A DNA stretch of 64,000 nucleotides from IMG/VR virus record IMGVR_UViG_3300018421_000015, positions 22,300-86,299 of that record. One strand, written 5' to 3'. How positions within the stretch are numbered: the first letter of the stretch is position 1; each line of letters begins with the position of its first letter. The notes beneath the pieces are model-generated. The model worked only from the letters and a program-made list of their open reading frames with translations, was not told where the DNA came from and made no database searches. Of the stretch, positions 1 through 64,000 are shown one piece after another. This DNA comes from a virus. Position numbers and translations under genes: made by a program.

Positions 1-2
1 GC

Positions 3-692
3 TACTCTTGCATTCCTAGTAACAGTAACCAGGATACTAAATGCAGTGTTTGTTCAACTGTTGTTCCTGACCCAACCAAATATTCTGTAAATTCGTATTC
101 TGGCCACTATTTTTGCAATGGATGCTGGATAGTTGCTCCGCCCATAATTAAGAATTCTGAGTCTCATGAACTTCTTAAATGTGCTTGTGGTGAAGAATAT
201 TCTTTTGATGAAATGCAACTATATAAGAATGAACATTTTAACTTTAATTCTTATCCTAGTTCTTTCAATAAAACCCAAACGCATATCTTTAGTCAAGATG
301 ATGGTTATATCATACCTTCTGGTATGGAACCAGATCCTGATGAAGAAGATCCTGATTCTGTAAGCTACTCAGTTATGTATAAAGAAGAAGAACTGTTTGA
401 TAAAATAGTTCAATCTTTCTTTTTAGATTTACCTAATGGAAACTTTTCTTACCATTCAATTTTAGTAAAAACTTTATTCCTTTGTTCCAATTGCAGTGAT
501 CATATTGATGACATTGTAAACAAGCATAAGGCAAAAGATCCCTCTTCTGCTTGGTATCCTCCTCCTATCAGCACATATCTTTTCTTCAAAACTTATTCAG
601 AAGTTTTTGATTACGATAAAGATAAATTCATTTCATACTTAGCTAATTCTAATATTAGCTTTTCTTTTACCTATGGAATAAGTCCATTTTGA
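3..692 (+). CDS. Cys-rich zinc-ribbon-like protein, 5' end outside window
   Basis: The frame is open from the left edge to a TGA at 690-692, so only the C-terminal 229 residues are present. The visible start has paired cysteines (KCSVC, then FCNGCW, then KCACG, later LCSNC), the spacing expected of one or two zinc ribbons. The rest is acidic and aromatic with no recognised domain. The C-x2-C pattern resembles the one in the C-terminal half of the next gene, which suggests related zinc modules in one operon. An internal ATG at 213 exists, but the cysteine-rich coding upstream of it argues that the protein starts outside the window. Function is unknown. Confidence 0.7.
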   Translation, partial: YSCIPSNSNQDTKCSVCSTVVPDPTKYSVNSYSGHYFCNGCWIVAPPIIKNSESHELLKCACGEEYSFDEMQLYKNEHFNFNSYPSSFNKTQTHIFSQDDGYIIPSGMEPDPDEEDPDSVSYSVMYKEEELFDKIVQSFFLDLPNGNFSYHSILVKTLFLCSNCSDHIDDIVNKHKAKDPSSAWYPPPISTYLFFKTYSEVFDYDKDKFISYLANSNISFSFTYGISPF

Positions 693-738
693 GCATTCAG
701 AAACAAGGATCTAATACACTAAATATTATAGGAGTATA

Positions 739-2445
739 ATGTCAACTACAGCCACACAAGAGATCACTCTTGACGATCTCAATCACTTCTGGACTGCCGA
801 AGGACTTCCTGTCTTTTATGCAGACAGAGATGATATTTGCGATATTGTTGAGGGCATGGGATTTAGTATATACTACCTTCTTGCCGATTATCAAAAGAAG
901 GTAAATCCCCCTGCTAACAACAATAAGCATACCAACAACGGTAAGCCGCAAACCCCACCTGCGCCAACCTACACCCATGAAACGCAATGGTTCAAAGTTG
1001 TTAATAACTTTGTTGGCAGAAGTGTTTCCAAATGTGCTCCTTCTCTTCCTGATAATTTTATTTCTGTTGAAGAATTAGCCCATTACAAAATGCCTGCCAT
1101 TCCTCATGTTATTGTTGACAAGCTTGATCAGTTTTTCCGTCTTGTTGACGCTCAGCATGGTACTGAGTCAATTGTAATGCTAACATATGACATTACTAAA
1201 GAGGGCCCTGAAGGCTGGGGTATTCTTGTTCCAGATCAAGAGAACACAGCAGCTCACTGCAATTATGATCCTCACAGTATTGCAGAGATGAAGCCCGATG
1301 ATGTAATGATTGTTGGCTCTGTCCACAGTCATCCTCATATGGCAGCTTACGCATCTGGCACAGATCATGCTGATCAAGCTGACTTTGATGGTATTCACAT
1401 TACTTATGGTTGGCAGAAAAGTGTAAATAACGGAGCTACCCAGTATCACATAGAACTTCAAATGGCTGGTCAAGCTTATACACTTAAGCCTGAAGATGTT
1501 TTTGAAGATTTTGTGATACAAAAAGAGCCCGATCCTGACGTTGTTGAGTGGAGTTCTAAAGTAAAAAAAGAACTCCCCCTGCCAACAAAGGCGGGGGTCT
1601 ACACACCACAGGATCTGTCCGCCCCGCAAATTCTTCTGCAAGCTCCTATCAGTCTTGGTACGGGCCTACCAAAAGCTAACGATTATCAAGACCTTCCTTG
1701 GGTCAAGCACTTGAATAATATTTATTCAAGTTGTGATGTACCTGAAGGTTCTATACTGATTGCAGAAGTCGATGCACAAACTACTCAAAGCCAGTATTGT
1801 CCCTCTTGTGACACTTATCTTGACTACTATTGTATTTACGATGGTTTCTGTGACACTTGTTTTATTCCCATATCTGCTAAAGGTACGTCAAGACAAGAAG
1901 TAATGCAGCTTGCCAACATGTACGCTAAAAGCGTCAACATGTCTAATGACGTACCTGTGTATCTTGTTGGTTATGATTCTTATGAATCTGGTCGCCAGCT
2001 TTTTGTTATGGCTATTTGCGAAACAAGTCTTTTGTCTGAAATTCCTTCTTCAACTTCTTCTACCGATGAAGTTGACGAACAAGATCACGCAAATAGTTTT
2101 GATCCTGACTATCTTATTTGCTGTGGTGTCCACAAAGACGACTACGCATCGTGTTATTGCGATCATCAAATAACATACAATGATTATCTCGATTATGAAG
2201 CTCTTATCCAAACTGAAGATCAGAGCATTTATCTAGATAAAAACGTAAACTGCATTGGATGTGAACACTATTACTCTCCTGTTTGCAGCCAAATGCGTAG
2301 CCTACTTGTTGACTGGATCAAAGATCCCAAGAGCCATGTAGAGTTAATAGTCTCTGGTACAGTCAATAAGATAGATGGTCGTGGCTGTGAACAATTTGAA
2401 CAGTATTACGTACCACTAGATGAAAGTAGTTATTATTATGAGTAA
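739..2445 (+). CDS. JAMM/MPN (JAB) metalloprotease with C-terminal Cys-rich region, likely deubiquitinase-like
   Basis: This 568-aa protein carries the full zinc-metalloprotease signature of JAMM/MPN+ enzymes: a candidate catalytic Glu at 143 (GTESIVML), then H196-S-H198-P with Ser206 and Asp209 following at the usual spacing. Such enzymes cleave isopeptide bonds after ubiquitin-like proteins or trim their C-termini. A Pro/Asn-rich linker lies near residues 55-78. After about residue 345 there are paired cysteines (C354-x2-C357, then CDTC, CCGVH, CIGC) that probably bind zinc. The start is supported by TAGGAG just upstream. The stop overlaps the next gene (E1-like) by 8 bp, implying coupled translation. 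The family call is firm; the substrate, presumably the Ubl at 3203-3454, is inferred from neighbours. Confidence 0.88.
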   Translation: MSTTATQEITLDDLNHFWTAEGLPVFYADRDDICDIVEGMGFSIYYLLADYQKKVNPPANNNKHTNNGKPQTPPAPTYTHETQWFKVVNNFVGRSVSKCAPSLPDNFISVEELAHYKMPAIPHVIVDKLDQFFRLVDAQHGTESIVMLTYDITKEGPEGWGILVPDQENTAAHCNYDPHSIAEMKPDDVMIVGSVHSHPHMAAYASGTDHADQADFDGIHITYGWQKSVNNGATQYHIELQMAGQAYTLKPEDVFEDFVIQKEPDPDVVEWSSKVKKELPLPTKAGVYTPQDLSAPQILLQAPISLGTGLPKANDYQDLPWVKHLNNIYSSCDVPEGSILIAEVDAQTTQSQYCPSCDTYLDYYCIYDGFCDTCFIPISAKGTSRQEVMQLANMYAKSVNMSNDVPVYLVGYDSYESGRQLFVMAICETSLLSEIPSSTSSTDEVDEQDHANSFDPDYLICCGVHKDDYASCYCDHQITYNDYLDYEALIQTEDQSIYLDKNVNCIGCEHYYSPVCSQMRSLLVDWIKDPKSHVELIVSGTVNKIDGRGCEQFEQYYVPLDESSYYYE

Positions 2446-3190
2446 ACGATTTGTAGTTGTAGGCGCTGGCGGTGTTGGTACCTGGCTATGCGCTGGTCTA
2501 GTACGCTTACTTGAGTGGAAGTATCCAGGCTCTGCTCTTATTATTGTAGATGGAGATACTTATGAAGAAAAGAATAAAGAGCGTCAAGACTTTACTAAAA
2601 TTGGAAACAAAGCCGTTGTCAAAGCAGCGGAACTCACTCCGCAATTCCCTAACACAACCATTATACCTGTGCCAAAGTGGGTGGTCGGAGACGACTTTAG
2701 TGGCGTCGCAGACGAAGATTCACCAAAGATAAAGGCCACTGATCTTATCCATGAAAACGACGTTGTTTTTGCGGTTGTTGATAACTTTGCTGCTCGTGCT
2801 ATACTTTTTGATGCCGCAAGGAAGCTCAATAACATTGACGTTTTTACAGGCGGTAATGATGATGAATTGTTTGGTTCTATTTATCATTATCAAAAGCGTG
2901 ATGGATTAGAAATCACTTGTCATCCAGAAGAGTTCCATCCTGAATATCTTAACCCACCAGATAAGAATCCAGGTGAACTCTCTTGTCAAGAACGATCAGA
3001 AATAGAAGGTGGCACTCAGCTACTAGCTACTAACATGGCGGTAGCTGCCTTCATTCTTGGTCGTGTACAAAAAACAATAGTGTCAAATCAAAACCCTGAT
3101 GAGACAGAGGTCTTCTTTGATCTCGGTCTTGGTAAGGCGGAGCCTTTCAATAGGACTCATGCTCATCTTAATGAACCATCATTAGTATAA
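2438..3190 (+). CDS. ThiF/E1-like ubiquitin-activating-family adenylyltransferase
   Basis: This 250-aa Rossmann protein begins with VVGAGGVGTWL, the glycine-rich ATP loop of ThiF/MoeB/E1 enzymes. IIVDGDTYEEKNKERQ follows, with the Asp that binds the ribose and the N-x-x-RQ element that contacts ATP. These enzymes adenylate the C-terminal Gly of a ubiquitin-like protein. A candidate thioester Cys lies in ELSCQERSEIEGGTQ, where PRTRC-type ThiF proteins have theirs. The CxxC zinc knuckles of MoeB are absent. The ATG at 2438 is chosen over an upstream in-frame codon at 2420 because the family fold begins right after it. It sits between the JAMM gene and the Ubl gene, as in ubiquitin-like operons. 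Confidence 0.88.
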   Translation: MSKRFVVVGAGGVGTWLCAGLVRLLEWKYPGSALIIVDGDTYEEKNKERQDFTKIGNKAVVKAAELTPQFPNTTIIPVPKWVVGDDFSGVADEDSPKIKATDLIHENDVVFAVVDNFAARAILFDAARKLNNIDVFTGGNDDELFGSIYHYQKRDGLEITCHPEEFHPEYLNPPDKNPGELSCQERSEIEGGTQLLATNMAVAAFILGRVQKTIVSNQNPDETEVFFDLGLGKAEPFNRTHAHLNEPSLV

Positions 3191-3202
3191 TAGGAGAATA
3201 CA

Positions 3203-3454
3203 GTGGAAGCTACAAGCAACAATTCACAGCCCACCCCTGCAACTGGTATGGCGAATCTTCGCTATGGCGTTTACAATCAGCCAAGCAACATCGCTGGTAA
3301 AACTGTCAAGGAAGTTCGTGATCAGTTCAGCAAGATTTGGGGTATCCCATCTGATGCTGTCGCATACTGCGGCAAGGAAAAGATGGATGAGAACGCCACA
3401 ATCGAGCCTGGTCAGAACATCGAGTTCCATCGCCGTGCTGGCGAGAAGGGCTGA
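3203..3454 (+). CDS. Ubiquitin-like beta-grasp protein (PRTRC protein C / Prok_Ub-like)
   Basis: The protein has 83 aa. It has a GTG start, with AGGAG at 3192-3196 six bases upstream. A disordered N-terminus of about 18 residues precedes a compact domain with the order of a beta-grasp fold: a strand (LRYGVYN), the segment GKTVKEVRDQF as the helix, then AVAYCGKEKMDE, ATIEPGQNIEFHRR. The C-terminus is RAGEKG, so the last residue is Gly but preceded by Lys rather than Gly. From memory, PRTRC system protein C also ends in a GxKG-like tail. It lies directly between E1-like and AAA+ genes. ThiS/MoaD sulfur carriers normally end in GG, so a protein-tagging role is favoured over sulfur transfer. The tag role is inferred. 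Confidence 0.78.
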   Translation: MEATSNNSQPTPATGMANLRYGVYNQPSNIAGKTVKEVRDQFSKIWGIPSDAVAYCGKEKMDENATIEPGQNIEFHRRAGEKG

Positions 3455-3474
3455 GATTTCCTCCAACAGGGAAT

Positions 3475-3510
3475 TTAGGGGGGAGTAGGCTAATACCTGC
3501 TCCCCCCTAA
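3475..3510 (+). terminator. 15-bp hairpin between the Ubl and AAA+ genes
   Basis: The left arm TTAGGGGGGAGTAGG (3475-3489) pairs with 3496-3510 over 15 positions with one G-T wobble and a six-base loop. No U-tract follows, so it is not a textbook intrinsic terminator. It could be a partial terminator or a 3' stabiliser that lets the Ubl be made in excess over the ATPase. Confidence 0.5.
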
Positions 3511-3547
3511 CTAAACTCAAACCCAGATTATTAGATTGGTTATTATT

Positions 3548-5131
3548 ATGATTAACAAAATTAAGCTGGGACTACCGAATCTCTGGTTGCAAGATCCAGA
3601 TTTTATTCGCTCAATCGATATAATAGTTTCGGCGGTTCCTGACCGAAACTATTATTACATCGATAGCATTAAAGGCTTCTGTAAATATGTAGACAATGAG
3701 TGGAAGCCAGTACTCGTACAAAATCCTCGCTCTGACGAAGAAGGCGAAAGCGATTACATAACCACTGACCATCCAGAACTTGCTAACGATTACCTGGATA
3801 ATTCCGATGAGCTCAATGTAACTGTCTTCAAGTTTATTGCCGGTGTCGATGCCGAAAGACTTCAGTACAGAATACCTATGCTGTACGATGCCCTTTCTAG
3901 GTATCGCCAAGCATTTTGGTCAGATTCTAAAACCGATCTTCCTCAACAAGTTATTTACATTAGTCCCCAAGAATGTCCAGAACCTCTAACGCCCTGCTTT
4001 GAAGTTCTGGAAAGTGTTTATCCTAACCTGTCAGAACTTGCAACAGTTCTTACACACATTAAAGACCGTGCTCCTAATTCTTTTGATGAAAACAATATCA
4101 AAGAAATTGCTCGCGCAGGTCTAGGCTTTAGTGAAACCGAATTCATATTTGCATGCCTTAATGTCATCAGCGAAGAAAAAACTTTGACCGCTAAGCATGT
4201 TAATGATATTAAAATGTCTAATATTAAGTCTCGTGGTATTCTTGAAATTATCAACCCCAATATAACCTTCGACAACATTGGTGGTCTTGATAATATTAAA
4301 GATATCATTAGGCGCACTTCAGTTCTTCGCCAAAACCCTCAGCTTTCTGAGGACTACGGCATAACTCCTATCAGAAGAATGCTTATGGTTGGTGTTCCTG
4401 GTACTGGTAAATCAGCAATCTGTCAGGCAACTGCTGCTGAGCTTAATCTTGATCTTGCTCGTACTGGTATTGCACAAGTTATGAACAAGTATATTGGCCA
4501 GTCAGAAGCCAACATGCGCGCTGTATTTCAGCAGATCAAACTCATGAATCCTTTATGCGTTTGGATTGACGAGTTTGGCCGTGATCTTTCAGGTAGTGGA
4601 GACGGTGCCGACAGTGGCACCACTGACCGTGTTCATGGTGAGTTCTTAACAGGTCTTCAAGAACTTCCTGAAGAATCATTCCTTTTGTGCGCAGCTAATG
4701 AGCTTCATTCTCTTAAGCCAGAAATGTTACGCGCAGACCGATTTGACAAGATATTCTTTGTCGGTCTGCCATCACATTCCGAGCGTAGCCATATCTTTAA
4801 GATTCATCTTAGCTCAATCAAAAACCAAGAGTATGATTATGACGCGCTTGCTGAATCTTCTGCCTTTATGACCGGTGCAGAGATAGTTTCTCTTATCAAA
4901 GAAACTAAGTTCTATGTTGTTTCTGAACATGCTCGTCCAATCAATACCAACGATATTCTCCAACGCATTCCTACCATCCGTAATACTATCTGGCGTAAGC
5001 ATCCCGATACTGTTAAAAGCATGTATCAATATGCTCTTGAACAGTGGGATTGGGCCTCGACAGAACAGATGGAAGATGCTAAGATAATTCTTGGTAGAAA
5101 TAAGTCTTCAACTAAACTATCATTTGCGTGA
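3548..5131 (+). CDS. Cdc48/FtsH-type AAA+ ATPase
   Basis: This 527-aa protein has an unrecognised N-terminal region of about 230 residues followed by one classical AAA module. Walker A is GVPGTGKS at 282-289, and Walker B ends in IDE (D341, E342). Sensor 1 and the second region of homology read LLCAANELHSLKPEMLRADRFD, with the arginine-finger Arg residues. The lead-in FDNIGGLDNIKDIIRR is typical of the NSF/Cdc48/proteasomal ATPase group, which unfold or remodel proteins. ATG 3548 is chosen over an in-frame TTG at 3536. Its place after JAMM, E1 and Ubl genes suggests it unfolds Ubl-tagged proteins or disassembles complexes. That partnership is inferred. No linked protease subunit is seen. Confidence 0.88.
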   Translation: MINKIKLGLPNLWLQDPDFIRSIDIIVSAVPDRNYYYIDSIKGFCKYVDNEWKPVLVQNPRSDEEGESDYITTDHPELANDYLDNSDELNVTVFKFIAGVDAERLQYRIPMLYDALSRYRQAFWSDSKTDLPQQVIYISPQECPEPLTPCFEVLESVYPNLSELATVLTHIKDRAPNSFDENNIKEIARAGLGFSETEFIFACLNVISEEKTLTAKHVNDIKMSNIKSRGILEIINPNITFDNIGGLDNIKDIIRRTSVLRQNPQLSEDYGITPIRRMLMVGVPGTGKSAICQATAAELNLDLARTGIAQVMNKYIGQSEANMRAVFQQIKLMNPLCVWIDEFGRDLSGSGDGADSGTTDRVHGEFLTGLQELPEESFLLCAANELHSLKPEMLRADRFDKIFFVGLPSHSERSHIFKIHLSSIKNQEYDYDALAESSAFMTGAEIVSLIKETKFYVVSEHARPINTNDILQRIPTIRNTIWRKHPDTVKSMYQYALEQWDWASTEQMEDAKIILGRNKSSTKLSFA

Positions 5132-5138
5132 GGTGAGC

Positions 5139-5765
5139 ATGTCAGAAATATTAGATAACATTGACGATTTTATGAGTTCTTTAGATGAAGACTCAGTTCC
5201 CGTCAATAAAGATACCAAAGAATATCAAAGCGATCTTTATAAGAAGTGGTTTAGATCTAAATCTCAATCTGGATTCTTAGCTATTCGTCCTTGGTACGAA
5301 GCGCTAAAATTCAAAATTGATATTGGTAAAACTTCTTCTGATGGAAAACTTCTTAGCAGCACAAATGTTTTTGTTGATGCAATCGATTTCGGTGCCTACC
5401 TAAAGAGCATTGTTAGCGGCACCGCACAGAACAACTATCCTGCAAATGCTAAGATGGGTGTTCCAACTCCTGAAGGTTTTGTATCTTACGGAGGTGCCGT
5501 TGTAGATAACAAACCTGTCTCTAGAATATTTAAGGCGCATCACTGGCAATCAAACGATGAATATGATCCTAATTCATTCGTTTGGAAATGTGGTCATTTT
5601 GCTGCTCGCAAGTCTGACTCTGGCGCCTTTATTCCAGACATGAAGCAGCTTATATCAGCTGACATGATCAAGGTTACTCGTCAAGATGTTTGCTCAATAT
5701 CGTACATTGTCGATATGGCAATATCATCTTACGTTGCTAACAATACGGATTGGTACGAAAAATGA
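5139..5765 (+). CDS. Conserved-looking hypothetical protein of the AAA+ operon
   Basis: This 208-aa protein was not recognised. It has an acidic N-terminus, a central segment SGFLAIRPWYEALKFKIDIG and a Gly/Pro-rich middle (MGVPTPEGFVSYGG). ATG 5139 is preferred to an upstream TTG because it follows GAGG at 5130-5133 and starts 7 bp after the ATPase stop. Its last bases form an ATGA overlap with the next gene. Position suggests a partner or substrate adaptor of the ATPase, but no motif supports a specific role. Confidence 0.75.
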   Translation: MSEILDNIDDFMSSLDEDSVPVNKDTKEYQSDLYKKWFRSKSQSGFLAIRPWYEALKFKIDIGKTSSDGKLLSSTNVFVDAIDFGAYLKSIVSGTAQNNYPANAKMGVPTPEGFVSYGGAVVDNKPVSRIFKAHHWQSNDEYDPNSFVWKCGHFAARKSDSGAFIPDMKQLISADMIKVTRQDVCSISYIVDMAISSYVANNTDWYEK

Positions 5766-6145
5766 CAGACATTCCCCAAATTGATGAGGCAACAGTTAAG
5801 GCTGTTATGTCTATTGTTGAAGAAGTAATCGGAAGTGCTGTTGTTAGATTTTCTGAAAAACTTCAAGAATTAGAAAATCGTATTAATTCTATTGATGAGC
5901 AAATTGCTACCTTGATCATTGGTTATGGCGAACAAGCTGTATTCATGGAAGCTCTTGTTGCACAAATGGCTTTTGCTACAGATCAGGAAAGAACTTCTTT
6001 CAACAATTCTCTTACAGAGGCTCGTAAGAAAATGCTGGAGGTGATGCGTGATGCCTCAGCAGCAAACCTGGCCGATGAAGATCCAAACCTTGCCTCAGCC
6101 GTTGAGGACCTGGTTAACCAAAAGCTACTTGACTCAAACGACTGA
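5762..6145 (+). CDS. Small acidic coiled-coil protein
   Basis: This 127-aa protein is mostly helical. Residues about 25-55 (VVRFSEKLQELENRINSIDE) form heptad-like repeats, and a second helix includes TEARKKMLEVMRDA. The ATG overlaps the previous stop as ATGA, so translation is coupled. The 3' part of the gene contains a near-perfect Shine-Dalgarno for a gene in another frame (6051). It may be an oligomerisation or adaptor factor; no family was recognised. Confidence 0.7.
   Translation: MTDIPQIDEATVKAVMSIVEEVIGSAVVRFSEKLQELENRINSIDEQIATLIIGYGEQAVFMEALVAQMAFATDQERTSFNNSLTEARKKMLEVMRDASAANLADEDPNLASAVEDLVNQKLLDSND
6037..6045 (+). promoter_or_regulatory. Strong Shine-Dalgarno inside the upstream gene
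   Basis: GGAGGTGAT is a full match to the anti-SD of 16S rRNA and sits five bases before ATG 6051. It decides the start of the overlapping gene at 6051-6341. Confidence 0.65.
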
Positions 6146-6341
6146 TAGTTCTTGTGTTCTTTGTCTAGAAAAAGATAGCTATTTAATATTAGATAATTTT
6201 TCTTATCTGTCATTAATTTATTCTGCAGTGCATTCAATATATCCAGATGTAACTTCTTTGCATCTTGTTGAATCTCCGTTTGTTGAACTTTTAAAAACAG
6301 GAAAACTATCTCTAGATTCGCTAGAGGTACTAAGAGATTAG
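6051..6341 (+). CDS. Small hypothetical protein overlapping its neighbour by 95 bp
   Basis: This 96-aa protein has its first third in a different frame of the previous gene. The overlap would be suspicious, but the GGAGGTGAT site five bases upstream of ATG 6051 supports this start; a GTG at 6048 is possible. The C-terminal two thirds lie outside the overlap and look protein-like, with a CVLC pair and alternating hydrophobic and acidic residues. No family was recognised. Confidence 0.55.
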   Translation: MPQQQTWPMKIQTLPQPLRTWLTKSYLTQTTDSSCVLCLEKDSYLILDNFSYLSLIYSAVHSIYPDVTSLHLVESPFVELLKTGKLSLDSLEVLRD

Positions 6342-6351
6342 GTGTTTATAA

Positions 6352-6858
6352 ATGGTAATTTCAAAATTCAATGATCTAAATGATTTTATTTCTTACGTGA
6401 ATTCCAAAATTGAAACTCACTTTTTACCTCTTGATGTTCATGCGGATCCTGATCTCTTATTAACTATTCATACATGCGATATGGATTCTAACAATTATAG
6501 TTTTTATTACAAAGGCAGTAAAACTGACCTTAAAAATAATGTTTTTAATGATCTTCTTCCATCTCTAAGAGATTCTCTTTTGCAAGCTCTGATTACCAGA
6601 ATGCACACCATACATTCCCATTATCTTGTTCCTAATATAATTTCTTATTATGATATTTACAATGATCTAGAAAATGACGATGTTGATTACTCTAATTATT
6701 TTTCAGATATTAAATCCGTAATAAGCAAATTAGCTAATGACAATAAATTTTATAGAAAAAATATAGTTGATTTAAATGTAGAGATTGTTGAACTGCGCAA
6801 ACAAAACGCAGACCTACAACAGCAATTGCAAATTAAATCTATTTCTACTTGGGGATAA
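6352..6858 (+). CDS. Hypothetical protein with C-terminal coiled coil
   Basis: This 168-aa acidic, Asn/Tyr/Ser-rich protein ends in a clear coiled coil (about residues 130-160, VEIVELRKQNADLQQQLQ). No domain was recognised. It lies between the AAA+ operon and the pair of E2-like genes on the same strand with little spacing, so it probably belongs to the same transcript. Confidence 0.65.
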   Translation: MVISKFNDLNDFISYVNSKIETHFLPLDVHADPDLLLTIHTCDMDSNNYSFYYKGSKTDLKNNVFNDLLPSLRDSLLQALITRMHTIHSHYLVPNIISYYDIYNDLENDDVDYSNYFSDIKSVISKLANDNKFYRKNIVDLNVEIVELRKQNADLQQQLQIKSISTWG

Positions 6859-6860
6859 TT

Positions 6861-7823
6861 ATGTTTAAATATGATACAAGTTTCGATACAGACGAAACTT
6901 ATTCTATGCGTCAAAGCTCTACCTATAATCAAACCTATTTCACTGCTAACATATTTAGGGATAACCAATCTCTTAATGCAAATTTCTATCTTAACGAAAT
7001 GTCAGAACTTCCTGAAAATGTTTTGATATATGATTATTTTGGTTCTGGAGAAATGTATTATAGTCCCAATGGAATATCTTCTCCTATTGTTTCTGTATCC
7101 AAAAATTCTCTTGATTACATGTACAAGTGGGTTACCGAAACTTCATCCAATGCTAGCGAGTATGCAAATTCGGTATTATTTTTAGATAAAGATTATTCTG
7201 AAATATTAACTACAACATTTTCTCTTGAAATATTTTCTTGCTGGGTTAAGCCAGCATATGGATTTGAGAATTATCTTTTACTTCATTATATGCCCAATCT
7301 TTTTAATTATGAGTTAAACGATAACTCAGTTAACTCTTCTCCTCCTATTTGTTCTCACGTTACATATGTTTCTCCATCCAAAGAGTACATATCAGATCAT
7401 TATCAGTTTGCAAACATGATTGATGGATATCCTTCATGTTCTCATCCTTCTTTTGCTGACAAGCACATGCCTTGTCACTTCTTTGAAAATTTCTCTCTTT
7501 GTCCTATGCATGAATCTAAATCTGAAATTATTACTCAAGTTTCAGTAAATCATGCAAACACAGATAATTCTACTGTATTTTCTGTAAGAAAAATTCATCT
7601 TTCAAATATGGAATATTCTTATTCCGTATTTAACAATACAGAAAATCAAACTGTCTTTAATGTTACTGTTCCACCAGAAACACCTGAGCTAGAAGTTTCT
7701 TCTCATGTAACTCAACTTCTTGAAGAACTTCTTGATTCATACAAAGAAGACACCATTCAAGTTTTACCAGATAGTCTCCAGCCGGAAAGCAAACAACCTT
7801 TTATAGCCTCTGCATTAAGCTGA
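6861..7823 (+). CDS. Hypothetical protein with central Cys/His cluster
   Basis: This 320-aa protein starts at ATG 6861, two bases after the previous stop; an in-frame GTG/TTG-like codon a few residues upstream is less likely. The middle holds a dense Cys/His stretch (PPICSHV, then SCSHPSFADKHMPCHFF, then LCPMHE) that could bind one or two zinc ions. The remainder is Ser/Asn-rich with an acidic C-terminus. It directly precedes the two E2-like genes. A RING-like or other E3-like role would fit the context, but the cysteine spacing matches no zinc-finger class I can name, so this stays a guess. Confidence 0.65.
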   Translation: MFKYDTSFDTDETYSMRQSSTYNQTYFTANIFRDNQSLNANFYLNEMSELPENVLIYDYFGSGEMYYSPNGISSPIVSVSKNSLDYMYKWVTETSSNASEYANSVLFLDKDYSEILTTTFSLEIFSCWVKPAYGFENYLLLHYMPNLFNYELNDNSVNSSPPICSHVTYVSPSKEYISDHYQFANMIDGYPSCSHPSFADKHMPCHFFENFSLCPMHESKSEIITQVSVNHANTDNSTVFSVRKIHLSNMEYSYSVFNNTENQTVFNVTVPPETPELEVSSHVTQLLEELLDSYKEDTIQVLPDSLQPESKQPFIASALS

Positions 7824-7830
7824 GTTAACT

Positions 7831-9384
7831 ATGTCAAATTTTCCTAATTTTACAGTTCTTACTACAGATTCAGATAACAACCGCTATCAGAAAAACTCTT
7901 TTTACAATGTTTTTCTTCGTGAGAAAAATGATGTTTATTATTATCGCGACACTATAACTAACTCTATTGCAAAATATTTATCCAACCAGGATACTCAATT
8001 TCCTTTAGACTGTTATCCTATTGATGCAGAAAATCGACATGGTCTTACCATTCGTGAAATTATTTCTGGTAATTTTCTTACAGATTTACTTACTGATTCT
8101 TTGTATTTAAATTCGAAACAGAATCTTACCTCGATTCTCTCCAAGGCCTCGCACATTAATCTCACAAAATTACCTTTGTTTTTTAGCGTAGAGTTAAATC
8201 ATGGATATTCTTATGATTACCAAGATGTTATAACTCAATCTTTAAACTACAATAACAGCTTTGCCTTCAATGATTCGACAGACATAAATCCTACATCTTT
8301 AAGGTACTTTTCTTCAAATGGTACAATCTATGTAGAACGTCCTCCTTTTAAGGCTATAGTTAATTATAAGCCTGTTAGGGCTTCTGGTACAACAAAACAT
8401 ATTGAATCATATGAAATATGGGTTCCCTGGACTTTAACTAGAATTTCTACTTCAGAATATCACCATCTATCTGATAGATCTTTTAGGATATATTTTTCAT
8501 CTTCTCCATTAACTGATACTTCCGATGATCAGTATGTTCCTTGTATGTTTCCTAATTCTTATACTGATGGAACAATCTGTTTTTCAAATAGTCTTCAAGA
8601 AATACCTGATTTTGAATCCCAGTCTATTAGATATATATATTCTATGATGATAAATGAATATATATCTGGTGGATGGAATCTTGACCTTGGTCTTCCTGTT
8701 CTTCAAAATTCTGTTTTAAATCCTTCAGATACTTATAAAGAATATTGTAGACCTACTTACAATTCTCTTCTTGCTAGGTTTCCTGACTTAACTGACTCTA
8801 AGATTGCTACCTTAAAGTCACAATCTCTTTCTTCTTCTGGTTCTGCTCACTCAAAATATTTCTTCAAAATGATGTCTAGCTTTAATCTTGAAGAGACTTT
8901 AGATTTTTATAGTTCATTTGAACGTATGTCTTTTGATAAGATTAATTCTACGAATCAATCCTTATCTTTCTCCAATGATATAACTGGTTATATTCGTTCA
9001 AGGAATCATCATCACGAAGTTTTAGCAGGATACACTAATGTCTCTGAGTTAGACAAGAAAATATTTATTACTTGCTTTAACCATAATAATGAAGACTCTG
9101 TTTATAAAGATACTAATAAGTTTATTAGATCTATAAATAAAACAAAAATCTCTTCCACTTGGAACGATTCAGTAGATTATACTGATGAATTTTCTTCTAT
9201 TTTTCAAGAAGAACTTTCTAATATGATGAATATGGAACATAGTTTTATATATTTGTATTACGATAAATCATCTGGAGATTATGAAATTCATAACTCTTCA
9301 AATTCATCAATTGAGACAATTGTCAGTATGGATATTATTTCAGATATCCTTATTGATCAAAGTTTAAAAGAGATTTCAATATGA
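7831..9384 (+). CDS. E2-like (PRTRC protein B / Prok-E2_D-like) protein, long paralog
   Basis: Residues 241-250 of this 517-aa protein read PNSYTDGTIC. This fits the ubiquitin E2 active-site signature HPN-x-Y-x-D-G-x-I-C residue for residue, with candidate catalytic Cys250; only the leading His is replaced (Phe240). The preceding segment RIYFSSSPLTDTSDDQYVP resembles the E2 strands leading into that loop. About 100 residues upstream, VERPPFKAIVNY and EIWVPWTL are shared with the next gene, as is a region after the Cys. From memory, PRTRC system protein B carries a similar N-x-Y-x-D-G-x-V-C element. The long Ser/Asn-rich remainder is unassigned. It overlaps the next gene by ATGA. The E2 call rests on motif and context, not on a search. 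Confidence 0.6.
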   Translation: MSNFPNFTVLTTDSDNNRYQKNSFYNVFLREKNDVYYYRDTITNSIAKYLSNQDTQFPLDCYPIDAENRHGLTIREIISGNFLTDLLTDSLYLNSKQNLTSILSKASHINLTKLPLFFSVELNHGYSYDYQDVITQSLNYNNSFAFNDSTDINPTSLRYFSSNGTIYVERPPFKAIVNYKPVRASGTTKHIESYEIWVPWTLTRISTSEYHHLSDRSFRIYFSSSPLTDTSDDQYVPCMFPNSYTDGTICFSNSLQEIPDFESQSIRYIYSMMINEYISGGWNLDLGLPVLQNSVLNPSDTYKEYCRPTYNSLLARFPDLTDSKIATLKSQSLSSSGSAHSKYFFKMMSSFNLEETLDFYSSFERMSFDKINSTNQSLSFSNDITGYIRSRNHHHEVLAGYTNVSELDKKIFITCFNHNNEDSVYKDTNKFIRSINKTKISSTWNDSVDYTDEFSSIFQEELSNMMNMEHSFIYLYYDKSSGDYEIHNSSNSSIETIVSMDIISDILIDQSLKEISI

Positions 9385-10484
9385 TTGTTATAACACCAGA
9401 TATTCAAAATTCCTACTATGATAACCGCCTGTACAAAACTCCCGTAAAAGATAATCCTGCGGCTTATAGTAGGCTGAAGAATTTTATGAACTTATTTGAA
9501 TTTATTCCAAATACTTCTATTCTATCTGATACTCTTCTTCCTCCTGGAATACTTTACGCTGACAATTCTGTTGTTGTTTACGAAAAGCCTCCTTGTGTTA
9601 AAAATTATTTTCACATACATGCTCAAGTAGATTCTATTAACGAAGATAATATTGATGAACAATCTATATATTCTTTGCCCATTCCTTGGCAGGTTTATGT
9701 AGTAAAATACGGTTCTCATTCTGATGAAATGTACATAGAAGATGTATACATGTACTTTTCTAACTCAAGTATACAGTCTTTTGATCAGCCTGTATATCTT
9801 CCCCCTATAACTAATTTCTATGCTAACGGCAAGCTTTGCCGACCATATTTTGATAGCATGTCTGATGTTATTGTTCCTAACAATAATCTTCCTGGGCTTG
9901 TTGAACTTTCCTACAATTGGGTTTGGAATTCTGGCTACAACGCTGACCTTACAGAATCTGTTATGCAATCTTTTGTATGGGGCTATGCTAGATCTAAAAA
10001 GTTATTTCCCGATATTAGCAGTTCTATAAGGTACAATCCCTTAACAAATTATTATTGTTCAAACGAAGCTTCTCATAACTTTTTCCGTGCGTGGGAGAAA
10101 ATTTCTATCGACAATATTCTTTTTACAAACTGGTTTCCTCCTCATACCGCTGAAAGATATCACGTATATTACAACAATGTCTTTAATAACAATCGTGTTG
10201 ATTGGAGTCTTCATAATATGTCTGCTCTTTCTATTTCTGATGCATGTTGTGAAGACTGTCAGTATTACGACGAAGACGGAGATCCTGTAGAAGATACTTG
10301 TAGCTACGAAGATTGCTCTTGCCACTCTGAAGTTGTTTTTAACATTGATAATACTTATCAACTTCTTCGCGATTGTGGCGCCTTTGATTTCACTTCTTCC
10401 CTTAGGAAAATGATCTCTACTATTAATACTGGTTCTGTATCTCTTGATTTTAATTTCAGAGATCCTCTATTAATTGCCGGTTAA
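9381..10484 (+). CDS. E2-like protein, short paralog
   Basis: This 367-aa tandem paralog follows the previous gene. N145 to Cys153 read NFYANGKLC, spaced exactly as in the E2 active-site loop and as in the 7831 gene. Shared landmarks are VYEKPPCVKNYF (versus VERPPFKAIVNY), SLPIPWQVYVV (versus EIWVPWTL) and a later SHNFFRAWEKISIDNI (versus SKYFFKMMSSF...FDKI). A C-terminal Cys-rich acidic loop (CCEDCQYYDE, then CSYEDCSC) is unique to this copy and may bind metal. One of the two paralogs may be catalytic and the other a pseudo-E2 partner, as seen for some E2 pairs. It is the last gene before a new promoter at 10488. Confidence 0.6.
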   Translation: MIVITPDIQNSYYDNRLYKTPVKDNPAAYSRLKNFMNLFEFIPNTSILSDTLLPPGILYADNSVVVYEKPPCVKNYFHIHAQVDSINEDNIDEQSIYSLPIPWQVYVVKYGSHSDEMYIEDVYMYFSNSSIQSFDQPVYLPPITNFYANGKLCRPYFDSMSDVIVPNNNLPGLVELSYNWVWNSGYNADLTESVMQSFVWGYARSKKLFPDISSSIRYNPLTNYYCSNEASHNFFRAWEKISIDNILFTNWFPPHTAERYHVYYNNVFNNNRVDWSLHNMSALSISDACCEDCQYYDEDGDPVEDTCSYEDCSCHSEVVFNIDNTYQLLRDCGAFDFTSSLRKMISTINTGSVSLDFNFRDPLLIAG

Positions 10485-10487
10485 CAC

Positions 10488-10516
10488 TTGATTTAATACT
10501 TATTTTGTGCTACTAT
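10488..10516 (+). promoter_or_regulatory. Promoter for the MerR/SSB operon
   Basis: TTGATT (-35) and TACTAT (-10) are separated by 17 bp, with an extended -10 TGC directly before the -10. The start codon at 10550 follows with AAGGG at 10537-10541 as ribosome binding site. The downstream operon begins with a DNA-binding protein, so autoregulation is possible. Confidence 0.6.
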
Positions 10517-10549
10517 ATATTTATATAAACTTAAATAAGGGTAGATAAA

Positions 10550-10849
10550 ATGAGTAAAAATCAATACTCAGAACCTAGTTTTACTAGGTCTGAAGTCGCA
10601 GAAATACTCAATGTCACTACGTTGACTATTTCTAATAGAGAAAAAAATAACAAGTATCCTCCCCCAAGAAGAGATCTAAACAACTATAGAATATATACTT
10701 TGAATGATGTTTTTAATCTTCAACTTATAACATATAGTTCTATAGATCCAAAACCAATTATATCAATCTTATATGACAAAGGATATAACGACATCAAACA
10801 ACTTGGCAAAATGATAGACTTAGCACTATCTAAAAGAACAGGTGGTTGA
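10550..10849 (+). CDS. MerR-type helix-turn-helix regulator
   Basis: This 99-aa protein begins with a MerR-like DNA-binding domain: FTRSEVAEILNVTTLTISN is the helix-turn-helix, followed by a wing containing RRDLNNYRIYTLNDV. The C-terminal 40 residues are helical and lack the metal-binding cysteines of classical MerR sensors. It is the first gene after a clear promoter and probably regulates this replication-type operon. It could equally be an excisionase-like DNA-bending protein, since those share the fold. Confidence 0.75.
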   Translation: MSKNQYSEPSFTRSEVAEILNVTTLTISNREKNNKYPPPRRDLNNYRIYTLNDVFNLQLITYSSIDPKPIISILYDKGYNDIKQLGKMIDLALSKRTGG

Positions 10850-10852
10850 TAA

Positions 10853-11089
10853 ATGGCGGAGCATACAAATACTAGTGATTCAGATTATAAACTAGTTGAA
10901 GATGTACCGGATATGGTATCTACTGACACTGTCACCGATATCAAGAATGGTATATATAATTTGTTTATAAATCTTTATCGCTCACAAATACCTCAATTTG
11001 GACCTGAAGGTGCAATGAGAGAATCAATAGAATTTTTAGAAGAAATAGCCTTTAACTTTAAGGCTGCAGTAGATAACAAGGAGACATAA
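10853..11089 (+). CDS. Small acidic hypothetical protein
   Basis: The protein has 78 aa, is acidic at the N-terminus, and has a helical C-terminal half (RESIEFLEEIAFNFKAAVD). Three bases separate it from the MerR-type gene, and its TAA overlaps the ATG of the SSB gene (TAATG). The family is unknown. Confidence 0.65.
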   Translation: MAEHTNTSDSDYKLVEDVPDMVSTDTVTDIKNGIYNLFINLYRSQIPQFGPEGAMRESIEFLEEIAFNFKAAVDNKET

Positions 11090-11526
11090 TGCTTGATCCT
11101 CAAAATATGGTAAGCATTTCGGGTGGCTTAGTTGCTGATCCCGAAATGGTTGCTAGTGGTAAGATCATGAAATCACGTATTGGCGTTGACTATTCAGGTT
11201 CTGAGAAAGATTCAGATAACAACTCAGGCTATTTTGATGTTGTCTACTACCTCAAGGACAAAGATGGTTACACCTGCAAGAACGCAGGTTTTGTTGATAA
11301 TCAGATTTCTAGCGGCAAAATGAAGAAGGGTACCAGCGTTTCAATTGTTGGTCGCCTTGTTCAGGAGCGCTGGAAGCAAGATGGCAGCTCTCGCTCAAAG
11401 GTTGTTATTGTTATTGAGCACATGTCGTATGGTGCTCGTGCAGGTAAGTCCTCTGATTCCTCATCAGCTTCGTCTTCAAACAGTTCTTCAACTGATAACT
11501 CAGCTTCAATTCCTTCAAGCTTCTGA
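11089..11526 (+). CDS. ssb: Single-stranded DNA-binding protein (OB fold)
   Basis: This 145-aa protein is laid out as an SSB: an OB-fold core from about residue 6 to 115 with ISGGLVADPE at the start, GYFDVVYYLKD in the middle and VSIVGRLVQERWKQDGSSRS toward the end. A Ser/Asn-rich linker follows. The extreme C-terminus is SIPSSF, not the acidic DDDIPF tip used by bacterial SSB to recruit partners, so its interactions with host repair proteins may differ. It binds ssDNA during replication and recombination. The strong AAGGAG upstream and TAATG coupling suggest high expression. Confidence 0.82.
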   Translation: MLDPQNMVSISGGLVADPEMVASGKIMKSRIGVDYSGSEKDSDNNSGYFDVVYYLKDKDGYTCKNAGFVDNQISSGKMKKGTSVSIVGRLVQERWKQDGSSRSKVVIVIEHMSYGARAGKSSDSSSASSSNSSSTDNSASIPSSF

Positions 11527-12263
11527 TGGATGATGAATTTAACGAAGAAGAACTAGATAAACTTATAGAGTACGCTTTAGGTAAATCAGAATCAGCTAAT
11601 CCCTTTGTAAACTCAGGCTTACATTTGGGACTTGCTGAATCCGAAACCTTATCTAAACTCCATAATTCTTTATCTAAGAGATTCGTTGAATCTGAAGTAA
11701 ATGATATATTCCAAGAAGTTCGTGGTGAATTAAATAATTCTACTTTTAGACTTGATCTGAAATCAATACATACTGTTGCTAGAAATTGCAATAAATGTTC
11801 TATTTCAGCTCAAGCTGAACTTCCTAAATGGAATCTGCAAAACCCAGACATAGTTGTCGTAATAGATTCGCCATCACTACCTTCTGAAGCTATAGCTGTA
11901 ATGCTTAACGCTTTTAAAAATGCTGGCTTATCATCTGATCAACTATGTTTAACATATGTTAACAGATGTCCTGCACAAAGAAAATATGAACCGCAAGAAG
12001 TAATGAACTGCACTCCATATTTGCATTCAGAACTAATTGCTTTTAATCCTAAATTAATTCTTTGCTTGGGCGGAACTCCAACTACAGCTGTATTTGGAGC
12101 ACCCGCAAAGTCCCTTAAAGATTTTAGGGGACAAGTTACCTGGTTAGGTAGCTGGCCTATTATGGCAACCTATTCTCCCATGTACGTTTTACGAGCCGGT
12201 GAGTCTGCCCAGCAGGCGTTTGTTAATGACATAATTACATCCAGAAATTTTATAAATTCATAA
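11526..12263 (+). CDS. Divergent family-4-like uracil-DNA glycosylase
   Basis: The protein has 245 aa. From residue 86 it follows the family 4/5 UDG pattern. C88-x2-C91 is the first half of the 4Fe-4S site. YVNRCPAQRKYEPQEVMNC supplies the other two cysteines. LILCLGGTPTTAVFG is the conserved strand-loop. However, the uracil-binding motif GExPG is replaced by IDSPSLPSE, and the catalytic-loop HPS is SPM (ATYSPMYVLR). It may therefore have altered specificity or be a structural DNA-binding relative. The first 80 residues are an acidic extension. It is coupled to ssb by TGATG overlap. Confidence 0.7.
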   Translation: MDDEFNEEELDKLIEYALGKSESANPFVNSGLHLGLAESETLSKLHNSLSKRFVESEVNDIFQEVRGELNNSTFRLDLKSIHTVARNCNKCSISAQAELPKWNLQNPDIVVVIDSPSLPSEAIAVMLNAFKNAGLSSDQLCLTYVNRCPAQRKYEPQEVMNCTPYLHSELIAFNPKLILCLGGTPTTAVFGAPAKSLKDFRGQVTWLGSWPIMATYSPMYVLRAGESAQQAFVNDIITSRNFINS

Positions 12264-12270
12264 GGAAATC

Positions 12271-12663
12271 ATGTCAACAGACGTTTGGACAAAAAACTAT
12301 ATCAGAGATTTATCTGAGGCAGAACTTGAAAAATTTCAAGAAATGGTTTCAGATAATGTTAAGGGCTCTTCTTCATCTGAAGAAAGAACTATCCTTAATA
12401 ACAACTTAGAGCTATGGCTTTATTGCCTACAAGTTATGAGACGAGATGTTGAGCTTAAGCTTTCTCGTTTCAAAACTAACTTTAAGATTAAACTTTCTCA
12501 GCTTCAAGAAGCAGGTTCTTCTCATAGGCACATAGAAGACATGCGAATCGCTGAAGAAAAGTGGCGCAGCAATGCCATGAAGTTTTTGAACTCCGTTGAA
12601 AAGAAAATGTTGTACGTCAAACTTATGTTGGACGAAGAAGAAATTATAGATGAAGAAGAATGA
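12271..12663 (+). CDS. Helical hypothetical protein
   Basis: This 130-aa protein is predicted almost entirely helical and highly charged, with an acidic tail (LDEEEIIDEEE). The size and character are compatible with a replication or recombination accessory factor, but no motif supports that. AAGGAAAT precedes the ATG. It overlaps the next gene by 14 bp. Confidence 0.65.
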   Translation: MSTDVWTKNYIRDLSEAELEKFQEMVSDNVKGSSSSEERTILNNNLELWLYCLQVMRRDVELKLSRFKTNFKIKLSQLQEAGSSHRHIEDMRIAEEKWRSNAMKFLNSVEKKMLYVKLMLDEEEIIDEEE

Positions 12664-13132
12664 AGATCATTTAATATACAATTTAGAAAATCTTCATATG
12701 ATTGAATCTACTCATGATGAAGAAGATTCATTCTACATATACAACAATTATCAAAATGTACATGAAAATTATCTAAATTATGTCTACCCCAAAATAGACA
12801 TTAGTATTGTTCAGTCTATATTTAATGACTATTGCTTATTCTACGGACGAATTCAAGAGACCTTAAATTCTCCGTCTCATAACTCACCTTTTCCTCTTGG
12901 CGTTATAAGATTTATGATCGATGCAGATCTCAACTGCAATAAATACTATACGCCCAAAAGAAAACCCGGCTGGGTTGTAGAGGGATACTTCTGGACAAAT
13001 GGTTTTGTCCGTAGAATAAGAGAAGACAAAACAAAAGATTTTCAAGTACATGAGATATCTTGTTTACTTCATCCTACTACAGCTCATTTTATGAACCTTT
13101 CTTTGCCGGAGAAATATGCAACAGCCAATTAA
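12650..13132 (+). CDS. Hypothetical protein
   Basis: This 160-aa protein was not recognised. It has a Tyr/Asn-rich N-terminal half and a strand-rich C-terminal half (GVIRFMIDADLNC, KPGWVVEGYFWTNGFVRRI). Its start lies within the acidic tail of the previous gene and its end overlaps the KTSC gene by 17 bp. Confidence 0.65.
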   Translation: MKKNEDHLIYNLENLHMIESTHDEEDSFYIYNNYQNVHENYLNYVYPKIDISIVQSIFNDYCLFYGRIQETLNSPSHNSPFPLGVIRFMIDADLNCNKYYTPKRKPGWVVEGYFWTNGFVRRIREDKTKDFQVHEISCLLHPTTAHFMNLSLPEKYATAN

Positions 13133-13382
13133 AGATTACAAGTTTTTTAAAGCTGATTCTAGCTTTATAAAAGCCGTTATATGGAACATCAATACGGAAA
13201 CTTTAGCCGTTATATTTTCTAGCGGATCCATATGGGTATACTATAATGTGCCGGAAAATGTTTACGACGAACTAGAATCAGCTGAATCAACAGGAAAATA
13301 TTTTAATACTACCATCAGAGACGTTTACCAATCAGAAAAAGTAAACGATAAGCTGAAGAAAACTCAGACCGCTGATGGCTAA
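13116..13382 (+). CDS. KTSC domain protein
   Basis: This 88-aa protein carries a KTSC-like domain: SSFIKAVIWNINTETLAVIF is the opening strand pair, SGSIWVYYNVPENVYDEL the central motif, and AESTGKYFNTTIRDVY the hallmark Ser-x-Gly-x-(Y/F)-F-N segment near the end. KTSC proteins are small, often phage-encoded, and sometimes fused to lysyl-tRNA synthetase-type or RNA-processing domains; the biochemical role is not settled. Confidence 0.75.
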   Translation: MQQPIKDYKFFKADSSFIKAVIWNINTETLAVIFSSGSIWVYYNVPENVYDELESAESTGKYFNTTIRDVYQSEKVNDKLKKTQTADG

Positions 13383-13563
13383 GAAGAAAAAAAGGAATAA
13401 GAAAAGACATTACTTGTCCGAATGGGATGGACATTTCTTTGGAAACTCTTCATATGGCTATGGTGGATTCTCTCTTTACTCTACCAAGCCGGAAGATATT
13501 CACAAAATTGCCACAGAAGTTTTCGGACAAACTTACTATGTAGACTTCACTGAATCTTCCTGA
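13375..13563 (+). CDS. Small basic protein
   Basis: The protein has 62 aa with a strongly basic N-terminus (MAKKKKRNKKRHY) and an aromatic, Gly-rich C-terminal half. The basic head could bind nucleic acid. It overlaps the KTSC gene by 8 bp. The next gene's promoter lies in its 3' end. Confidence 0.6.
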   Translation: MAKKKKRNKKRHYLSEWDGHFFGNSSYGYGGFSLYSTKPEDIHKIATEVFGQTYYVDFTESS

Positions 13564-13569
13564 TATAAT
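13541..13569 (+). promoter_or_regulatory. Leaderless promoter for 13577
   Basis: TAGACT (-35) and TATAAT (-10, with extended TGA before it) are spaced by 17 bp. The ATG at 13577 begins only seven bases after the -10 box, at the expected transcription start, so the mRNA would have no leader. Confidence 0.6.
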
Positions 13570-13576
13570 ATTGGGG

Positions 13577-13894
13577 ATGAAAAAAGTCGTATATTCCCCT
13601 TCTAATAAAAAAAATATTGTACATACAAAAAAAGATTCTTCTGTAACTAATAAGAAAATCTACACTATAGTATGGCGAGATGCCTATTCGAGCGAAGACA
13701 TATGGTATTCAGAAGATGAACACGATAATTCTGACTACTTAGTAGAAACAACAGGATACCTAATAGAATCTCCTGAATCTAATCCTAACTACTACACAAT
13801 AGCTTCTACCATAACTCAGTCTGGGAACTTTTGCTCTGTAATTAACATACCAAAAGATATGGTAGTCACAAAAACAAGACTAGTTAGGAATTGA
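13577..13894 (+). CDS. Small hypothetical protein, probably translated from a leaderless mRNA
   Basis: This 105-aa protein has a basic Lys/Ser/Asn-rich N-terminus followed by an acidic middle (EDIWYSEDEHDNSDYL). No family was recognised. ATG 13577 is chosen because the -10 box ends seven bases before it; the in-frame TTG at 13571 would precede the predicted transcript start. Confidence 0.6.
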   Translation: MKKVVYSPSNKKNIVHTKKDSSVTNKKIYTIVWRDAYSSEDIWYSEDEHDNSDYLVETTGYLIESPESNPNYYTIASTITQSGNFCSVINIPKDMVVTKTRLVRN

Positions 13895-13895
13895 C

Positions 13896-14117
13896 ATGAA
13901 CCAACCGTGTAATATAGAAGATGCTCTCGCACACGCAGTTCCAGGACCAGTAACATCTTATATTGTCGTTGCCGCTTACATAGATGAATACGGTGAAACA
14001 ATACTGTACGCCGATTCGCCAAACAACCAACCTATACATTCCTCAATGGGATTGTTAGAATTTGGAAAAATATACTTACATAATAAAGTATCAAGAATTA
14101 TTGATGATATTATATAA
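13896..14117 (+). CDS. Small hypothetical protein
   Basis: The protein has 73 aa with strand-like segments (SYIVVAAYIDEYGETILYAD) and a helical C-terminus. It starts two bases after the preceding stop. No family was recognised. Confidence 0.55.
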   Translation: MNQPCNIEDALAHAVPGPVTSYIVVAAYIDEYGETILYADSPNNQPIHSSMGLLEFGKIYLHNKVSRIIDDII

Positions 14118-14137
14118 GTATACATGTAGGAGTCCAA

Positions 14138-14563
14138 ATGAAAGAAACACTGACTTGCACTCAGTGCGAGAAACGATGGAGAAGAGAAAGATCTCGCGGA
14201 AGAAAACCGCATCTTTGCCCTAAATGCACAAAGGCTGCAGCCAATATACAACCAAAGAAAAAAGCTGTCGTTGAAGTAGCAGAAGTTTCAAAGAAGAAAA
14301 AATTCCGTAAGGTAGAACCTAAACGAATCGAAGTAAAAGCTTCTGATCAAAAAGATGATAGCCCACAAGAGCTTAGTGTTGGCAAAGTGCTTAGCTATTA
14401 TCACCCAACTGATGAGAAGCTTAGAGAGCAAACCAAAGGTGGATCTCAATGGAAATGTAGATGCGGCTACATCTTTGAAACTAAATTTTCTCTCACTGCT
14501 GTTCCTACACACAAGTGTACCGAGAACGGCAAATCAATACCAATGACCCGTACAGACAAATGA
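14138..14563 (+). CDS. Basic zinc-ribbon protein
   Basis: This 141-aa protein opens with a zinc ribbon (CTQCEKRW ... CPKC, residues about 5-30). A long Lys-rich linker follows, then a second Cys pattern (WKCRCGYIFETKF ... THKC). Two zinc modules joined by a basic linker suggest nucleic-acid binding. AGGAG lies upstream of ATG 14138. It overlaps the next gene as ATGA. Confidence 0.65.
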   Translation: MKETLTCTQCEKRWRRERSRGRKPHLCPKCTKAAANIQPKKKAVVEVAEVSKKKKFRKVEPKRIEVKASDQKDDSPQELSVGKVLSYYHPTDEKLREQTKGGSQWKCRCGYIFETKFSLTAVPTHKCTENGKSIPMTRTDK

Positions 14564-14775
14564 CATATATACAAAATACAATAATTGTATGTGACTTCTG
14601 CTGTCAAGAAGAAGTATTCGATGGCCTTACGCAAGGTCAAGCATTTAGGCTACTAGAACCACGAGGCTGGAAGTATTATCCAGACACTCAAAGCCACTAC
14701 TGTAGCCGTACATGCTCAGCTAATGACAGAACAGTCACATACAACGATTCCAATCAAATAACAACCCAACCATAG
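14560..14775 (+). CDS. Small zinc-binding protein
   Basis: This 71-aa protein has VCDFCCQEE near the start and HYCSRTCS near the end, a split C-x2-C / C-x3-C zinc site around a basic core. ATG 14560 gives an ATGA overlap with the previous stop and is preferred to an upstream GTG. It is a typical small phage zinc protein of unknown function. Confidence 0.6.
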   Translation: MTYIQNTIIVCDFCCQEEVFDGLTQGQAFRLLEPRGWKYYPDTQSHYCSRTCSANDRTVTYNDSNQITTQP

Positions 14776-14791
14776 TACATTAAGGATTACA

Positions 14792-15175
14792 ATGTCGTTC
14801 GGCAGACATACTAGATATAATGGTAATCACAACAACCTTAGCTTATCAATAGGTGCTATCAACACCGAAGAGCGTGAAAAAATACGCTCAATCAACATAA
14901 AGTACAACTCCAGACCTTACCTTATGTTGACATATGCCAAGATGAATGCACCAAACTATGTTTCCGTCGAAGACGCAATATCTATCAATCCAAATAAATT
15001 CAAAGGTCGAGACGCCGTACCCAGCGCAAAAAACAGGACACTAGAAAACCTGTACAAACACGGACTCATAGAAGAAAACCCCGACGACCCACAAGAATTT
15101 CGCATTACACACTTTGGAATAAAGTACCTTTACGCTAAACATTATTTTAGATATAGAAAAAAAACAAATGCTTAA
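14792..15175 (+). CDS. Hypothetical protein, possible winged-helix
   Basis: The protein has 127 aa. The C-terminal half (NRTLENLYKHGLIEENP...FRITHFGIKYLYAKHY) looks like the recognition helix and wing of a winged helix, where a short helical pair is followed by LIEE and an FRIT strand. This would make it a DNA-binding regulator, but the resemblance is only by eye. Confidence 0.55.
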   Translation: MSFGRHTRYNGNHNNLSLSIGAINTEEREKIRSINIKYNSRPYLMLTYAKMNAPNYVSVEDAISINPNKFKGRDAVPSAKNRTLENLYKHGLIEENPDDPQEFRITHFGIKYLYAKHYFRYRKKTNA

Positions 15176-15190
15176 CACATAAAGGAAACA

Positions 15191-15337
15191 ATGCTGGCAA
15201 TAATCAGACAAAAACTTATATTATTTTTTAGATCTATTATTGTCAAAGTAAAGAGTTTCACCGAACTCCTAAGAGTATGCGAACAAGTTGCAACGCTACT
15301 TGTAATCCTCATAACCTATACTCTCAAACCCATTTAA
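15191..15337 (+). CDS. Small membrane peptide
   Basis: This 48-aa ORF starts at an ATG with AAGGA at 15182-15186. A basic amphipathic N-terminal half (IRQKLILFFRSIIVKVK) is followed by a hydrophobic segment VATLLVILITYTL, compatible with one membrane span or a membrane-binding helix. It lies between two same-strand genes, and the next gene begins 10 bp after its stop. Small holin-like or host-takeover peptides look like this, but no function can be assigned. Confidence 0.5.
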   Translation: MLAIIRQKLILFFRSIIVKVKSFTELLRVCEQVATLLVILITYTLKPI

Positions 15338-15347
15338 GGAGACCATC

Positions 15348-15818
15348 ATGGGAATGGACGTCTACGGTAAAAACCCCACCTCAGAAAAAGGGGAATACTT
15401 CCGCAACAACGTATGGTGGTGGCGACCGCTATGGAACTATTGTTGTCTAGTTGATCCAGAGTTAGACCAAAAAGTACCATACGGTCACTCCAACGACGGA
15501 GACGGACTAGACTCCGAAGGCGCAAAAGAACTAGGGATAAAACTTCAAGCAGAGATCATCACAGGACGCGCCCTGACCTACGTAGAACAGTACGAAAAAG
15601 CACGCCAAGCCATACCAAAAGAAGACTGTAAATACTGCGACGAAAACGGTGAACGTACCTGGCAACAAGAAAACGGTGAACCCTACACCAAAATATGTAA
15701 CGCATGTAGCGGAACAAAAAAGGTAGATTCATGGGAAGTACACTACCCAATGAACCTAGAAAACATAAAAGAATTCTCAGAATTCCTACTAGAATCCGGA
15801 GGATTCCAAATATGTTAA
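15348..15818 (+). CDS. Common phage protein of unknown function with zinc knuckle
   Basis: This 156-aa protein begins MGMDVYGKNPTSEKGEYF and NNVWWWRPLW, a start I recognise from many phage proteins of unknown function. Near residues 95-125 it has a DnaJ-like zinc arrangement (CKYCDENGE ... CNACSGTKK). AAGGAG lies at the end of the preceding gap. Its stop overlaps the start of the SpoU gene. Confidence 0.7.
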   Translation: MGMDVYGKNPTSEKGEYFRNNVWWWRPLWNYCCLVDPELDQKVPYGHSNDGDGLDSEGAKELGIKLQAEIITGRALTYVEQYEKARQAIPKEDCKYCDENGERTWQQENGEPYTKICNACSGTKKVDSWEVHYPMNLENIKEFSEFLLESGGFQIC

Positions 15819-16462
15819 GCTTCTTCGCAGCCACAACAACAAGTCTATGGCCTAGAATAAAAAAAATTTTACGCCGCGATTTTTCAAGGCATGATGTGGG
15901 TGAGCCGGAGAAGTTCAAACAGTTCAATGTCAAAGATGAACTCAAAGAACTTCCAGTAACATCAATACGTAGCTGGCAACAGGGTCATTCTATTCCTTAC
16001 TCTGTGGCCATGTACAATACGGTAAGAGATTTCAATCTAGCTTCAGTCATACGTAACGCTTCAGCGTTTGCCATCCAGGAAATAAATATTATAGGATGGA
16101 AAAAATATGATAAGCGTGGGGCTGTTGGTGCTTATAACTACGTTAAAATAAATCACTTTGTTGATTTTGACGCTTTCTCTCGTTATATCAGCCCTCACAA
16201 TCTTGTGGCTTTAGAGCTTCCAGAACACTACCCAAATGTTCCTGACGCAGCTTTTATGGAGCTTTCAAACTTTGAATGGCGTCCTGGCTACTGTTTATTA
16301 ATAGGCGAAGAGGGAGCCGGTATACCAGAAGATGATCTTCGCAAATGTTTTCATAAAGTAAAAATAACTATACCAGGATCAATGAGATCTTTAAATGCAG
16401 CTACTGCTGCTGGTATTGCAATGTACAGTGCAAGTCGATCAAACGTGAGGGAATATGTCTAG
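15812..16462 (+). CDS. SpoU/TrmH-family RNA 2'-O-methyltransferase
   Basis: This 216-aa SPOUT protein has the three SpoU motifs in order: NTVRDFNLASVIRNASAF (motif 1, with the Asn and Arg), LLIGEEGAGIP (motif 2) and ITIPGSMRSLNAATAAGIAM (motif 3, binding S-adenosylmethionine in the knot). Such enzymes methylate ribose 2'-OH groups in tRNA or rRNA. ATG 15812 is chosen because GGAGG at 15798-15802 precedes it; the longer in-frame upstream extension lies inside the previous gene. A phage copy could protect or retune tRNAs in infection; the RNA target is unknown. Confidence 0.85.
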   Translation: MLSFFAATTTSLWPRIKKILRRDFSRHDVGEPEKFKQFNVKDELKELPVTSIRSWQQGHSIPYSVAMYNTVRDFNLASVIRNASAFAIQEINIIGWKKYDKRGAVGAYNYVKINHFVDFDAFSRYISPHNLVALELPEHYPNVPDAAFMELSNFEWRPGYCLLIGEEGAGIPEDDLRKCFHKVKITIPGSMRSLNAATAAGIAMYSASRSNVREYV

Positions 16463-16700
16463 TCCACAGTATCAAAAACTTACTGATCAAGATAAAGATT
16501 GGAAGCTTAAATACTACTCTTTCTTAAAGGGCGCTAAAATAATCAATGTAGAAATATTTGAAGACGACCTTTTTACTGGCACTGATCAGAATTGGCCTGT
16601 AATCATTATAGAGAAAAATGGTCAAACATTTGAACTTCAGCTTTCTCGCGATGAAGAAGGCAATGGTCCAGGCTTTATGTTTGGTCTTCCCTATGTCTAG
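16455..16700 (+). CDS. Small phage protein
   Basis: The protein has 81 aa. WPVIIIEKNGQTFELQLSRD forms a strand pair of a kind common in small phage proteins, with an acidic N-terminal half. It overlaps the SpoU gene by 8 bp and the next gene by 8 bp, so it is translationally coupled on both sides. Function unknown. Confidence 0.65.
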   Translation: MSSPQYQKLTDQDKDWKLKYYSFLKGAKIINVEIFEDDLFTGTDQNWPVIIIEKNGQTFELQLSRDEEGNGPGFMFGLPYV

Positions 16701-16890
16701 ATTCGATAAAACACCTACTAGAGCAGAAGAATATTTTGAACTTAAGGACTGGCTCCAATCTTCTGCTGAGCATGCGCGCTCTGTTCTTCGTGGAGATGAA
16801 CCTCTTGACAAAGAGGCTTATGAGAATCTATACTATGCTTTAATGGATTTAGCAGACTGGTACAGGATAGATCTCATATATGATACGTAA
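16693..16890 (+). CDS. Small helical protein
   Basis: The protein has 65 aa and is helical and amphipathic (EEYFELKDWLQSSAEHARSV, YENLYYALMDLADWYRI). ATG 16693 is chosen because it overlaps the previous stop; a longer reading from 16618 would lie inside the previous gene. Confidence 0.6.
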   Translation: MSRFDKTPTRAEEYFELKDWLQSSAEHARSVLRGDEPLDKEAYENLYYALMDLADWYRIDLIYDT

Positions 16891-17107
16891 AAACTACGGA
16901 GAACTTACTCCACATCAAGTAGACAAAGCTCGTGATGCGTGGCTTGATCCTGGTAATCTTTTTGATGAACAAGAACATCATGAAGACTGCGAAGATGAAG
17001 ACTGCGAAGGCGATTGTGTTGAAATTGGCGAACCAGACTGGGGCCAGATAATACAAGATCGAGAAGATTACGAGGCAGATAGGTGGCTAGATAATAATGG
17101 ATACTGA
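16880..17107 (+). CDS. Very acidic small protein
   Basis: The protein has 75 aa with a dense Asp/Glu/Cys/His middle (HHEDCEDEDCEGDC) that could chelate metal or mimic DNA. It overlaps neighbours on both sides by 11 bp. Acidic small phage proteins are often DNA mimics against host nucleases, but there is no specific support for that here. Confidence 0.6.
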   Translation: MIRKNYGELTPHQVDKARDAWLDPGNLFDEQEHHEDCEDEDCEGDCVEIGEPDWGQIIQDREDYEADRWLDNNGY

Positions 17108-17267
17108 AGTTAATGATGAAAACTGGAATCATTTTTTCGTGACAGAAATTGATGACGCATACTGGGAAAGCCTGTTGCATTGGGTTGATCTCAATATAGA
17201 TTCTCTTGAGTACGCACTTTATGATGATTATCAAGAACCATTTAACGATAGACTGGAGGACTCATGA
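17097..17267 (+). CDS. Very acidic small protein
   Basis: This 56-aa ORF starts at ATG 17097 inside the end of the previous gene and ends in an ATGA overlap with the next. It is rich in Asp, Glu and Trp (DENWNHFF, DDAYWESLLHWVD). The tight overlaps on both sides support it being translated. Confidence 0.55.
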   Translation: MDTEVNDENWNHFFVTEIDDAYWESLLHWVDLNIDSLEYALYDDYQEPFNDRLEDS

Positions 17268-17710
17268 AAGATAGGTTTAAAAAGACAAAACCTGATTCTT
17301 ACTCAGATGTAATTAAAACATCTCCCTACAAAAGCTCTTCTTATGATCCAAGAACTTTTGGTTCCAAAAACTACTCAGATACTTTTTTTAAAATGAAAAA
17401 GACTCCTTTAGAAGAAGTTATTGAACTTCGTGATATTTTAAGATCTGCCTATGCAAATAGGCCATCTGATGGTCATATAGAAAAAGTTCTTACTCACGCT
17501 CTTGCTGAAATCACTAATCTTGAAAAGAAGATTCAACGTCTTGAAAAAGATTTGGATGAAGCTAATAAAGATTTAATTGAAATACAAGTTGGTGACGAAA
17601 CTGTTGTTATAAATGGCGATCTAGCATCACAGGTTATTTCTTCTGGTGTTAAAAAATATATCACAGAAGCTTTGGAGGCTTATTGTGACTCTCAAACCGT
17701 TCAAGAATAA
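17264..17710 (+). CDS. Coiled-coil hypothetical protein
   Basis: This 148-aa protein has a basic, Ser/Tyr-rich N-terminus and a clear coiled coil at about residues 82-112 (ITNLEKKIQRLEKDLDEANK), followed by a short strand region and an acidic tail. It overlaps the next gene, whose GTG start uses a GGAGG inside this gene. Confidence 0.65.
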   Translation: MKDRFKKTKPDSYSDVIKTSPYKSSSYDPRTFGSKNYSDTFFKMKKTPLEEVIELRDILRSAYANRPSDGHIEKVLTHALAEITNLEKKIQRLEKDLDEANKDLIEIQVGDETVVINGDLASQVISSGVKKYITEALEAYCDSQTVQE

Positions 17711-17909
17711 CATTGGTCCTTCTGGCGAAAAACCAGGTGACAGAATACAGCTAAGATTTACAAATGATCAGTACACCACCTTAAAACCTGGTGACAAAGG
17801 TACCGTAAACTTTGTAGATGATTACGGCACTGTACATATAAACTGGGATGAAGGATCTACATTAGGTCTTGTTCCTGATCACGATAAATGGATGGTTATA
17901 TCAAAATGA
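17685..17909 (+). CDS. DUF4314-like small protein
   Basis: The protein has 74 aa. GDRIQLRFTNDQYTTLKPGD, GTVNFVDDYGTVHINWDEGS and LGLVPDHDKW follow the DUF4314 layout as I remember it: a small SH3-like barrel found in phages and actinobacteria. The start is a GTG at 17685 with GGAGG at 17674-17678 six bases before it. Its end overlaps the next gene as ATGA. Function unknown. Confidence 0.7.
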   Translation: MTLKPFKNNIGPSGEKPGDRIQLRFTNDQYTTLKPGDKGTVNFVDDYGTVHINWDEGSTLGLVPDHDKWMVISK

Positions 17910-18103
17910 TAGAGAACCTTATTTGCCCAAGGTGTGAGGGCCTAGTACCTAATAACGGCTCTCCTGGAGCATATCCGGGGGCTCTCAGCAGGACTGACAA
18001 CAATACAGAGATATGCTCTAGGTGTGGTGAAATGGAAGCCCTAGAAGAAATGATGTGGGGATCTCCCCTTCCTCAAACAGATTGGATTATTAACAATATA
18101 TGA
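17906..18103 (+). CDS. Zinc-ribbon protein with PGAYPGALSR core (actinophage-type)
   Basis: The protein has 65 aa with CPRC near the start and CSRCG in the second half, a zinc ribbon, separated by SPGAYPGALSRTDNNTEI. This core closely resembles a small protein very common in actinobacteriophages as I remember it, and it is one of the few host hints in the window. ATGA overlaps join it to both neighbours. The molecular role is unknown. Confidence 0.75.
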   Translation: MIENLICPRCEGLVPNNGSPGAYPGALSRTDNNTEICSRCGEMEALEEMMWGSPLPQTDWIINNI

Positions 18104-18246
18104 TTACCATTCTGTACATCATGGCATTTATAACATTGTTATCTGTAATTGGTTTTCTCTCAGTTACAATAACACTTATATTACATGAAGCTTACCAGCA
18201 TACTATTTCTTTCTTTAGGCGTTATCGCTATAGGAAAACAAAATGA
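18100..18246 (+). CDS. Single-span membrane peptide
   Basis: The protein has 48 aa. One strongly hydrophobic segment (ILYIMAFITLLSVIGFLSV...) is followed by a basic tail FFRRYRYRKTK, so an N-out, C-in topology is likely. ATGA overlaps at both ends show it is part of a translated train. Confidence 0.6.
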   Translation: MITILYIMAFITLLSVIGFLSVTITLILHEAYQHTISFFRRYRYRKTK

Positions 18247-18368
18247 GGTTAAATAAAGGTCAACCTTTGTGGTTGCCAGAAATGATATGCCCGAAATGCC
18301 AGGTTGCTTGGTCTCCAACTTTAACGTTACTATGTTGGATATGCAATGAACAAGGAGTCCCTAAATGA
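18243..18368 (+). CDS. Tiny zinc-ribbon protein
   Basis: The protein has 41 aa with MICPKCQ and LLCWICNE, one complete C-x2-C / C-x2-C zinc ribbon and little else. Overlaps of four bases on both sides support translation. Confidence 0.5.
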   Translation: MRLNKGQPLWLPEMICPKCQVAWSPTLTLLCWICNEQGVPK

Positions 18369-18442
18369 AAATAATAGGATATACAGTATTGGTTTTTGCT
18401 TTCATATTGAGCATACCAGTCCTACTGTGGGCTGGCGCCTGA
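18365..18442 (+). CDS. 25-aa membrane micropeptide
   Basis: ATG 18365 to TGA 18442 encodes MKIIGYTVLVFAFILSIPV followed by LLWAGA, a single hydrophobic helix. GGAG lies upstream inside the previous gene, and the ATGA overlap supports coupling. It ends the plus-strand train, just before a T-rich stretch and a change of strand. Confidence 0.4.
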   Translation: MKIIGYTVLVFAFILSIPVLLWAGA

Positions 18443-18502
18443 TTTTTTTGTACATACAAAATATTATTTAATATGGTATTTTTTTTCAAATAGAGCCTTA
18501 GG

Positions 18503-18907
18503 TTACTGCCTATAGAAAATAGAGCCACTAGGTGTACCGGAATCTACTTCTACATAAATTCCATCCGGGCAGTAAATGCCGTTAGGTCCGAACCAGTGAC
18601 TGTCGTGGTCACCGTTAGGTGGCACAGCTCCAGCAATCAAGTCACCAGTTGCATCTGCTCCATTATAAATATGGATATGAACGTTACCTGAATCATCGTC
18701 ATTAACATCAAGTCCCATAAAGATCGCTGCACTAGAAACTACCTGCTCACTAGAACCACTCAAGGTAAATATTCTGCTAGCTTCCGTAAAATGACCTATT
18801 GGTCTTTCATGATCGTAAAGCTTAGGTGTAGTAGTGCTATTTTTTGATGGTGCTGGTTTTTGCGATGCCGGTCTTGCAGTGCTATTTGATGCATTTACTA
18901 ATGCCAT
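18503..18907 (-). CDS. Probable virion decoration or small structural protein
   Basis: This 134-aa protein has a Pro/Ser/Ala-rich N-terminus and a strand-rich remainder (NVHIHIYNGADATGDLIAG, GIYVEVDSGTPSGSIFYRQ) of the type seen in small virion accessory proteins, similar in style to the 28244-28603 product. GGAG precedes the ATG. It is the first gene of the minus-strand half, after a divergent promoter region. Confidence 0.55.
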   Translation of the reverse strand: MALVNASNSTARPASQKPAPSKNSTTTPKLYDHERPIGHFTEASRIFTLSGSSEQVVSSAAIFMGLDVNDDDSGNVHIHIYNGADATGDLIAGAVPPNGDHDSHWFGPNGIYCPDGIYVEVDSGTPSGSIFYRQ

Positions 18908-18927
18908 ATTAATCTCCTTGAGTTTTA

Positions 18928-18971
18928 GGTGATATAATATATAGTAACATCCATATTTCGGGTACTATAAA
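18928..18971. promoter_or_regulatory. Divergent promoter region
   Basis: Between the divergent genes at 18907 and 19002 there are three -10-like elements. TACTATATA reads on the minus strand at 18946-18938 and TACTATAAA on the plus strand at 18963-18971, each about 30 bases from its start codon. An extended -10 TGATATAAT is on the plus strand at 18930-18938. No convincing -35 boxes were seen. Confidence 0.45.
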
Positions 18972-19001
18972 TTCTGATAGTGAATAAAGTTTGGAGATTA
19001 A

Positions 19002-19358
19002 ATGGGAATGTTTGACTACGTCCGCACTAATTATAGATTGCCAAATATTGAAGTTAACGAAGATCTAACCCTAATATTTAATGCAGGTAATACCAGGCAT
19101 TTTGGATATGAAACAGAATTTCAAACAAAAGATTTTGAGCAGCAGTTTGATCAATATCTAATAACCTCCCATGGGATACTTTTTGTTAGGGAGGGAGTCA
19201 GTAACGTTGAAACCGATTACACTGGCAGCCTCAGCTTCGCTACAATCGTTCCACATCCTACTGGTGGAGGATATTACGTAGAATATCATTCAAGCTGGTT
19301 AGACGGCAAAATAGCTAGCATTGGCGGGGAATGCATTAGGGCCACAGGTGGGGCATGA
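19002..19358 (+). CDS. Common phage protein of unknown function
   Basis: This 118-aa protein begins MGMFDYVRTNYRLPN, a start shared by a widespread family of phage and prophage proteins whose role is not known. GGAG lies six bases before the ATG. It overlaps the next gene as ATGA. Together the two genes form a small plus-strand island in a minus-strand region. Confidence 0.65.
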   Translation: MGMFDYVRTNYRLPNIEVNEDLTLIFNAGNTRHFGYETEFQTKDFEQQFDQYLITSHGILFVREGVSNVETDYTGSLSFATIVPHPTGGGYYVEYHSSWLDGKIASIGGECIRATGGA

Positions 19359-19675
19359 TAGAAGAAGAGTTTGATATTAGGTTAGTAGATTTTAGTGAAT
19401 TATCAAACGAAGATGCTTTAGAACTATTAGAAGCCTCTAAAATAATAGCTCTTAAAGATTTATACTCGGGCCTTTTACTGTGGGGCATAATTGAGGTACA
19501 TAAGATTGAGAATCTAGATGAGTTGCATCATTTTCTCTTTGACCCCGAAAGCTTAGCTGCCGTTGAATATTATAATTCCTTTAAAGAATTAGGATACGAT
19601 AAAGCCTACTACAATATGAGGGATAGTTACGATAAGCTTACCTTTATTGAATCAGTAGTTAAAGAATTATCTTGA
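19355..19675 (+). CDS. Hypothetical protein, converging on the halogenase operon
   Basis: The protein has 106 aa and is acidic and helical, with no recognised family. Its last nine bases overlap the last nine bases of the convergent gene 19667-20500, so the two stop codons lie within each other's reading frame. Confidence 0.6.
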   Translation: MIEEEFDIRLVDFSELSNEDALELLEASKIIALKDLYSGLLLWGIIEVHKIENLDELHHFLFDPESLAAVEYYNSFKELGYDKAYYNMRDSYDKLTFIESVVKELS

Positions 19676-20500
19676 CCACCTATTTGCTATCCATTCCAAC
19701 ATTCTAGAGAGCCAATTTCCTTTTCCATCTTTTTTTTCAAGAAGTTCATCTTTATCTCGCTGCTCTTTTTTGTATCTAGATTTTTGATTAATTGGAATAA
19801 ACGTAGATTTAAAACCACGCTGAGAAAGAAGATCGTATATACTACCGTCACCCCAAATGTAATTAATCCCTTTTTGCCTAGGAATAGGTACCACATGCTG
19901 CATAATTTCACCTATTTCTATAGTAAATTCTTTATCAGTCAATATGTTCAAAACTATATTTGCATGATGGTAATAATCGGTATTTACTAATGCTGGCAAA
20001 AGTGTATAGTTTGGATTAGGTTCCCAAAGTGGAGGAAGGAAAATGGAAGACCACCCTGGTGCCGTTTTAAATAGCCAGGGATTTATTATTTTAATATAAT
20101 TTGCTCTCTCAAGTTTTCTTACCCTAGTCACTGGGCATTCTCCACTTTGATGAAAACCAAAACCTTCAACATGAAATTCGTGATTACCAGCAATGTCAAA
20201 TCTACTTTCCCAAAATGAACCATCTGGAGATGGTCTGAAATGCAGTCTTGCCCACATCGGTATATTGAAACCAAGAGATATATAATCAGCTGTCCCAGAA
20301 CATCTTCTCAATGCACCATCTCCAGAATCTAAATCTTTCCACCAATCTGGCCAATTTCTCCAGTTATCAATTGGCATTACTTCAGGGTCATAGAGCATTT
20401 GTGTATTCGGAGTAATTAAAACCTCACCTGGTTTTACTTTTGGTATATTATAAAAAGAATTAGCTGTCTCTATTTTTAGTTCTCTCAATGGCTTCTCCAT
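19667..20500 (-). CDS. Trp-rich DUF6065-like protein, probable halogenase partner
   Basis: This 277-aa protein is rich in Trp, Pro and Asn. The middle reads INPWLFKTAPGWSSIFLPP, then LVNTDYYHHANIVLNI and MQHVVPIPRQ, a pattern I associate with a family of phage and giant-virus proteins of unknown function that resembles DUF6065. A second, more typical member is at 48458-49183. A Lys/Arg-rich helix closes the protein. It starts 41 bp inside the halogenase gene's end, so the two are coupled. It may bind the substrate or carry it to the halogenase. The family name is a weak call. Confidence 0.6.
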   Translation of the reverse strand: MEKPLRELKIETANSFYNIPKVKPGEVLITPNTQMLYDPEVMPIDNWRNWPDWWKDLDSGDGALRRCSGTADYISLGFNIPMWARLHFRPSPDGSFWESRFDIAGNHEFHVEGFGFHQSGECPVTRVRKLERANYIKIINPWLFKTAPGWSSIFLPPLWEPNPNYTLLPALVNTDYYHHANIVLNILTDKEFTIEIGEIMQHVVPIPRQKGINYIWGDGSIYDLLSQRGFKSTFIPINQKSRYKKEQRDKDELLEKKDGKGNWLSRMLEWIANRWSR

Positions 20501-21968
20501 GATCTATCATCTTTAAATTAATTAGATTAGAATTTGTCTCGCTTAGATGTTGAGTTGCTATTCTTCTGGATAGGTGTGCATTCAGCGAAACCGTTGCGGA
20601 TTCACTATTTAGAACTCCTTGACCCTGGGCAACGTGCCAGAAATGAGGTATAAAGAAGAGCTCAAATCCATTAGCAGTTATATCATGATCTTCGGGAGGT
20701 CGTTCTGACCATATTTCCAAAAGCTTCTGTAGCATTAGAGGCTTAGGTCTATTTTGTTGATCTAACCACATCTTAGTGTCATTTCTGTCAGAAATATAAT
20801 GTAAACAAATCATACTCAAAGCATTTTCCATAACTTCATTCATTATCTTATTATATTCTCTTATGGAGAATTCTGTCTTTTCGTTAAAGTTTGCTATATA
20901 TGAGCATAGTAATCTGGCCTGCTGTATCCCTATTGATATGGTTGTAGCCTCTAAAGGTTCGATGAAGCTATACGATAGGCCTATTGATACACAGTTTTTT
21001 TGCCAAGGTTCGCTATAATAGCCGGGTCTGAACTTAATGAATCTAGGATTTTCTATTTCAATACCATGAAACTCTTCAGCCTCAATAATCGCCTCCTCTT
21101 CAGTTATATAAGAGGAAGAGAAAACATATCCATTACCTTTTCTTTCTTGAGTTGGTATTTCCCACATCCACCCAGCATTCATGCTGATAGCTCTTGTGTA
21201 TGGGTGAATCTTTCCAAATATGTCTTTATCAGTTTGAAAAACTAGAGCTGTATCACAAGGTAAGTATTCGCTAAATGAATTAAACTCCACATTCTGCATT
21301 TTACTGGACAGCACTCTTGCAAATCCTGTTGCATCTATAAAAAAATCTCCAGATATTTTACTATCGAAACCATTAACTTTTATATATTTTATATGACCAT
21401 TTGAACCCTTATTTACAGATTCAATTTCACCTTCAACAAATCTTATGCCCATGTTATTGGCAAAGTTCTTAAGATATTTGTTGAGAAGAAATGTATCAAA
21501 ATGATATTGATTTGTTCCAAGATGAGTTTTATCTGGCTCTGTATCATCTTCACTAATCCCATCTATAACCTGATCCTCAATCATGCCTTTCCAGGAAAGT
21601 GAATTTGTTAAAAGGATTTCATTTTCTAGCAAAAAGCTATAGGTTGCATAGAAGGAGTTTCGTTTAATTCCTGTACCAGAAACAGAATGGATATACTTTG
21701 GCGTATGATTATTCCATCCCTCAAACATGATTCCATATTTGTGGGTGACGCCTGCAAATTTAATCATATCATCTACATTTATTCCAACAAAATCCTGAAA
21801 CCATCTCCAATGTTCCGTAGACCCCTCTCCTACGCCTATAATAGGGCTTTTTTCGGAAAAGCATACGGTTATGTCATATAAGGGGAATGTTTTTTTTAGA
21901 ATTATTGCAGTTGTCAATCCCGATGTACCAGCTCCGGCGATGACGATATGTTTTTGATCTATCTTCAT
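20460..21968 (-). CDS. Flavin-dependent tryptophan halogenase
   Basis: This 502-aa protein has the hallmarks of FADH2-dependent halogenases. G12-A-G14-T-S-G17 binds FAD. K77 in VTHKYGIMFEGW matches the lysine that carries HOCl (K79 in PrnA). GWMWEIP is the WxWxIP motif that excludes monooxygenase activity. FIEPLEATTI holds the Glu that assists catalysis. The reaction is chlorination or bromination of an indole or other aromatic ring and needs a flavin reductase, which is not seen nearby. It lies in an operon with three 2OG oxygenases and a Trp-rich protein, so the substrate may be a Trp residue in a peptide rather than free tryptophan. Confidence 0.9.
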   Translation of the reverse strand: MKIDQKHIVIAGAGTSGLTTAIILKKTFPLYDITVCFSEKSPIIGVGEGSTEHWRWFQDFVGINVDDMIKFAGVTHKYGIMFEGWNNHTPKYIHSVSGTGIKRNSFYATYSFLLENEILLTNSLSWKGMIEDQVIDGISEDDTEPDKTHLGTNQYHFDTFLLNKYLKNFANNMGIRFVEGEIESVNKGSNGHIKYIKVNGFDSKISGDFFIDATGFARVLSSKMQNVEFNSFSEYLPCDTALVFQTDKDIFGKIHPYTRAISMNAGWMWEIPTQERKGNGYVFSSSYITEEEAIIEAEEFHGIEIENPRFIKFRPGYYSEPWQKNCVSIGLSYSFIEPLEATTISIGIQQARLLCSYIANFNEKTEFSIREYNKIMNEVMENALSMICLHYISDRNDTKMWLDQQNRPKPLMLQKLLEIWSERPPEDHDITANGFELFFIPHFWHVAQGQGVLNSESATVSLNAHLSRRIATQHLSETNSNLINLKMIDHGEAIERTKNRDS

Positions 21969-21969
21969 A

Positions 21970-22563
21970 TCATTTAAACCAGGTAACTAAAGAGTACTTC
22001 ACCGTTTCATCATCTGCACCAGCTGGTTTGGCTATATGCAAATACGGGAAATTGGATGGGAATAAGACACAGGATCCAGCTTGCGGCTTTATCTCAACAT
22101 CGAAATGAGGAAATACTAATTCGCCACCAGAGAAATCATCATTAAGAAAACAAACTAAGCTTAAAACTCTTTCATTATTTGGACCATGATCTTGATGAGC
22201 CCTATACTCTGCCCCTTTTCCATATCTTAATACTCTATAATTTTCGTCACCACTTAACTCCAATTCAAAGTCATCCCTATAGTCCCAGACGGTTTTATCT
22301 ATAGATTGGAAAATATCTATCCAAGTTGAATGCAATTCACTAATCCTCGAAGAGTGACCATCATAATTTGATAAAGGGGACAATTCACACGACATAGATG
22401 TTCGAACATCTGATATGTATCCATCACCCACTTGAGCTCTAACCCAATTAAGAAAAGACCACTCCTGAGAACACTCGCTTTCTAGTAGGTCTATAAATTT
22501 TTTACCAGAATCAAAAACATTAGTATATAACCTAATGCAAGTTCCTAAATCTTCTTTTTTCAT
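21970..22563 (-). CDS. Fe(II)/2OG oxygenase, prolyl-4-hydroxylase-like
   Basis: This 197-aa protein contains the iron facial triad H123-Q-D125 ... H176, and K189 to bind the 2-oxoglutarate carboxylate, in the P4H-type order with FSGGELVFPHFDVEIKPQAG between. Enzymes of this fold hydroxylate peptidyl prolines and other residues or small molecules. It starts two bases before the next gene ends and belongs to the halogenase operon. Confidence 0.85.
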   Translation of the reverse strand: MKKEDLGTCIRLYTNVFDSGKKFIDLLESECSQEWSFLNWVRAQVGDGYISDVRTSMSCELSPLSNYDGHSSRISELHSTWIDIFQSIDKTVWDYRDDFELELSGDENYRVLRYGKGAEYRAHQDHGPNNERVLSLVCFLNDDFSGGELVFPHFDVEIKPQAGSCVLFPSNFPYLHIAKPAGADDETVKYSLVTWFK

Positions 22564-22564
22564 A

Positions 22565-23188
22565 TTAATACAAGCTTTCTCTATATTCTTGTTCTTTCTT
22601 CCTTATCACGGAGTGATGTGCCTGGCCTATCGTTTTACTCCAATGGTTACCGGGTACAAAGTGATAAAATATAACACTAACTTCATTAGTCTTGGGATTT
22701 GGAAAATCTGGTCTCCAATGATATTGATCTTCACCATAGTATATTATAGCATCATTAGGGTCAACCGTAAACTCCTTACCTTCAACAAAAAGGGGCCAGG
22801 CATCCTTGTGGTCGATAGAAACATCTATCGTATACGTACATGCGTTGTCATCTACATGCTCGAACAGTCTAGCCTTATAACCTCTGTAGGTAGAAAATAT
22901 AGCATAGGACGCCTCAATGGTATCGTCCAAAAAAAGTTCTTTAGCCAAAGGAACTAATTTTTCAAGCGACTCTCTGAGCATGCAATCAGGGCCGCTATTC
23001 TGGGTATGATAGGTTAGTCTACCGAAACCTTCGTCATAAATAAATAGGGGTCTATTATTATTCCTTAAGTTAAGTAAATAATCCTTTAGAGAATTAAAAT
23101 ATGATACATCAAATACCCCCTCATAGACGAAAGCATCAGGTCTTAGTGTTAGGTTTCTGCCTGTTCTTTTATCAAAATAAGTTTCCAA
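22565..23188 (-). CDS. Divergent Fe(II)/2OG oxygenase-like protein
   Basis: This 207-aa protein has a candidate triad of H111-V-D113 and H157 (DQYHWRP) around a P4H-like core (FTVDPNDAIIYYGED). The Arg or Lys that would bind 2-oxoglutarate is not clear, so the co-substrate could differ. The start is TTG at 23188. It is spaced two bases from the previous oxygenase and six from the next, consistent with one transcript. Confidence 0.7.
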   Translation of the reverse strand: METYFDKRTGRNLTLRPDAFVYEGVFDVSYFNSLKDYLLNLRNNNRPLFIYDEGFGRLTYHTQNSGPDCMLRESLEKLVPLAKELFLDDTIEASYAIFSTYRGYKARLFEHVDDNACTYTIDVSIDHKDAWPLFVEGKEFTVDPNDAIIYYGEDQYHWRPDFPNPKTNEVSVIFYHFVPGNHWSKTIGQAHHSVIRKKEQEYRESLY

Positions 23189-23194
23189 AATATA

Positions 23195-23899
23195 TCACTT
23201 AGACTCCTTCTTAGCCTTTTCTTCTGGTGCATCATCTTTAACCTCTGGATCTTCTTGAATTGAACACAGGTAAAATGTGCTAATCATCCATTTATCACCG
23301 GATATTGGAGGATTTCCCTGGTGTGGATGTGTCCAATGCGCAGGAAAAATAGCTATGCTACCAGCTCGTGGCTTTACGCTTTGTTCGTATATTGGAAAAT
23401 ATGTCTCGCCCCCAACCTCTACATCGTTAAGGTATACTATTCCAGCTAAAACTCTTTTGCCTACAGAACCGGACAGAGGGTTAGGCGATGACCACGGAGT
23501 GCCATCAACATGCTGTCGATAATGCCCCCAATTAGTTCCATAATGTTGAAGCCTAAAACCAGTATCAGTAATTCCTGGCCAATGCCACAATTCATTATAT
23601 GTTTTTTGATAATAAGCGATACAGCCAAAAAGGGCTTGATTTATTGTCGACTCGGCGTTAGCAAAGATCATGGAATTTATCCCGAGTTCCTGAAGTGCAT
23701 ATGAACTAAAATTAAAATCCATACTAGATTTAACGAATGGATTAATCCCACCAATTGTCGGTCCAGGAGAAAACAAATCCTTGTAATACTTATTGCATTC
23801 CCCAATAAGCTCTGAACATAAATCTGGATCTATTGCGTTTTTTGCCTCTAGAATATAACTTTGCTTTCCACCAAGAAAGTTTAACTCTACATTTTTCAT
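23195..23899 (-). CDS. Fe(II)/2OG oxygenase, P4H-like
   Basis: This 234-aa protein has H130-V-D132, then VGGETYFPIYEQSVKPRAG, then H191 and K203, the full P4H-type active site. A short Lys/Glu-rich tail follows. It is the first gene of the halogenase operon. Its ribosome-binding site lies in the stem of a perfect 11-bp hairpin, and an extended -10 sits just upstream. Confidence 0.85.
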   Translation of the reverse strand: MKNVELNFLGGKQSYILEAKNAIDPDLCSELIGECNKYYKDLFSPGPTIGGINPFVKSSMDFNFSSYALQELGINSMIFANAESTINQALFGCIAYYQKTYNELWHWPGITDTGFRLQHYGTNWGHYRQHVDGTPWSSPNPLSGSVGKRVLAGIVYLNDVEVGGETYFPIYEQSVKPRAGSIAIFPAHWTHPHQGNPPISGDKWMISTFYLCSIQEDPEVKDDAPEEKAKKESK

Positions 23900-23930
23900 T
23901 AATATCTCCTAAAGTAATCAGGAGATATTA
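23900..23930 (-). promoter_or_regulatory. Hairpin covering the Shine-Dalgarno of 23899
   Basis: TAATATCTCCT (23900-23910) and AGGAGATATTA (23920-23930) are perfect inverted repeats with a nine-base loop. On the minus strand the right-hand copy of AGGAG (23910-23906) is the ribosome-binding site of the oxygenase gene, so folding would hide it. Only part of the stem would be in the RNA if transcription starts right after the -10. Confidence 0.5.
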
Positions 23931-23935
23931 TATCA
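23927..23935 (-). promoter_or_regulatory. Extended -10 promoter of the halogenase operon
   Basis: TGATATAAT reads on the minus strand at 23935-23927, an extended -10 box 28 bases from the start codon. No good -35 is seen. Confidence 0.45.
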
Positions 23936-23939
23936 CAAA

Positions 23940-24200
23940 CTACGAAGGCGTCGCTGCATTGAGTGAGTTTTCAGCTAAGAGCAGTGTTTCATATAACGAA
24001 ATTTGAATCATGAGCATCTCTTGGTTACTATTCTTATTCGAATCTTCATAATCAACTTCAACGTATTCTGAAGGAACAAAAGATTCAGGATTTATACCTA
24101 TTCTAAGGCAGCAGGTATACATCTGTTCTAGTACAAAAGTTTTCTGAGAGTCAACCAAATTCTGTCTAACTTCTAATGAAAGATCTGAAAATATGGACAT
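23940..24200 (-). CDS. Small acidic virion-region protein
   Basis: This 86-aa helical, acidic protein contains GINPESFVPSEY, which resembles GIDPAWFIAPEG in the 46620-47531 product, so the two may share a small domain. AAGGAG lies upstream. It follows the fibre genes and is likely a minor virion or assembly protein. Function unknown. Confidence 0.6.
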   Translation of the reverse strand: MSIFSDLSLEVRQNLVDSQKTFVLEQMYTCCLRIGINPESFVPSEYVEVDYEDSNKNSNQEMLMIQISLYETLLLAENSLNAATPS

Positions 24201-24218
24201 TATTTCTCCTTAATAAGA

Positions 24219-24231
24219 TATTTATATAGTA
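24219..24231 (-). promoter_or_regulatory. TACTATATA-type -10 overlapping a T4-late-like TATAAATA
   Basis: On the minus strand TACTATATA (24231-24223) runs into TATAAATA (24226-24219), 18-22 bases from the start codon of 23940-24200. The same -10-like motif precedes several structural genes here. TATAAATA is the consensus of T4 late promoters. Confidence 0.45.
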
Positions 24232-24241
24232 AAGCAAAAAG

Positions 24242-27200
24242 TTAAGCGTCTAATATTTTAGAGAAATTAGAATGCCCTATCTGATTCTGAACATTTCCGG
24301 AATCTCTAGAAACTATTAAAACACCACCCTGGTATCCTGGATCATACGTTGAAGGATCTGCGGTACCTCCAGCTCCTCCAGCTCCTCCAGCTCCACCAGT
24401 TCCGCCTAAGTATTCAAGGTTATCATAGGATTCATTATGGCCAGCATTATAGGGGTTTCCATGGTGAGGACCAGACGGAAGTGCCCCACCAGTAGCATGA
24501 TGTACATTATAGGATGGATGGTGATGGTATCCAGCTGTAAAAGTGGTTGGATTCTGAGATCCACCTGTTGACTGAACAAACCTCCTACCTATAAGCGGAA
24601 CACCAGGTACTAAAGCATGTGCCGCGAAGTTTACTCCATCATTCGTACCGACAAAGTGATAAATACCAGCTGCACCTACATGTGAACCCGGAGTATGACC
24701 TCTTAAATGCCTCGTCCCAGTATGGTTCTCGTCATTAAAGTCAGTAGTGTAAAGATACCTAACTGTTGGAGTTGTCGGATCATTTAATGGCGATATAGGT
24801 CCCGCAGTATGATCATGATTCCCTTCAGGCCAACTGCCAGAATGGTAATCGCCAGTGTGCCCATTGGCAGTTCCAGTATGAGTAACGGGAGTGTGGCCAG
24901 CAATATTTGCTGCCGTAGGAGCACCATGAATATTTAGCCCATTTATATCTCCATGAGGGTAATACCCTGCGTTGTGTAGATATTCCTTGTTTCCACTATG
25001 TCCAGAATAGTTAGTAGGAAGATTAGAATTTTGCCCATGATTCACATCGGGATTATGCCCTGGTGTATGGTGTACCCACTCTCCAGAATTCCACCCTTCA
25101 TTATAATGTGCGCTATGATTGTGGGTAGACCTCGGATAAAATGGTGCACTAGAGGGATGGCCATTGTAATTATTGTGATTATGATTATAGTCATGGTTAC
25201 CTGCGTTATGGCTATAGGTATTAGTGTGTTGATGAGGATTATTTGCCGGTAAGTTTGGTGAATTATAGTGACCAGAAGTATGGGGGTGAGTATGATTAGG
25301 ATTGTGTCCTGGATTATGATTTATGTGATCACCAGCATTAAATGATAAAAAGGTATAAGCATTACCATTGTACACCTGATTAGCTGGAACACCAAGCGCC
25401 GGATTAGCATGGGGAGCAGAGTTATGGTTGCTGTTACCCGAAACAGCAGGGCCATTTCCCGACCCAGGGTTTACTCTATGCCAGTAAGTCTGAATGCCAG
25501 TTAGTGGTCCAGTATAATGATTTTGATGGCTTCCACTATGGTTATGATTATTTGTGGGCCATATCGGAGAATTGCTAGGAAGGATCTGCAAGTGATGTGG
25601 TTTAGTGGAGTAATAAGTGGTATGGCTTCTGCTGTGTGTATTGTGAGATCCATAATTATGTGAATTATAGCCGGAGCTGTGCCAGGGTGTCACGTTACCT
25701 GTATGACCTACAGGATTATCATTTGTTGAATTATATGTACCATGGCCAAGACTGATAGCAGGTGAGGGTATAGATGGGCCAACGTTTGCATGATTACCTG
25801 CGTTGTGGGGGTGCTCGCTCTTTGTATGAAACTCGGTACCCGCTATATGATAATGGCCTGCAGGATGGGTGGCATTTGATGGATTGCCCGGCAAAGTACC
25901 GGCACTGTGGGGATGATTACCAGGATGATAACCATGCCCGTGCTGATTATGTACGGTAGCAGTGTGGCCATTATGCCCGGTGGGAAGATTAACTGATGGC
26001 GTATGATGCTGGTTTGCAGGAAAAACAGGTGCATGAGCGTCATCGAAAGTGGTATGCGAGGGCCACGATCCATCTCCTGCATGAGGATGTGTAAGCTGCT
26101 GATGAAAAGGTGTACCTGGGATTGTTCCAGGAGTATGGTGATGATACATGTTTCCCGCATTACTTGGAGCGGCAACAGTTGAGGGAAGATGTATGTTGGC
26201 ATTGGTGCCAGTTGAATTATGCGCGTGAGATATCTCACTACCCAAAAAAGGATATGAAGAATTAACACCAGCCGGATGATCATGATACCCCGGATTATGA
26301 CCCTGTGGGTCATAAATAGCGTTATGGTTTGAAACATTTGGTCTTTGATTTGCTGGTAGTCCACTAAAAGCTGGATAGTTTGTTGGGGCTATACTTACTG
26401 CCGGATGAGGATGTTCACCCTCATTTATTCCCTGGTTAAAAAAAGTTGCATCAGTGGGAAATGGATTAGCGTTCCTTATATCATATAAGTCTGAAATGTC
26501 ATATAAATTACCATGGTTATGAGTAGAGGGATTAAAAGTACCACCAGAAGTAGTAGCGTTATGACTTAACTTGCCCCCTGTTGCTGCAAAAATTGATCCG
26601 GTTCCTGATCCATGAGGGTGATTTCCTGCCGATACATGATGGTAACCCTGATTTACGCCAGAATCGTAAGGGCTACCTAAGTTAGCAAATGAGTCTATGT
26701 TTGGTGCAGGGTTGCCTGGGTTGCCATCTACGCCATCCAATCCCTGGGAAGGGCTACTCTCTGAAGTGGAAGATGTTCCTCTTGATTCAATTATTCCAGA
26801 ACCATCTATAGTTTTAGCTACTATAAGAACAACTCCACCACCAGAACCCCTTTGCCCACCACTACCTCTTGCAGCAGCGTTTCCATCTTGACCTGGGTTG
26901 CCTGGGTTGCCAGGGCCACCAGGAGATCCTGGTGGTAGTGATATAAATGCACCAGGGTTACCCGGCTGTCCAGGTTGACCTTCACCGGGATCTTCTAGGT
27001 CACCAACTTGTTGATCACCAGGTTGGCCACCAGAAACGGCGTGTATATTTCCATCAGCGGAGACTAGAAAACCATTAACAGCTACATCTAGGTCTTTAAC
27101 AATATTTTCAGATAAAGCTTCATTAGCAGATCCTTCACCCCAAGCATAACTCTTAACTACATCAGATCTCCTAGAAACAGTAGAAGCATTGGCTGTTTCT

Positions 27201-27466
27201 AAGATATTATTAGGCATTCCTATAGTGCCATTATTGGTTAGAGTACCATTAACCAATATTCTAAACCCATTGGTAAATAATGTTGCACCGGATTGAATTG
27301 TTAAATCTTGGTAATACATATCTGATGATAGGTATATTGTTTGACCAGAAGAAATGGTCAAACTCCCATCTGACCCGTCTCCGAACATCTCATCTACACC
27401 GGCAGTCATAGTCTGCTCGGCCTTAGTCAGGCTAAATTTATTGTTTACTCTTCTTACTCTAGCCAT
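24242..27466 (-). CDS. Giant His/Gly/Asn/Pro-rich tail fibre
   Basis: This 1074-aa protein has three parts. The N-terminal ~110 residues contain a strand ladder (TIYLSSDMYYQDLTIQSGAT, FRILVNGTLTNNG) shared with 27468-28244, probably the attachment domain. Residues ~155-210 are collagen-like (GQPGQPGNPG, GGPGNPGNPG). The remaining ~800 residues are a low-complexity array of GNHPHSAG-like units in which roughly one residue in seven is His, mostly as H-x-H after Gly or Asn. A GGAGGAGG stretch and a short C-terminal domain end it. H-x-H pairs in trimeric phage needles such as T4 gp37 bind iron, so this could be a very long metal-stabilised fibre. A fibre role is likely; metal binding is inferred. 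Confidence 0.75.
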   Translation of the reverse strand: MARVRRVNNKFSLTKAEQTMTAGVDEMFGDGSDGSLTISSGQTIYLSSDMYYQDLTIQSGATLFTNGFRILVNGTLTNNGTIGMPNNILETANASTVSRRSDVVKSYAWGEGSANEALSENIVKDLDVAVNGFLVSADGNIHAVSGGQPGDQQVGDLEDPGEGQPGQPGNPGAFISLPPGSPGGPGNPGNPGQDGNAAARGSGGQRGSGGGVVLIVAKTIDGSGIIESRGTSSTSESSPSQGLDGVDGNPGNPAPNIDSFANLGSPYDSGVNQGYHHVSAGNHPHGSGTGSIFAATGGKLSHNATTSGGTFNPSTHNHGNLYDISDLYDIRNANPFPTDATFFNQGINEGEHPHPAVSIAPTNYPAFSGLPANQRPNVSNHNAIYDPQGHNPGYHDHPAGVNSSYPFLGSEISHAHNSTGTNANIHLPSTVAAPSNAGNMYHHHTPGTIPGTPFHQQLTHPHAGDGSWPSHTTFDDAHAPVFPANQHHTPSVNLPTGHNGHTATVHNQHGHGYHPGNHPHSAGTLPGNPSNATHPAGHYHIAGTEFHTKSEHPHNAGNHANVGPSIPSPAISLGHGTYNSTNDNPVGHTGNVTPWHSSGYNSHNYGSHNTHSRSHTTYYSTKPHHLQILPSNSPIWPTNNHNHSGSHQNHYTGPLTGIQTYWHRVNPGSGNGPAVSGNSNHNSAPHANPALGVPANQVYNGNAYTFLSFNAGDHINHNPGHNPNHTHPHTSGHYNSPNLPANNPHQHTNTYSHNAGNHDYNHNHNNYNGHPSSAPFYPRSTHNHSAHYNEGWNSGEWVHHTPGHNPDVNHGQNSNLPTNYSGHSGNKEYLHNAGYYPHGDINGLNIHGAPTAANIAGHTPVTHTGTANGHTGDYHSGSWPEGNHDHTAGPISPLNDPTTPTVRYLYTTDFNDENHTGTRHLRGHTPGSHVGAAGIYHFVGTNDGVNFAAHALVPGVPLIGRRFVQSTGGSQNPTTFTAGYHHHPSYNVHHATGGALPSGPHHGNPYNAGHNESYDNLEYLGGTGGAGGAGGAGGTADPSTYDPGYQGGVLIVSRDSGNVQNQIGHSNFSKILDA

Positions 27467-27467
27467 A

Positions 27468-28244
27468 TCAAGAAACCTGACAATAAACTACTCTTCCGTT
27501 AGCTCCGCCTGTGCCACCGCTAACATCCGTTGTTACACTACTATTTAGTACATCATTAGAAGAAACAACAACAACTACACCACCGCCACCACCACCGGAA
27601 CCGGAATCACCTGGAGCGCTAAAATAGGCTGTTCCTGATTTGACAACAATATATCTAGCAGCGATTATCACAACTCCACCACCTGCACCAGTTTGACCAC
27701 CAGCACCACCCCTAAGAAAGACTGGTGCACCAATACCTGCAGTAATTGAATAGCCACGAGCAGCATTTAAGGGTTGATTGTAAAAGTTTGCACCACCTTC
27801 TTCTGGAGTAGGTTCTGTTGCTGATCTATATGTGGTTGATCCACCAAGGCTATGCGTCACTGCTTCGGCTTGAGCTCCACCCTGTCTTATTGATCCATCT
27901 GTTGAGAATCCAGAAGTAAAACCTATCCTAGAGTTAGAGTTAAGGATTAAAGTATTCCTAACGAATAATCTATAACCACTTGTTTTAAGATGAATTCCTG
28001 AATTTATGGTTAAATTATGGAAAAACAAATCTCGGTTCATACTATAAACATTAGAGGAAGGCGACATACCAAGGACAGAGGAACTTCCATCAAGAGTTGC
28101 ACTTCCGTCAGCTGCTGAACCAAAAAGGGCATTAGCAACATCTAGATTATTTAAAAAAGCTAATGTCTCATCTTCCAGTGAAGATGATGAATCAAAATAG
28201 CTCTTTCCTACACCAAATCTGTTATTCCTTCTAAATCCAGTCAT
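27468..28244 (-). CDS. Gly-rich tail fibre or baseplate-proximal fibre protein
   Basis: This 258-aa protein shares its strand ladder (VYSMNRDLFFHNLTINSG, YRLFVRNTLILNSNSRIGF) with the N-terminus of the His-rich fibre, indicating duplication of an attachment domain. The C-terminal half is Gly-rich (GAGGQTGAGGGVVIIAARY, GSGGGGGGVVVVV). ATG 28244 is preferred over TTG 28247 because GAGG lies seven bases before it. It overlaps its upstream neighbour by one base (TGATG). Confidence 0.65.
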   Translation of the reverse strand: MTGFRRNNRFGVGKSYFDSSSSLEDETLAFLNNLDVANALFGSAADGSATLDGSSSVLGMSPSSNVYSMNRDLFFHNLTINSGIHLKTSGYRLFVRNTLILNSNSRIGFTSGFSTDGSIRQGGAQAEAVTHSLGGSTTYRSATEPTPEEGGANFYNQPLNAARGYSITAGIGAPVFLRGGAGGQTGAGGGVVIIAARYIVVKSGTAYFSAPGDSGSGGGGGGVVVVVSSNDVLNSSVTTDVSGGTGGANGRVVYCQVS

Positions 28245-28603
28245 CAACTTTCCTCTATTCCATTAATAATTAAATTCACAGAGGCACCGGCGTCGCAAAC
28301 TGCTACTATTTGATCAGAATTAGAAGCGCCCGCTGTTGAACCATTATTATTAAGGACTAGAGAAGTAGAAAGTGATAAAGTTTCATCTGCAGATATTGAT
28401 ATATCGCTGAAAAATATATGAGAACTGGATAATGTCTCTCCAGCTGGCTTACAATACAATTTAACAGTTCTTGTACTCGCAGAATAATTACAAAGTATTA
28501 TTTCTTTTATTATAGTCACAGTATTCTGTGGAACCGTGTAATAATCTGCATTTGACGCAGTTAATGTAGAAGGTCCAACAAGACGCTTTTGAATGAGGGG
28601 CAT
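28244..28603 (-). CDS. Small beta-sandwich virion protein
   Basis: This 119-aa protein is nearly all strand, with alternating hydrophobics (NTVTIIKEIILCNYSASTR, TVKLYCKPAG). This resembles small head or tail accessory proteins found beside fibre genes. TTAGGAG precedes the ATG. It is the first gene of the structural trio, after a clear promoter at 28629-28658. Confidence 0.6.
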   Translation of the reverse strand: MPLIQKRLVGPSTLTASNADYYTVPQNTVTIIKEIILCNYSASTRTVKLYCKPAGETLSSSHIFFSDISISADETLSLSTSLVLNNNGSTAGASNSDQIVAVCDAGASVNLIINGIEES

Positions 28604-28628
28604 GCTAACTCCTAAATATAGTTAAAGT

Positions 28629-28658
28629 ATTTTAGCACATGGCGAATCAATCTTTCAA
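28629..28658 (-). promoter_or_regulatory. Promoter of the fibre trio
   Basis: On the minus strand TTGAAA (28658-28653) and TAAAAT (28634-28629) are 18 bp apart with an extended TGC before the -10. It is back to back with the plus-strand promoter at 28679. Confidence 0.6.
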
Positions 28659-28678
28659 TATAGTAATCGATTTATCCA

Positions 28679-28708
28679 CTAACACTTAAAACCTTTATGT
28701 GGTATAGT
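28679..28708 (+). promoter_or_regulatory. Leaderless promoter of the P450 operon
   Basis: CTAACA (28679-28684) and TATAGT (28703-28708) are 18 bp apart, with extended TGG before the -10. The ATG at 28716 is only seven bases after the -10, the same geometry as at 13541-13577, so a leaderless message is predicted. Confidence 0.55.
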
Positions 28709-28715
28709 ATAGCTT

Positions 28716-29141
28716 ATGAATGAGTATATGTATTTAGAAAAATTGACATTTGCTACTGCTGTTTCTTACACTGTAGCTGAAACTATTTATAAAATCAAGG
28801 AAAACAGATTTACTCAGCCTAAAAATGTTAAAAAATGGCAAATGGTAATCAGTGATGCACTTCATCATTTTCAATACGACTTATCTGCAGTGGTGGAACA
28901 AAAAGGGTATCAATTTACAAAAATACCATTTGCATACTGCCACGTAGATTCAAGAACATTGATAAGTAATCGATACAGTGGATGTGATGCAAGAATATAT
29001 CTAAACATTGGACCTGGTACAATAAACCTACCAATGGATTTAGAAGTTGGTGATGCGATGATCACGACAACAAGAGAAAACACATTTTACTCAAAACCAC
29101 AAAGTATAGTTTTTTATAGAGATTTAGTAAAAAATGACTAA
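28716..29141 (+). CDS. Hypothetical protein preceding the P450
   Basis: This 141-aa protein was not recognised. It has a helical N-terminal half and a strand-rich C-terminal half (ARIYLNIGPGTINLPMDL, GDAMITTTRENTFYSKPQSI). It overlaps the P450 gene by 8 bp, so the two are made together. Possible roles include a substrate-binding partner or redox helper, but no ferredoxin cysteines are present. Confidence 0.65.
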   Translation: MNEYMYLEKLTFATAVSYTVAETIYKIKENRFTQPKNVKKWQMVISDALHHFQYDLSAVVEQKGYQFTKIPFAYCHVDSRTLISNRYSGCDARIYLNIGPGTINLPMDLEVGDAMITTTRENTFYSKPQSIVFYRDLVKND

Positions 29142-30357
29142 GGATGCAATAAGTGATCAATGGATACTTGACCTATCTGTTGATCACCATGATCGCGAAA
29201 TAAGATCCTCAATCTTTAAAGCGTATACTGAATTAAGAAAACCCGTATGGTTTAATGACCATAAAAGGCCAGATGTAAACTATTTATCAGTTTTTACCTG
29301 GGATGACGTAAGCTTAGTTAGTTCAAAATCAGATATTTTTCACTCTAAGGAGGGTTATCTTATAAATGACAACTTTGACAGAATGTCTTTTGATGGCTCA
29401 CTCTTGTCAATGAATGGGGAAGAGCACAAGAACATGAGGGCAATTGTTTCTTTCATATTTACAAATAAAATGGTCCAAGAACTGGAGCCTATGATAAGAA
29501 GAATAGCCAAAAAAGCCTTTGAGCAGGTTTTGTCACAAAATGATAAAATTGATATATTTAAAACTGTATGTACAGATATACCTTTAAATATAAATGCAGA
29601 AATGATGGGCATGCCGGAAGAGTTGAAGTATGAAATTTTAAATTTAACAAAATTTATAGTTGTAAATGATGATCCCGACTATGGGAATAGTAAACCACTA
29701 AAATGGCTCCAAGCGACAAAAAGAATGAAAAACCATGCCCTGTCTATTGGTGAGTTAAACAAAAATTCTCAAAACACTAATATGACGACTATGCTCCTAA
29801 ATTCCATGGATAACTCCAAGAATCTTACCTTAGAAGAATACTCTCAATTTTTCATGCTATTAGTCATTGCGGGCATGGAAACAACTACTCATTCCCTGGC
29901 TCATGGAATAAAGTTGTTGTATCAAAATCCGGATCAACTTGATTTACTTAAAAATAATTTCGACACCTATATAGAAACAGCTTGCGAAGAAATACTAAGA
30001 GTTGAACCAACAGTGCTACACTTCAGAAGAACTGCGACTATTGATACCGAAATATCTGGTGTACCAGTAAAAAAGGGTGACAGAATACTTACCTGGTACA
30101 ATTGTGCGAATAACGATTCGGAAAAATTTAATAACCCCTATGAATTTGACATAACAAGGCCCAAAAGACCTCCCCATACAACCTTCGGTGGACCTGGCAT
30201 ACACCATTGCCTGGGGGCCGGACTAGCTAGACTTGAAATGAAAATATTTTACGAATATTTATTTGAATATATTCCTGAAATAAAGTTAGACCTTGATAAC
30301 ATTAAATATGTTAAAACACGCTGGGCAAATGGTTACAAATCAATGCCACTAAAATAA
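29134..30357 (+). CDS. Cytochrome P450
   Basis: This 407-aa protein has all core P450 elements: I-helix A246-G-M-E-T-T, the ExxR pair E286-I-L-R289, and the heme loop FGGPGIHHCLGAGLAR with axial Cys359. The length and AG-x-ET-T pattern are those of soluble bacterial class I P450s, which hydroxylate small molecules or carrier-bound intermediates and need ferredoxin and its reductase; neither is seen here. It sits on the plus strand between fibre genes and 2OG oxygenases, both on the minus strand. P450 genes are very rare in phages, so the flanking structural genes matter for the call that this is viral. Confidence 0.92.
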   Translation: MTKDAISDQWILDLSVDHHDREIRSSIFKAYTELRKPVWFNDHKRPDVNYLSVFTWDDVSLVSSKSDIFHSKEGYLINDNFDRMSFDGSLLSMNGEEHKNMRAIVSFIFTNKMVQELEPMIRRIAKKAFEQVLSQNDKIDIFKTVCTDIPLNINAEMMGMPEELKYEILNLTKFIVVNDDPDYGNSKPLKWLQATKRMKNHALSIGELNKNSQNTNMTTMLLNSMDNSKNLTLEEYSQFFMLLVIAGMETTTHSLAHGIKLLYQNPDQLDLLKNNFDTYIETACEEILRVEPTVLHFRRTATIDTEISGVPVKKGDRILTWYNCANNDSEKFNNPYEFDITRPKRPPHTTFGGPGIHHCLGAGLARLEMKIFYEYLFEYIPEIKLDLDNIKYVKTRWANGYKSMPLK

Positions 30358-30413
30358 AAAACCCTATAGGGACAAAAAATAGGAAAAAATTTTAAGGCCC
30401 TTTTTTGTTTTAC
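30356..30413. repeat. Copy 1 of a ~55-bp intergenic repeat with terminator features
   Basis: The element reads AAAAAACCCTATAGGG, then an A-rich block, then a T-rich end, and it recurs at 32605-32660. CCCTATAGGG is a palindrome followed on the minus strand by six Ts, so it can end minus-strand transcription of 30446-31426. It also lies right after the P450 stop, making it a possible two-way terminator. Confidence 0.6.
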
Positions 30414-30445
30414 AGTTTTTTAAATAATTTGAAAACTATACATAA

Positions 30446-31426
30446 TTAAAGGTTGAAATTGTTACCATTATAATTCCTAAAAAAAATTCTATCATACTTT
30501 ATATCGTATAATAAATTTAGAATTTCGTGAGCGGAGACCCAAAAATTTTCTCCATGCTTCCAGTTGTGTAAATCTAAAGTAACAGCTTCACCTTGATGTG
30601 GACCGTCACCGGTAAATACGCCTACAGTATTAAAACCAGCTTTAATTATCTGTTCTATCTTTTCTTGTAATTCTTCTTCGTTTTTAGATTCAGCTTTTAG
30701 CTCATAATAATAGTCTTTGTAGTCAGTTTCATACTGAATATACGATCTAGTGAAATACTTTTCCCCACCAGAAACCAGTCCTACGGCGTGGAAGTAGGGA
30801 TTTCTATTTGGAAATTCTGGATAAAGAGGAGATCCTGATGGAAATACTATGAGATCACCTTTTACAGGTTTATAAGGAATAATGCTATCGTCATGATAAA
30901 ATATAATCTCCCCACCCTCATAGTCATCATTAATGTAAAGATTAGCGGTCAATAAAAACTGACGAGACTCCAAAAACCATTTACCAATTTCATAATCTGT
31001 GTGAAACTGCATGGCTAAACCGCCCCATCTTGAATCCCTAGTGTCATCAAGCCATTCGGCTCTAATGTATTTAGCTATATTAGGACTAGTGATTATATGA
31101 TTATCGGGAATGTTTACTTTTTTCAGGTCAACATAATGGTCGATACAGTTTTTGGTAGCATTGCTGATTACTTCTACAATTTCTCTTTCTGCTAAAGCTA
31201 CGGGATTGTCAGGATTTTTTTCAACAATGTCATCATAGTCAGCATATTTAACACCTGTTAAAATATTCGTATACGTCCCGAAAACAAACCACTGAGACCA
31301 CTCTTCTAAAATAAACTCCCCATGACTATTATTCTCACTGTATTTAATCTTGTCCAGCAAAGAGTCAATGTCATCTACAGAATTTTTATATACAATTATT
31401 GATGGGTGTATTTCTTCGAAATCCAT
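30446..31426 (-). CDS. Fe(II)/2OG oxygenase with C-terminal extension
   Basis: This 326-aa protein carries H142-T-D144, DDYEGGEIIFYHDDSIIPYK, H213 and R227, a complete P4H-type active site. About 95 residues follow the catalytic domain, including a helix rich in Glu/Lys and GVFTGDGPHQGEAVTL; this extension is not found in the neighbouring paralogs and may bind substrate. The gene is the last of a unit with 31438 and 32022. Confidence 0.82.
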   Translation of the reverse strand: MDFEEIHPSIIVYKNSVDDIDSLLDKIKYSENNSHGEFILEEWSQWFVFGTYTNILTGVKYADYDDIVEKNPDNPVALAEREIVEVISNATKNCIDHYVDLKKVNIPDNHIITSPNIAKYIRAEWLDDTRDSRWGGLAMQFHTDYEIGKWFLESRQFLLTANLYINDDYEGGEIIFYHDDSIIPYKPVKGDLIVFPSGSPLYPEFPNRNPYFHAVGLVSGGEKYFTRSYIQYETDYKDYYYELKAESKNEEELQEKIEQIIKAGFNTVGVFTGDGPHQGEAVTLDLHNWKHGENFWVSAHEILNLLYDIKYDRIFFRNYNGNNFNL

Positions 31427-31437
31427 ATAAATCTATA

Positions 31438-32025
31438 TCAATTAGGGCTTCTAAAGTTTGCGTAATGATCAATATCTATTACTGTTGGATCGACCCACCA
31501 ATCTTCATGTATGTCTTTAAACAAGAGCGTATAGCCCAAACAGTCTAATATCTCTCTTTGGGAATCGCGCATTCCTGCATTTCTAAAATACATATTAGTG
31601 TCATGCTCGAAAGTAATAACATTAAATCTATACTTACTTAACGGTAAACTAATTAGTCCTAACAAAGTTGTATAATGATTACCAAAAGGTCTTTGAGCGG
31701 GATCATAACCGGCATCTATATCTACCTGCAAAAAATCTATTTGATTGGGAAAATTGTTTTCTTCAAAGTAGCACAGGTAATCAAAACTAAGGGCATCTCC
31801 CAAACACGGGTTTGATCTATTGGAAATAAACTCCTGTCTTCTTTCATCTTCAATTTCAAAAGAAACACCCTTCCAATCAAAATCTCTTTCAAGATAATAG
31901 GTATTACTGCCATGAGTCGAATGAAATGCTCCCAGTTCAACGTAATATCCATTTTTTTTATATTTATTAATATCTAATACAAACTTTTCCTGTCTGCTAT
32001 TTCCATTATAATTCATTGTTTTCAC
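31438..32025 (-). CDS. FkbM-like SAM methyltransferase
   Basis: The protein has 195 aa. YYVELGAFHSTHGSNTYYLE is the SAM-binding first motif in the FkbM style, GVSFEIEDERR holds the acidic ribose-binding end of strand 2, and IDFLQVDIDAGYD the Asp-rich motif after strand 4. FkbM-type enzymes methylate hydroxyls of sugars or secondary metabolites. Start codons at GTG 32025 or ATG 32016 are possible. It overlaps the next oxygenase by four bases or fewer and may methylate a hydroxyl it creates. Confidence 0.72.
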   Translation of the reverse strand: MKTMNYNGNSRQEKFVLDINKYKKNGYYVELGAFHSTHGSNTYYLERDFDWKGVSFEIEDERRQEFISNRSNPCLGDALSFDYLCYFEENNFPNQIDFLQVDIDAGYDPAQRPFGNHYTTLLGLISLPLSKYRFNVITFEHDTNMYFRNAGMRDSQREILDCLGYTLLFKDIHEDWWVDPTVIDIDHYANFRSPN

Positions 32026-32552
32026 TCAACTTCCCAAAAATAGTTTACTGATATTTTTTGACCTTCTATAACTTCCATTGAACCGTGCAGCAGCTTTGCA
32101 TCAAAAGCTACCATTCTATTTCTTTTAGAATCTATTTTTATATCTAAATCTGGAAAATATAGCTCCCCACCTTCTCTCGGCTGCTCCACAAAGTGAACAG
32201 CTGAGAACACATGTATATCATGATTAACACCATCACCATCTTTATGGTAATTATCTACATGATACCCCTTACTTCCACCTACTGGATATATTATAGCACT
32301 AATGTGGCTTTTTCTTTTTAATTTAGAAAGAAAAATACCCTCAACGTATCCCTGAATAGTGCCACAATAGTCTTCTATGAGCTTGCCCATTTTATGATCA
32401 TGATGAGATGTAAACATATTGGCTCTGTCGCCAGAATGATACTCGTAGCTATCGGGATAGCTTTTAATATACGATTCAACTTGATCTATGTTGTCATACA
32501 TATCATCAATTACAAATATTTTTTCATTTACCTTCTCAATATACTTTAACAT
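32022..32552 (-). CDS. Fe(II)/2OG oxygenase, P4H-like
   Basis: This 176-aa protein starts at ATG 32552; GTG 32561 in frame is an alternative. Counting from the GTG, the triad is H101-V-D103 and H159, with K169 for 2-oxoglutarate and REGGELYFPDLDIKI between. It is the shortest oxygenase here, close to a bare catalytic domain. It is the first gene of the unit that ends with 30446. Confidence 0.82.
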   Translation of the reverse strand: MLKYIEKVNEKIFVIDDMYDNIDQVESYIKSYPDSYEYHSGDRANMFTSHHDHKMGKLIEDYCGTIQGYVEGIFLSKLKRKSHISAIIYPVGGSKGYHVDNYHKDGDGVNHDIHVFSAVHFVEQPREGGELYFPDLDIKIDSKRNRMVAFDAKLLHGSMEVIEGQKISVNYFWEVE

Positions 32553-32604
32553 AACTATCACAACCTTAAACGCATTTTACCATTTCTGATGGAATCTATC
32601 AAGT

Positions 32605-32660
32605 AAAAACCCTATAGGGTTAAAAATAGGGAAAAATTTTATAAGGGGTTTTTGTTTTTA
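32605..32660. repeat. Copy 2 of the ~55-bp intergenic repeat
   Basis: AAAAACCCTATAGGG, then an A-rich block, then GGGGTTTTTG. The AAAAACCC and GGGGTTTTT ends can pair. As in copy 1, it lies just downstream of a minus-strand gene, here 32684-33601, in the same orientation, so a shared terminator cassette is likely. Confidence 0.6.
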
Positions 32661-32683
32661 AACTTTTTTTCTAAATTTGGTTT

Positions 32684-33601
32684 TTACAGAAAATCTATCC
32701 ATTCCCTGTTGTAATCTAAGGTGGATAAAAAGTTTTCCTCCATACTTATATCCAATAGGCTTTCAGTATAATGCAAGTGATGATGTAGTCCTGGATGAGC
32801 TTGAGTATCTACAGCCGAGTCCCAGAAATATTTTAGATGATCTGGAATATCGTAGGCGTGTTTGCCGCAGGGGGCTTCAAATGACCAATGTGTATCTTCA
32901 TAATTAAAACAGCCTGTTGAATCAAGACCTTTTATGTATCCAAGATTATAGAAAATATTTTGAGTGTACAAATCCCATGATGATACTGTCACCTCTACTC
33001 CCAGACTCTTACAGATGGCTAAACATAGTTCTAAAGTTTTTATAGTGTCATGAAGCTTGTATTCAACCGATGGAAAATATTTCTTTAAATATGTATCATT
33101 TAACCAAGCTATACGCTTATTATTTATAGTAAAACCCGCTTTAGGATTGAACTCTAAATGTTTCGTATGCATTGTTTTCAGATCGGTAATCTGCGTCCTA
33201 AAAATATCTGGCATGAGGATATAGACCTGTTTCGGTGTTGCTAAATCTTTACAAGAAAGATAGCCCACCAATAGCTCTAGTATAGAAATAATATTAAGGC
33301 CCGGTTGTGCAACAACATTAACTTTATTGCCAGTAATTTGCTGAAGCATATAAGGCCAAGTTAACTGATGGGGAATTCCGACAGAAGCAGTAACTGAACA
33401 GCCAAGCGCAACAACTTCAGCATCGCATGCTATATCTTCTCCTACTATATTAAGGGAATTTTTTTGGTAGGGAAAATCACCGTATACCACTTTATCAATA
33501 TTACCGTATTGTTTAAAGAAAAAATCTACTGACTCGGATTCATGATCCACTGCCAGAACCCTTGCCTCTATTAAAATATTATCTATGTTTATACTTCTCA
33601 T
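32684..33601 (-). CDS. SGNH/GDSL-like hydrolase
   Basis: This 305-aa protein has the nucleophile block VVALGCSVTASVG with Ser69, a mid-protein LMPDIFR, and near the C-terminus DTQAHPGLHHHLHY with the Asp/His block. SGNH proteins remove or transfer acyl groups on sugars and lipids. A paralog is at 35193-36305, with the carbamoyltransferase between them. In this setting, acetyl or acyl editing of a glycan is a reasonable inference. Confidence 0.75.
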   Translation of the reverse strand: MRSINIDNILIEARVLAVDHESESVDFFFKQYGNIDKVVYGDFPYQKNSLNIVGEDIACDAEVVALGCSVTASVGIPHQLTWPYMLQQITGNKVNVVAQPGLNIISILELLVGYLSCKDLATPKQVYILMPDIFRTQITDLKTMHTKHLEFNPKAGFTINNKRIAWLNDTYLKKYFPSVEYKLHDTIKTLELCLAICKSLGVEVTVSSWDLYTQNIFYNLGYIKGLDSTGCFNYEDTHWSFEAPCGKHAYDIPDHLKYFWDSAVDTQAHPGLHHHLHYTESLLDISMEENFLSTLDYNREWIDFL

Positions 33602-33609
33602 TACTACTC

Positions 33610-35052
33610 TTAGACTATTCTTACGTGTGGATTAACTTTTTTCCATCTTATTACATCTTTTTCAGAATTTATAAGTGGTTCACCTTTTATGTTTAAACTG
33701 GTATTCAATAATATGGGTATTCCGGTATGATTTTCCCATTCTTTTAAAGTGTGATACAGCCCGGGATGCTGTTGTTCGTTAACTGTTTGAACCCTAGATG
33801 TCCCGTCAACATGTACAACAGACGGTATTTCTTCAGGTCTTTTACACCTGACTGCATATTGCATGTATGGAGAAGGTTTATCAAGATCAAACCAATCACT
33901 AAAAGCATCTTCGGTAACTACGGGTGCAAAAGGTCTAAACATTTCCCTCTTCTTTACCGTGTTCACCTTATCCTTTATGCCTGGATCTCTCGGATCAGCA
34001 AGTATGCTTCTATTACCCAATGCCCTAGGGCCAAACTCTGCCCTACCTGAAGCTACAGCTACGACTGACTTAGATTTAAGCTCTGCTAATATTTTTTCAA
34101 CTGGATACTCTCCAGGAATGTTATGCCCAAGATAAGGACCATTCCAGTTAACATGCTTTTGATCATAGAGCAGAGCTGCACCCAGGCTTGAACCAGCATC
34201 ACCTGGGTTTGGCATAATCCATATATCGTTCCAGTGTTGAATTAATTTTGCATTGGCTGAGCAGTTGAGTGCGCAGCCACCCATATAAACAAGGTTCTTG
34301 CAGCCTGTTAAATTTCTAGCAAACGACATAAATTCTATTAACCTATTCTCAAATACCACCTGAACAGCGGCTGCTATATCAAACTTATCTTGATCTGACC
34401 TTATTTTAAACGGGAAATTATTAACTCCAATGTGAAAGTTTTGAGATTGACTATCAAAAGATGGGAAACTATCGTTTATGTATGAAAAATATCTCCCAGG
34501 ACTGCCAAACCCAGCCATTCCCATAAGAATATATTCCTCTGTTCCAGGAACAAGTCCAAGGAGTTGAGTGTACGCACTATAAAACAGTCCAAAACTAGCG
34601 GGATAATTTATAGAGTATTTTTTTTCTATACTAAAACCATTAGCGTACCAAATGGTAGCAGTTTCAAATTCCCCTATAGCGTCTATGACGACCACTGTTG
34701 CTTCATTAAAGGGGCTTGTATAGTACCCGGCGCACGCATGAGAAAGGTGATGATCTGATTGATACTCCCTTATACCTTTTAGTGAATCAATATTTTTTTT
34801 ATATAATTTATTATATTCACCATTTATTCCACCATATATAAGTCTTCTAATTCTTTTGCTAATTCTGTTTTCATAGTAAGCTATAAAATCTGGAGTACCA
34901 TACGTAAGAGCATCGTTGATCAAGCCATTGCTTATCTGCCAGTCATTTTTAACTCTAGAGTACCTTTCGGAATGACCAGCAAAAAGTATATCAGAGTCAT
35001 GTATCAAAGCAATAGCGGCGTCGTGGCTACAGTCGTTTATCCCCAGTATCAT
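33610..35052 (-). CDS. NodU/CmcH-type carbamoyltransferase
   Basis: This 480-aa protein begins MILGINDCSHDAAIALI, the start of the ASKHA-like domain that makes carbamoyl-adenylate. It continues with DHHLSHACAGYYTSPFNEA (metal-binding histidines), MGGCALNCSAN, and the YrdC-like C-terminal part SGRAEFGPRALGNRSILADP and PILLNTSLNIKGEPL. Such enzymes transfer carbamoyl from carbamoyl phosphate to hydroxyls of Nod factors, antibiotics or, in some phages, hydroxymethyl-pyrimidine DNA. ATG 35052 is chosen over a TTG 12 bases upstream. It lies between two SGNH genes and could cap a hydroxyl made by the nearby oxygenases. Confidence 0.9.
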   Translation of the reverse strand: MILGINDCSHDAAIALIHDSDILFAGHSERYSRVKNDWQISNGLINDALTYGTPDFIAYYENRISKRIRRLIYGGINGEYNKLYKKNIDSLKGIREYQSDHHLSHACAGYYTSPFNEATVVVIDAIGEFETATIWYANGFSIEKKYSINYPASFGLFYSAYTQLLGLVPGTEEYILMGMAGFGSPGRYFSYINDSFPSFDSQSQNFHIGVNNFPFKIRSDQDKFDIAAAVQVVFENRLIEFMSFARNLTGCKNLVYMGGCALNCSANAKLIQHWNDIWIMPNPGDAGSSLGAALLYDQKHVNWNGPYLGHNIPGEYPVEKILAELKSKSVVAVASGRAEFGPRALGNRSILADPRDPGIKDKVNTVKKREMFRPFAPVVTEDAFSDWFDLDKPSPYMQYAVRCKRPEEIPSVVHVDGTSRVQTVNEQQHPGLYHTLKEWENHTGIPILLNTSLNIKGEPLINSEKDVIRWKKVNPHVRIV

Positions 35053-35192
35053 ACGGGCATCCAATCATTAAATCTTTTAGTATATAAACCTATTTGGTTC
35101 TTTATACTTTTTATTTTTTGTTATGAGAAACATTATTTTTTTAAAACTTTTTTTAATTCTAAATTTAATTAGATTATAAGAAATATTCACAG

Positions 35193-36305
35193 TTATTTAC
35201 CTCTTTCATTACTAGGTTTGCGAACGACTTTAACATCTGGGAGTGGTTCAGATATTATACTTAAAACTCTTTCAGAAATAGGTCTTTTTAGAAATCTTTC
35301 AGCGTAATGTAATTGTGCATGTATACCGGGATGTGATTTATCAGCTGCTATAGACCAGTAGTTGTGACCAGACATGGGGTGATGTAGGTGGCAATTTTCA
35401 TTGTCAATCTTATCCACAAACCAATGAACTGTATTCATATATGAGTCTAGCTCATCGAGAGAGTCAAAATCCTCGATAGTTTTTACCACTTCTGATTCAC
35501 TCTTATAAATATCATTACACAAAGCTTCATCCGAAATACACAATTTAAGAACCTCGTTGGTAATCATGTCCCATGAAGATACTTTAAGTTCTATACCCAT
35601 GTTACGACATAGTGACTCAATTCTGCATAGTTCAGATATATTCTGCAGTATACCTGATTCAATCGGGTAACTATATCTTTTACCATACAGACCTCTGTAG
35701 GTGTGTGGACCAAGATTCATGTTAGTGGAATAGTCTTTAAAATCTGTAAACCAACTAAAAGACTTTGTGTTAAAAACGTAGTTATCTTTAGAGATAGGAT
35801 CAATTTCCATAACTTTTAATCTAAAAATATCTGGAGAAAGTAAGAACACTTTTTCTGGCTTACCATATAAATCTATATATTTATAAAAACTGTCTAGGCA
35901 GTACGCAATACCCTTTCCTGGATTAGCTAAGACATTGATTGGGTAACCAAGTTCTTTAGATAATATGTAAGGCCATGTCCATTTATGCCAAAGCCCGCAC
36001 CCAGCAGTTACAGAGCAACCAAGTGCTAAGGCAGGGGCTCCCTCTACGAAATCTTCTCCGGGTATACCCAAATTGTTAACTCTATAAAACATATCCTCAA
36101 CGGGAGGATGCCAATGTGAGCCATCAGCATAGAAGGGGGTATCTCCCGCTCTTAAGTAATTAACGTCCCACAAATACTCTGTAATTTGACCATTATCAGA
36201 TGGATCCTTTATTATTCCAACTATCTGAGGTATATCAGAAATTTTGATATTTAAATTTTGAATTGATTTTCTTTTAAAAAAATTCCACATACTAAAACTC
36301 ATCAT
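35193..36305 (-). CDS. SGNH/GDSL-like hydrolase, second copy
   Basis: This 370-aa protein carries ALALGCSVTAGCGLWHKWTW, with the nucleophile Ser near residue 98, and AADKSHPGIHAQLHYAERFL, the Asp-x-x-His block. Both are clearly paralogous to 32684-33601 (shared GCSVTA, WPYIL/WPYML, HPGxH, LHY). A longer N-terminus and a middle insertion distinguish it. Its start overlaps the glycosyltransferase gene by up to 14 bp; ATGs at 36305, 36302 and 36290 are all possible. Confidence 0.75.
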   Translation of the reverse strand: MMSFSMWNFFKRKSIQNLNIKISDIPQIVGIIKDPSDNGQITEYLWDVNYLRAGDTPFYADGSHWHPPVEDMFYRVNNLGIPGEDFVEGAPALALGCSVTAGCGLWHKWTWPYILSKELGYPINVLANPGKGIAYCLDSFYKYIDLYGKPEKVFLLSPDIFRLKVMEIDPISKDNYVFNTKSFSWFTDFKDYSTNMNLGPHTYRGLYGKRYSYPIESGILQNISELCRIESLCRNMGIELKVSSWDMITNEVLKLCISDEALCNDIYKSESEVVKTIEDFDSLDELDSYMNTVHWFVDKIDNENCHLHHPMSGHNYWSIAADKSHPGIHAQLHYAERFLKRPISERVLSIISEPLPDVKVVRKPSNERGK

Positions 36306-37329
36306 CTATATCTACTAGCACATCTTTTAGCTTTATCCCAACTTTATTCTGAAAATCCTTAAAACTTTCTTCATCTGGTGCACCCCAATATCCTATCTCT
36401 TTTCCGGTAAGGATCCTATGTAGTCTAGAAGAAGACCTATTCATCGGATCGTCCGTTTTTATTTCATTATAGAAAAACTTTTCTCTTCTTCTATCAGTTA
36501 AACGACGCCAAGAAATATCGCCATCTTCATAATTAAATCCATTTTCATCGAACTCTTTACCTTTATGATAAAAGTAATTTAAATCAGGAACAAAAATTCT
36601 ATAGCCCCTAGATACAGCCCTTAAAGAAATGGCCTCTTCTTCTCCATAAAAGAATATTTCAGGATCCCATACACACTCAGATAAAAAAGATGTCTTTGCA
36701 AACAAAAAGTTACCAGAAATTATATGGTGCTCCACAACTCCAGAAACCCTTCTATCTACAGTGGTATGAACTTTATTGATATAGTCATAGTTATCATAAA
36801 CTATAGAATCCTCATACATAACATCATTAATAATGATACTACGATACAGAATGTCATCATAGCTAGTATTAAATTGCAACCCTAAGCCTAATGTTGATCT
36901 TGCAAAAGAATAATTATCTTTAATAATTTCATTATTTTTACCTCTACTAAAATTAGGTATCCTATAACTTATAATAGGCTTATCTGCATATCCAAGCAGT
37001 TTCTTAAAGTACTCGACAATATATGTATCCCAGCCCTCATCGAAGATAGTATGAGCATCGACAGCAAGGCAATATTCTTCACCATTGTTTAGATAGTAGG
37101 CGTTGATTCTTGCTAGTCCGGTACCCAACAAGTCTTCTGTTAACACCTTAACGTGTTTTACGTTATCAAACTTGCTAAAATCTGTAAATTTATTATCTGT
37201 TCTTTGTTCATATATCCCAAAAAATAATCTATCCGGATCATCCGCGTTCTCGATAGCTGATTCTACTGTCGTAAATATCTCTTTTTCATCGAATCCATTC
37301 AAGGGAATAAATATACTATCTTTCTGCAC
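36292..37329 (-). CDS. GlcNAc-type glycosyltransferase (PF11397-like)
   Basis: This 345-aa protein starts at GTG 37329. The start of a GT-A fold is visible (DSIFIPLNGFDEKEIFTTVE). EYCLAVDAHTIFDEGWD carries the Asp-x-His metal site of the Skp1-GlcNAc-transferase-like family. VWDPEIFFYGEEEAISLRAV, with RGYRIFVPDLNYFYHKG, is the acceptor-side motif of that family, which transfers GlcNAc to hydroxyproline in Dictyostelium Skp1. That parallel with prolyl hydroxylation is notable beside so many P4H-like enzymes. Two bases separate it from the next oxygenase. Confidence 0.8.
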   Translation of the reverse strand: MQKDSIFIPLNGFDEKEIFTTVESAIENADDPDRLFFGIYEQRTDNKFTDFSKFDNVKHVKVLTEDLLGTGLARINAYYLNNGEEYCLAVDAHTIFDEGWDTYIVEYFKKLLGYADKPIISYRIPNFSRGKNNEIIKDNYSFARSTLGLGLQFNTSYDDILYRSIIINDVMYEDSIVYDNYDYINKVHTTVDRRVSGVVEHHIISGNFLFAKTSFLSECVWDPEIFFYGEEEAISLRAVSRGYRIFVPDLNYFYHKGKEFDENGFNYEDGDISWRRLTDRRREKFFYNEIKTDDPMNRSSSRLHRILTGKEIGYWGAPDEESFKDFQNKVGIKLKDVLVDIDDEF

Positions 37330-37331
37330 TG

Positions 37332-37961
37332 CTAGACTTCCTGGGTAATAATTGGCCTATCCCAATACACAGACCAATCAGCGTTGGGAGATTTGTTCGG
37401 AGTTACTGGACCCCAATTCATACTAACCACTAAACGAGATTCTTCTGACTGGTTTCTGGAAGTCATATGCTGTATAAAAGAATTAAAGATAACCAGTGTA
37501 CCAACCTCTGGTTTGATACTCTTTACTCCATTTATTATACCACAATAATTATAGGTGAAGACCAGTTCCGCTGAACCTTCTGGAACCTGTGGATAATATG
37601 TTACACTGTAATACTCAGACGGATCTAAATGGAGATTTGAGTGATGAGTATGTGATATTACACTTTGATTTTTAACCAGATCAACAGCCCACGTATCATT
37701 TAATTGATATTCTTTTCCGAATAAAAATTTAAGCCTGTCTGCCACAGTTGATTCAAGTTTTGAAATTTCAGGAGTTACGGGCATAACCAGATCTTCAAAC
37801 TGAACAAAACCCCTTGAAACCACACCGTAATCTGGGCAGTCTTGGTCTATTGTTTTAGAATACTTTTTAATATCATTAGATATAATTTCTGGATCAACCT
37901 CATCAAGCTTATCGGTCCAAATGCAAAGATCTATTAATGGGATTTGATTAATCTTATTCAT
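37332..37961 (-). CDS. 2OG-Fe(II) oxygenase of the PF13759-like type
   Basis: This 209-aa protein starts at ATG 37961, which overlaps the previous gene by 8 bp; a longer reading upstream lies inside that gene. SHTHHSNLHLDPSEYYSVTY resembles the family's HxH-x-S...YY motif. H165 (FIQHMTSRN) and R176 (SRLVVSMNW) complete the site. Members are frequent in marine phages and have no settled substrate. Confidence 0.75.
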   Translation of the reverse strand: MNKINQIPLIDLCIWTDKLDEVDPEIISNDIKKYSKTIDQDCPDYGVVSRGFVQFEDLVMPVTPEISKLESTVADRLKFLFGKEYQLNDTWAVDLVKNQSVISHTHHSNLHLDPSEYYSVTYYPQVPEGSAELVFTYNYCGIINGVKSIKPEVGTLVIFNSFIQHMTSRNQSEESRLVVSMNWGPVTPNKSPNADWSVYWDRPIITQEV

Positions 37962-38640
37962 AATAAAAATCCCCAGTTGAAAGAGCAGAAGGTGGACTAT
38001 CCTTATGCCACACATTGACAACCATTACTTGCCTAATGCCAGAATTGGTTACAGTAGTTTCATGCAACCTTCTACCGGCATCAAAGCATATCAACCTGTT
38101 AGGGACATAGGCCAATCTTTCTCTTTTTTCTGGCGGAGATGTTAGTCTATCAACATTCTCTCTCTCCAGAGCGTCTTCTGGACTTCCCTCTATCCATCCC
38201 TCATGAAGTTCTAGAAAGCCAGGATCTACACTTTCTTCAAAGCCATACCAAACACAACCATATGCTGGAGCATTGAAGCGTCGCTCCTTCTGGTACGCAA
38301 AAGTATCTTCGTCTACATGGATCCTTAGATACTGCCCTTGCATAAAAGTTCTAGTCCAGTATTCAAATCCACATATTTCCGAAAGTGGGAAAGGAAGAAA
38401 AGATTCATTACCCCATATTTCTTGGACAACTTTCTTACGTAAAGTATCGGCCTCAGAATTCCACCAACCATCCCAAAACATATATGGGGCGTAGCAGTCG
38501 GCGGCTTCATCGTGGAAATGGTTATTAGTTTCACCTATATTATAAACATCACCCATTGTCTCAGGAAAAAAGGTTTTATCATTTTTAATTGAATTGATTA
38601 GATTAGCATCTTTGATAAAATTATCTATAACTATCATCAT
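37954..38640 (-). CDS. Fe(II)/2OG oxygenase
   Basis: This 228-aa protein has H108-V-D110 (LRIHVDEDT), H193 (RRLHETTV) and R203 (RQVMVVNVW), a complete triad with 2-oxoglutarate Arg. A 45-residue insertion between the two iron motifs and Trp-rich N-terminal region (YMFWDGWWNSEADT) separate it from the P4H-like paralogs. The ATGA overlap joins it to the TauD-like gene upstream. Confidence 0.8.
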   Translation of the reverse strand: MMIVIDNFIKDANLINSIKNDKTFFPETMGDVYNIGETNNHFHDEAADCYAPYMFWDGWWNSEADTLRKKVVQEIWGNESFLPFPLSEICGFEYWTRTFMQGQYLRIHVDEDTFAYQKERRFNAPAYGCVWYGFEESVDPGFLELHEGWIEGSPEDALERENVDRLTSPPEKRERLAYVPNRLICFDAGRRLHETTVTNSGIRQVMVVNVWHKDSPPSALSTGDFYYE

Positions 38641-39464
38641 GCCTCACTCATTATGCTAAATGTATACTCATCGTGTTTGAACCCCCATCTTCCAGTAAAC
38701 TTTCTGTCTTCGGAAGAAAAACCACCTAAGACAGCATGGTAGCAGCAGAACGTATCAACAAAGACTAAATCACCTTGACTCCATGATAGGTAGTGAATCA
38801 CTTCAGGGTAGTCGTCCTGCACGGCATCTGACACACCTGGAATATCATCAAAGAATCTTTCTTCCTTTGCGGTCGGCTTTTTGCCATCAACGGAATGAAG
38901 ACAGTCACCCCCTCTTGGGCTAAGCCTTAAGCACATGTCGCCTGTTACCGGATGTTCTGCTATAGCAGATCTGATTTCGCTTGAAAAGGAATTTCCCTTT
39001 TCATCTGGATCACTAGATTTTACTTTAACTTCACATTTCTTTAAAAAATTTAATTGATCCGCTGATAGTAGATTAAGAATGTCGGCACTATCTATAAAAA
39101 TTGTTCTACCACTAGTGGTTTCGCATGAAAAGCTATGCATGTTCCAGCTTCCAATCACAGGAGGAGTACTAGACTGAATATGTTCTAGGTGCCAATCTAT
39201 TAAAAGTATATTAGGTTCATTTATTTTTTTAGAGGTAACGTGAGAATGATCTTCATCATAAGAGAAATCTAATATCTTGTTGTGCTCTGGTGCCGGAAAA
39301 TATCCCAGTCTGGAATGGAACTGTTGAGATATTAGCCTGTGCTGATCTTCTGTAATGTTTATTTTCTTGAACTGTAAAACTTTGTTTTGTTTAAATAAAT
39401 CTATATAATAATCTATATTTGACTCTAACTCATCATAAGATGTATCTATCTGAACTATGCGCAT
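38637..39464 (-). CDS. TauD/clavaminate-synthase-like oxygenase with H-x-E motif
   Basis: This 275-aa protein follows the TauD/TfdA layout: IDWHLEHIQSSTPPVIGSWN with H92-x-E94, EHPVTGDMCLRL, then GDLVFVDTFCCYHAVL with H243 and a following Arg-rich FTGRWGF. Most TauD enzymes use H-x-D; Glu occurs in clavaminate synthase, so activity is plausible. Substrates of this branch are small molecules or tethered amino acids rather than protein. It overlaps the aminotransferase gene. Confidence 0.78.
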   Translation of the reverse strand: MRIVQIDTSYDELESNIDYYIDLFKQNKVLQFKKINITEDQHRLISQQFHSRLGYFPAPEHNKILDFSYDEDHSHVTSKKINEPNILLIDWHLEHIQSSTPPVIGSWNMHSFSCETTSGRTIFIDSADILNLLSADQLNFLKKCEVKVKSSDPDEKGNSFSSEIRSAIAEHPVTGDMCLRLSPRGGDCLHSVDGKKPTAKEERFFDDIPGVSDAVQDDYPEVIHYLSWSQGDLVFVDTFCCYHAVLGGFSSEDRKFTGRWGFKHDEYTFSIMSEA

Positions 39465-40543
39465 GTTGTACTATATTCCTTTAAGGCTGTAACAATTCTT
39501 TTTACCTGATAAGTTTCAAGAGAAGGATATCCAGGTATACTAACCACTTCCTCGCAGCAGGCGCTGGTATTCTTTAGATGTATTTTATCATTATACCAAG
39601 CTGGCTGCAAATAATCTGGAGTAGGGTAATGGATAGCTGTACTGACACCCGCCTCACTCATGTAATGACAAAAGTCTATTCTATTTTTGACTCTTAAAAC
39701 ACTTAAATGAAATATACTAGTGGCGATGTTGCCAACCCAGGGTAAGTTGGGTAAAGAATTTTGATAAATCTCATTTAGTATTTTTCTTTTAGTATTATTG
39801 TTATCTAGTAACTGCAATTTTTCTACTAAACATGCGGCCTGAAACTCATCCATTCTTGAGTTTATTCCATCTTTGGTAGAAGCAACAAATCTATTAACCC
39901 ATCCATACTGTCTTAGGATTCTTACTTTTTCGGCTATTCCATAATCCGAAGTGCAAACTGCCCCTGCGTCACCATTTGATCCAAGATTTTTTGTTGGATA
40001 AAAACTGAAGGCTGAGCAGTCCCCCATAGAGCCAGCCCTTACTCCGTTAATTTCTGAACCGTGAGCTTGTGCACAGTCTTCTATTATCATGATATTACCT
40101 GGAAGATTTTTCCTAATTGCTTCCACGTCAACACATTGACCATATAAGTGAGTTATGATAATAGCTTTAGTTTTATCTGTTAAACTTAAATTAATCATCT
40201 CGGGTTCGATAAGGCAGTGTTCATCAACATCTATATAAATAGGAGTTGCTCCCAGCCTGGATATAGCTAAACTTGAATACCCCCCAGCGTTTGCTACGGT
40301 CATAACTTCATCGCCAGCAGTAACGCCACATGCAGCTAGACATATTTGAATGGCATCTGTTCCATTTGCTAACCCGCAACAGTATTTAGTTCCAATATAA
40401 TCAGAAAACATAGATTCAAATTGATATACATATTTAGAATTTAAATATAATCCTGAATCTATAATATTAAATATGTTAATCTTTATCTTATCTTCTACGG
40501 ATTGAAAATCTTTCCTAGGATTATGTAACGGTATCAACTCCAT
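39455..40543 (-). CDS. DegT/DnrJ/EryC1 sugar aminotransferase
   Basis: This 362-aa PLP enzyme has CCGLANGTDAIQICLAACGV as the phosphate-binding start, IIEDCAQAHG with the Asp that contacts the cofactor, and SFYPTKNLGSNGDAG with the Schiff-base Lys. It converts keto-sugars to amino-sugars for glycans or antibiotics. ATG 40543 is preferred because the extra 87 residues in frame upstream lie wholly inside the neighbouring gene. No dedicated sugar dehydratase or nucleotidyltransferase is visible nearby, so the sugar must come from the host or other parts of the genome. Confidence 0.88.
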   Translation of the reverse strand: MELIPLHNPRKDFQSVEDKIKINIFNIIDSGLYLNSKYVYQFESMFSDYIGTKYCCGLANGTDAIQICLAACGVTAGDEVMTVANAGGYSSLAISRLGATPIYIDVDEHCLIEPEMINLSLTDKTKAIIITHLYGQCVDVEAIRKNLPGNIMIIEDCAQAHGSEINGVRAGSMGDCSAFSFYPTKNLGSNGDAGAVCTSDYGIAEKVRILRQYGWVNRFVASTKDGINSRMDEFQAACLVEKLQLLDNNNTKRKILNEIYQNSLPNLPWVGNIATSIFHLSVLRVKNRIDFCHYMSEAGVSTAIHYPTPDYLQPAWYNDKIHLKNTSACCEEVVSIPGYPSLETYQVKRIVTALKEYSTTCA

Positions 40544-40547
40544 ATAT

Positions 40548-41366
40548 TTAAAGGTTACCCCATTTGTGGTGGGGCACTGTGAATCCGCCCTGAAGCCTAG
40601 TAAAGACTCTTTCGCCATCTTTCCACCCGGAAGAATATGTGTGCAATAAGTTTGTATTATCCCATATGATAGCTTTACCTTCTTGCCATTCCCAGGTGAT
40701 CCAATTTGAATTGTCATGAAAGTAGTCATCGATAAACTCTTCATACTCTGACTCCAAGGACATATCTTCAGCAATAACCTTGTGTTTATAGCTAGTGAAA
40801 GCAAAGTTATCTATTCCGGTAACTGGGTGACTTATTATTCCTGGCATGTTTCTTAGGGGCCATCTTTTTCCACCCCAGTCTATACCGTTAACTCCACCAG
40901 TATCTTTTTCACCGATTAAGCCTACGACATGTATTTGCTTCATCCATTCCCTTATATGATCTGGAGTTTGCTGTAACATTTTTTCTCTGTCTAAGAAAAA
41001 AGTTTTACCATACTCACCTGAACACGTGAAGACGTCCATGACCATGCCTATCAATCGACATACTGCCAGGTTAGGGTTAGCTACTTCAGCGATATCGGAG
41101 TGAATGTTATACCAAATAAAATCTTTATGTTCGTTTTCGTAACCTTCAGGAGCAATCCTCTCTTGTCCATTGTGCTGATTATTTGGACTGACGACAACCT
41201 GATTTGCTTCGCAATCTGCCATGTGCATTATTAAGGTATTTAATCCAACTTCATTAAATACACTAAATTTGTTGAAGCCAATTATTTTTTCCTCGATAAA
41301 TAAGTTCCTAAGATAATCTATCTTATGAGGTATGTCATCATCTTTTAATTCATCTAAAACTATCAT
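40548..41366 (-). CDS. TauD-like Fe(II)/2OG oxygenase
   Basis: This 272-aa protein has YNIHSDIAEVANPNL with H89-S-D91, ISHPVTGIDNFAF, and KAIIWDNTNLLHTYSSGW with H242 followed by GERVFTR. All TauD hallmarks are present with standard H-x-D. It is only five bases from the aminotransferase and overlaps the next P4H-like gene by ATGA, so all three are coupled. Substrate unknown. Confidence 0.85.
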   Translation of the reverse strand: MIVLDELKDDDIPHKIDYLRNLFIEEKIIGFNKFSVFNEVGLNTLIMHMADCEANQVVVSPNNQHNGQERIAPEGYENEHKDFIWYNIHSDIAEVANPNLAVCRLIGMVMDVFTCSGEYGKTFFLDREKMLQQTPDHIREWMKQIHVVGLIGEKDTGGVNGIDWGGKRWPLRNMPGIISHPVTGIDNFAFTSYKHKVIAEDMSLESEYEEFIDDYFHDNSNWITWEWQEGKAIIWDNTNLLHTYSSGWKDGERVFTRLQGGFTVPHHKWGNL

Positions 41367-42139
41367 AACTCTTTAAGACCAACTTTCTGAGAGTCAGATA
41401 TTAGGTCTGGCATCCAGATCTTATACGGATTGTCTGATCCTATATATTCCTGATCGTTAGAGAAATCGACACCATAACATGCCATAGTTAAAAATGCATA
41501 TCGGGCCCCTTCAGTCACGGGGAACACTTCATGTCTTCCAATATAGTTAGAAGGATATATTAAAACAGTTCCAGCCTTAGGCGCATAGACTGTTCCTATA
41601 TTGGGGAAGTGCATTTCTCCACCCTGGTAATCTTCGCCACAGTTATTCAGATACAAATTGACACTAGTACTATTGTGCATGGAAACTTGATTTTGTGGAC
41701 GAGTGCCCCAATCCCATGGTACCTGATCATCACAATGCGGACCTATATGTTGACCATCCTCGTAGCCAGCAATATGGCCTCTGGGTCTCCACCAGGCAGT
41801 CGTAGCAGCGTCGGGGAAATAAGCGCAGTACTCAACCAGGGCATCATAAATTGCGTCTTCGCATTGCTGAACAAACTCCACCCATTCAGGTTTAGGTTCA
41901 CGGCCTACTTGCTCACCTTTTAGATCTAAAAATCTTTGAGGTGCTAACTGAACATCGTCTACCTTAAACTTGAATCCAGTCTTATTCTTGGCATATTTGA
42001 TACCGTCTTCTTCATAGTAAGTAAAACTATCTTCCTCATTTTTCTTAAGCCAAGATGTATACTCCATAAGTAGGTTGTTGTCTATTTTTATAACGTCTTC
42101 GCATGCGACGATTCCCATTCCTAAGTGTTCTGATTTCAC
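41363..42139 (-). CDS. Fe(II)/2OG oxygenase, tandem paralog 1
   Basis: This 258-aa protein has H135-C-D137 (GPHCDDQ), YQGGEMHFPNIGTVYAPKAG, H203 (GRHEVFPV) and R213. The N-terminus (EHLGMGIVACEDVI) and the W-W-R/K-x-x-GH-x-x-x-Y stretch before the iron motif are shared with the next three genes. The start is GTG 42139 with AAGGAA upstream. Confidence 0.87.
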   Translation of the reverse strand: MKSEHLGMGIVACEDVIKIDNNLLMEYTSWLKKNEEDSFTYYEEDGIKYAKNKTGFKFKVDDVQLAPQRFLDLKGEQVGREPKPEWVEFVQQCEDAIYDALVEYCAYFPDAATTAWWRPRGHIAGYEDGQHIGPHCDDQVPWDWGTRPQNQVSMHNSTSVNLYLNNCGEDYQGGEMHFPNIGTVYAPKAGTVLIYPSNYIGRHEVFPVTEGARYAFLTMACYGVDFSNDQEYIGSDNPYKIWMPDLISDSQKVGLKEL

Positions 42140-42148
42140 AATATTCCT

Positions 42149-43030
42149 TTACGTATTTAAATTTGTTACCTTATATTGATCTGAACTTGTGTCATAGCCC
42201 TTTTCTTGCAGGTAAGATCTGTAATCTTCTCTCAAAGTAGGTAGGTAAACATTGGTACTAATTCTACCCAACTCTGGCTCTTTAACTGGGTCACATACAG
42301 CTTCATACACATCTGAATTAGGTGTACCTTGACTATACCACCCCAAGTAACTGACCCTATGCCCTTTCCCTACTGGCTTAACCTCGTGTGCAGCCATATA
42401 ATTTGAAGGAAACATCATAATATCTCCGGCCTGCGGTTTATAGTCTATATTTAAATAGTTGAAGTAATGATGACCTTCGGTAAAGTTATTCTCGCTTAAT
42501 TCATCTTCTGAATCAACAGAATCATTTACATATACTATGCAAGATATCACATTGCGTAAAGCTAACTCATTAGATGTTTGGTGGACTCCGTAAATATACT
42601 CTGCACTTATATCAGAATGCGAACCCAGGTAAACGCCATCCTTGTACGATACAACATGACCCTTGACCTTCCACCATACACAGTTGTATGCTAGGGGAAA
42701 TAGTTCAAAATATTTAAGTAAGTATCTATCTTTAGACTGCTCTAAAAAATCAAATAATGTATGAACTTCCTCCCTACCATCTTGATGCATCATAGATGCT
42801 CTTCTGGGCATTGCGTCAACTGACTGCTTACTAAACAGGTAGCCACTCTTATTTATGTAAGCTTCCTCACCAGTCTCGGGATCAATAGTTAACTTATACA
42901 TATCGGCGTGCTCTTCATCAAGAGCCCTACAGAATATCTCGTAGGTCCAGTCATAATCATAGCTTACAGCCCCCCTAAATATGACTACACCTCCACCAAG
43001 ATGCTCCGCATCTACATCATTGAAAATCAA
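42149..43030 (-). CDS. Fe(II)/2OG oxygenase, tandem paralog 2
   Basis: This 293-aa protein has H138-S-D140 (GSHSDISAEY), H215 (AAHEVKPV) and R225 (HRVSYLGW), with CVWWKVKGHVVSYKDGVYLG before the metal motif. It has a TTG start at 43030 with GAGGT seven bases upstream; the TTGA overlaps the previous stop. It lacks the FxGGE glycine pair found in its neighbours (NNFTEGHHYF), which may alter its pocket. Confidence 0.85.
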   Translation of the reverse strand: MIFNDVDAEHLGGGVVIFRGAVSYDYDWTYEIFCRALDEEHADMYKLTIDPETGEEAYINKSGYLFSKQSVDAMPRRASMMHQDGREEVHTLFDFLEQSKDRYLLKYFELFPLAYNCVWWKVKGHVVSYKDGVYLGSHSDISAEYIYGVHQTSNELALRNVISCIVYVNDSVDSEDELSENNFTEGHHYFNYLNIDYKPQAGDIMMFPSNYMAAHEVKPVGKGHRVSYLGWYSQGTPNSDVYEAVCDPVKEPELGRISTNVYLPTLREDYRSYLQEKGYDTSSDQYKVTNLNT

Positions 43031-43914
43031 CTGCTTACCTCTTCTTTTGTATTGGAACTATGAAAAATTCTATTTACAGGGAGAAGTTTATGTTCATCAT
43101 AATTTTCTCCATAGTATTCTATCACATAATTCTTATAGTCGCTAAATAGGTTTGGCATCCAGGTTTGACCACTAGTTTTACCTGGACTAGGTTCGGAAAC
43201 ATTCACACCCCTATCTGGATCAGATGACCCCTGACCAAAGTATTCTAGAAAAGCATACCTATTGCCTAGAGAAACACCAGCTACTTGATGAGTGCACATA
43301 TAATTTGCTGGAAACATAAGGATATCACCCTTACTTGGAACATATGTTACTCCAGCGTAGGGGAAGTGTATCTCTCCACCAACAAAGTTGTTTCCTTCAA
43401 TTGTATTTTTTGAAGAATTAAAATATGTAATAGCGGCTAACACATGCCTAATACCAAGTTGAAAATCTGGTTCAAATCCAGGAGAAAAGTTGATATCATT
43501 ATCGCAATGAAGCCCTAAGTCTGAGCCGGGCCCATAAGCTAAAACATGACCGTGAGTTTTCCACCATAAACATGGAAGAACCATAGGATATATTGATGCA
43601 TACTCGATCATAGATTGATATATTGCTAGTTCACATTCCCTAAAGAAAGAAGTCTGCCAATCTTCAGTGCAAGATGAGTAGAAATCTGTGATTCTACTAC
43701 AATTTTTATCTATATCCTCAAGCTTAAACCTATGACCGCTTTTATTTGTAGCATAGAGAACATGACCTTCGTCATCATAAACGTACGAATAGTGTTTTTT
43801 TCTCGCCTCTTTTTTTAGAGACAAAAGAAAATCTGCTAGTCCATCAGGTACATTGATTTTATTTTTAAATAAAACTATACCAGAACCCAGTAGCTCTGCG
43901 CCTATGGGTAACAT
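43027..43914 (-). CDS. Fe(II)/2OG oxygenase, tandem paralog 3
   Basis: This 295-aa protein has H136-C-D138 (GLHCDNDINF), FVGGEIHFPYAGVTYVPSKG, H209 (CTHQVAGV) and R219. It shares CLWWKTHGHVLAYGPGSDLG with its neighbours. The head ELLGSGIVLFKNKI matches the GIVVF/GILVF start of the other copies. It is joined to the next gene by a short gap of two bases. Confidence 0.87.
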   Translation of the reverse strand: MLPIGAELLGSGIVLFKNKINVPDGLADFLLSLKKEARKKHYSYVYDDEGHVLYATNKSGHRFKLEDIDKNCSRITDFYSSCTEDWQTSFFRECELAIYQSMIEYASIYPMVLPCLWWKTHGHVLAYGPGSDLGLHCDNDINFSPGFEPDFQLGIRHVLAAITYFNSSKNTIEGNNFVGGEIHFPYAGVTYVPSKGDILMFPANYMCTHQVAGVSLGNRYAFLEYFGQGSSDPDRGVNVSEPSPGKTSGQTWMPNLFSDYKNYVIEYYGENYDEHKLLPVNRIFHSSNTKEEVSS

Positions 43915-43916
43915 GA

Positions 43917-45032
43917 TTACCCCTGATCTATAGCTACTGGATCAGTTCCACAGTTTGCTGAATCACCTGTGTCCAAAGACTCCGCTTCGTGTGTTTCTCC
44001 GTACTGAGCTACGCATCTGCCTTGATAAACCGGGTTAAGACCTATGTAAGTTTCCTCTCCCGTAGTAAACCTAGAGTATTCCGATTTACAATATCTCTCA
44101 TAATCATCATATATTGTATTCATCCACATAGCTGGGCACCACTGTATCGAATCTTGTGGTTCGACTATCTGGATATTTGCTTCTGCGTGACCGGAGCCCT
44201 GACCGAAGAAAGATAGATAACTATAACGAACACCTCCGGTCATTCTGTCAACCTCATGTGAAGCCATATAATTAGTTGGAAAAAATACTATATCACCTTT
44301 TTGTGGCTTGTATTCAACATCTAGGTGGAAAAATCTAAGATGACCACCCATAAAAGTATTTCTACCATCCATCTCTTCTTCTGTGTCTACACAATCATTG
44401 AGGTAAACTAACGCACCACATGTTTGTCTAGCAGCCATTTGGCCTCTTGGCATGTATCGAACGCCTTCGGTCACTTTATAGTTTGTATCATTATCGCAGT
44501 GTGCTCCAAGGACACCATCACCCTCGTATCTTAATATATGGCCACGATTTCTCCACCACAAGCAGCCGACTATTAAAGGATAATAATCAGTGTATTTAAT
44601 CAGGCACTTGTAAATCGTATCTTCCATATTGTAAAAGAAGTCACGAACAACGTCTGGGGTTTCATCATGAATAGGATGAAGAATTCTTACCGGAGTTGCA
44701 GGAATATCTTCTGGTCTATACCTAAACCCATCTTCATTGATACCATAGGTTTCACCATCTTCAGCCTCAATATATTCCCACCTATGATGATGAGATATAG
44801 AAGCCATGTGGTCTAAATAATCAAAAACTGGTTCTCTATCGAACTTAAGAACATCTTTAAACACTAGAATACCCGGACCAATTACATCAACTTTGTAGCC
44901 TGATATTTCCTTAATATCTTCATCGGTTAATTTTGGTGTGTCAGGAAAAGCTGTATTAGCAACGTATCTTTTACCGACTTCATTTTCACTGGCTGGATCA
45001 AAAGTCTGATCCTCTAAAACATCATTAGACAT
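43917..45032 (-). CDS. Fe(II)/2OG oxygenase, tandem paralog 4, operon leader
   Basis: This 371-aa protein is the longest copy, with an extra acidic N-terminus of about 45 residues and a C-terminal extension of about 80. The catalytic core has H178-C-D180 (GAHCDNDTNY), FMGGHLRFFHLDVEYKPQKG (Glu of the usual GGE replaced by His), H259 (ASHEVDRM) and R269. It is the first gene of a unit of about a dozen overlapping minus-strand genes, with a strong promoter 24 bases upstream. Confidence 0.87.
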   Translation of the reverse strand: MSNDVLEDQTFDPASENEVGKRYVANTAFPDTPKLTDEDIKEISGYKVDVIGPGILVFKDVLKFDREPVFDYLDHMASISHHHRWEYIEAEDGETYGINEDGFRYRPEDIPATPVRILHPIHDETPDVVRDFFYNMEDTIYKCLIKYTDYYPLIVGCLWWRNRGHILRYEGDGVLGAHCDNDTNYKVTEGVRYMPRGQMAARQTCGALVYLNDCVDTEEEMDGRNTFMGGHLRFFHLDVEYKPQKGDIVFFPTNYMASHEVDRMTGGVRYSYLSFFGQGSGHAEANIQIVEPQDSIQWCPAMWMNTIYDDYERYCKSEYSRFTTGEETYIGLNPVYQGRCVAQYGETHEAESLDTGDSANCGTDPVAIDQG

Positions 45033-45055
45033 TATAACCTCTTTCTACATTAAAC

Positions 45056-45084
45056 ATTATACCACACAGAAAAGTAGCTATCTA
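45056..45084 (-). promoter_or_regulatory. Promoter of the oxygenase tandem
   Basis: On the minus strand TAGATA (45084-45079) and TATAAT (45061-45056) are 17 bp apart, with an extended TGG before the -10. It controls the operon beginning at 45032; its -35 overlaps the last codon of 45082-45828. Confidence 0.6.
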
Positions 45085-45828
45085 TTTCTTTATGCAGATT
45101 TGATACCCAATACCATTAGGCATGTGGTAGGTTGTTATGTCATTTCTTCCTAAAATGGTTTCAAAAATTTCAACTATTGGCTCCACATAAAAGTCATCGG
45201 TATATAATCTACCTGACTCATTAGCGTAGGCAACATACAGAACTCCACCCGGGTTTAATCTATCTATGTAGGCATTTAGCAATTCATCGTCATTAACTAT
45301 AAAATAAGTTGGAACTATTACCATATCATATGTCCCAGAAAAGCTTTGATCCAATATGTCGCTGGAGTCGACAGTGCTATATGGGTATGTGGGTGTGTGC
45401 GAACTAGCATCTCTGACAAAACTCTCATAGTAGTATAGCGCTTCATTGTTTATGAATGTTATATTAGCGCCCCTATCAGCAAGAAGCGCTGAAACCTTGA
45501 AGTAGGCATCGGCTTCACAAATTAGGACCTCAGATGGATTAAGCATATCTATTACCATTTCTGCGTATATGCCCATAGCTAACTCCATATGATCTTTCCA
45601 TCCATCTACATTTGGAGAAAATATATCCCATAGATTTATTCTTGGCTCCGCACCTGTTGCTATAACTCTTCTATCAATATTTGATGAAGCTACAAATTCT
45701 GAAACAGATCTTGCGACGTCTTGTATAACCTCCCAAGGGTCATAGTCCAAAGAGGAAGAAGAGTTTTTCTTTAGCTGATTAGTGACAGCAGCCATCATTA
45801 AGAATTTATTATTTAATACTTCACGCAT
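45082..45828 (-). CDS. Rossmann-fold methyltransferase-like protein
   Basis: This 248-aa protein has the strand order of class I SAM methyltransferases: VLICEADAYFKVSALLADRG at motif I (without the usual GxGxG), ITFINNEAL for strand 2, DMVIVPTYFIVNDDEL at motif IV and LNPGGVLYVAY at strand 5. The altered glycine loop makes SAM binding uncertain. It is the last gene of the upstream operon and overlaps 45821-46144 by 8 bp. Confidence 0.6.
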   Translation of the reverse strand: MREVLNNKFLMMAAVTNQLKKNSSSSLDYDPWEVIQDVARSVSEFVASSNIDRRVIATGAEPRINLWDIFSPNVDGWKDHMELAMGIYAEMVIDMLNPSEVLICEADAYFKVSALLADRGANITFINNEALYYYESFVRDASSHTPTYPYSTVDSSDILDQSFSGTYDMVIVPTYFIVNDDELLNAYIDRLNPGGVLYVAYANESGRLYTDDFYVEPIVEIFETILGRNDITTYHMPNGIGYQICIKK

Positions 45829-46144
45829 TATCTCTAACCGCCTTAGCTACATTGTACCTATACCAATGCCTTCTTGCACTGGAGACCAACCTAATATTCA
45901 AGGCATTAAGTTCTGTGCCCCCAGCAGTAATAGTGTAGACACCATTATCCATATCTAACCTAGTAAAAGGTATGGTACCTCTTACGCCTGCGACTATTTC
46001 ATCTATGGTAAGCTCTGAAATATCTACATCTGACATACCTATGTAGGCAAGTATTTCGTATATTTTATCTTCACAATAGGAAATTTCTGCATCAGCGTTA
46101 TAGGTGTTAGTGGGACTTGCGGGATCGTAGGATCTTAATGTCAC
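45821..46144 (-). CDS. Small hypothetical protein
   Basis: The protein has 107 aa and a GTG start at 46144 with AGGAG seven bases upstream. The N-terminus is Ser/Pro/Thr-rich and the rest helical with a basic end (RRHWYRYNVAKAVR). It is part of a run of four small genes that may form minor virion or assembly proteins. Not recognised. Confidence 0.6.
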   Translation of the reverse strand: MTLRSYDPASPTNTYNADAEISYCEDKIYEILAYIGMSDVDISELTIDEIVAGVRGTIPFTRLDMDNGVYTITAGGTELNALNIRLVSSARRHWYRYNVAKAVRDNA

Positions 46145-46398
46145 AGGAATCTCCTATCATCTATAGTTTCTTTGTCATCTATAACTTCCCCAGAATCAAA
46201 TCTTACACAGTTAAAGAAGCTTGAGTCATCAGTTACCCAGGCTAAATTGCTTGGATTAAATCTTATAGTTCTGTTTTGTAGTTCGTTTTTATCTATTGGA
46301 TCCATAGAGTTTTCTGACTGACCGTACAACTCTTCACTCGCCCCACTTGCTCTAGCCATAGACTCTAATGTGTAGTTTGTCTTAAGTATCTTTTCCAT
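46141..46398 (-). CDS. Small hypothetical protein
   Basis: The protein has 85 aa and is acidic, with no recognised family. It overlaps the next gene by four bases (GTGA-type). It sits among other small proteins of the same operon. Confidence 0.55.
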   Translation of the reverse strand: MEKILKTNYTLESMARASGASEELYGQSENSMDPIDKNELQNRTIRFNPSNLAWVTDDSSFFNCVRFDSGEVIDDKETIDDRRFL

Positions 46399-46402
46399 TA
46401 TA

Positions 46403-46603
46403 TCAAACCAATAAAGATTGCAGATTATTGTACATAGAGACTAAAGAAACATAAGCCTTGTAGTCTAAATGATCTTCCGTAACCGGTATCTCGTAATCGG
46501 AACCAAGTTCTTCGGCGCTTACACCTAGCGCCATACGCAATGAAGAAATTGATACCTCTAATAGATCAATACTCTTCTGTCTAGATTTATCTGAAATAGC
46601 CAT
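46403..46603 (-). CDS. Small helical protein
   Basis: The protein has 66 aa. ATG 46603 is preferred over a longer upstream start because AAAGGAG lies six bases before it. It is helical throughout (KSIDLLEVSISSLRMALGV). Function unknown. Confidence 0.6.
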   Translation of the reverse strand: MAISDKSRQKSIDLLEVSISSLRMALGVSAEELGSDYEIPVTEDHLDYKAYVSLVSMYNNLQSLLV

Positions 46604-46619
46604 TAAAACTCCTTTATAA

Positions 46620-47531
46620 TTATAATCTAGATAATACAGCCTTGTAATCATGGGCAAATGTGATTAATTCCATTATACCCTTGCACCAAGCAGTGAATTC
46701 TGCGGGACACTCTGGCTCTTCTACATTTATCTGACAATCGCCAGTTTTAATCTGCTGAGCTAAAGATTGATCCGGTAAAGACATCAACGCACCAACTACC
46801 TCATCGGTTGATTCGTTTAAATAATTTAAGCCTAGCGCATTTAAAAAATCATTAGCCATAACAGCCATATACTCATCATAACCATGCTCATTGTAAGCCC
46901 ATTGCCACTCAAGGAGAGTTTTAAATAACTCATGCATAGTCGGGTTTACACAATATGGAGAAGATGTAATCATGGTTTCATAATAATGTCTAGAATCAAA
47001 GTCCATAAAGGGTCTACTTATATTTGTATAAATTAATGAACCTATTCCACGTACATCAAGATAAGATTCATGCTCAGTTATAACTGCTAGTATATTTTCT
47101 TCTACATCTTTTCCAGAAGTGTGATCAAGATTATTGTCAACAAAATAATCACCAGGAGTATAAGAATCAAGACCATCAACCCTATAAACTTCAGAGATCA
47201 TATTCTGATAGAAGCCTTCATCTACATCGCATGACATAAAATCTCTATTGTTCTGCAGTGTCCAAAGATTACTCTCAACACCTACAGGGCTAGACTTAAA
47301 AAATCTTACCTCTTTTTTAAATCTATCCCCATCTTTTACCGGATTAATGGTATCACTTCCACGAGTCATAAACAAAGAAGATGTAATCATTGGATACAGC
47401 AGAGGTGTTTCTGATCCTTCTGGAGCAATAAACCAAGCTGGATCTATGCCTTTTAAAGCGCATGAATCTAATATTTTATTTTTAAGAACATCTATCTTAC
47501 TGGTTAGAAGTTTTGTGGCTAACGTTGACAT
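46620..47531 (-). CDS. Hypothetical protein, possible virion-associated
   Basis: The protein has 303 aa; the start is set by GGAGGT nine bases before ATG 47531. The N-terminus (LKNKILDSCALKGIDPAWFI) resembles the small 23940-24200 protein, which lies beside fibre genes. The rest is acidic, Tyr- and Asn-rich and has no recognised domain. It could be a substrate or scaffold for the oxygenases in the operon. Confidence 0.6.
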   Translation of the reverse strand: MSTLATKLLTSKIDVLKNKILDSCALKGIDPAWFIAPEGSETPLLYPMITSSLFMTRGSDTINPVKDGDRFKKEVRFFKSSPVGVESNLWTLQNNRDFMSCDVDEGFYQNMISEVYRVDGLDSYTPGDYFVDNNLDHTSGKDVEENILAVITEHESYLDVRGIGSLIYTNISRPFMDFDSRHYYETMITSSPYCVNPTMHELFKTLLEWQWAYNEHGYDEYMAVMANDFLNALGLNYLNESTDEVVGALMSLPDQSLAQQIKTGDCQINVEEPECPAEFTAWCKGIMELITFAHDYKAVLSRL

Positions 47532-47560
47532 GATTACCTCCATGTATACTAGTAACTTAA

Positions 47561-48181
47561 TTAGCCCAATATCTCATTTATGCACTCTCTAACTGTCCAG
47601 CTTTCACCGGTTGTAAGAGGCACTGTATCGAGTGGCATTGATTGCCAATTAAATCTTCCAATCATAGTTCCTGATCTACCGACAACAAACATCTCCCAGG
47701 CATGAGGTATTCTAGCCAGGGCTGCACCTTCCTGATTCCATCCATCTTGCGCTTCCTGAGAGTTGTCGGCCATGTTGTCAGACTTGTTTCTTAGAGCTTT
47801 ACCCTTCAATAGGGAATAAACTTCACATTCATCTGGCCCATTAACATCAACCTTTTCAGCTATAGGAAAAGTAACGAAAGGATATGTTTCTTTCATGAAG
47901 GAACTTATCTCCTCATTTGTACCAGTTTCCATTAGACCCTGAACAAACTGATTACAGGGAAATGCAACTACGCTAAACCCTCTATTCTCAAACTCTTCTT
48001 GTAGCTTTTGCAGCTGCCAGAAATGCCTAACAGATCTTGCGTATGACCAGAAGGTGGAGCACTGTGGTGTGTAGTTATACTTAGAAACTGTATTAACTAT
48101 AAGAGTAACTTTACCCTTGAATTGCTCCATAAAATTATCTTCGCCATCTATTGACTTAACTGGCACATCGTAAATAGACAT
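47561..48181 (-). CDS. Glutathione-peroxidase-like protein lacking the peroxidatic Cys
   Basis: This 206-aa thioredoxin-fold protein matches glutathione peroxidases: KVTLIVNTVSKYNYTPQ, FSVVAFPCNQF with C76, and a C-terminal GTMIGRFNWQSMP. In active enzymes the segment is SKCGYTPQ; here the peroxidatic Cys is Tyr35, with a Cys41 six residues later. It may be catalytically dead, use another Cys, or act in oxidative folding. It lies inside the operon that contains three 2OG oxygenases, where it could handle oxidant or disulphide chemistry. Confidence 0.78.
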   Translation of the reverse strand: MSIYDVPVKSIDGEDNFMEQFKGKVTLIVNTVSKYNYTPQCSTFWSYARSVRHFWQLQKLQEEFENRGFSVVAFPCNQFVQGLMETGTNEEISSFMKETYPFVTFPIAEKVDVNGPDECEVYSLLKGKALRNKSDNMADNSQEAQDGWNQEGAALARIPHAWEMFVVGRSGTMIGRFNWQSMPLDTVPLTTGESWTVRECINEILG

Positions 48182-48465
48182 TATATTACCTCACACTTTG
48201 CTTCAATATATACCTGTTCCAAAAGTGGATCTTCCACCTTTATTACACTGCTATCGCTACCTAGGGAAAAGATTAACCTACAATCAAAAGGAACGGTCAG
48301 ATCCCCTTCTGCCAACAAGCCCTTTTCATCATTAAAAACTATATTTAAATCTGCAGAACCTTTAAATATAGATAAGGTTAACTCAGTATCACTTTTCTTC
48401 TCAATAGAAAACTCTTCATCACCAAGCGGCGTAACTACTTTCATCTTAGATGGGATGCTATCCAT
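48181..48465 (-). CDS. Small beta-rich hypothetical protein
   Basis: The protein has 94 aa. It is largely strand (SDTELTLSIFKGSADLNIVF) and acidic. ATG 48465 is chosen over a TTG three codons upstream because GAGGT lies at the right distance. Overlaps of one base and 8 bp join it to its neighbours. Confidence 0.6.
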   Translation of the reverse strand: MDSIPSKMKVVTPLGDEEFSIEKKSDTELTLSIFKGSADLNIVFNDEKGLLAEGDLTVPFDCRLIFSLGSDSSVIKVEDPLLEQVYIEAKCEVI

Positions 48466-49183
48466 TGTATTCAACCTCTTTCATTTCTGGTTCTTGCAGG
48501 TCGGGTAGACCATCATGTCTAGGACCTATTCTTTCACCTTTTTCATTTAATCCTGTGCGTATTCCGTTCATCCACGTCCAGGGCTCATCACGAAGCTTTT
48601 TCATCTTGGCCTCGCTGTAGGACATTCTTTCATCCATAAGATCTGGTTTATCCCAAAGGTATTCAACCTCAACTTCCATTTCTGGCATCAAGTTAGAGGG
48701 GTATACTGAAAAGAATATGAACGGCATCCCTGCAGGAAATACCACTGGCTCATTAACCTTAGTTATCTTCCAACCAGCTTGAACCTCATCTGGCCACCAA
48801 TCAGAGGGGATGCTAGCCGTAAGTGGTACAGCGCCATCAATAAAATAGTTTGGTGAACCACTAATCCATGTATGATATCCAGGCTCTGTCTTAAAAGCCC
48901 ATCCAATATGAAAATCGATCATACCTATCTTATTGCAATTCGCAATAGTTCTACCACGGTAGACATCACCTTCAACGATTTTAGGGACACTGTTGCCACC
49001 TTCCCAAGTGACAACAATGTCCTGCTGCAAAATGGCTTCCCAACCATTTACATTTGCAGCACTGAGTGGAAGACATCTATAAGCATGTTTGTTATAGGTG
49101 TCATCCATCCAGTCTCTTTTCAGTCTCGACTGCTTTATTTCAGGCGAGATCTGATGTGTTCTTATTAAGGTAAGCTTTGACAT
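48458..49183 (-). CDS. DUF6065-like protein
   Basis: The protein has 241 aa. AYRCLPLSAANVNGWEAILQ, NKIGMIDFHIGWAFKTEPGYH and EVQAGWKITKVNEPVVFPAG follow the DUF6065 pattern as I recall it: a family without known function that sits beside 2OG oxygenases and halogenases in phages and antibiotic clusters. The 19667-20500 protein is a more distant relative. Its ATG shares a base with the stop of the 49183-50070 gene (TAATG). Confidence 0.65.
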   Translation of the reverse strand: MSKLTLIRTHQISPEIKQSRLKRDWMDDTYNKHAYRCLPLSAANVNGWEAILQQDIVVTWEGGNSVPKIVEGDVYRGRTIANCNKIGMIDFHIGWAFKTEPGYHTWISGSPNYFIDGAVPLTASIPSDWWPDEVQAGWKITKVNEPVVFPAGMPFIFFSVYPSNLMPEMEVEVEYLWDKPDLMDERMSYSEAKMKKLRDEPWTWMNGIRTGLNEKGERIGPRHDGLPDLQEPEMKEVEYNG

Positions 49184-50070
49184 TATTTAGCGCCTGCCAC
49201 ATATTGTTGATATTGACCCATATTAGCCATGTCCCCACCATGGGTTTGCCACTGCCTATAGCTTTCCATCGCATACTTTTGGATCTCTTCTAGTATTATC
49301 TCCCTAAGTCTAACCTCATCCATGTTGATCGGCTCATTACCCTTCTTAAGGGTCGCTGACCCACCAGACTTTACCACCGGCACTTCGTCAGCATTAAAAG
49401 AAGGTTTCTCTGGCTGCGAATACGACTGACCAAAATCTCTGGAGAATCCACCATGCTGATGAGCGTCATCATTATAATCAAACATTGTTACAGCACTATA
49501 CTTTATACCTGAAGTAACTGGTTTTGAAGCGTGGGCAAACAAAAAGGTTGACGGGAAAAAAACGCTGTCTCCAGCTTTAGGATAGTATGTTAAGTCCAGG
49601 TAAGGAAAATACAACTCTCCACCTTCGTAGTCATCGTTCAGATATGTAACACAAGACACTGTGCATATGTAGGAGAACCCATGATCAGTATGGGTACTGA
49701 AGTGCTCGTTTACGCCGTATCTGACAAAGTTAATAGCCTCCATATAGTTCATTGTTATACCATATGCCGAGCAGTAATCTTTTAAGCATTCCTTTTGTGC
49801 TCCGGCTACCGATGTATAAACATCAATAATATCAGAAAACTCTTCTGGAGTACCAGATATATACTTATCATCCATCTTAAAATCGACACAGTCCCTATAG
49901 TCTGGCATCTTTACGCCTTCGCCAACAAGAGAATCATGCCACTTAAAATAGTCATGAGTACTATCACGAAGAGCTGTCTCCAATCTAATTGGAACATTAA
50001 CTTCTGGTGATACAGAATCATTATATACTACTATCCCCATTTTGGGATCTCCTAGGTATTCTTTTTTCAC
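49183..50070 (-). CDS. Fe(II)/2OG oxygenase with extended C-terminus
   Basis: This 295-aa protein has H127-T-D129, DDYEGGELYFPYLDLTYYPK, H180 and K190, the P4H-type site. About 90 residues follow, basic and Gln/Gly-rich (ending YQQYVAGAK), which other copies lack and which could anchor the enzyme to a partner. GTG start at 50070 with AGGAG five bases upstream; it overlaps the next gene by GTGA. Confidence 0.85.
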   Translation of the reverse strand: MKKEYLGDPKMGIVVYNDSVSPEVNVPIRLETALRDSTHDYFKWHDSLVGEGVKMPDYRDCVDFKMDDKYISGTPEEFSDIIDVYTSVAGAQKECLKDYCSAYGITMNYMEAINFVRYGVNEHFSTHTDHGFSYICTVSCVTYLNDDYEGGELYFPYLDLTYYPKAGDSVFFPSTFLFAHASKPVTSGIKYSAVTMFDYNDDAHQHGGFSRDFGQSYSQPEKPSFNADEVPVVKSGGSATLKKGNEPINMDEVRLREIILEEIQKYAMESYRQWQTHGGDMANMGQYQQYVAGAK

Positions 50071-50639
50071 TTTGTCTCCTTATTTAGTATGTGCCAAAAT
50101 CCAGTACATGCTGATCTATCTCCAGATTCTACCTCAATAACGGTATGCATGTGGTCTTCATCTGAGGGAAAGTATATTGCTGAACCAGCCAATGGCTGTA
50201 TTTCAATATCCAAGTCTGGGAACACTAAACTACCTCCCTCAAAATTCTCTGTCAAATAAAGTATAGAGCTTATATCTCTGCTTGGGAGCCCACTGTATGT
50301 AGGTAAATCAGACCAGCAATCTGCATGATATTCGAGAACCCATCCGGGAGTATATCTAACAACAGTACCAATACCCTCTTCACCCACTGTGCAGTTAAAA
50401 TCTTTTTCTATATTTTCTTTTATTATTTTATTTTTTTCCTCTAGAATCAAGGAGGCCATACAACAACTGCTTCCCTCCCCAAGAATCTCTCCTTGTTCTC
50501 CCACTTCGAAAAACTGATTGTCACTAAGCTCATCTTTGTTCCAGACAGCTTCACCTATACAATCGTGTACAGTCTTTAATTCTTCATGAGTAAATAAGCT
50601 AGCAATAATATATATATCTTTTATCTTAATTTTTCTCAT
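50067..50639 (-). CDS. Fe(II)/2OG oxygenase, P4H-like
   Basis: This 190-aa protein starts at ATG 50639 and overlaps the next gene by ATGA; the longer reading upstream lies inside that gene. The site is H105-A-D107 (LEYHADCW), FEGGSLVFPDLDIEIQPLAG, H165 and R175. A vicinal Cys pair (SSCCMAS) lies before it. Confidence 0.85.
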   Translation of the reverse strand: MRKIKIKDIYIIASLFTHEELKTVHDCIGEAVWNKDELSDNQFFEVGEQGEILGEGSSCCMASLILEEKNKIIKENIEKDFNCTVGEEGIGTVVRYTPGWVLEYHADCWSDLPTYSGLPSRDISSILYLTENFEGGSLVFPDLDIEIQPLAGSAIYFPSDEDHMHTVIEVESGDRSACTGFWHILNKETK

Positions 50640-51259
50640 AGAAGCTCCGTGATGGTATAAAAAGAGGGTGTAGTCCATCTTTCACCCTGAATCACAGGCT
50701 TAACACCATGCAGGTAGTGAATATCACCTGGATGAGCAACAGCTAGACCCGGTTTTATCTTTAGCTCAATGTCAAACTCTGGGTAATAGAATTCTCCACC
50801 CTCAAAGTCTTCATTCCAGTATATTATGGAATTAATATCATAAGTAGGAAATGGATTTGGTGATCCATCATTCAACTGTTTATCAGCATGAGGTTGCTGC
50901 TCGTTACCCGGTAACCATCTAATTAAAACTGGCGGTCTCTGATATAACTTCACTTTAAATTTATCTTCAAGCGCTCTTTGCATCTTGACAATATATGAAT
51001 CGATGAGATTATATATATCAGGATTTAATTCACCTATTATTCTTCCAGAACACATTCTGTCCCACCAATACGATGCGTCGTAGGTGCAAGTACCATCTTC
51101 GTTGAACTCATCTTCCATAGGATTCTCCCACTTATCTATAGTTGGAAAGAAGTCCTGAAGGATTTTGAGATCAGACGGCTCCACGAAGTCTTCAATAATA
51201 AGTATATTATCTAAAGAGTCACCAAAATGACCAGGCTGAATTAAAGATTTTTCTTCCAT
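50636..51259 (-). CDS. Fe(II)/2OG oxygenase, P4H-like, operon leader
   Basis: This 207-aa protein has H124-A-D126 (QQPHADKQL), FEGGEFYYPEFDIELKIKPG, H184 and R194. ATG 51259 is six bases after the -10 of a strong promoter, so translation from a leaderless message is predicted and the in-frame upstream start is excluded. It leads an operon of about a dozen genes running to 45082. Confidence 0.85.
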   Translation of the reverse strand: MEEKSLIQPGHFGDSLDNILIIEDFVEPSDLKILQDFFPTIDKWENPMEDEFNEDGTCTYDASYWWDRMCSGRIIGELNPDIYNLIDSYIVKMQRALEDKFKVKLYQRPPVLIRWLPGNEQQPHADKQLNDGSPNPFPTYDINSIIYWNEDFEGGEFYYPEFDIELKIKPGLAVAHPGDIHYLHGVKPVIQGERWTTPSFYTITELL

Positions 51260-51265
51260 AAAAAC

Positions 51266-51295
51266 AGTATACCACAACCTACCCCGGACTATCAA
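51266..51295 (-). promoter_or_regulatory. Leaderless promoter with its -35 in a hairpin loop
   Basis: On the minus strand TTGATA (51295-51290) and TATACT (51271-51266) are 18 bp apart, with an extended TGG before the -10. The -35 fills the loop of the 51276-51308 hairpin. ATG 51259 begins six bases after the -10. Confidence 0.6.
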
Positions 51296-51308
51296 TCCGG
51301 GGTAGGTT
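51276..51308 (-). terminator. Perfect 13-bp hairpin after the FnIII/FFPP fibre gene
   Basis: AACCTACCCCGGA (51276-51288) and its exact reverse complement at 51296-51308 flank a seven-base loop. It lies 7 bp after the stop of the fibre gene. No U-tract follows, so it may be a weak terminator. It also contains the promoter of the next operon. Confidence 0.55.
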
Positions 51309-51314
51309 TACTTC

Positions 51315-53471
51315 TCACTTAAATGATGGTGGGAAGAATGGCGGGAAGAATGGTGGGAAGAATGGCGGGAAGAATGGCGGGAAATAAGGTGGGAAGTAAG
51401 GCGGGAAGAACGGTGGGAAGAACGGTGGGAAATAGGGTGGGAAGAACGGTGGGAAGAACGGTGGGAAGTAAGGCGGGAAGAACGGCGGGAAGAACGGTGG
51501 GAAGTAAGGCGGGAAAAACGGCGGGAAGAATGGTGGGAAATATGGTGGGAAGAATGGTGGGAAGAACGGTGGGAAGTAAGGCGGGAAGAACGGTGGGAAA
51601 TATGGCGGGAAGAATGGCGTAATAGTTGTACCATCACCAGACCTTTCGTAATACCCATTCCAAGGATTAACAGAAATAAACCACTCTCTATTATCCAAAC
51701 CTGATATAGTACCACTCCAAGTATTAGCAGCATTGGGGATGATAGCCTTCAATGTAAAAACACTACTCCCAGTTAGTGGCGTTGGAGATGCATATATTTT
51801 GTAATTATTCGGCGCGTAACTAGACCCACCGAATCCTCCACCAGTCCAGCTAACAGTAACCTGACCTTCAGTAGCGGTGTTAGTTAAGGTAACATTACTA
51901 ATGTCCCCCGGTACACCAGCTGACTGAACCTCTGTTGTACTTGTTCTCCAACCAGAGCTTGCCACATCATTATTTGATCTAACCCTATATTCGTATATAG
52001 ATCCTTGTGTGGTACTATGGGTATACGACGTGCTAGAAGTAGTAGTTACAGTTGACCATGAGCCAGAATTGTTTACATTTGCCTGCAATGTATAGGTAAT
52101 GCTTGAGTCACCAGCACCATCAGAAGCTGACCAGCTAATATTAATCTTATTACCATAGCTAGTGCTATCTCCAATGACATGACCCTGACCAGTAATCGTT
52201 TCCCCAACAGTATCTACACCACCATCGCCAGTAGCCTCATGTGAATATGAAATACTCGCTGGTGTTGAAGGAGTTCCGAAAACTAAAATACTAGCTGAAG
52301 CTGAATAATTAGAACCGGTATTAGTGTTATTATTGAACGTTTTTAATCTTACATAATATGTAGTATTAGAAGATAATCCACTTAAGGACGAAGATGTGCC
52401 GATGGTTGATGTAGAATAAAGCCAAGTTGCATTGTCGGTTGAATAATATACGTCAGTAACTATGTTACCTGCAGCTGCGCCGCCATAGTTTCCTGTTTTC
52501 GTCCAAGAAATATATATAGATCCAGAACTTAATCTTGACAAAGAAGGAGTACCCGGTGCACCAGGCTCATCGTAAGCTGTGGCCGAAGCACTAGAGCTGT
52601 ATGATGAACTGCCAACAGAGTTATTTGTTCTAACTCTAAAGTAATACACTTGACTTGCACTAGTATCATCAGGGACATCGTACCCAAGTGTAGCACTGGT
52701 TCCAGTCACACCTGTTGAAAGATTAAACCACGTGGCATTATCTGTAGAGTATTGAACGTCGTAAGTTCTATTAGCAGTGGTGTCTCCACCTAAAGAGGTA
52801 ACATGAGACCACGAAACAGTTAGCGTAGCTGGATCTGCGGTAGTGGTTGCTGAGGCAGAAATGGAAGGAGCAGAAGGAGTAGTAAGTGGGGTAGCAGTGG
52901 ATCCACCCTGAACATAAGAGGATTGATATAAACTATTTTCAGTTCTAACACGATAATAATAGGCGGTGCCGTTAGTTAGAGATGTTATAGTCTTAGAGTT
53001 TGTTCCAAAAGCAACTGTTCCAGCACTTGTCCAAGTAGAACCATTTGTAGAATACTCTACCCTGTAAACAGTGTTTGCATTTGTGTCTCCACCGGTATCG
53101 CCTGCCGACCAAGAAACTGTAATCTGACCGTTGCCTACTGATGCACTAAGTGAAGAAGGAGCTCCAGGTGTTGTTATGAAAGATAATAATGAAACAGGCG
53201 TATAGGCTTCACTGACTACGCCAGAATCAGTAGTAGCAACAACAGTGATAGCGGGGGTAGTACCTGCAGATATGTCGCTAGAGGTAAAAGTAATTACGTT
53301 GCTTGTTGAAGACTTTTCGACAACACCATTTGAAGCCTTATAAGTGATTGCATCTTCCCCGTCTCTACCGGCATACTCCAGGGTTACGGTTACTACAAAA
53401 TTACCATCACTGTTTGCTAAAGAAACATCACTAATTATTGGTTGCTTACCACCATAATCTTTAACTGCCAT
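51315..53471 (-). CDS. Fibronectin type III fibre with C-terminal FFPP repeat
   Basis: This 718-aa protein has about 85 residues at the N-terminus that look like an Ig-type domain, then about five FnIII domains (each with GQITVSWSAGD-like and YYYRVRT-like strands) to about residue 620. It closes with 24 tandem tetrapeptides of FFPP or YFPP followed by SFK. FnIII domains in phage virions bind cell surfaces. The all-proline-aromatic tail is likely an extended rigid rod and is rich in possible hydroxylation sites. No enzymatic domain. Promoter at 53505-53533. Confidence 0.8.
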   Translation of the reverse strand: MAVKDYGGKQPIISDVSLANSDGNFVVTVTLEYAGRDGEDAITYKASNGVVEKSSTSNVITFTSSDISAGTTPAITVVATTDSGVVSEAYTPVSLLSFITTPGAPSSLSASVGNGQITVSWSAGDTGGDTNANTVYRVEYSTNGSTWTSAGTVAFGTNSKTITSLTNGTAYYYRVRTENSLYQSSYVQGGSTATPLTTPSAPSISASATTTADPATLTVSWSHVTSLGGDTTANRTYDVQYSTDNATWFNLSTGVTGTSATLGYDVPDDTSASQVYYFRVRTNNSVGSSSYSSSASATAYDEPGAPGTPSLSRLSSGSIYISWTKTGNYGGAAAGNIVTDVYYSTDNATWLYSTSTIGTSSSLSGLSSNTTYYVRLKTFNNNTNTGSNYSASASILVFGTPSTPASISYSHEATGDGGVDTVGETITGQGHVIGDSTSYGNKINISWSASDGAGDSSITYTLQANVNNSGSWSTVTTTSSTSYTHSTTQGSIYEYRVRSNNDVASSGWRTSTTEVQSAGVPGDISNVTLTNTATEGQVTVSWTGGGFGGSSYAPNNYKIYASPTPLTGSSVFTLKAIIPNAANTWSGTISGLDNREWFISVNPWNGYYERSGDGTTITPFFPPYFPPFFPPYFPPFFPPFFPPYFPPFFPPFFPPYFPPFFPPFFPPYFPPFFPPFFPPYFPPFFPPFFPPYFPPYFPPFFPPFFPPFFPPFFPPSFK
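51327..51614 (-). repeat. 12-bp coding repeats (24 copies, FFPP/YFPP)
   Basis: Tandem 12-base units such as GGTGGGAAGAAC encode 24 FFPP or YFPP tetrapeptides. Wobble positions differ between units, so the protein pattern is conserved more strongly than the DNA, arguing for selection on the peptide. Y units recur about every third unit. Confidence 0.85.
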
Positions 53472-53504
53472 TTTCTACACCTATCTTAAATTTAAACCTA
53501 AACA

Positions 53505-53533
53505 ATTATAACATTTTTTAGCTATGCCGACAA
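53505..53533 (-). promoter_or_regulatory. Promoter of the FnIII/FFPP gene
   Basis: On the minus strand TTGTCG (53533-53528) and TATAAT (53510-53505) are 17 bp apart with an extended TGT. The -35 lies in the 3' end of 53522-57826. Confidence 0.5.
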
Positions 53534-56500
53534 GTCGCCGGTAACTATCCAGGTATCTGAACCCCTCTTAATCAACGTGGCCATAGAATACTGATCTCTT
53601 AACTTCAAGCCTGGCGTTGCATGAGCAGAAACTCCAGAACCAGCAGCTATAGTAGTTTGACCAGCATTGGTTTGAAGAACCATAATTTGCGTACCAATTG
53701 GGAAGTTTACACTCGACTCAGGTGGTATGGTTAAGGTATTGGTGCTCGTGTGGCTCATCTCAATCATCTTATCTTTATCAGATAATGCTAAAGTATATGA
53801 AGCTGTCTGCTGATTAAACTTAACTAGTGAAGAACTAAATTCTATTTCGTCAGTACCATTACCAACAACAATCTTGTCCTCGGTTGTATCCCAAGCAATC
53901 CTTCCATCTGTAGATGAAGTTGTTGTCGACAAAGTTAACTCTGGCGTATTTACTACGGGTGAAGTCAAAGTTTTATTAGTCAAAGTCTCAGTACCGGCGA
54001 CAGTCGCTGCAGTCCCTGAAGCTGGAAGTGTAATGCTAGATCCGGAGGCATCAGCCGTAAATGTTACATTCCCAGTGTTAAGGGTAATTGTTCTACCCGC
54101 ATTGTTCACACCTGTGCCGCCATAAGCAGAGTCTATTACAGTTGCGTTCCATGTGCCGGATGTAAGAGTTCCTACTCCGGTAATCTGAGTTTGACTTGCA
54201 TTAACTGAAAATTCTGTACCAGTTAAAGTTAATCCAGTTCCAGCAGTGAATGCTCCTGCACCAGAGAACTGAATAAACGTAACATCACTTGATCCAACAC
54301 TTGTTACTGGCTCAGACAAAACCCATCCAGTATCAGCGTAAGAAGACCCATGGGTAACAAATATAAAGTCACCACCAGCCATTTCCGTAGGTGTATCGAA
54401 ATCATCTGCACGCGTCAAAACTGTTGTTGAAGTAACAACGTAAACACCATTGTGTGCAGATGTAGACTCACCTGCAATAAGAACTCTATCATCAGTTGTG
54501 AGATCAGTATCTCCGTCAATGTCACCACCAGATAAATCAAGAGCGGTTGAAAGCGTTAATGTTGCACCAACTCCATCAGTTCCATTGTCATAAGTTACCG
54601 TATCTCCAGTAATAGTGGCCAAAGATGTTGTTGTTATCGCATGAACCTGCTCGTGAACGTGTAAACCTTCCGAGACAGCATCAACGTAGCCCTTGGTTGC
54701 GGCATCCGTTGACTGCGTTGGAGTAGACAGATTAGTAATCTTGTTGCTATTGGCATCTATATCTCCACCGGCTTGAATGGTACTACTAAACACTGCTGCA
54801 CCAGTTACATCCAAAGTCCCAGTTACGGTAAGATTATCATCAACAGTGGTCTCTCCGCTAGCAGAATCAAGTGTTAGACCATCAGAAGATGTATCAATTT
54901 CGTTGTCTCCAGTGACCCCGACCTGAATATTACCAAGTGTTCCACCAGCAAACGTAGGACTGTCTCCAGTTGCCACAGACTGACCAATAGCAACTGTCGT
55001 TGCTGCACCTTCTCCGGTGCCAGAAGTAACTGTTACACCAGTACCAGCTGTAATTGATTCAATATAGTCTCCTGTAGTATCAGTACCCAGGGCAACGCTG
55101 TCTGCTGCAACTGTAGCCGTTAGTGTTACATCTGCTGAGCCATTTACTGATACAGAACCAGTTAAATCACCGGCCAATGTAATAGTTCTTGCTGTTGCCC
55201 AAGTTGATGCGGTGCTTGCATTTCCTGTAACATCCCCAGTTAAGTTAGCAGTAACGGTATTAAACGTAACATTTGAGGTGGTTTCAACTGCTTGACCTAT
55301 GGAAACTGTTGGGGTTTGACCCTCTCCAGTATCTACGGAAACTGCGATACCTGTTCCAGCTACCAGGTTCTGAACATAATCCCCTGTAGTATCGGTTCCC
55401 AAAGCAACACTGTTGGCAGATATTGTTGTGCTAATCGAAACATCTGCTGATCCATCTATTAAAACGTCGCCTGTGACATCACCTGTAAGCGCTATCTGCC
55501 TAGAAGTGGCCCAAGTTGATGCTGTGTCAGCGTTACCAGTGACATCACCCGTGACATCTCCAGTGACATCTCCAGTGACATTTCCAGTTACGTTGCCAGT
55601 AAGATTGCCAGTGACATTACCTGTTACATCACCCGTGACGTCACCAGTAACATTTCCGATAAGGTTACCGCTAACATCACCAGTAACATCACCAGTAACA
55701 TCTCCAGTTAGATTCCCCGTAACATTACCTGTAAGATTACCCGTGACATCTCCGGTGATGTCACCAGTGACGTTACCAGTAACATTACCGGTAATATCAC
55801 CAGTGACATCTCCGGTAAAAGTTTTGTTTAATGAGTCTACTATTTTTACTGGGGTAGCATCCTGAGAGTAAACATCTCCTGTTAGATCACCATCAACATT
55901 ACCGGTTAGGTTACCGGTCACATTACCGGTCACATTCCCAGTTAGGTCTCCGGTTACATCTCCAGTTAAGTCACCAGCGACATTACCGTTAACACTTCCC
56001 GTTACATCACCTGTAACATCTCCAGTTAAATTACCAGTAACATTACCGGTTAAATTACCCGTAACATCACCGGTTACATCACCGGTAACATCACCTGTAA
56101 CATTTCCAGTTACGTTTCCAGTTACATTGCCCGTAACGTTACCGGTCAAATCACCAGTAACACCACCAGTAAATGAAGCGTTTGTGCCATCTGTTCCGCT
56201 ATGTAATACTCGTGACGTTCCGTTAGATGCGTAAACATCTCCGATCACATTACCGGTCACATTACCAGTCACATTACCTGTCACATTACCAGTCACATTA
56301 CCAGTTAGGTCTCCGGTTACATCTCCAGTTAAATCACCAGTGACATTACCGGTAACGTTACCGTTCAAGTCACCAGTAACATCACCGGTAAATGAAGCGT
56401 CTGTACCATCTGTTCCGCTATCTAATATTTGTGATCCATTACTCGAATAAACATCTCCCGTTACATTACCGGTCACATTACCGGTTACATTACCTGCAAC

Positions 56501-57826
56501 GTCACCAGTTACATCACCTGTCAGATCACCAGTAAATGATGTCGAAGTTACGGAAGATAAACCCGTTAATGATGAATCTAAATTGATTGTATTATCAGAT
56601 TTCGATAGATTATCTCCAGCTGTTAATGTATTAGTTCCAGTAAACTGTGTATATGTAATACTATCTGTGCCTAGCACATGCACATTGTTTGTACCAGAAC
56701 CATAAGAAACTATAATAAAACCCTGATTACCATTTAATGTTCCAGCAGTAGCAAAAACGGCATCGCCGGTATTAATCGATTCAGGTGAGCCATCAGCATC
56801 TGTTGCCCTTGTCAATTCCCAGGTCGTAGTTGACGAACCCTGATCTGTTACTTCGTATATACCATTCTGTGACGCAGTTGACTGATTCTTAATCAGAACC
56901 CTATCACCCGTAGTAGCATTTGATCCATCTATAGATAACCTACCATTAGTAGTTGCAGAAAGTGTAGCACCTACGCCACTAGTACCGTTATCATATGAGG
57001 GGCTATTTGACAGGGCACCAGCTGAAGCATACCTGACGGCTTCGTGCCAGTGCACACCGGCTGCAATAGAGTCAGCATAGGCTTTGGTAGCTATTTCACC
57101 AGTGTTAACTGCTATAGTAGGGGTTGAGTTTTCTCCAGAATTATTAGTTAAACTAATACCGGTGCCTGCAACAAGTGAGGCTACATAATCACCAGTTGTA
57201 TTGGTTCCAAGCTCAATGCTATCAGCCTGAATTGTGGCAGTTATGTTTATATCTGTTGAGCCATTAAACGAAGCTGAACCTGCAACATCACCAGATATTT
57301 GAATAGTACGAGAGTTCGCAAGCGTAGTAGCAGTACCAGCATTCCCGCTTACATTACCAGTTACATCACCAGTAACATCACCAGTAAGATCACCAGTAAC
57401 GTTGCCGGTAACATTACCAGTAACATTGCCGGTTACGTTGCCACTTAAATCGCCAGTAATATCGGCGGTAACGGTATTAAAAGTAACATCTGAGGTTGTT
57501 TCAACAGCTTGACCAATTGCAACTGTAGGGGTGGCATTTTCGCCAGAATTGTCGGTAAGAGTTATGCCCGTACCGGCAACAAGTGACTGAACATAGCTTC
57601 CAACAGTGTCTGTTGCCAAATCTACTGGATCATTAATCCAATTAGATCCATTATGCCTAAGAAAGTCGCCACTTGCGACATCTTCAATTACAACATCACC
57701 GATACTATTAATACTATCAGCTATAGTTACTTCTCTTATCCACGCGGTTCCATTCCATATCCAAGATGCTCCATCTACAGAATATGTGTCATTGACCGAA
57801 GGATTGTCAGGAAAATTTAAAGCCAT
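53522..57826 (-). CDS. Giant tail fibre with TGDVTGN repeats
   Basis: This 1434-aa protein begins ALNFPDNPSVNDTYSVDGAS, a head typical of phage fibre proteins. It has TGDVTGNVTGN-like repeats at about residues 120-160 and 430-765. Between and after them are repeated adhesin-like modules (TNKTLTSPVVNTPELTLS, GDRVLIKNQSTASQNGIYEV). A C-terminal domain of about 90 residues follows. Repeats of this kind are common in marine phage fibres and vary in copy number. It is the longest gene in the window. No active-site motif is seen. Confidence 0.8.
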   Translation of the reverse strand: MALNFPDNPSVNDTYSVDGASWIWNGTAWIREVTIADSINSIGDVVIEDVASGDFLRHNGSNWINDPVDLATDTVGSYVQSLVAGTGITLTDNSGENATPTVAIGQAVETTSDVTFNTVTADITGDLSGNVTGNVTGNVTGNVTGDLTGDVTGDVTGNVSGNAGTATTLANSRTIQISGDVAGSASFNGSTDINITATIQADSIELGTNTTGDYVASLVAGTGISLTNNSGENSTPTIAVNTGEIATKAYADSIAAGVHWHEAVRYASAGALSNSPSYDNGTSGVGATLSATTNGRLSIDGSNATTGDRVLIKNQSTASQNGIYEVTDQGSSTTTWELTRATDADGSPESINTGDAVFATAGTLNGNQGFIIVSYGSGTNNVHVLGTDSITYTQFTGTNTLTAGDNLSKSDNTINLDSSLTGLSSVTSTSFTGDLTGDVTGDVAGNVTGNVTGNVTGDVYSSNGSQILDSGTDGTDASFTGDVTGDLNGNVTGNVTGDLTGDVTGDLTGNVTGNVTGNVTGNVTGNVIGDVYASNGTSRVLHSGTDGTNASFTGGVTGDLTGNVTGNVTGNVTGNVTGDVTGDVTGDVTGNLTGNVTGNLTGDVTGDVTGSVNGNVAGDLTGDVTGDLTGNVTGNVTGNLTGNVDGDLTGDVYSQDATPVKIVDSLNKTFTGDVTGDITGNVTGNVTGDITGDVTGNLTGNVTGNLTGDVTGDVTGDVSGNLIGNVTGDVTGDVTGNVTGNLTGNVTGNVTGDVTGDVTGDVTGNADTASTWATSRQIALTGDVTGDVLIDGSADVSISTTISANSVALGTDTTGDYVQNLVAGTGIAVSVDTGEGQTPTVSIGQAVETTSNVTFNTVTANLTGDVTGNASTASTWATARTITLAGDLTGSVSVNGSADVTLTATVAADSVALGTDTTGDYIESITAGTGVTVTSGTGEGAATTVAIGQSVATGDSPTFAGGTLGNIQVGVTGDNEIDTSSDGLTLDSASGETTVDDNLTVTGTLDVTGAAVFSSTIQAGGDIDANSNKITNLSTPTQSTDAATKGYVDAVSEGLHVHEQVHAITTTSLATITGDTVTYDNGTDGVGATLTLSTALDLSGGDIDGDTDLTTDDRVLIAGESTSAHNGVYVVTSTTVLTRADDFDTPTEMAGGDFIFVTHGSSYADTGWVLSEPVTSVGSSDVTFIQFSGAGAFTAGTGLTLTGTEFSVNASQTQITGVGTLTSGTWNATVIDSAYGGTGVNNAGRTITLNTGNVTFTADASGSSITLPASGTAATVAGTETLTNKTLTSPVVNTPELTLSTTTSSTDGRIAWDTTEDKIVVGNGTDEIEFSSSLVKFNQQTASYTLALSDKDKMIEMSHTSTNTLTIPPESSVNFPIGTQIMVLQTNAGQTTIAAGSGVSAHATPGLKLRDQYSMATLIKRGSDTWIVTGDLSA
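55530..56540 (-). repeat. Long array of TGDVTGN-coding repeats
   Basis: Short direct repeats of 12 bp, such as ACATCACCAGTA/ACGTTACCAGTA on the plus strand, encode the TGDV/TGNV/TGNL units of the fibre. The array is interrupted by spacer modules (DSGTDGTDASF, SGTDGTNASF) that themselves repeat. Copy number is likely unstable. Confidence 0.75.
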
Positions 57827-57861
57827 GGTTACCTCATAGAATAGCTATACTTGGTCTCTAC

Positions 57862-57870
57862 TAAATAGTA
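57862..57870 (-). promoter_or_regulatory. TACTATTTA -10-like element before 57826
   Basis: On the minus strand TACTATTTA (57870-57862) lies 36 bases before the ATG, preceded by an extended TGT. A TTGTGT at 16 bp upstream is a weak -35. Confidence 0.4.
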
Positions 57871-57914
57871 ACAAGATTGTGCTATAACACAATAGATAAG
57901 TTTGGGCAATATAC

Positions 57915-58955
57915 TTACTGTAGAGAGTCTGACATCATGTTCAAATTATTAGAAAATCTTTCATTATCTGGCTCTAATAAAAGAGCCGCTTTACAGTACT
58001 TTATCGCTAATTCATGCATTCCGAGATTCCAAGATGCTATTGTTGCCATATCATATGGGTGTGAACCCCAAGCTTCCGCCTCACATAGATATTCTAAAGG
58101 TTTCTCTTTAATAACTAAAGCACTCTCTACGGCAGACAGGCACTCTATCCACCTAGAATTTACATAATAATATCCAGCTAACTCAATCCAAGGCTCTCTC
58201 CTGTCGGGAGACTCTGCACACGCTTTTAATAGCCAGGGATATCTTTCCCCGCTTACTCTAGACAAATACCTCATTGCGGTAGCTCTTTCGGGCTTCCATT
58301 TAGATATTTCTAAGTACTTTAGAAATTGCTCTTCAGCCTGATTATTCAATCCGGCGAACATATATTCTCTGCCTAAGTAAAATCTATTTCTGTCATCACT
58401 TGGATCTTCCCTAATTGACAATTCTAACAGTGGGAGATACTGAGATCTTGACTTAGTGGAATCTGGATAGTGGTGAATCTCTAAATCTATCCAACCCTGA
58501 TTTTCTTCTATGGAAGGCTTTAAAACTTCGTGAACAGGATGCTTCCATCTGTACCCATTCCTGGAATGAATTTTGTCACCAGAATACACAAGACCTTCTG
58601 ATGAATCCTCGTTCCAAGACCAAACATATTTATACCTGGGACGAGTAACTAATGGGTCAACACGCTCTAAATGGTCGCGCCAACCTTTTGTTAAAATTTC
58701 GTCTGCATCTAAAGCTATACAGTAATCGTAATCAGAAGGAATCAAAGACAATGCTACGTTCCTGGCATCATCAAACCGCCAAGGCATCACTGATGCTGAG
58801 TGTACGGTACATCCTGCCAGTAGAGCTTTCTCTACTGTTCCATCAGACGAACCAGTATCTAGTATCAACCTGAGATCGGCTTCTGCACAAGATTCTGCCC
58901 AGCGTTCAATAAACTTCTCTTCATTTTTTGCAATTGTATAGACAGCTATTTTCAT
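57915..58955 (-). CDS. Family 2 glycosyltransferase with helical repeat domain
   Basis: This 346-aa protein starts MKIAVYTIAKNEEKFIERW, then RLILDTGSSDGTVEKA and YDYCIALDADEILTKGW, the GT-A fold with its Asp-x-Asp, in the SunS-like style. Residues about 190-346 are helical repeats (FYLGREYMFAGLNNQAEEQF, LKYCKAALLLEPDNERFSN) resembling TPRs, which often hold protein acceptors. It sits among fibre genes, so glycosylation of a fibre is a good guess. Confidence 0.82.
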   Translation of the reverse strand: MKIAVYTIAKNEEKFIERWAESCAEADLRLILDTGSSDGTVEKALLAGCTVHSASVMPWRFDDARNVALSLIPSDYDYCIALDADEILTKGWRDHLERVDPLVTRPRYKYVWSWNEDSSEGLVYSGDKIHSRNGYRWKHPVHEVLKPSIEENQGWIDLEIHHYPDSTKSRSQYLPLLELSIREDPSDDRNRFYLGREYMFAGLNNQAEEQFLKYLEISKWKPERATAMRYLSRVSGERYPWLLKACAESPDRREPWIELAGYYYVNSRWIECLSAVESALVIKEKPLEYLCEAEAWGSHPYDMATIASWNLGMHELAIKYCKAALLLEPDNERFSNNLNMMSDSLQ

Positions 58956-58958
58956 TTA

Positions 58959-59519
58959 TTACACAGAATTCCAAGTACTTCCATCATAAACATTTAATGT
59001 TCCACTAGAAGTATTATACCACAATTGACCAGTCTGTGGATTGGAAGGCTGTGAAGCAGCAACATCTGCTAACTGAGCTGGACCAGTAGGCCCGGTGGGA
59101 CCTTGGGTTCCCCTTCTACCTGATATCTCCACCCAGTAGGAATCGTAGTATGAAAATAAACTTGCACTTGAAGAATCGAACCAAAGATCACCAGAGTTAG
59201 GTGATGAAGGAGCTGTATCAGAAACAGATAATCTGTCCGGTCCAGTGGGACCAGTGGGACCAATTGGCCCAGATATCTCAACCCAGGTAGAATCATAGTA
59301 TACGAAAAGCCTACCAACAGAAGAGTCAAACCACATATCTCCACTAGAAGGAGAGGAAGGCTCAGAATCCGATACTTCAGGTGCCCCAGATGCTACAGAT
59401 GCTGCGACGAACTTAGTTCCATTAAAGGTTAAAACCTGATCAGTACTTGCCCCAGATAGATCTAATTCAATACCTTGTATAACAATAGAGTTTTTAACTT
59501 TGAAACTATTATCTGCCAT
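58959..59519 (-). CDS. Collagen-like fibre protein with repeated modules
   Basis: This 186-aa protein repeats a ~45-aa module two to three times: [20 protein letters not shown], then WVEISG, then [11 protein letters not shown] collagen-like triplets. The same module recurs in 61742-63340. It has a short N-terminal strand segment and ends YDGSTWNSV. It is a small virion fibre or fibre tip linker. Confidence 0.75.
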   Translation of the reverse strand: MADNSFKVKNSIVIQGIELDLSGASTDQVLTFNGTKFVAASVASGAPEVSDSEPSSPSSGDMWFDSSVGRLFVYYDSTWVEISGPIGPTGPTGPDRLSVSDTAPSSPNSGDLWFDSSSASLFSYYDSYWVEISGRRGTQGPTGPTGPAQLADVAASQPSNPQTGQLWYNTSSGTLNVYDGSTWNSV

Positions 59520-59560
59520 CAGTTCACTGTCCCTTTAGGCTTTTTAAATTATATTATATT

Positions 59561-59569
59561 ATTATAGCA
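59561..59569 (-). promoter_or_regulatory. Extended -10 before 59519
   Basis: On the minus strand TGCTATAAT (59569-59561) is an extended -10, overlapping the stop codon of 59562-61688. It may add transcription of the 59519 gene. No clear -35. Confidence 0.4.
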
Positions 59570-61688
59570 GAACTGTTCTAAGAACTCTACATGTTACGGT
59601 TGAAGTATTTGCATCAGTTACAGTAACCTGCAACTCTATATTTGTACTATTAAGAGCAGCCTCGACAGCAACACCGGCCATATCACTTGAACCAGTTTCA
59701 ATAATGCCATACTCTGTATAATCAACTACACCGGTTCCAGAATTATAATGAGCCAGAACCTTTGATGTACGCATCTTCATGCCAGTCGAAGTGCCCTGCA
59801 TAAGTGAAACTGTGTACTCAATTGTTTGGACACCAGAAGCTGCTATTGTATCAACAGCTGTCGCAGTAGCTGCAGTTAAAGAATATGCTGTACCCTCAAC
59901 CTTTGCGGTATCGGTATTGCTATCCTTAAGGGTAATGACGCCATTAACATTAAGGGCTGACAATGTTCCTAAGCTTGTAAGGCTTGAATAAAGAACATTT
60001 GAGGCAATGGTGTCGCCGGTCAAATCACCTGCCGCACCAGTCGGAACCTCTGCCCATGAAGCATCTGTGCCATCAGACTTTAAGTAGTATCCGCTTGCAC
60101 TTCCCTGTGCAGGAAGAAGGTTATTCAACGCACCATTTGCAGTTGTTGAACCAGTTCCACCATAAGAAACTCCTATGGTTGTTCCATTCCATGTACCGGT
60201 AGAGATTGTGACAAGAGTTGTTGTAGAAGTACTGCCAGTATATGTTTCTGCTGCAACATCGTCCAAGACCGAATCATACGCCTGCACATCAGAACCGATT
60301 GCAACACCAAGATTTGTTCTGGCGTCAGCAGCTGTGCTTGCGCCCGTACCACCATGAGATATAGCAACATCTGTTGCCTCCCATGTACCGGTTGCAATTG
60401 TGCCCACAGCTGTTAAGCTAGAGGAGGTAACTCCAGAGCCAAGCGTTGAAGCATTTAGTACGCTAGTGCCATTTATGTAGAAGGCTTTACCCGAAGCTAA
60501 ATCCATATGCTCCGAAGATGTCCAGGCATCAGTTGAGTCTACCCAGTTAAAGGTCTTATCTGAAGTACCTTTAACCGTAATACCTGCACCATCTGCTGCG
60601 GCATCTGATGGGCTTTCTGTTGAAGCAAGTTCGATATTCTTATCGTCAACAGTTAATGTTGTAGAGTTAATTGAAGTTGTTGTACCATTGACGACCAAGT
60701 CACCCTGGACTGTAAGATCATTATTAACTGTAACTGTTCCACCTTCTGAAGAACCCAAGTTAACATCAGTTGTAGAACCAGATGCTCCACCTGTACCAAT
60801 ATTAACTGTCTTAGTATTGCCACTTCCAGTAGCTCCTGTTGAAACATTTGTTGTTGAATCAGCAGTACCGGTATAACCAACAGTAAGGGCATCTGAGCTT
60901 GCAAAAGCTCCAAATGTTGCTCCACCATCAATACTAGTTGTAAACGTCGGTGCGGTACCAAAAACTAAAGCGCCTGATCCAGTTTCATCTGAGATGACAC
61001 CAGCGAGTTCAGCAGAAGTTGTTGATGAAAGGTCTGCAAGATTGTTACCAGTGTAAAGAACTGTACCACCAGCACCAAAAGCAACTGATGAAGAATCTGT
61101 TCCAGTAAATGTTAAAGTATTGCTTACGGTAGCTGTTTTACCATTGGCAATTGTCAAGGTACCAGTGCTGCTACTGATTGTAAGACCGTTAATTGATGTG
61201 GCTGTCGCCGCACCGATTGCTGGTGTGGTTAAAGTTGGGCTTGTTGCCAGGACAACATTGCCAGAACCAGTCGTCGCAGTGACGCTCAGTGTGCCATCTC
61301 CACCCGAGGTGGTAACAATACCATTGGAGGTTAGGCTGCCAAGCTTTTTATTGGTAAGCGACTCAGCACCGGCTAAAGTGGCTAAGGTTCCAGAGGCTGG
61401 TAAAGTAATGGAAGTATTACCACTAGTTGCAAAAGCGACTGTGTGCGTACTTGAACCAATCGTTGTTGCACCAGAAGTGACAAGATTACCGCCAACAGTA
61501 ATCGTTGAGGAGCCATTATTAATTCCTGTACCACCCTTAGAGGCAACGAGTACGCCAGTAATATCTGAAGACGGAACTGTAGCAGATGTTGTAACAGCAG
61601 ATCCTGCCGTGGAAACCTTTACGTATCCAGTACTTGTAAGGTCTCCAATAATAAGACCCTTTTTAACTTTGAAATCTTTCTCAGCCAT
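59562..61688 (-). CDS. Tail fibre with Ser/Thr/Gly-rich shaft
   Basis: This 708-aa protein starts EKDFKVKKGLIIGDLTSTGY, a common fibre head. Ser/Thr/Gly-rich shaft repeats (TGNTSITLPASGTLATLAG, TTSINGLTISSSTGTLTI) follow. Its C-terminal ~100 residues (YTVSLMQGTSTGMKMRTSK, DYTEYGIIETGSSD) match the end of 61742-63340, suggesting a shared tip domain. AAGGAAGG precedes the start. Confidence 0.8.
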   Translation of the reverse strand: MAEKDFKVKKGLIIGDLTSTGYVKVSTAGSAVTTSATVPSSDITGVLVASKGGTGINNGSSTITVGGNLVTSGATTIGSSTHTVAFATSGNTSITLPASGTLATLAGAESLTNKKLGSLTSNGIVTTSGGDGTLSVTATTGSGNVVLATSPTLTTPAIGAATATSINGLTISSSTGTLTIANGKTATVSNTLTFTGTDSSSVAFGAGGTVLYTGNNLADLSSTTSAELAGVISDETGSGALVFGTAPTFTTSIDGGATFGAFASSDALTVGYTGTADSTTNVSTGATGSGNTKTVNIGTGGASGSTTDVNLGSSEGGTVTVNNDLTVQGDLVVNGTTTSINSTTLTVDDKNIELASTESPSDAAADGAGITVKGTSDKTFNWVDSTDAWTSSEHMDLASGKAFYINGTSVLNASTLGSGVTSSSLTAVGTIATGTWEATDVAISHGGTGASTAADARTNLGVAIGSDVQAYDSVLDDVAAETYTGSTSTTTLVTISTGTWNGTTIGVSYGGTGSTTANGALNNLLPAQGSASGYYLKSDGTDASWAEVPTGAAGDLTGDTIASNVLYSSLTSLGTLSALNVNGVITLKDSNTDTAKVEGTAYSLTAATATAVDTIAASGVQTIEYTVSLMQGTSTGMKMRTSKVLAHYNSGTGVVDYTEYGIIETGSSDMAGVAVEAALNSTNIELQVTVTDANTSTVTCRVLRTVLL

Positions 61689-61726
61689 TTAATATGCCTT
61701 CCTTTAAAACAGTGTGGTAACTGTTA

Positions 61727-61735
61727 TATATAGTA
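61727..61735 (-). promoter_or_regulatory. TACTATATA -10-like element before 61688
   Basis: On the minus strand TACTATATA (61735-61727) is 38 bases upstream of the ATG at 61688; an AAGGAAGG ribosome-binding site lies between. It matches the motif before other structural genes. Confidence 0.4.
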
Positions 61736-61741
61736 ATAATC

Positions 61742-63340
61742 TTAAACTTTAATAGCAGTCTTGTTTACTGTAACTTTTGCAGTGGTTGAGGCACCGTCGG
61801 TGACTGTTACGTATAGCAGTCCGTTAATTCCACTGGTCGAAACATCTACTGAAACTCCAGATATTGAACCATTCAATTCGAGGACCCCGTATTCTGTTTT
61901 GTCGATACTTGACCCATCAGTAATGACATGAACTTTGGAACAGCGAACCTTGCTGCCCTGTTTAATTTGCACAAAATACTCTACACTTGGATAATTGGAC
62001 ATTACAAAAGAATCAATAAGTGTTTGAGTGTTACTATTAATATTTACAGTAATTGACTCCACTATAGAATTACTAAGGTCCAGGTAACCAGATACAAGAG
62101 CATCACCCACAACGTGGAGATCGTGAGAGGGGGAAGTGGTTCCTATTCCAACTCTATTGTTATCTGAGTCAACGTGGAGGGTGCTAGTGTCAACGGTAAA
62201 ATCTCCATCTATAGATGATATTGGTGGCATACTCAGGCTCGTACCGTCAGAAGTAATTTGTACCCCTCCAAGATTTATGCTATTTCCACTTAAATAAAGA
62301 TCCCTAAAACGATAAGTAGAAGAACCAAGATCATAAGCCTCATTAGTATCTGGTATTAAAGAACCACCAACAGACCTTGATCCATCAGCTAGCAAATATT
62401 GAGTATGGTCATCGTCAGAGAGACCTGTCATAGATCCATGATCACTAGTGGGGATTGTTGCATTAACCCATCCTGAACCAGAGTACTTAAGAAACTCACC
62501 CGAAGTAGCGCTTGTTATTGATACGTCAGATAAGTCATCTAGCGCTCCAGCAACACCACTTGCACCGGTAGGGCCAGTTGGTCCAGTTGAACCAGTTAAA
62601 CCCGTTGGACCCGTTGGCCCCGTTGGACCATCTTGACCAATAGATCCAGTGGGTCCAGTAGGACCAGATAAACCTGTGGGTCCTGTCGGTCCAGTAGGTC
62701 CAATTGCCCCTGAAATTTCTACCCAAGTTGAATCGTAATATGAAAAAAGCCTAGCACTAGATGAGTCAAACCACAGATCACCTGAAGCAACAGGGGAAGG
62801 AGCGCTATCTGAAACTTGCAATCTATCTGGACCAGTTGGACCAGTAGGTCCAATTGCCCCTGAAATTTCTACCCAAGTTGAATCGTAATACGAAAAAAGC
62901 CTACCCTGATTAGAATTAAACCACAGATCGCCAACATTAGATGACGAGGGCGCTGAGTCTGAGACGGATAATCTATCCGGACCAGTAGGTCCAGTAGGTC
63001 CAGTAGGTGCTGGAGCTGGAGCAAACTTTGTACCATCAAAGGCTAACACGTAGTCTGTGGTTGCACCACTAGTATTTAATTCAATATTGTCGACAAAGAG
63101 GGAAGAAATGTATACAGAATTCGGTAATGAAAAAGTAAACTCACCAGAAGATTCTGAAACATTTATCTCATTTGAAGTACCACTTATAGACCTAACTAAC
63201 TTTGTCGTAACAATATCTTCTACAGAATCTTTATAAAAAAGATTTCCATCATTATAGTTTAGAGCTATTTCACCATACTCTAAAGATGAAGGGGTATTAG
63301 TAGCTGTACCTGAATTTTTAATTTTAACGACATTAGCCAT
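61742..63340 (-). CDS. Tail fibre with collagen-like modules
   Basis: The protein has 532 aa. Residues ~110-240 contain repeats of [20 protein letters not shown]-like modules and GPTGPTGP triplets, continuing as [18 protein letters not shown] middle domain ([19 protein letters not shown]) follows, and a C-terminal tip ([19 protein letters not shown]) is shared with 59562-61688. No protease motif is visible. Collagen-like triplets in phage fibres form trimeric shafts. Confidence 0.8.
62560..63010 (-). repeat. Collagen-like GPT repeats and tandem ~45-aa modules
   Basis: DNA repeats such as GGTCCAGTAGGTCC encode GPTGPTGP triplets. Two large near-identical segments (about 62690-62840 and 62845-63000) encode duplicated GDLWFDSS...STWVEISG modules. 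It is a hotspot for copy-number change. Confidence 0.7.
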
Positions 63341-63381
63341 AAAAGCCTCAAGGATTAGTGCACATTTTCAGAGATCTTTAA

Positions 63382-63390
63382 TTAATAGTA
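63382..63390 (-). promoter_or_regulatory. TACTATTAA -10-like element before 63340
   Basis: On the minus strand TACTATTAA (63390-63382) lies 42 bases upstream of the start at 63340. It is a variant of the motif seen before other structural genes. A divergent plus-strand gene begins at 63452. Confidence 0.35.
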
Positions 63391-63451
63391 ATCATTTTAT
63401 ACCCACGTAACACATCTTCTATTACTATTCTATATATGGAATGGAGGAAAA

Positions 63452-64000
63452 TTGAGACCACTTATAAAAGTACTGCCGATGATTATTGCCTTTATGGCAT
63501 TTTTTGTGCCGGGTATAGCCAACGCAACTTCCTACACGGTCACCGAGGAATCCGACTGGTACTTTGAAGTAGAGCAAGACAACACCGATGTTGTCATCTA
63601 TGGTAACTCAAACTCTGCGTGCGCTGGTAGTTTTGCTGATCCGTATCTTTGGGTATACGACCTATCCGGTAATACTCTAGCCCAGAATGATGATGGTAAT
63701 CACAACAGTACGGACCAATGCGTGTCGTCAAAGATTGACACCACGTTGGACGCTGGTGTTTATCGCCTTAGAGCAGGATACTGCTGTAGTTCGTATGGTT
63801 TAGGCTCTAACCCCAGTGGTAACAACTACGAACTTGTTACTAATCTAACACTTGCAACGAACTTCAGCACATACAACGGTGTCAGGTTCTCTTATGTTCC
63901 TGCGTACATTGAGCAGACGATTGACGTTTCTTCGTATGCGGGAGAAATTGATGCAATCATTGTCACTCCGCTTGTAAGGCGTTCTGGCGATGTAAATGAT
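63452..64000 (+). CDS. Secreted protein with signal peptide, 3' end outside window
   Basis: The frame is open to the right edge (183 codons). It starts with TTG at 63452, with GGAGG at 63443-63447; ATG 63479 is an alternative. LIKVLPMIIAFMAFFVPGIA is a signal peptide with likely cleavage after NA (ANA-TSY). The mature part is rich in Cys, Asn and Tyr (YLWVYDLSGNTLAQNDDGNH, YRLRAGYCC), resembling PPC-type beta-sandwich domains of secreted bacterial proteins. A secreted protein beside fibre genes could be a host-acquired surface protein or lysis-related factor. The window cuts it off. Confidence 0.65.
   Translation, partial: MRPLIKVLPMIIAFMAFFVPGIANATSYTVTEESDWYFEVEQDNTDVVIYGNSNSACAGSFADPYLWVYDLSGNTLAQNDDGNHNSTDQCVSSKIDTTLDAGVYRLRAGYCCSSYGLGSNPSGNNYELVTNLTLATNFSTYNGVRFSYVPAYIEQTIDVSSYAGEIDAIIVTPLVRRSGDVND

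Follow-up and report, generated by a model that had tools for sequence, protein, structure and literature searches.

What does a run of almost nothing but phenylalanine, tyrosine and proline do at the very end of a phage fibre, and is it modified by the enzymes encoded beside it? We addressed this question in a stretch of viral DNA of 64,000 nucleotides (the window). On its minus strand, an ORF at 51315..53471 encodes a 718-aa fibre protein, whose translation runs from FnIII beads through a tandem array to an SFK-stop. The beads cover about residues 1-602, N-terminal to the array (PF00041 fn3, E 6.7e-17), and the protein matches phrog_31, central tail fibre J (1.9e-17). The adjoining genes also match tail-fibre PHROGs, and the upstream neighbour, 53522..57826 (-), encodes a 1434-aa repeat-rich virion/tail-fibre-like protein, which points to a fibre module as the probable setting of the array gene. 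Tail-fibre homology, FnIII beads and a place within a fibre module are thus combined in this gene.

The array itself consists of 24 tandem [F/Y]FPP tetrapeptides at 51327..51614 (-), exactly as the first-pass annotation had reported, and the SFK-stop follows at 51315..51326 (-). It makes up residues 620-715 (96 residues; 16 FFPP and 8 YFPP units). Tandem Repeats Finder returned a 12-bp period with 24.3 copies at 51326-51617 and a higher-order period of 36 bp. The array contains no Gly, and hence not the Gly at every third residue of a collagen-like sequence; PAPK tandem repeats are also absent from it, the units being xFPP. The fibre model leaves the array unfolded, without secondary structure and with pLDDT <50, and is uninformative for it; a search to E 10 found no solved structure resembling the repeat.

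Scanning IMG/VR for the repeat, we obtained at least 120 array stretches, and the forward counts given below refer to these 120. Such arrays were found in none of 120 random and none of 118 collagen-pattern viral stretches (base rate 0/238). The unit statistics, and the comparison of the closest enzyme relatives with repeat grammar, were drawn from 260 carriers (255 of 285 loci). Run length varied from 3 to 34 units with a median of 15, cut arrays included. In 142 pure arrays with 2220 units, position 2 was Phe in 2215 units and position 1 was F, Y, H or W in 2217, and at least 90 of the 142, copies not removed, ended in a C-terminal FK or FTK. The arrays contain neither Lys nor Arg. The carriers formed 12 N-terminal sequence families, not all with FnIII. 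As to a bacterial origin of the array, one scan of 84,980 genomes detected 15 stretches; three (L476, L480 and L483) were of an SPYFPP..SFK type, and the remaining 12 resembled low-complexity LFPP/HFPP or short runs. 2OG genes were present in the L476 and L480 stretches and none was found in that of L483. The Gp23 major capsid protein was matched in 0 of 48 large array records by a search whose own controls were also unmatched; phrog_2, which we take to be the terminase large subunit, matched 7 of 19 virus records besides cyanophage S-H9-1 and left G000 unmatched.

Performing a unit-by-unit comparison of the window array, we found variation confined to codon position 3 and a single F/Y base, with no differences at other first or second codon positions among the 24 units. 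The homologues L005, L006 and L007 (25, 21 and 20 units) showed the same pattern. The earlier claim that wobble differences reflect selection on the peptide was therefore upheld, and the codon pattern supports it beyond the window. Loss of the repeat from all relatives, which would have spoken against a function, was not seen; 4/4 aligned non-identical homologues have kept it. The repeat could instead be a feature of the DNA (slippage, recombination or a replication element) that is translated by accident, as its 12-bp and 36-bp tandem periodicity and the further open frames on both strands (51308-51733 on the minus and 51323-51622 on the plus strand) might suggest. However, we regard these overlapping frames as by-products because the FnIII protein continues only in the FFPP frame, and the absence of unit differences outside wobble and F/Y bases, the near-invariant residues at positions 1 and 2 and the recurrent C-terminal xFK all make accidental translation hardly credible.

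Next to the array gene, 50636..51259 (-) encodes a 2OG-Fe(II) oxygenase that is P4H/P3H-like by profile, alignment and model. Comparison with relatives places its start at an ATG, the listed ORF beginning with a TTG at 51295. H136 and D138 (HxD), H196 and R206, in listed-ORF numbering, are invariant in 12 sequences and provide the Fe-binding HxD...H and the basic 2OG-binding residue. Its PF13640 score is 22.9 bits against a gathering threshold of 27, while the next two genes score 47.4 and 45 bits. These are a second oxygenase at 50067..50678 (-; PF13640 3.9e-12) and a third at 49183..50070 (-; PF13640 2.2e-11, phrog_61 1.4e-27). Four more PF13640 oxygenases lie in tandem within 41363..45032 (-), at 41363-42139, 42149-43030, 43027-43914 and 43917-45032, and a further oxygenase is found at 30446..31426 (-; phrog_61 3.9e-10). 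The window holds two TauD-type and at least eight P4H-like genes, and with several oxygenases in each array genome there is more than one candidate for acting on the array.

The clade I enzyme model (pLDDT 88) matches solved prolyl hydroxylases in its double-stranded beta-helix. Foldseek gave P3H1 as the best match (9.1e-11) and PBCV-1 vCPH at 2.6e-10, and the VIA Z values were 17.8 for P3H1, 16.5 for vCPH and 16.0 for PKHD-type PiuC. With PiuC matching as well, the substrate cannot be read from the fold. The product of 50636-51259, a clade I enzyme, is P4H/P3H-like, a candidate peptidyl prolyl hydroxylase and the likely partner of the array.

Between the fibre and oxygenase genes, we noticed a perfect 13-bp hairpin (51276..51308, minus strand), whose loop contains a -35-like TTGATA (51295) paired with a TATACT ending at 51266. 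A terminator scan found no T-tailed terminator at 51276..51308. Folding of L005, L006 and L007 revealed a strong hairpin that differs in its stem and has a TATAAT-like box after it. By eye, L011 has a similar hairpin and TATAAT-like layout. From sequence, the region may represent a transcription boundary carrying the oxygenase's own promoter, which suggests that co-transcription of the fibre and the oxygenase is not required.

Does an oxygenase accompany the array elsewhere? PF13640, an oxygenase family resembling prolyl hydroxylases, scored above cut-off in 98 of the 120 array records (36/45, 41/50, and 21/25 for L058-L082), and in 22/22 of those of at least 50 kb; the virome search for FFPP repeats beside P4H-like genes that the first-pass annotation had proposed was thus positive. 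The controls, unmatched for habitat or lineage, gave PF13640 in 0/50 random 14-mer records and 3/50 collagen-pattern records, these runs covering 50 loci each out of the 120 and 118 available. Our own 2OG HMM, applied to all loci, detected 87/120 array, 2/120 random and 5/118 collagen-pattern loci. The nearest 2OG ORF was downstream of the array in 78/81 cases with a median gap of 151 bp, on the same strand in 68/81 and within 1 kb in 67/81. The 81 cases, which include the window and L003-L007, comprise array ORFs whose fetched stretch also contained a 2OG ORF, and the order count omits 16 loci in which the start-codon rule left an array ORF of <60 aa. The HxD..H..R/K residues were present in 63/67 array-adjacent enzymes, the other four being truncated where the stretch stops. 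A 2OG gene lies within 1.5 kb in members of six of the 12 carrier families; in the other six, none was found within that distance (0/8 members in one of them).

In the remaining 22 of the 120 records, PF13640 was below cut-off or absent; 13 of these are <15 kb and nine are of 16-39 kb. Among the nine, our own profile detects an oxygenase in L081 and L084, L080 has a sub-threshold match, and no oxygenase was detected in six records of 19-38 kb (L014, L017, L078, L105, L112 and L119). The counter-evidence named beforehand, array copies in phages without oxygenases, is therefore present in part, in these six as against the 98 with PF13640. Array records of this kind may be fragments.

Searching in reverse from the best 80 relatives of the enzyme in each of two divergent clades, clade I with 50636-51259 and clade II with L043:7483-8196, we found arrays in 72/80 records for clade I (68 and 4 more from a second pass) and in 74/80 stretches for clade II, although the array rules vary slightly by script (68/80 in one and 66/80 in another for clade I). 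The contigs are related and not deduplicated, some reverse loci are near-identical copies, and some repeat forward or L003-L007 contigs (L367/L003, L368/L004, L022). This kinship, the unmatched controls and the closest-80 sampling make the linkage counts overstate independence, and common descent of a fibre-plus-oxygenase cassette accounts for part of the linkage. The clade I and clade II enzymes are only ~20% identical to each other. Among the closest relatives, every clade I case was paired with an xFPP array (66/66) and every clade II case with an array containing FFPFFPP (73/73). Clade I enzymes of the forward set stood beside xFPP arrays in 22/22, and enzymes nearer to the clade II enzyme A2 stood beside 19 FFPFFPP-type and 12 xFPP arrays. 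Eleven of these 12 are beside distant A2 relatives, and the other, the irregular array of L120, is beside a close one. Enzymes of neither clade accompanied eight arrays (3 FFPFFPP-type, 5 xFPP). A strict pairing of each enzyme clade with one repeat grammar held for 139/139 closest relatives but breaks down in the forward set. A single origin of the array-adjacent enzymes is also unsupported; on a quick tree with several long branches, the 47 array-adjacent rows (of 262 in all) require 28 label changes, of which strongly supported branches force at least 16.

The oxygenases might nevertheless act on another target of the fibre module, such as the collagen-like tail fibre at 61742..63340 (-; PF01391 6e-9), the FnIII domains, a glycan or a host molecule, the array being a neighbour carried along by descent in a hypervariable host-recognition island. 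The window, with its collagen-like fibre and many oxygenases, gives room for this explanation, as do the six array records lacking a detected oxygenase. A study of large marine T4-like phages describes islands of fibre and glycosyltransferase genes (PMC7029224). Furthermore, no array was present in any of the 15 phage records carrying a 2OG oxygenase that we examined; hence an oxygenase does not imply an array, many phage 2OG enzymes must act elsewhere, and 2OG enzymes in general are ruled out as predictors of arrays. Against another target, however, the collagen DNA pattern was a poor predictor of PF13640 (3/50), with a collagen-like ORF in 92/118 collagen-pattern loci by our own rule. Collagen-like ORFs occurred near the clade I and clade II enzymes in only 0/80 and 7/79 cases (6/120 for random), as compared to the arrays in 72/80 and 74/80, and the link persists across carriers of different N-terminal families, some without FnIII. 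These counts exclude collagen as a general substrate, the collagen-like fibre being a possible one in this window. We consider the explanation by another target unlikely, though far from negligible.

An array that works unmodified, as a polyproline-II rod or a hydrophobic aromatic adhesion patch beside unrelated oxygenases, would agree with the composition, the C-terminal position and the range of run lengths, with the lack of a folded structure in the model and with the array records in which no oxygenase was detected. Such a device leaves unexplained why the array is linked in both directions to relatives of prolyl hydroxylases and why these lie downstream of it, and we hold it to be improbable. 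Stiffness or stickiness of the tip would in itself be compatible with hydroxylation of the array.

We therefore favour, with a probability of about two in three, the reading in which the array forms the fibre's C-terminal tip and is the substrate of the adjoining prolyl-hydroxylase-like 2OG-Fe(II) oxygenase. The xFPP units would give a proline-rich chain prone to polyproline-II, presumably ~30 nm long if the 96 residues were fully extended. The neighbouring enzyme would hydroxylate the array prolines post-translationally with O2, Fe(II) and 2-oxoglutarate, yielding a stiffer, more polar hydroxyproline/aromatic rod with a putative adhesive or structural role, and this modified tip would probably touch the host surface. 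The idea of a scaffold for prolyl hydroxylation, one of several roles first proposed for the repeat, has thus gained strong genomic support in both directions and from the relatives of the enzyme, while we still infer the chemistry and the role. More tentatively, at nearly even odds, we propose a widespread and undescribed virion-modification system in uncultured phages, in which neighbouring dedicated oxygenases hydroxylate the prolines of xFPP/FFPFFPP tails. The tails would be bared at the mature C-terminus of the fibre by a stop codon, S74 chaperone cleavage or Hint-like autoprocessing, and enzyme clades would correspond, at least in part, to repeat grammar. The hydroxyprolines may be elaborated by further oxygenases and by glycosyltransferases encoded in this island.

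The closest parallel in kind is PBCV-1 vCPH (PDB 5c5t), likewise a 2OG prolyl hydroxylase encoded by a virus, with the same fold and a plausible target in a proline repeat of PBCV-1's own proteins. Eriksson et al. reportedly described the PBCV-1 enzyme with viral peptide substrates in 1999. The substrate repeat of vCPH is PAPK. PBCV-1 is, however, an algal virus, whereas here a phage carries xFPP and oxygenase paralogues cluster beside fibre genes. Collagen P3H/P4H, algal P4H and HIF prolyl hydroxylases (EGLN) match the fold of the clade I model, have HxD..H..R/K in common with it and provide the best PDB profile matches for both clades (for A1, prolyl 3-hydroxylase 1 at 1e-7 and Bacillus P4H at 1.7e-5; for A2, P4H at 1.6e-7), but they are only ~12-21% identical to the phage enzyme in structural alignments, and the array has no Gly-X-Y. 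Phage collagen-like (Gly-X-Y) tail fibres are also low-complexity proline-rich rods, from which the array differs by its lack of Gly, its tetrapeptide period, its aromatic residues and a hydroxylase linkage that the collagen pattern does not show. Mussel foot proteins and plant extensins are hydroxylated tandem Pro/aromatic peptides that form adhesive or wall rods; being eukaryotic secreted proteins, they are cited here without any claim of homology.

The PHROG 61/PF13640 2OG oxygenases of cyanophages and other marine phages belong to the same superfamily and PHROG, but the 15 records without arrays set them apart from the window; in three cyanophages, the 2OG gene lies between recombinase and primase-helicase genes. 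Prolyl-hydroxylase-like 2OG-Fe(II) oxygenases are reported to be widespread in phages of marine bacteria and structurally similar to EGLN3 (PMC12774648). A Baltic Sea survey found the P4HA gene abundant in viruses and states that the viral use of prolyl 4-hydroxylase 'remains cryptic' (PMC9301287). Our literature search turned up neither a description of this repeat in phages nor a paper with FFPPFFPP, YFPPFFPP, PPFFPPFF or FPPFFPPF; of the strings searched, PPYFPP alone was found, never under a phage title.

In summary, our observations suggest that these phages chemically modify their own fibre tips. One class of phage 2OG oxygenases gains a specific and readily synthesised candidate substrate, (F/Y/H)FPP, and the ease of its synthesis makes a peptide assay the direct test. 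If the reading is true, part of the 'cryptic' phage 2OG oxygenases would have a protein substrate, and the repeat would represent a new class of hydroxyproline/aromatic biomaterial. Phages would then hydroxylate the tips of their own fibres, and adsorption would be tied to the oxygen, iron and 2-oxoglutarate of the infected cell.

The 718-aa ORF at 51315-53471 (-) ends in 24 tandem [F/Y]FPP tetrapeptides occupying exactly 51327-51614, and SFK and the stop codon follow. This confirms the coordinates, unit count and ending that the first-pass annotation had assigned to an FFPP/YFPP array closing an FnIII fibre. The array consists of 16 FFPP and 8 YFPP units, which take 12 distinct forms at the nucleotide level, and every difference between units falls either on the third codon position or on the single Phe/Tyr base. 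The arrays of three homologous loci (L005, L006 and L007, with 25, 21 and 20 units, respectively) follow the same pattern; their carrier proteins show 39-59% identity to the window carrier over the best segment. Because unit differences are confined in this way in the window and in L005-L007, the array must be selected as a peptide, and the earlier proposal to that effect holds. FnIII-type beads span residues 1 to ~602 of the carrier (fn3, 6.7e-17) and reappear in its structure model, where the array itself is predicted without structure (pLDDT <50). The carrier also matches phrog_31, central tail fibre J (1.9e-17). The genes upstream also match tail-fibre families, and one has a collagen repeat. 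We also noted a 1434-aa protein at 53522-57826 (-) whose long GNVTGDVTG-type repeats are of 12 bp and 60 bp.

Scanning IMG/VR for three units, we found at least 120 stretches (L008-L127); the [F/Y]FPP-type repeat is thus common in this database. Pooling every locus examined gave 142 pure arrays, in which position 2 was Phe in 2215/2220 units and position 1 was Phe, Tyr, His or Trp in 2217/2220; this set was not deduplicated, and our selection rule, a cluster of four or more [FYHW]FPP or [FY]FPFFP motifs, biases it toward such units. An ..FK or ..FTK ending is shared by at least 90 of these 142 arrays. Other fibres carry a second grammar, FFPFFPP, frequently N-terminal to Cys-rich or Hint-like C-terminal parts. 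By blastp, carriers with at least 40 residues ahead of the array fell into 12 N-terminal sequence families.

The annotation had proposed a virome search for FFPP repeats beside P4H-like genes. Performing it, we detected PF13640, a prolyl-hydroxylase-like oxygenase family, above cut-off in 98 of the 120 listed array records (36/45, 41/50 and, for L058-L082, 21/25), often with 5-13 copies per positive record. Every array record of at least 50 kb was positive (22/22), compared with 0/7 random 14-mer and 0/9 collagen-pattern records of that size. Among controls of all sizes, which were unmatched for habitat or lineage, PF13640 occurred in 0/50 random and just 3/50 collagen-pattern records. With this low count, and with collagen-like ORFs near only 0/80 and 7/79 of the enzymes from the reverse searches below (6/120 random loci), collagen-like repeats do not account for the pairing as a general rule. 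Within the fetched stretches, our own oxygenase profile hit 87/120 array loci versus 2/120 random and 5/118 collagen loci. Of 81 cases (the window and homologue loci L003-L007 among them), the nearest oxygenase was downstream of the array in 78 and shared its strand in 68; the median gap was 151 bp. In the window, the gap from the array gene is 19 bp to the oxygenase ORF as listed and 55 bp to its likely ATG at 51259.

PF13640 was below cut-off in 22 of the 120 array records, 13 of them shorter than 15 kb and nine of 16-39 kb; among these nine, L081 and L084 carry an oxygenase by our own profile and L080 gives a sub-threshold match. The remaining six showed no oxygenase: three (L014, L017 and L078) have a short array with further protein after it, and in the other three (L105, L112 and L119) the array reaches the margin of the fetched stretch. 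One carrier family had no oxygenase within 1.5 kb in any of its eight members. Conversely, among the 15 phage records with 2OG-Fe(II) oxygenase (2OG) genes that we examined, 12 of them cyanophages, none had even two adjacent [F/Y/H/L]FPP units. In L090, L086 and L111, where a 2OG gene is adjacent, the FFPP run is short and gives way to other Pro or Thr repeats, namely (PT)n, (TEAP)n and stretches rich in Thr, which may be further hydroxylation substrates.

The reverse search started from the neighbour enzyme (50636-51259, -) and ignored the array. The profile of its clade (clade I, 12 sequences) found 564 relatives; among the best 80, 72 came with arrays, 68 in the stretch and four elsewhere in the record, and of the eight records lacking one, seven are 4.4-8.5 kb long and the last is 22 kb. 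For a divergent second set (clade II, ~20% identity to clade I), arrays accompanied 74 of the best 80 of at least 555 relatives. The base rate in control stretches was 0/238. Since taking the best 80 selects the closest relatives, many of them from related phages, these counts do not represent independent events and Fisher values for the linkage overstate the case. Among close relatives, clade I stood beside xFPP arrays in 66/66 cases and clade II beside FFPFFPP-containing arrays in 73/73. The match between enzyme clade and repeat grammar is looser in the forward set: clade I went with xFPP arrays in 22/22, enzymes nearer clade II with 19 arrays of FFPFFPP type and 12 of xFPP type (11 of these 12 being distant clade II relatives), and eight adjacent enzymes belonged to neither clade. 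On a quick tree of 262 oxygenases, adjacency must have been gained or lost 28 times, and strongly supported branches force at least 16 of these changes; this favours repeated pairing over the inheritance of a single cassette, though adjacency can also be lost.

Searching all of PDB with profiles, clade I best matched prolyl 3-hydroxylase 1 (P3H1; 1e-7) and Bacillus P4H (1.7e-5), and clade II matched P4H (1.6e-7), then lysyl hydroxylase LH3. With the clade I model (pLDDT 88), Foldseek returned P3H1 (9.1e-11) and PBCV-1 vCPH (2.6e-10), and VIA Z values were 17.8 for P3H1, 16.9 for PHD2, 16.5 for vCPH and 16.2 for P. putida P4H. The HxD..H..R/K motif is complete in all adjacent enzymes (63/67) except four that the stretch end truncates. 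PiuC and the putative oxygenase structure 3dkq also match the clade I enzyme, so the common fold does not prove the substrate.

A perfect 13-bp hairpin (51276-51308, -) stands between the fibre and oxygenase genes; its loop contains a -35-like TTGATA, and a TATAAT-like box (TATACT) comes after it, just ahead of the oxygenase ATG. L005, L006 and L007 have a strong hairpin of other stem sequence, again followed by a TATAAT-like box. A terminator scan of this gap found no T-tailed terminator. We infer from the sequence that hairpin and boxes form a terminator combined with a separate promoter for the oxygenase; a leaderless or near-leaderless oxygenase mRNA could possibly arise from such a unit.

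Directly after the oxygenases comes a DUF6065 protein (48458-49183, -; 6e-41), and a glutathione peroxidase lies at 47561-48181 (-; PF00255, 1.1e-24); by reading the sequences, we found ORFs closely similar to the former and homologous to the latter in L005, L006 and L007. This phage record also encodes a cytochrome P450 (29134-30357, +; PF00067, 3.2e-26) and a tryptophan-halogenase-like gene (20460-21968, -; phrog_2928, 8.2e-94) with 2OG-like ORFs nearby by our own profile (21970-22563 and 23195-23899). A Prok-JAB protein (739-2445, +; 2.5e-6) and an AAA ATPase (3536-5131, +; 1.1e-23) lie close together. A Nol-like carbamoyltransferase, a GlcNAc transferase, two TauD-type oxygenases, a DegT aminotransferase and a beta-1,4-glycosyltransferase, encoded by six minus-strand ORFs of this record (33610-35064, 36292-37329, 38637-39464, 39455-40804, 40548-41366 and 57915-58955), possibly form a surface-modification island.

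First-grammar arrays mostly sit at the protein end, with xFK. In array locus L048 (1082-1762, -), a Peptidase_S74 chaperone directly follows the array (Pfam 3.6e-11), and the same SDVRDK sequence occurs in four more loci (L415, L419, L421 and L428). Known Peptidase_S74 domains form the C-terminal part of trimeric fibres and are self-cleaving. In L043, L087, L111 and others, a Hint/intein-like domain with weak matches under Pfam cut-offs follows the FFPP array, and a C-x-x-x-D-T-like start is visible in such parts. If the S74 and Hint-like domains cleave as their families do, the array would be the mature C-terminus in all three designs, by stop codon, S74 cleavage or Hint/intein-like cleavage. 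Its exposure at the tip is in part inferred.

PHROG 61 oxygenases, which are EGLN3-like, are described as widespread among phages that infect marine bacteria (PMC12774648), and one source calls viral use of prolyl 4-hydroxylase cryptic (PMC9301287). The literature searched yielded no description of xFPP or FFPFFPP repeats in phages. PBCV-1 reportedly provides a known example of viral prolyl hydroxylases whose substrates are viral too. As there, a viral prolyl hydroxylase, here putative, goes with a proline-rich viral protein, a combination that was already known; what differs from PBCV-1 and is new here is the phage setting, the repeat and the tight two-way pairing of the genes.
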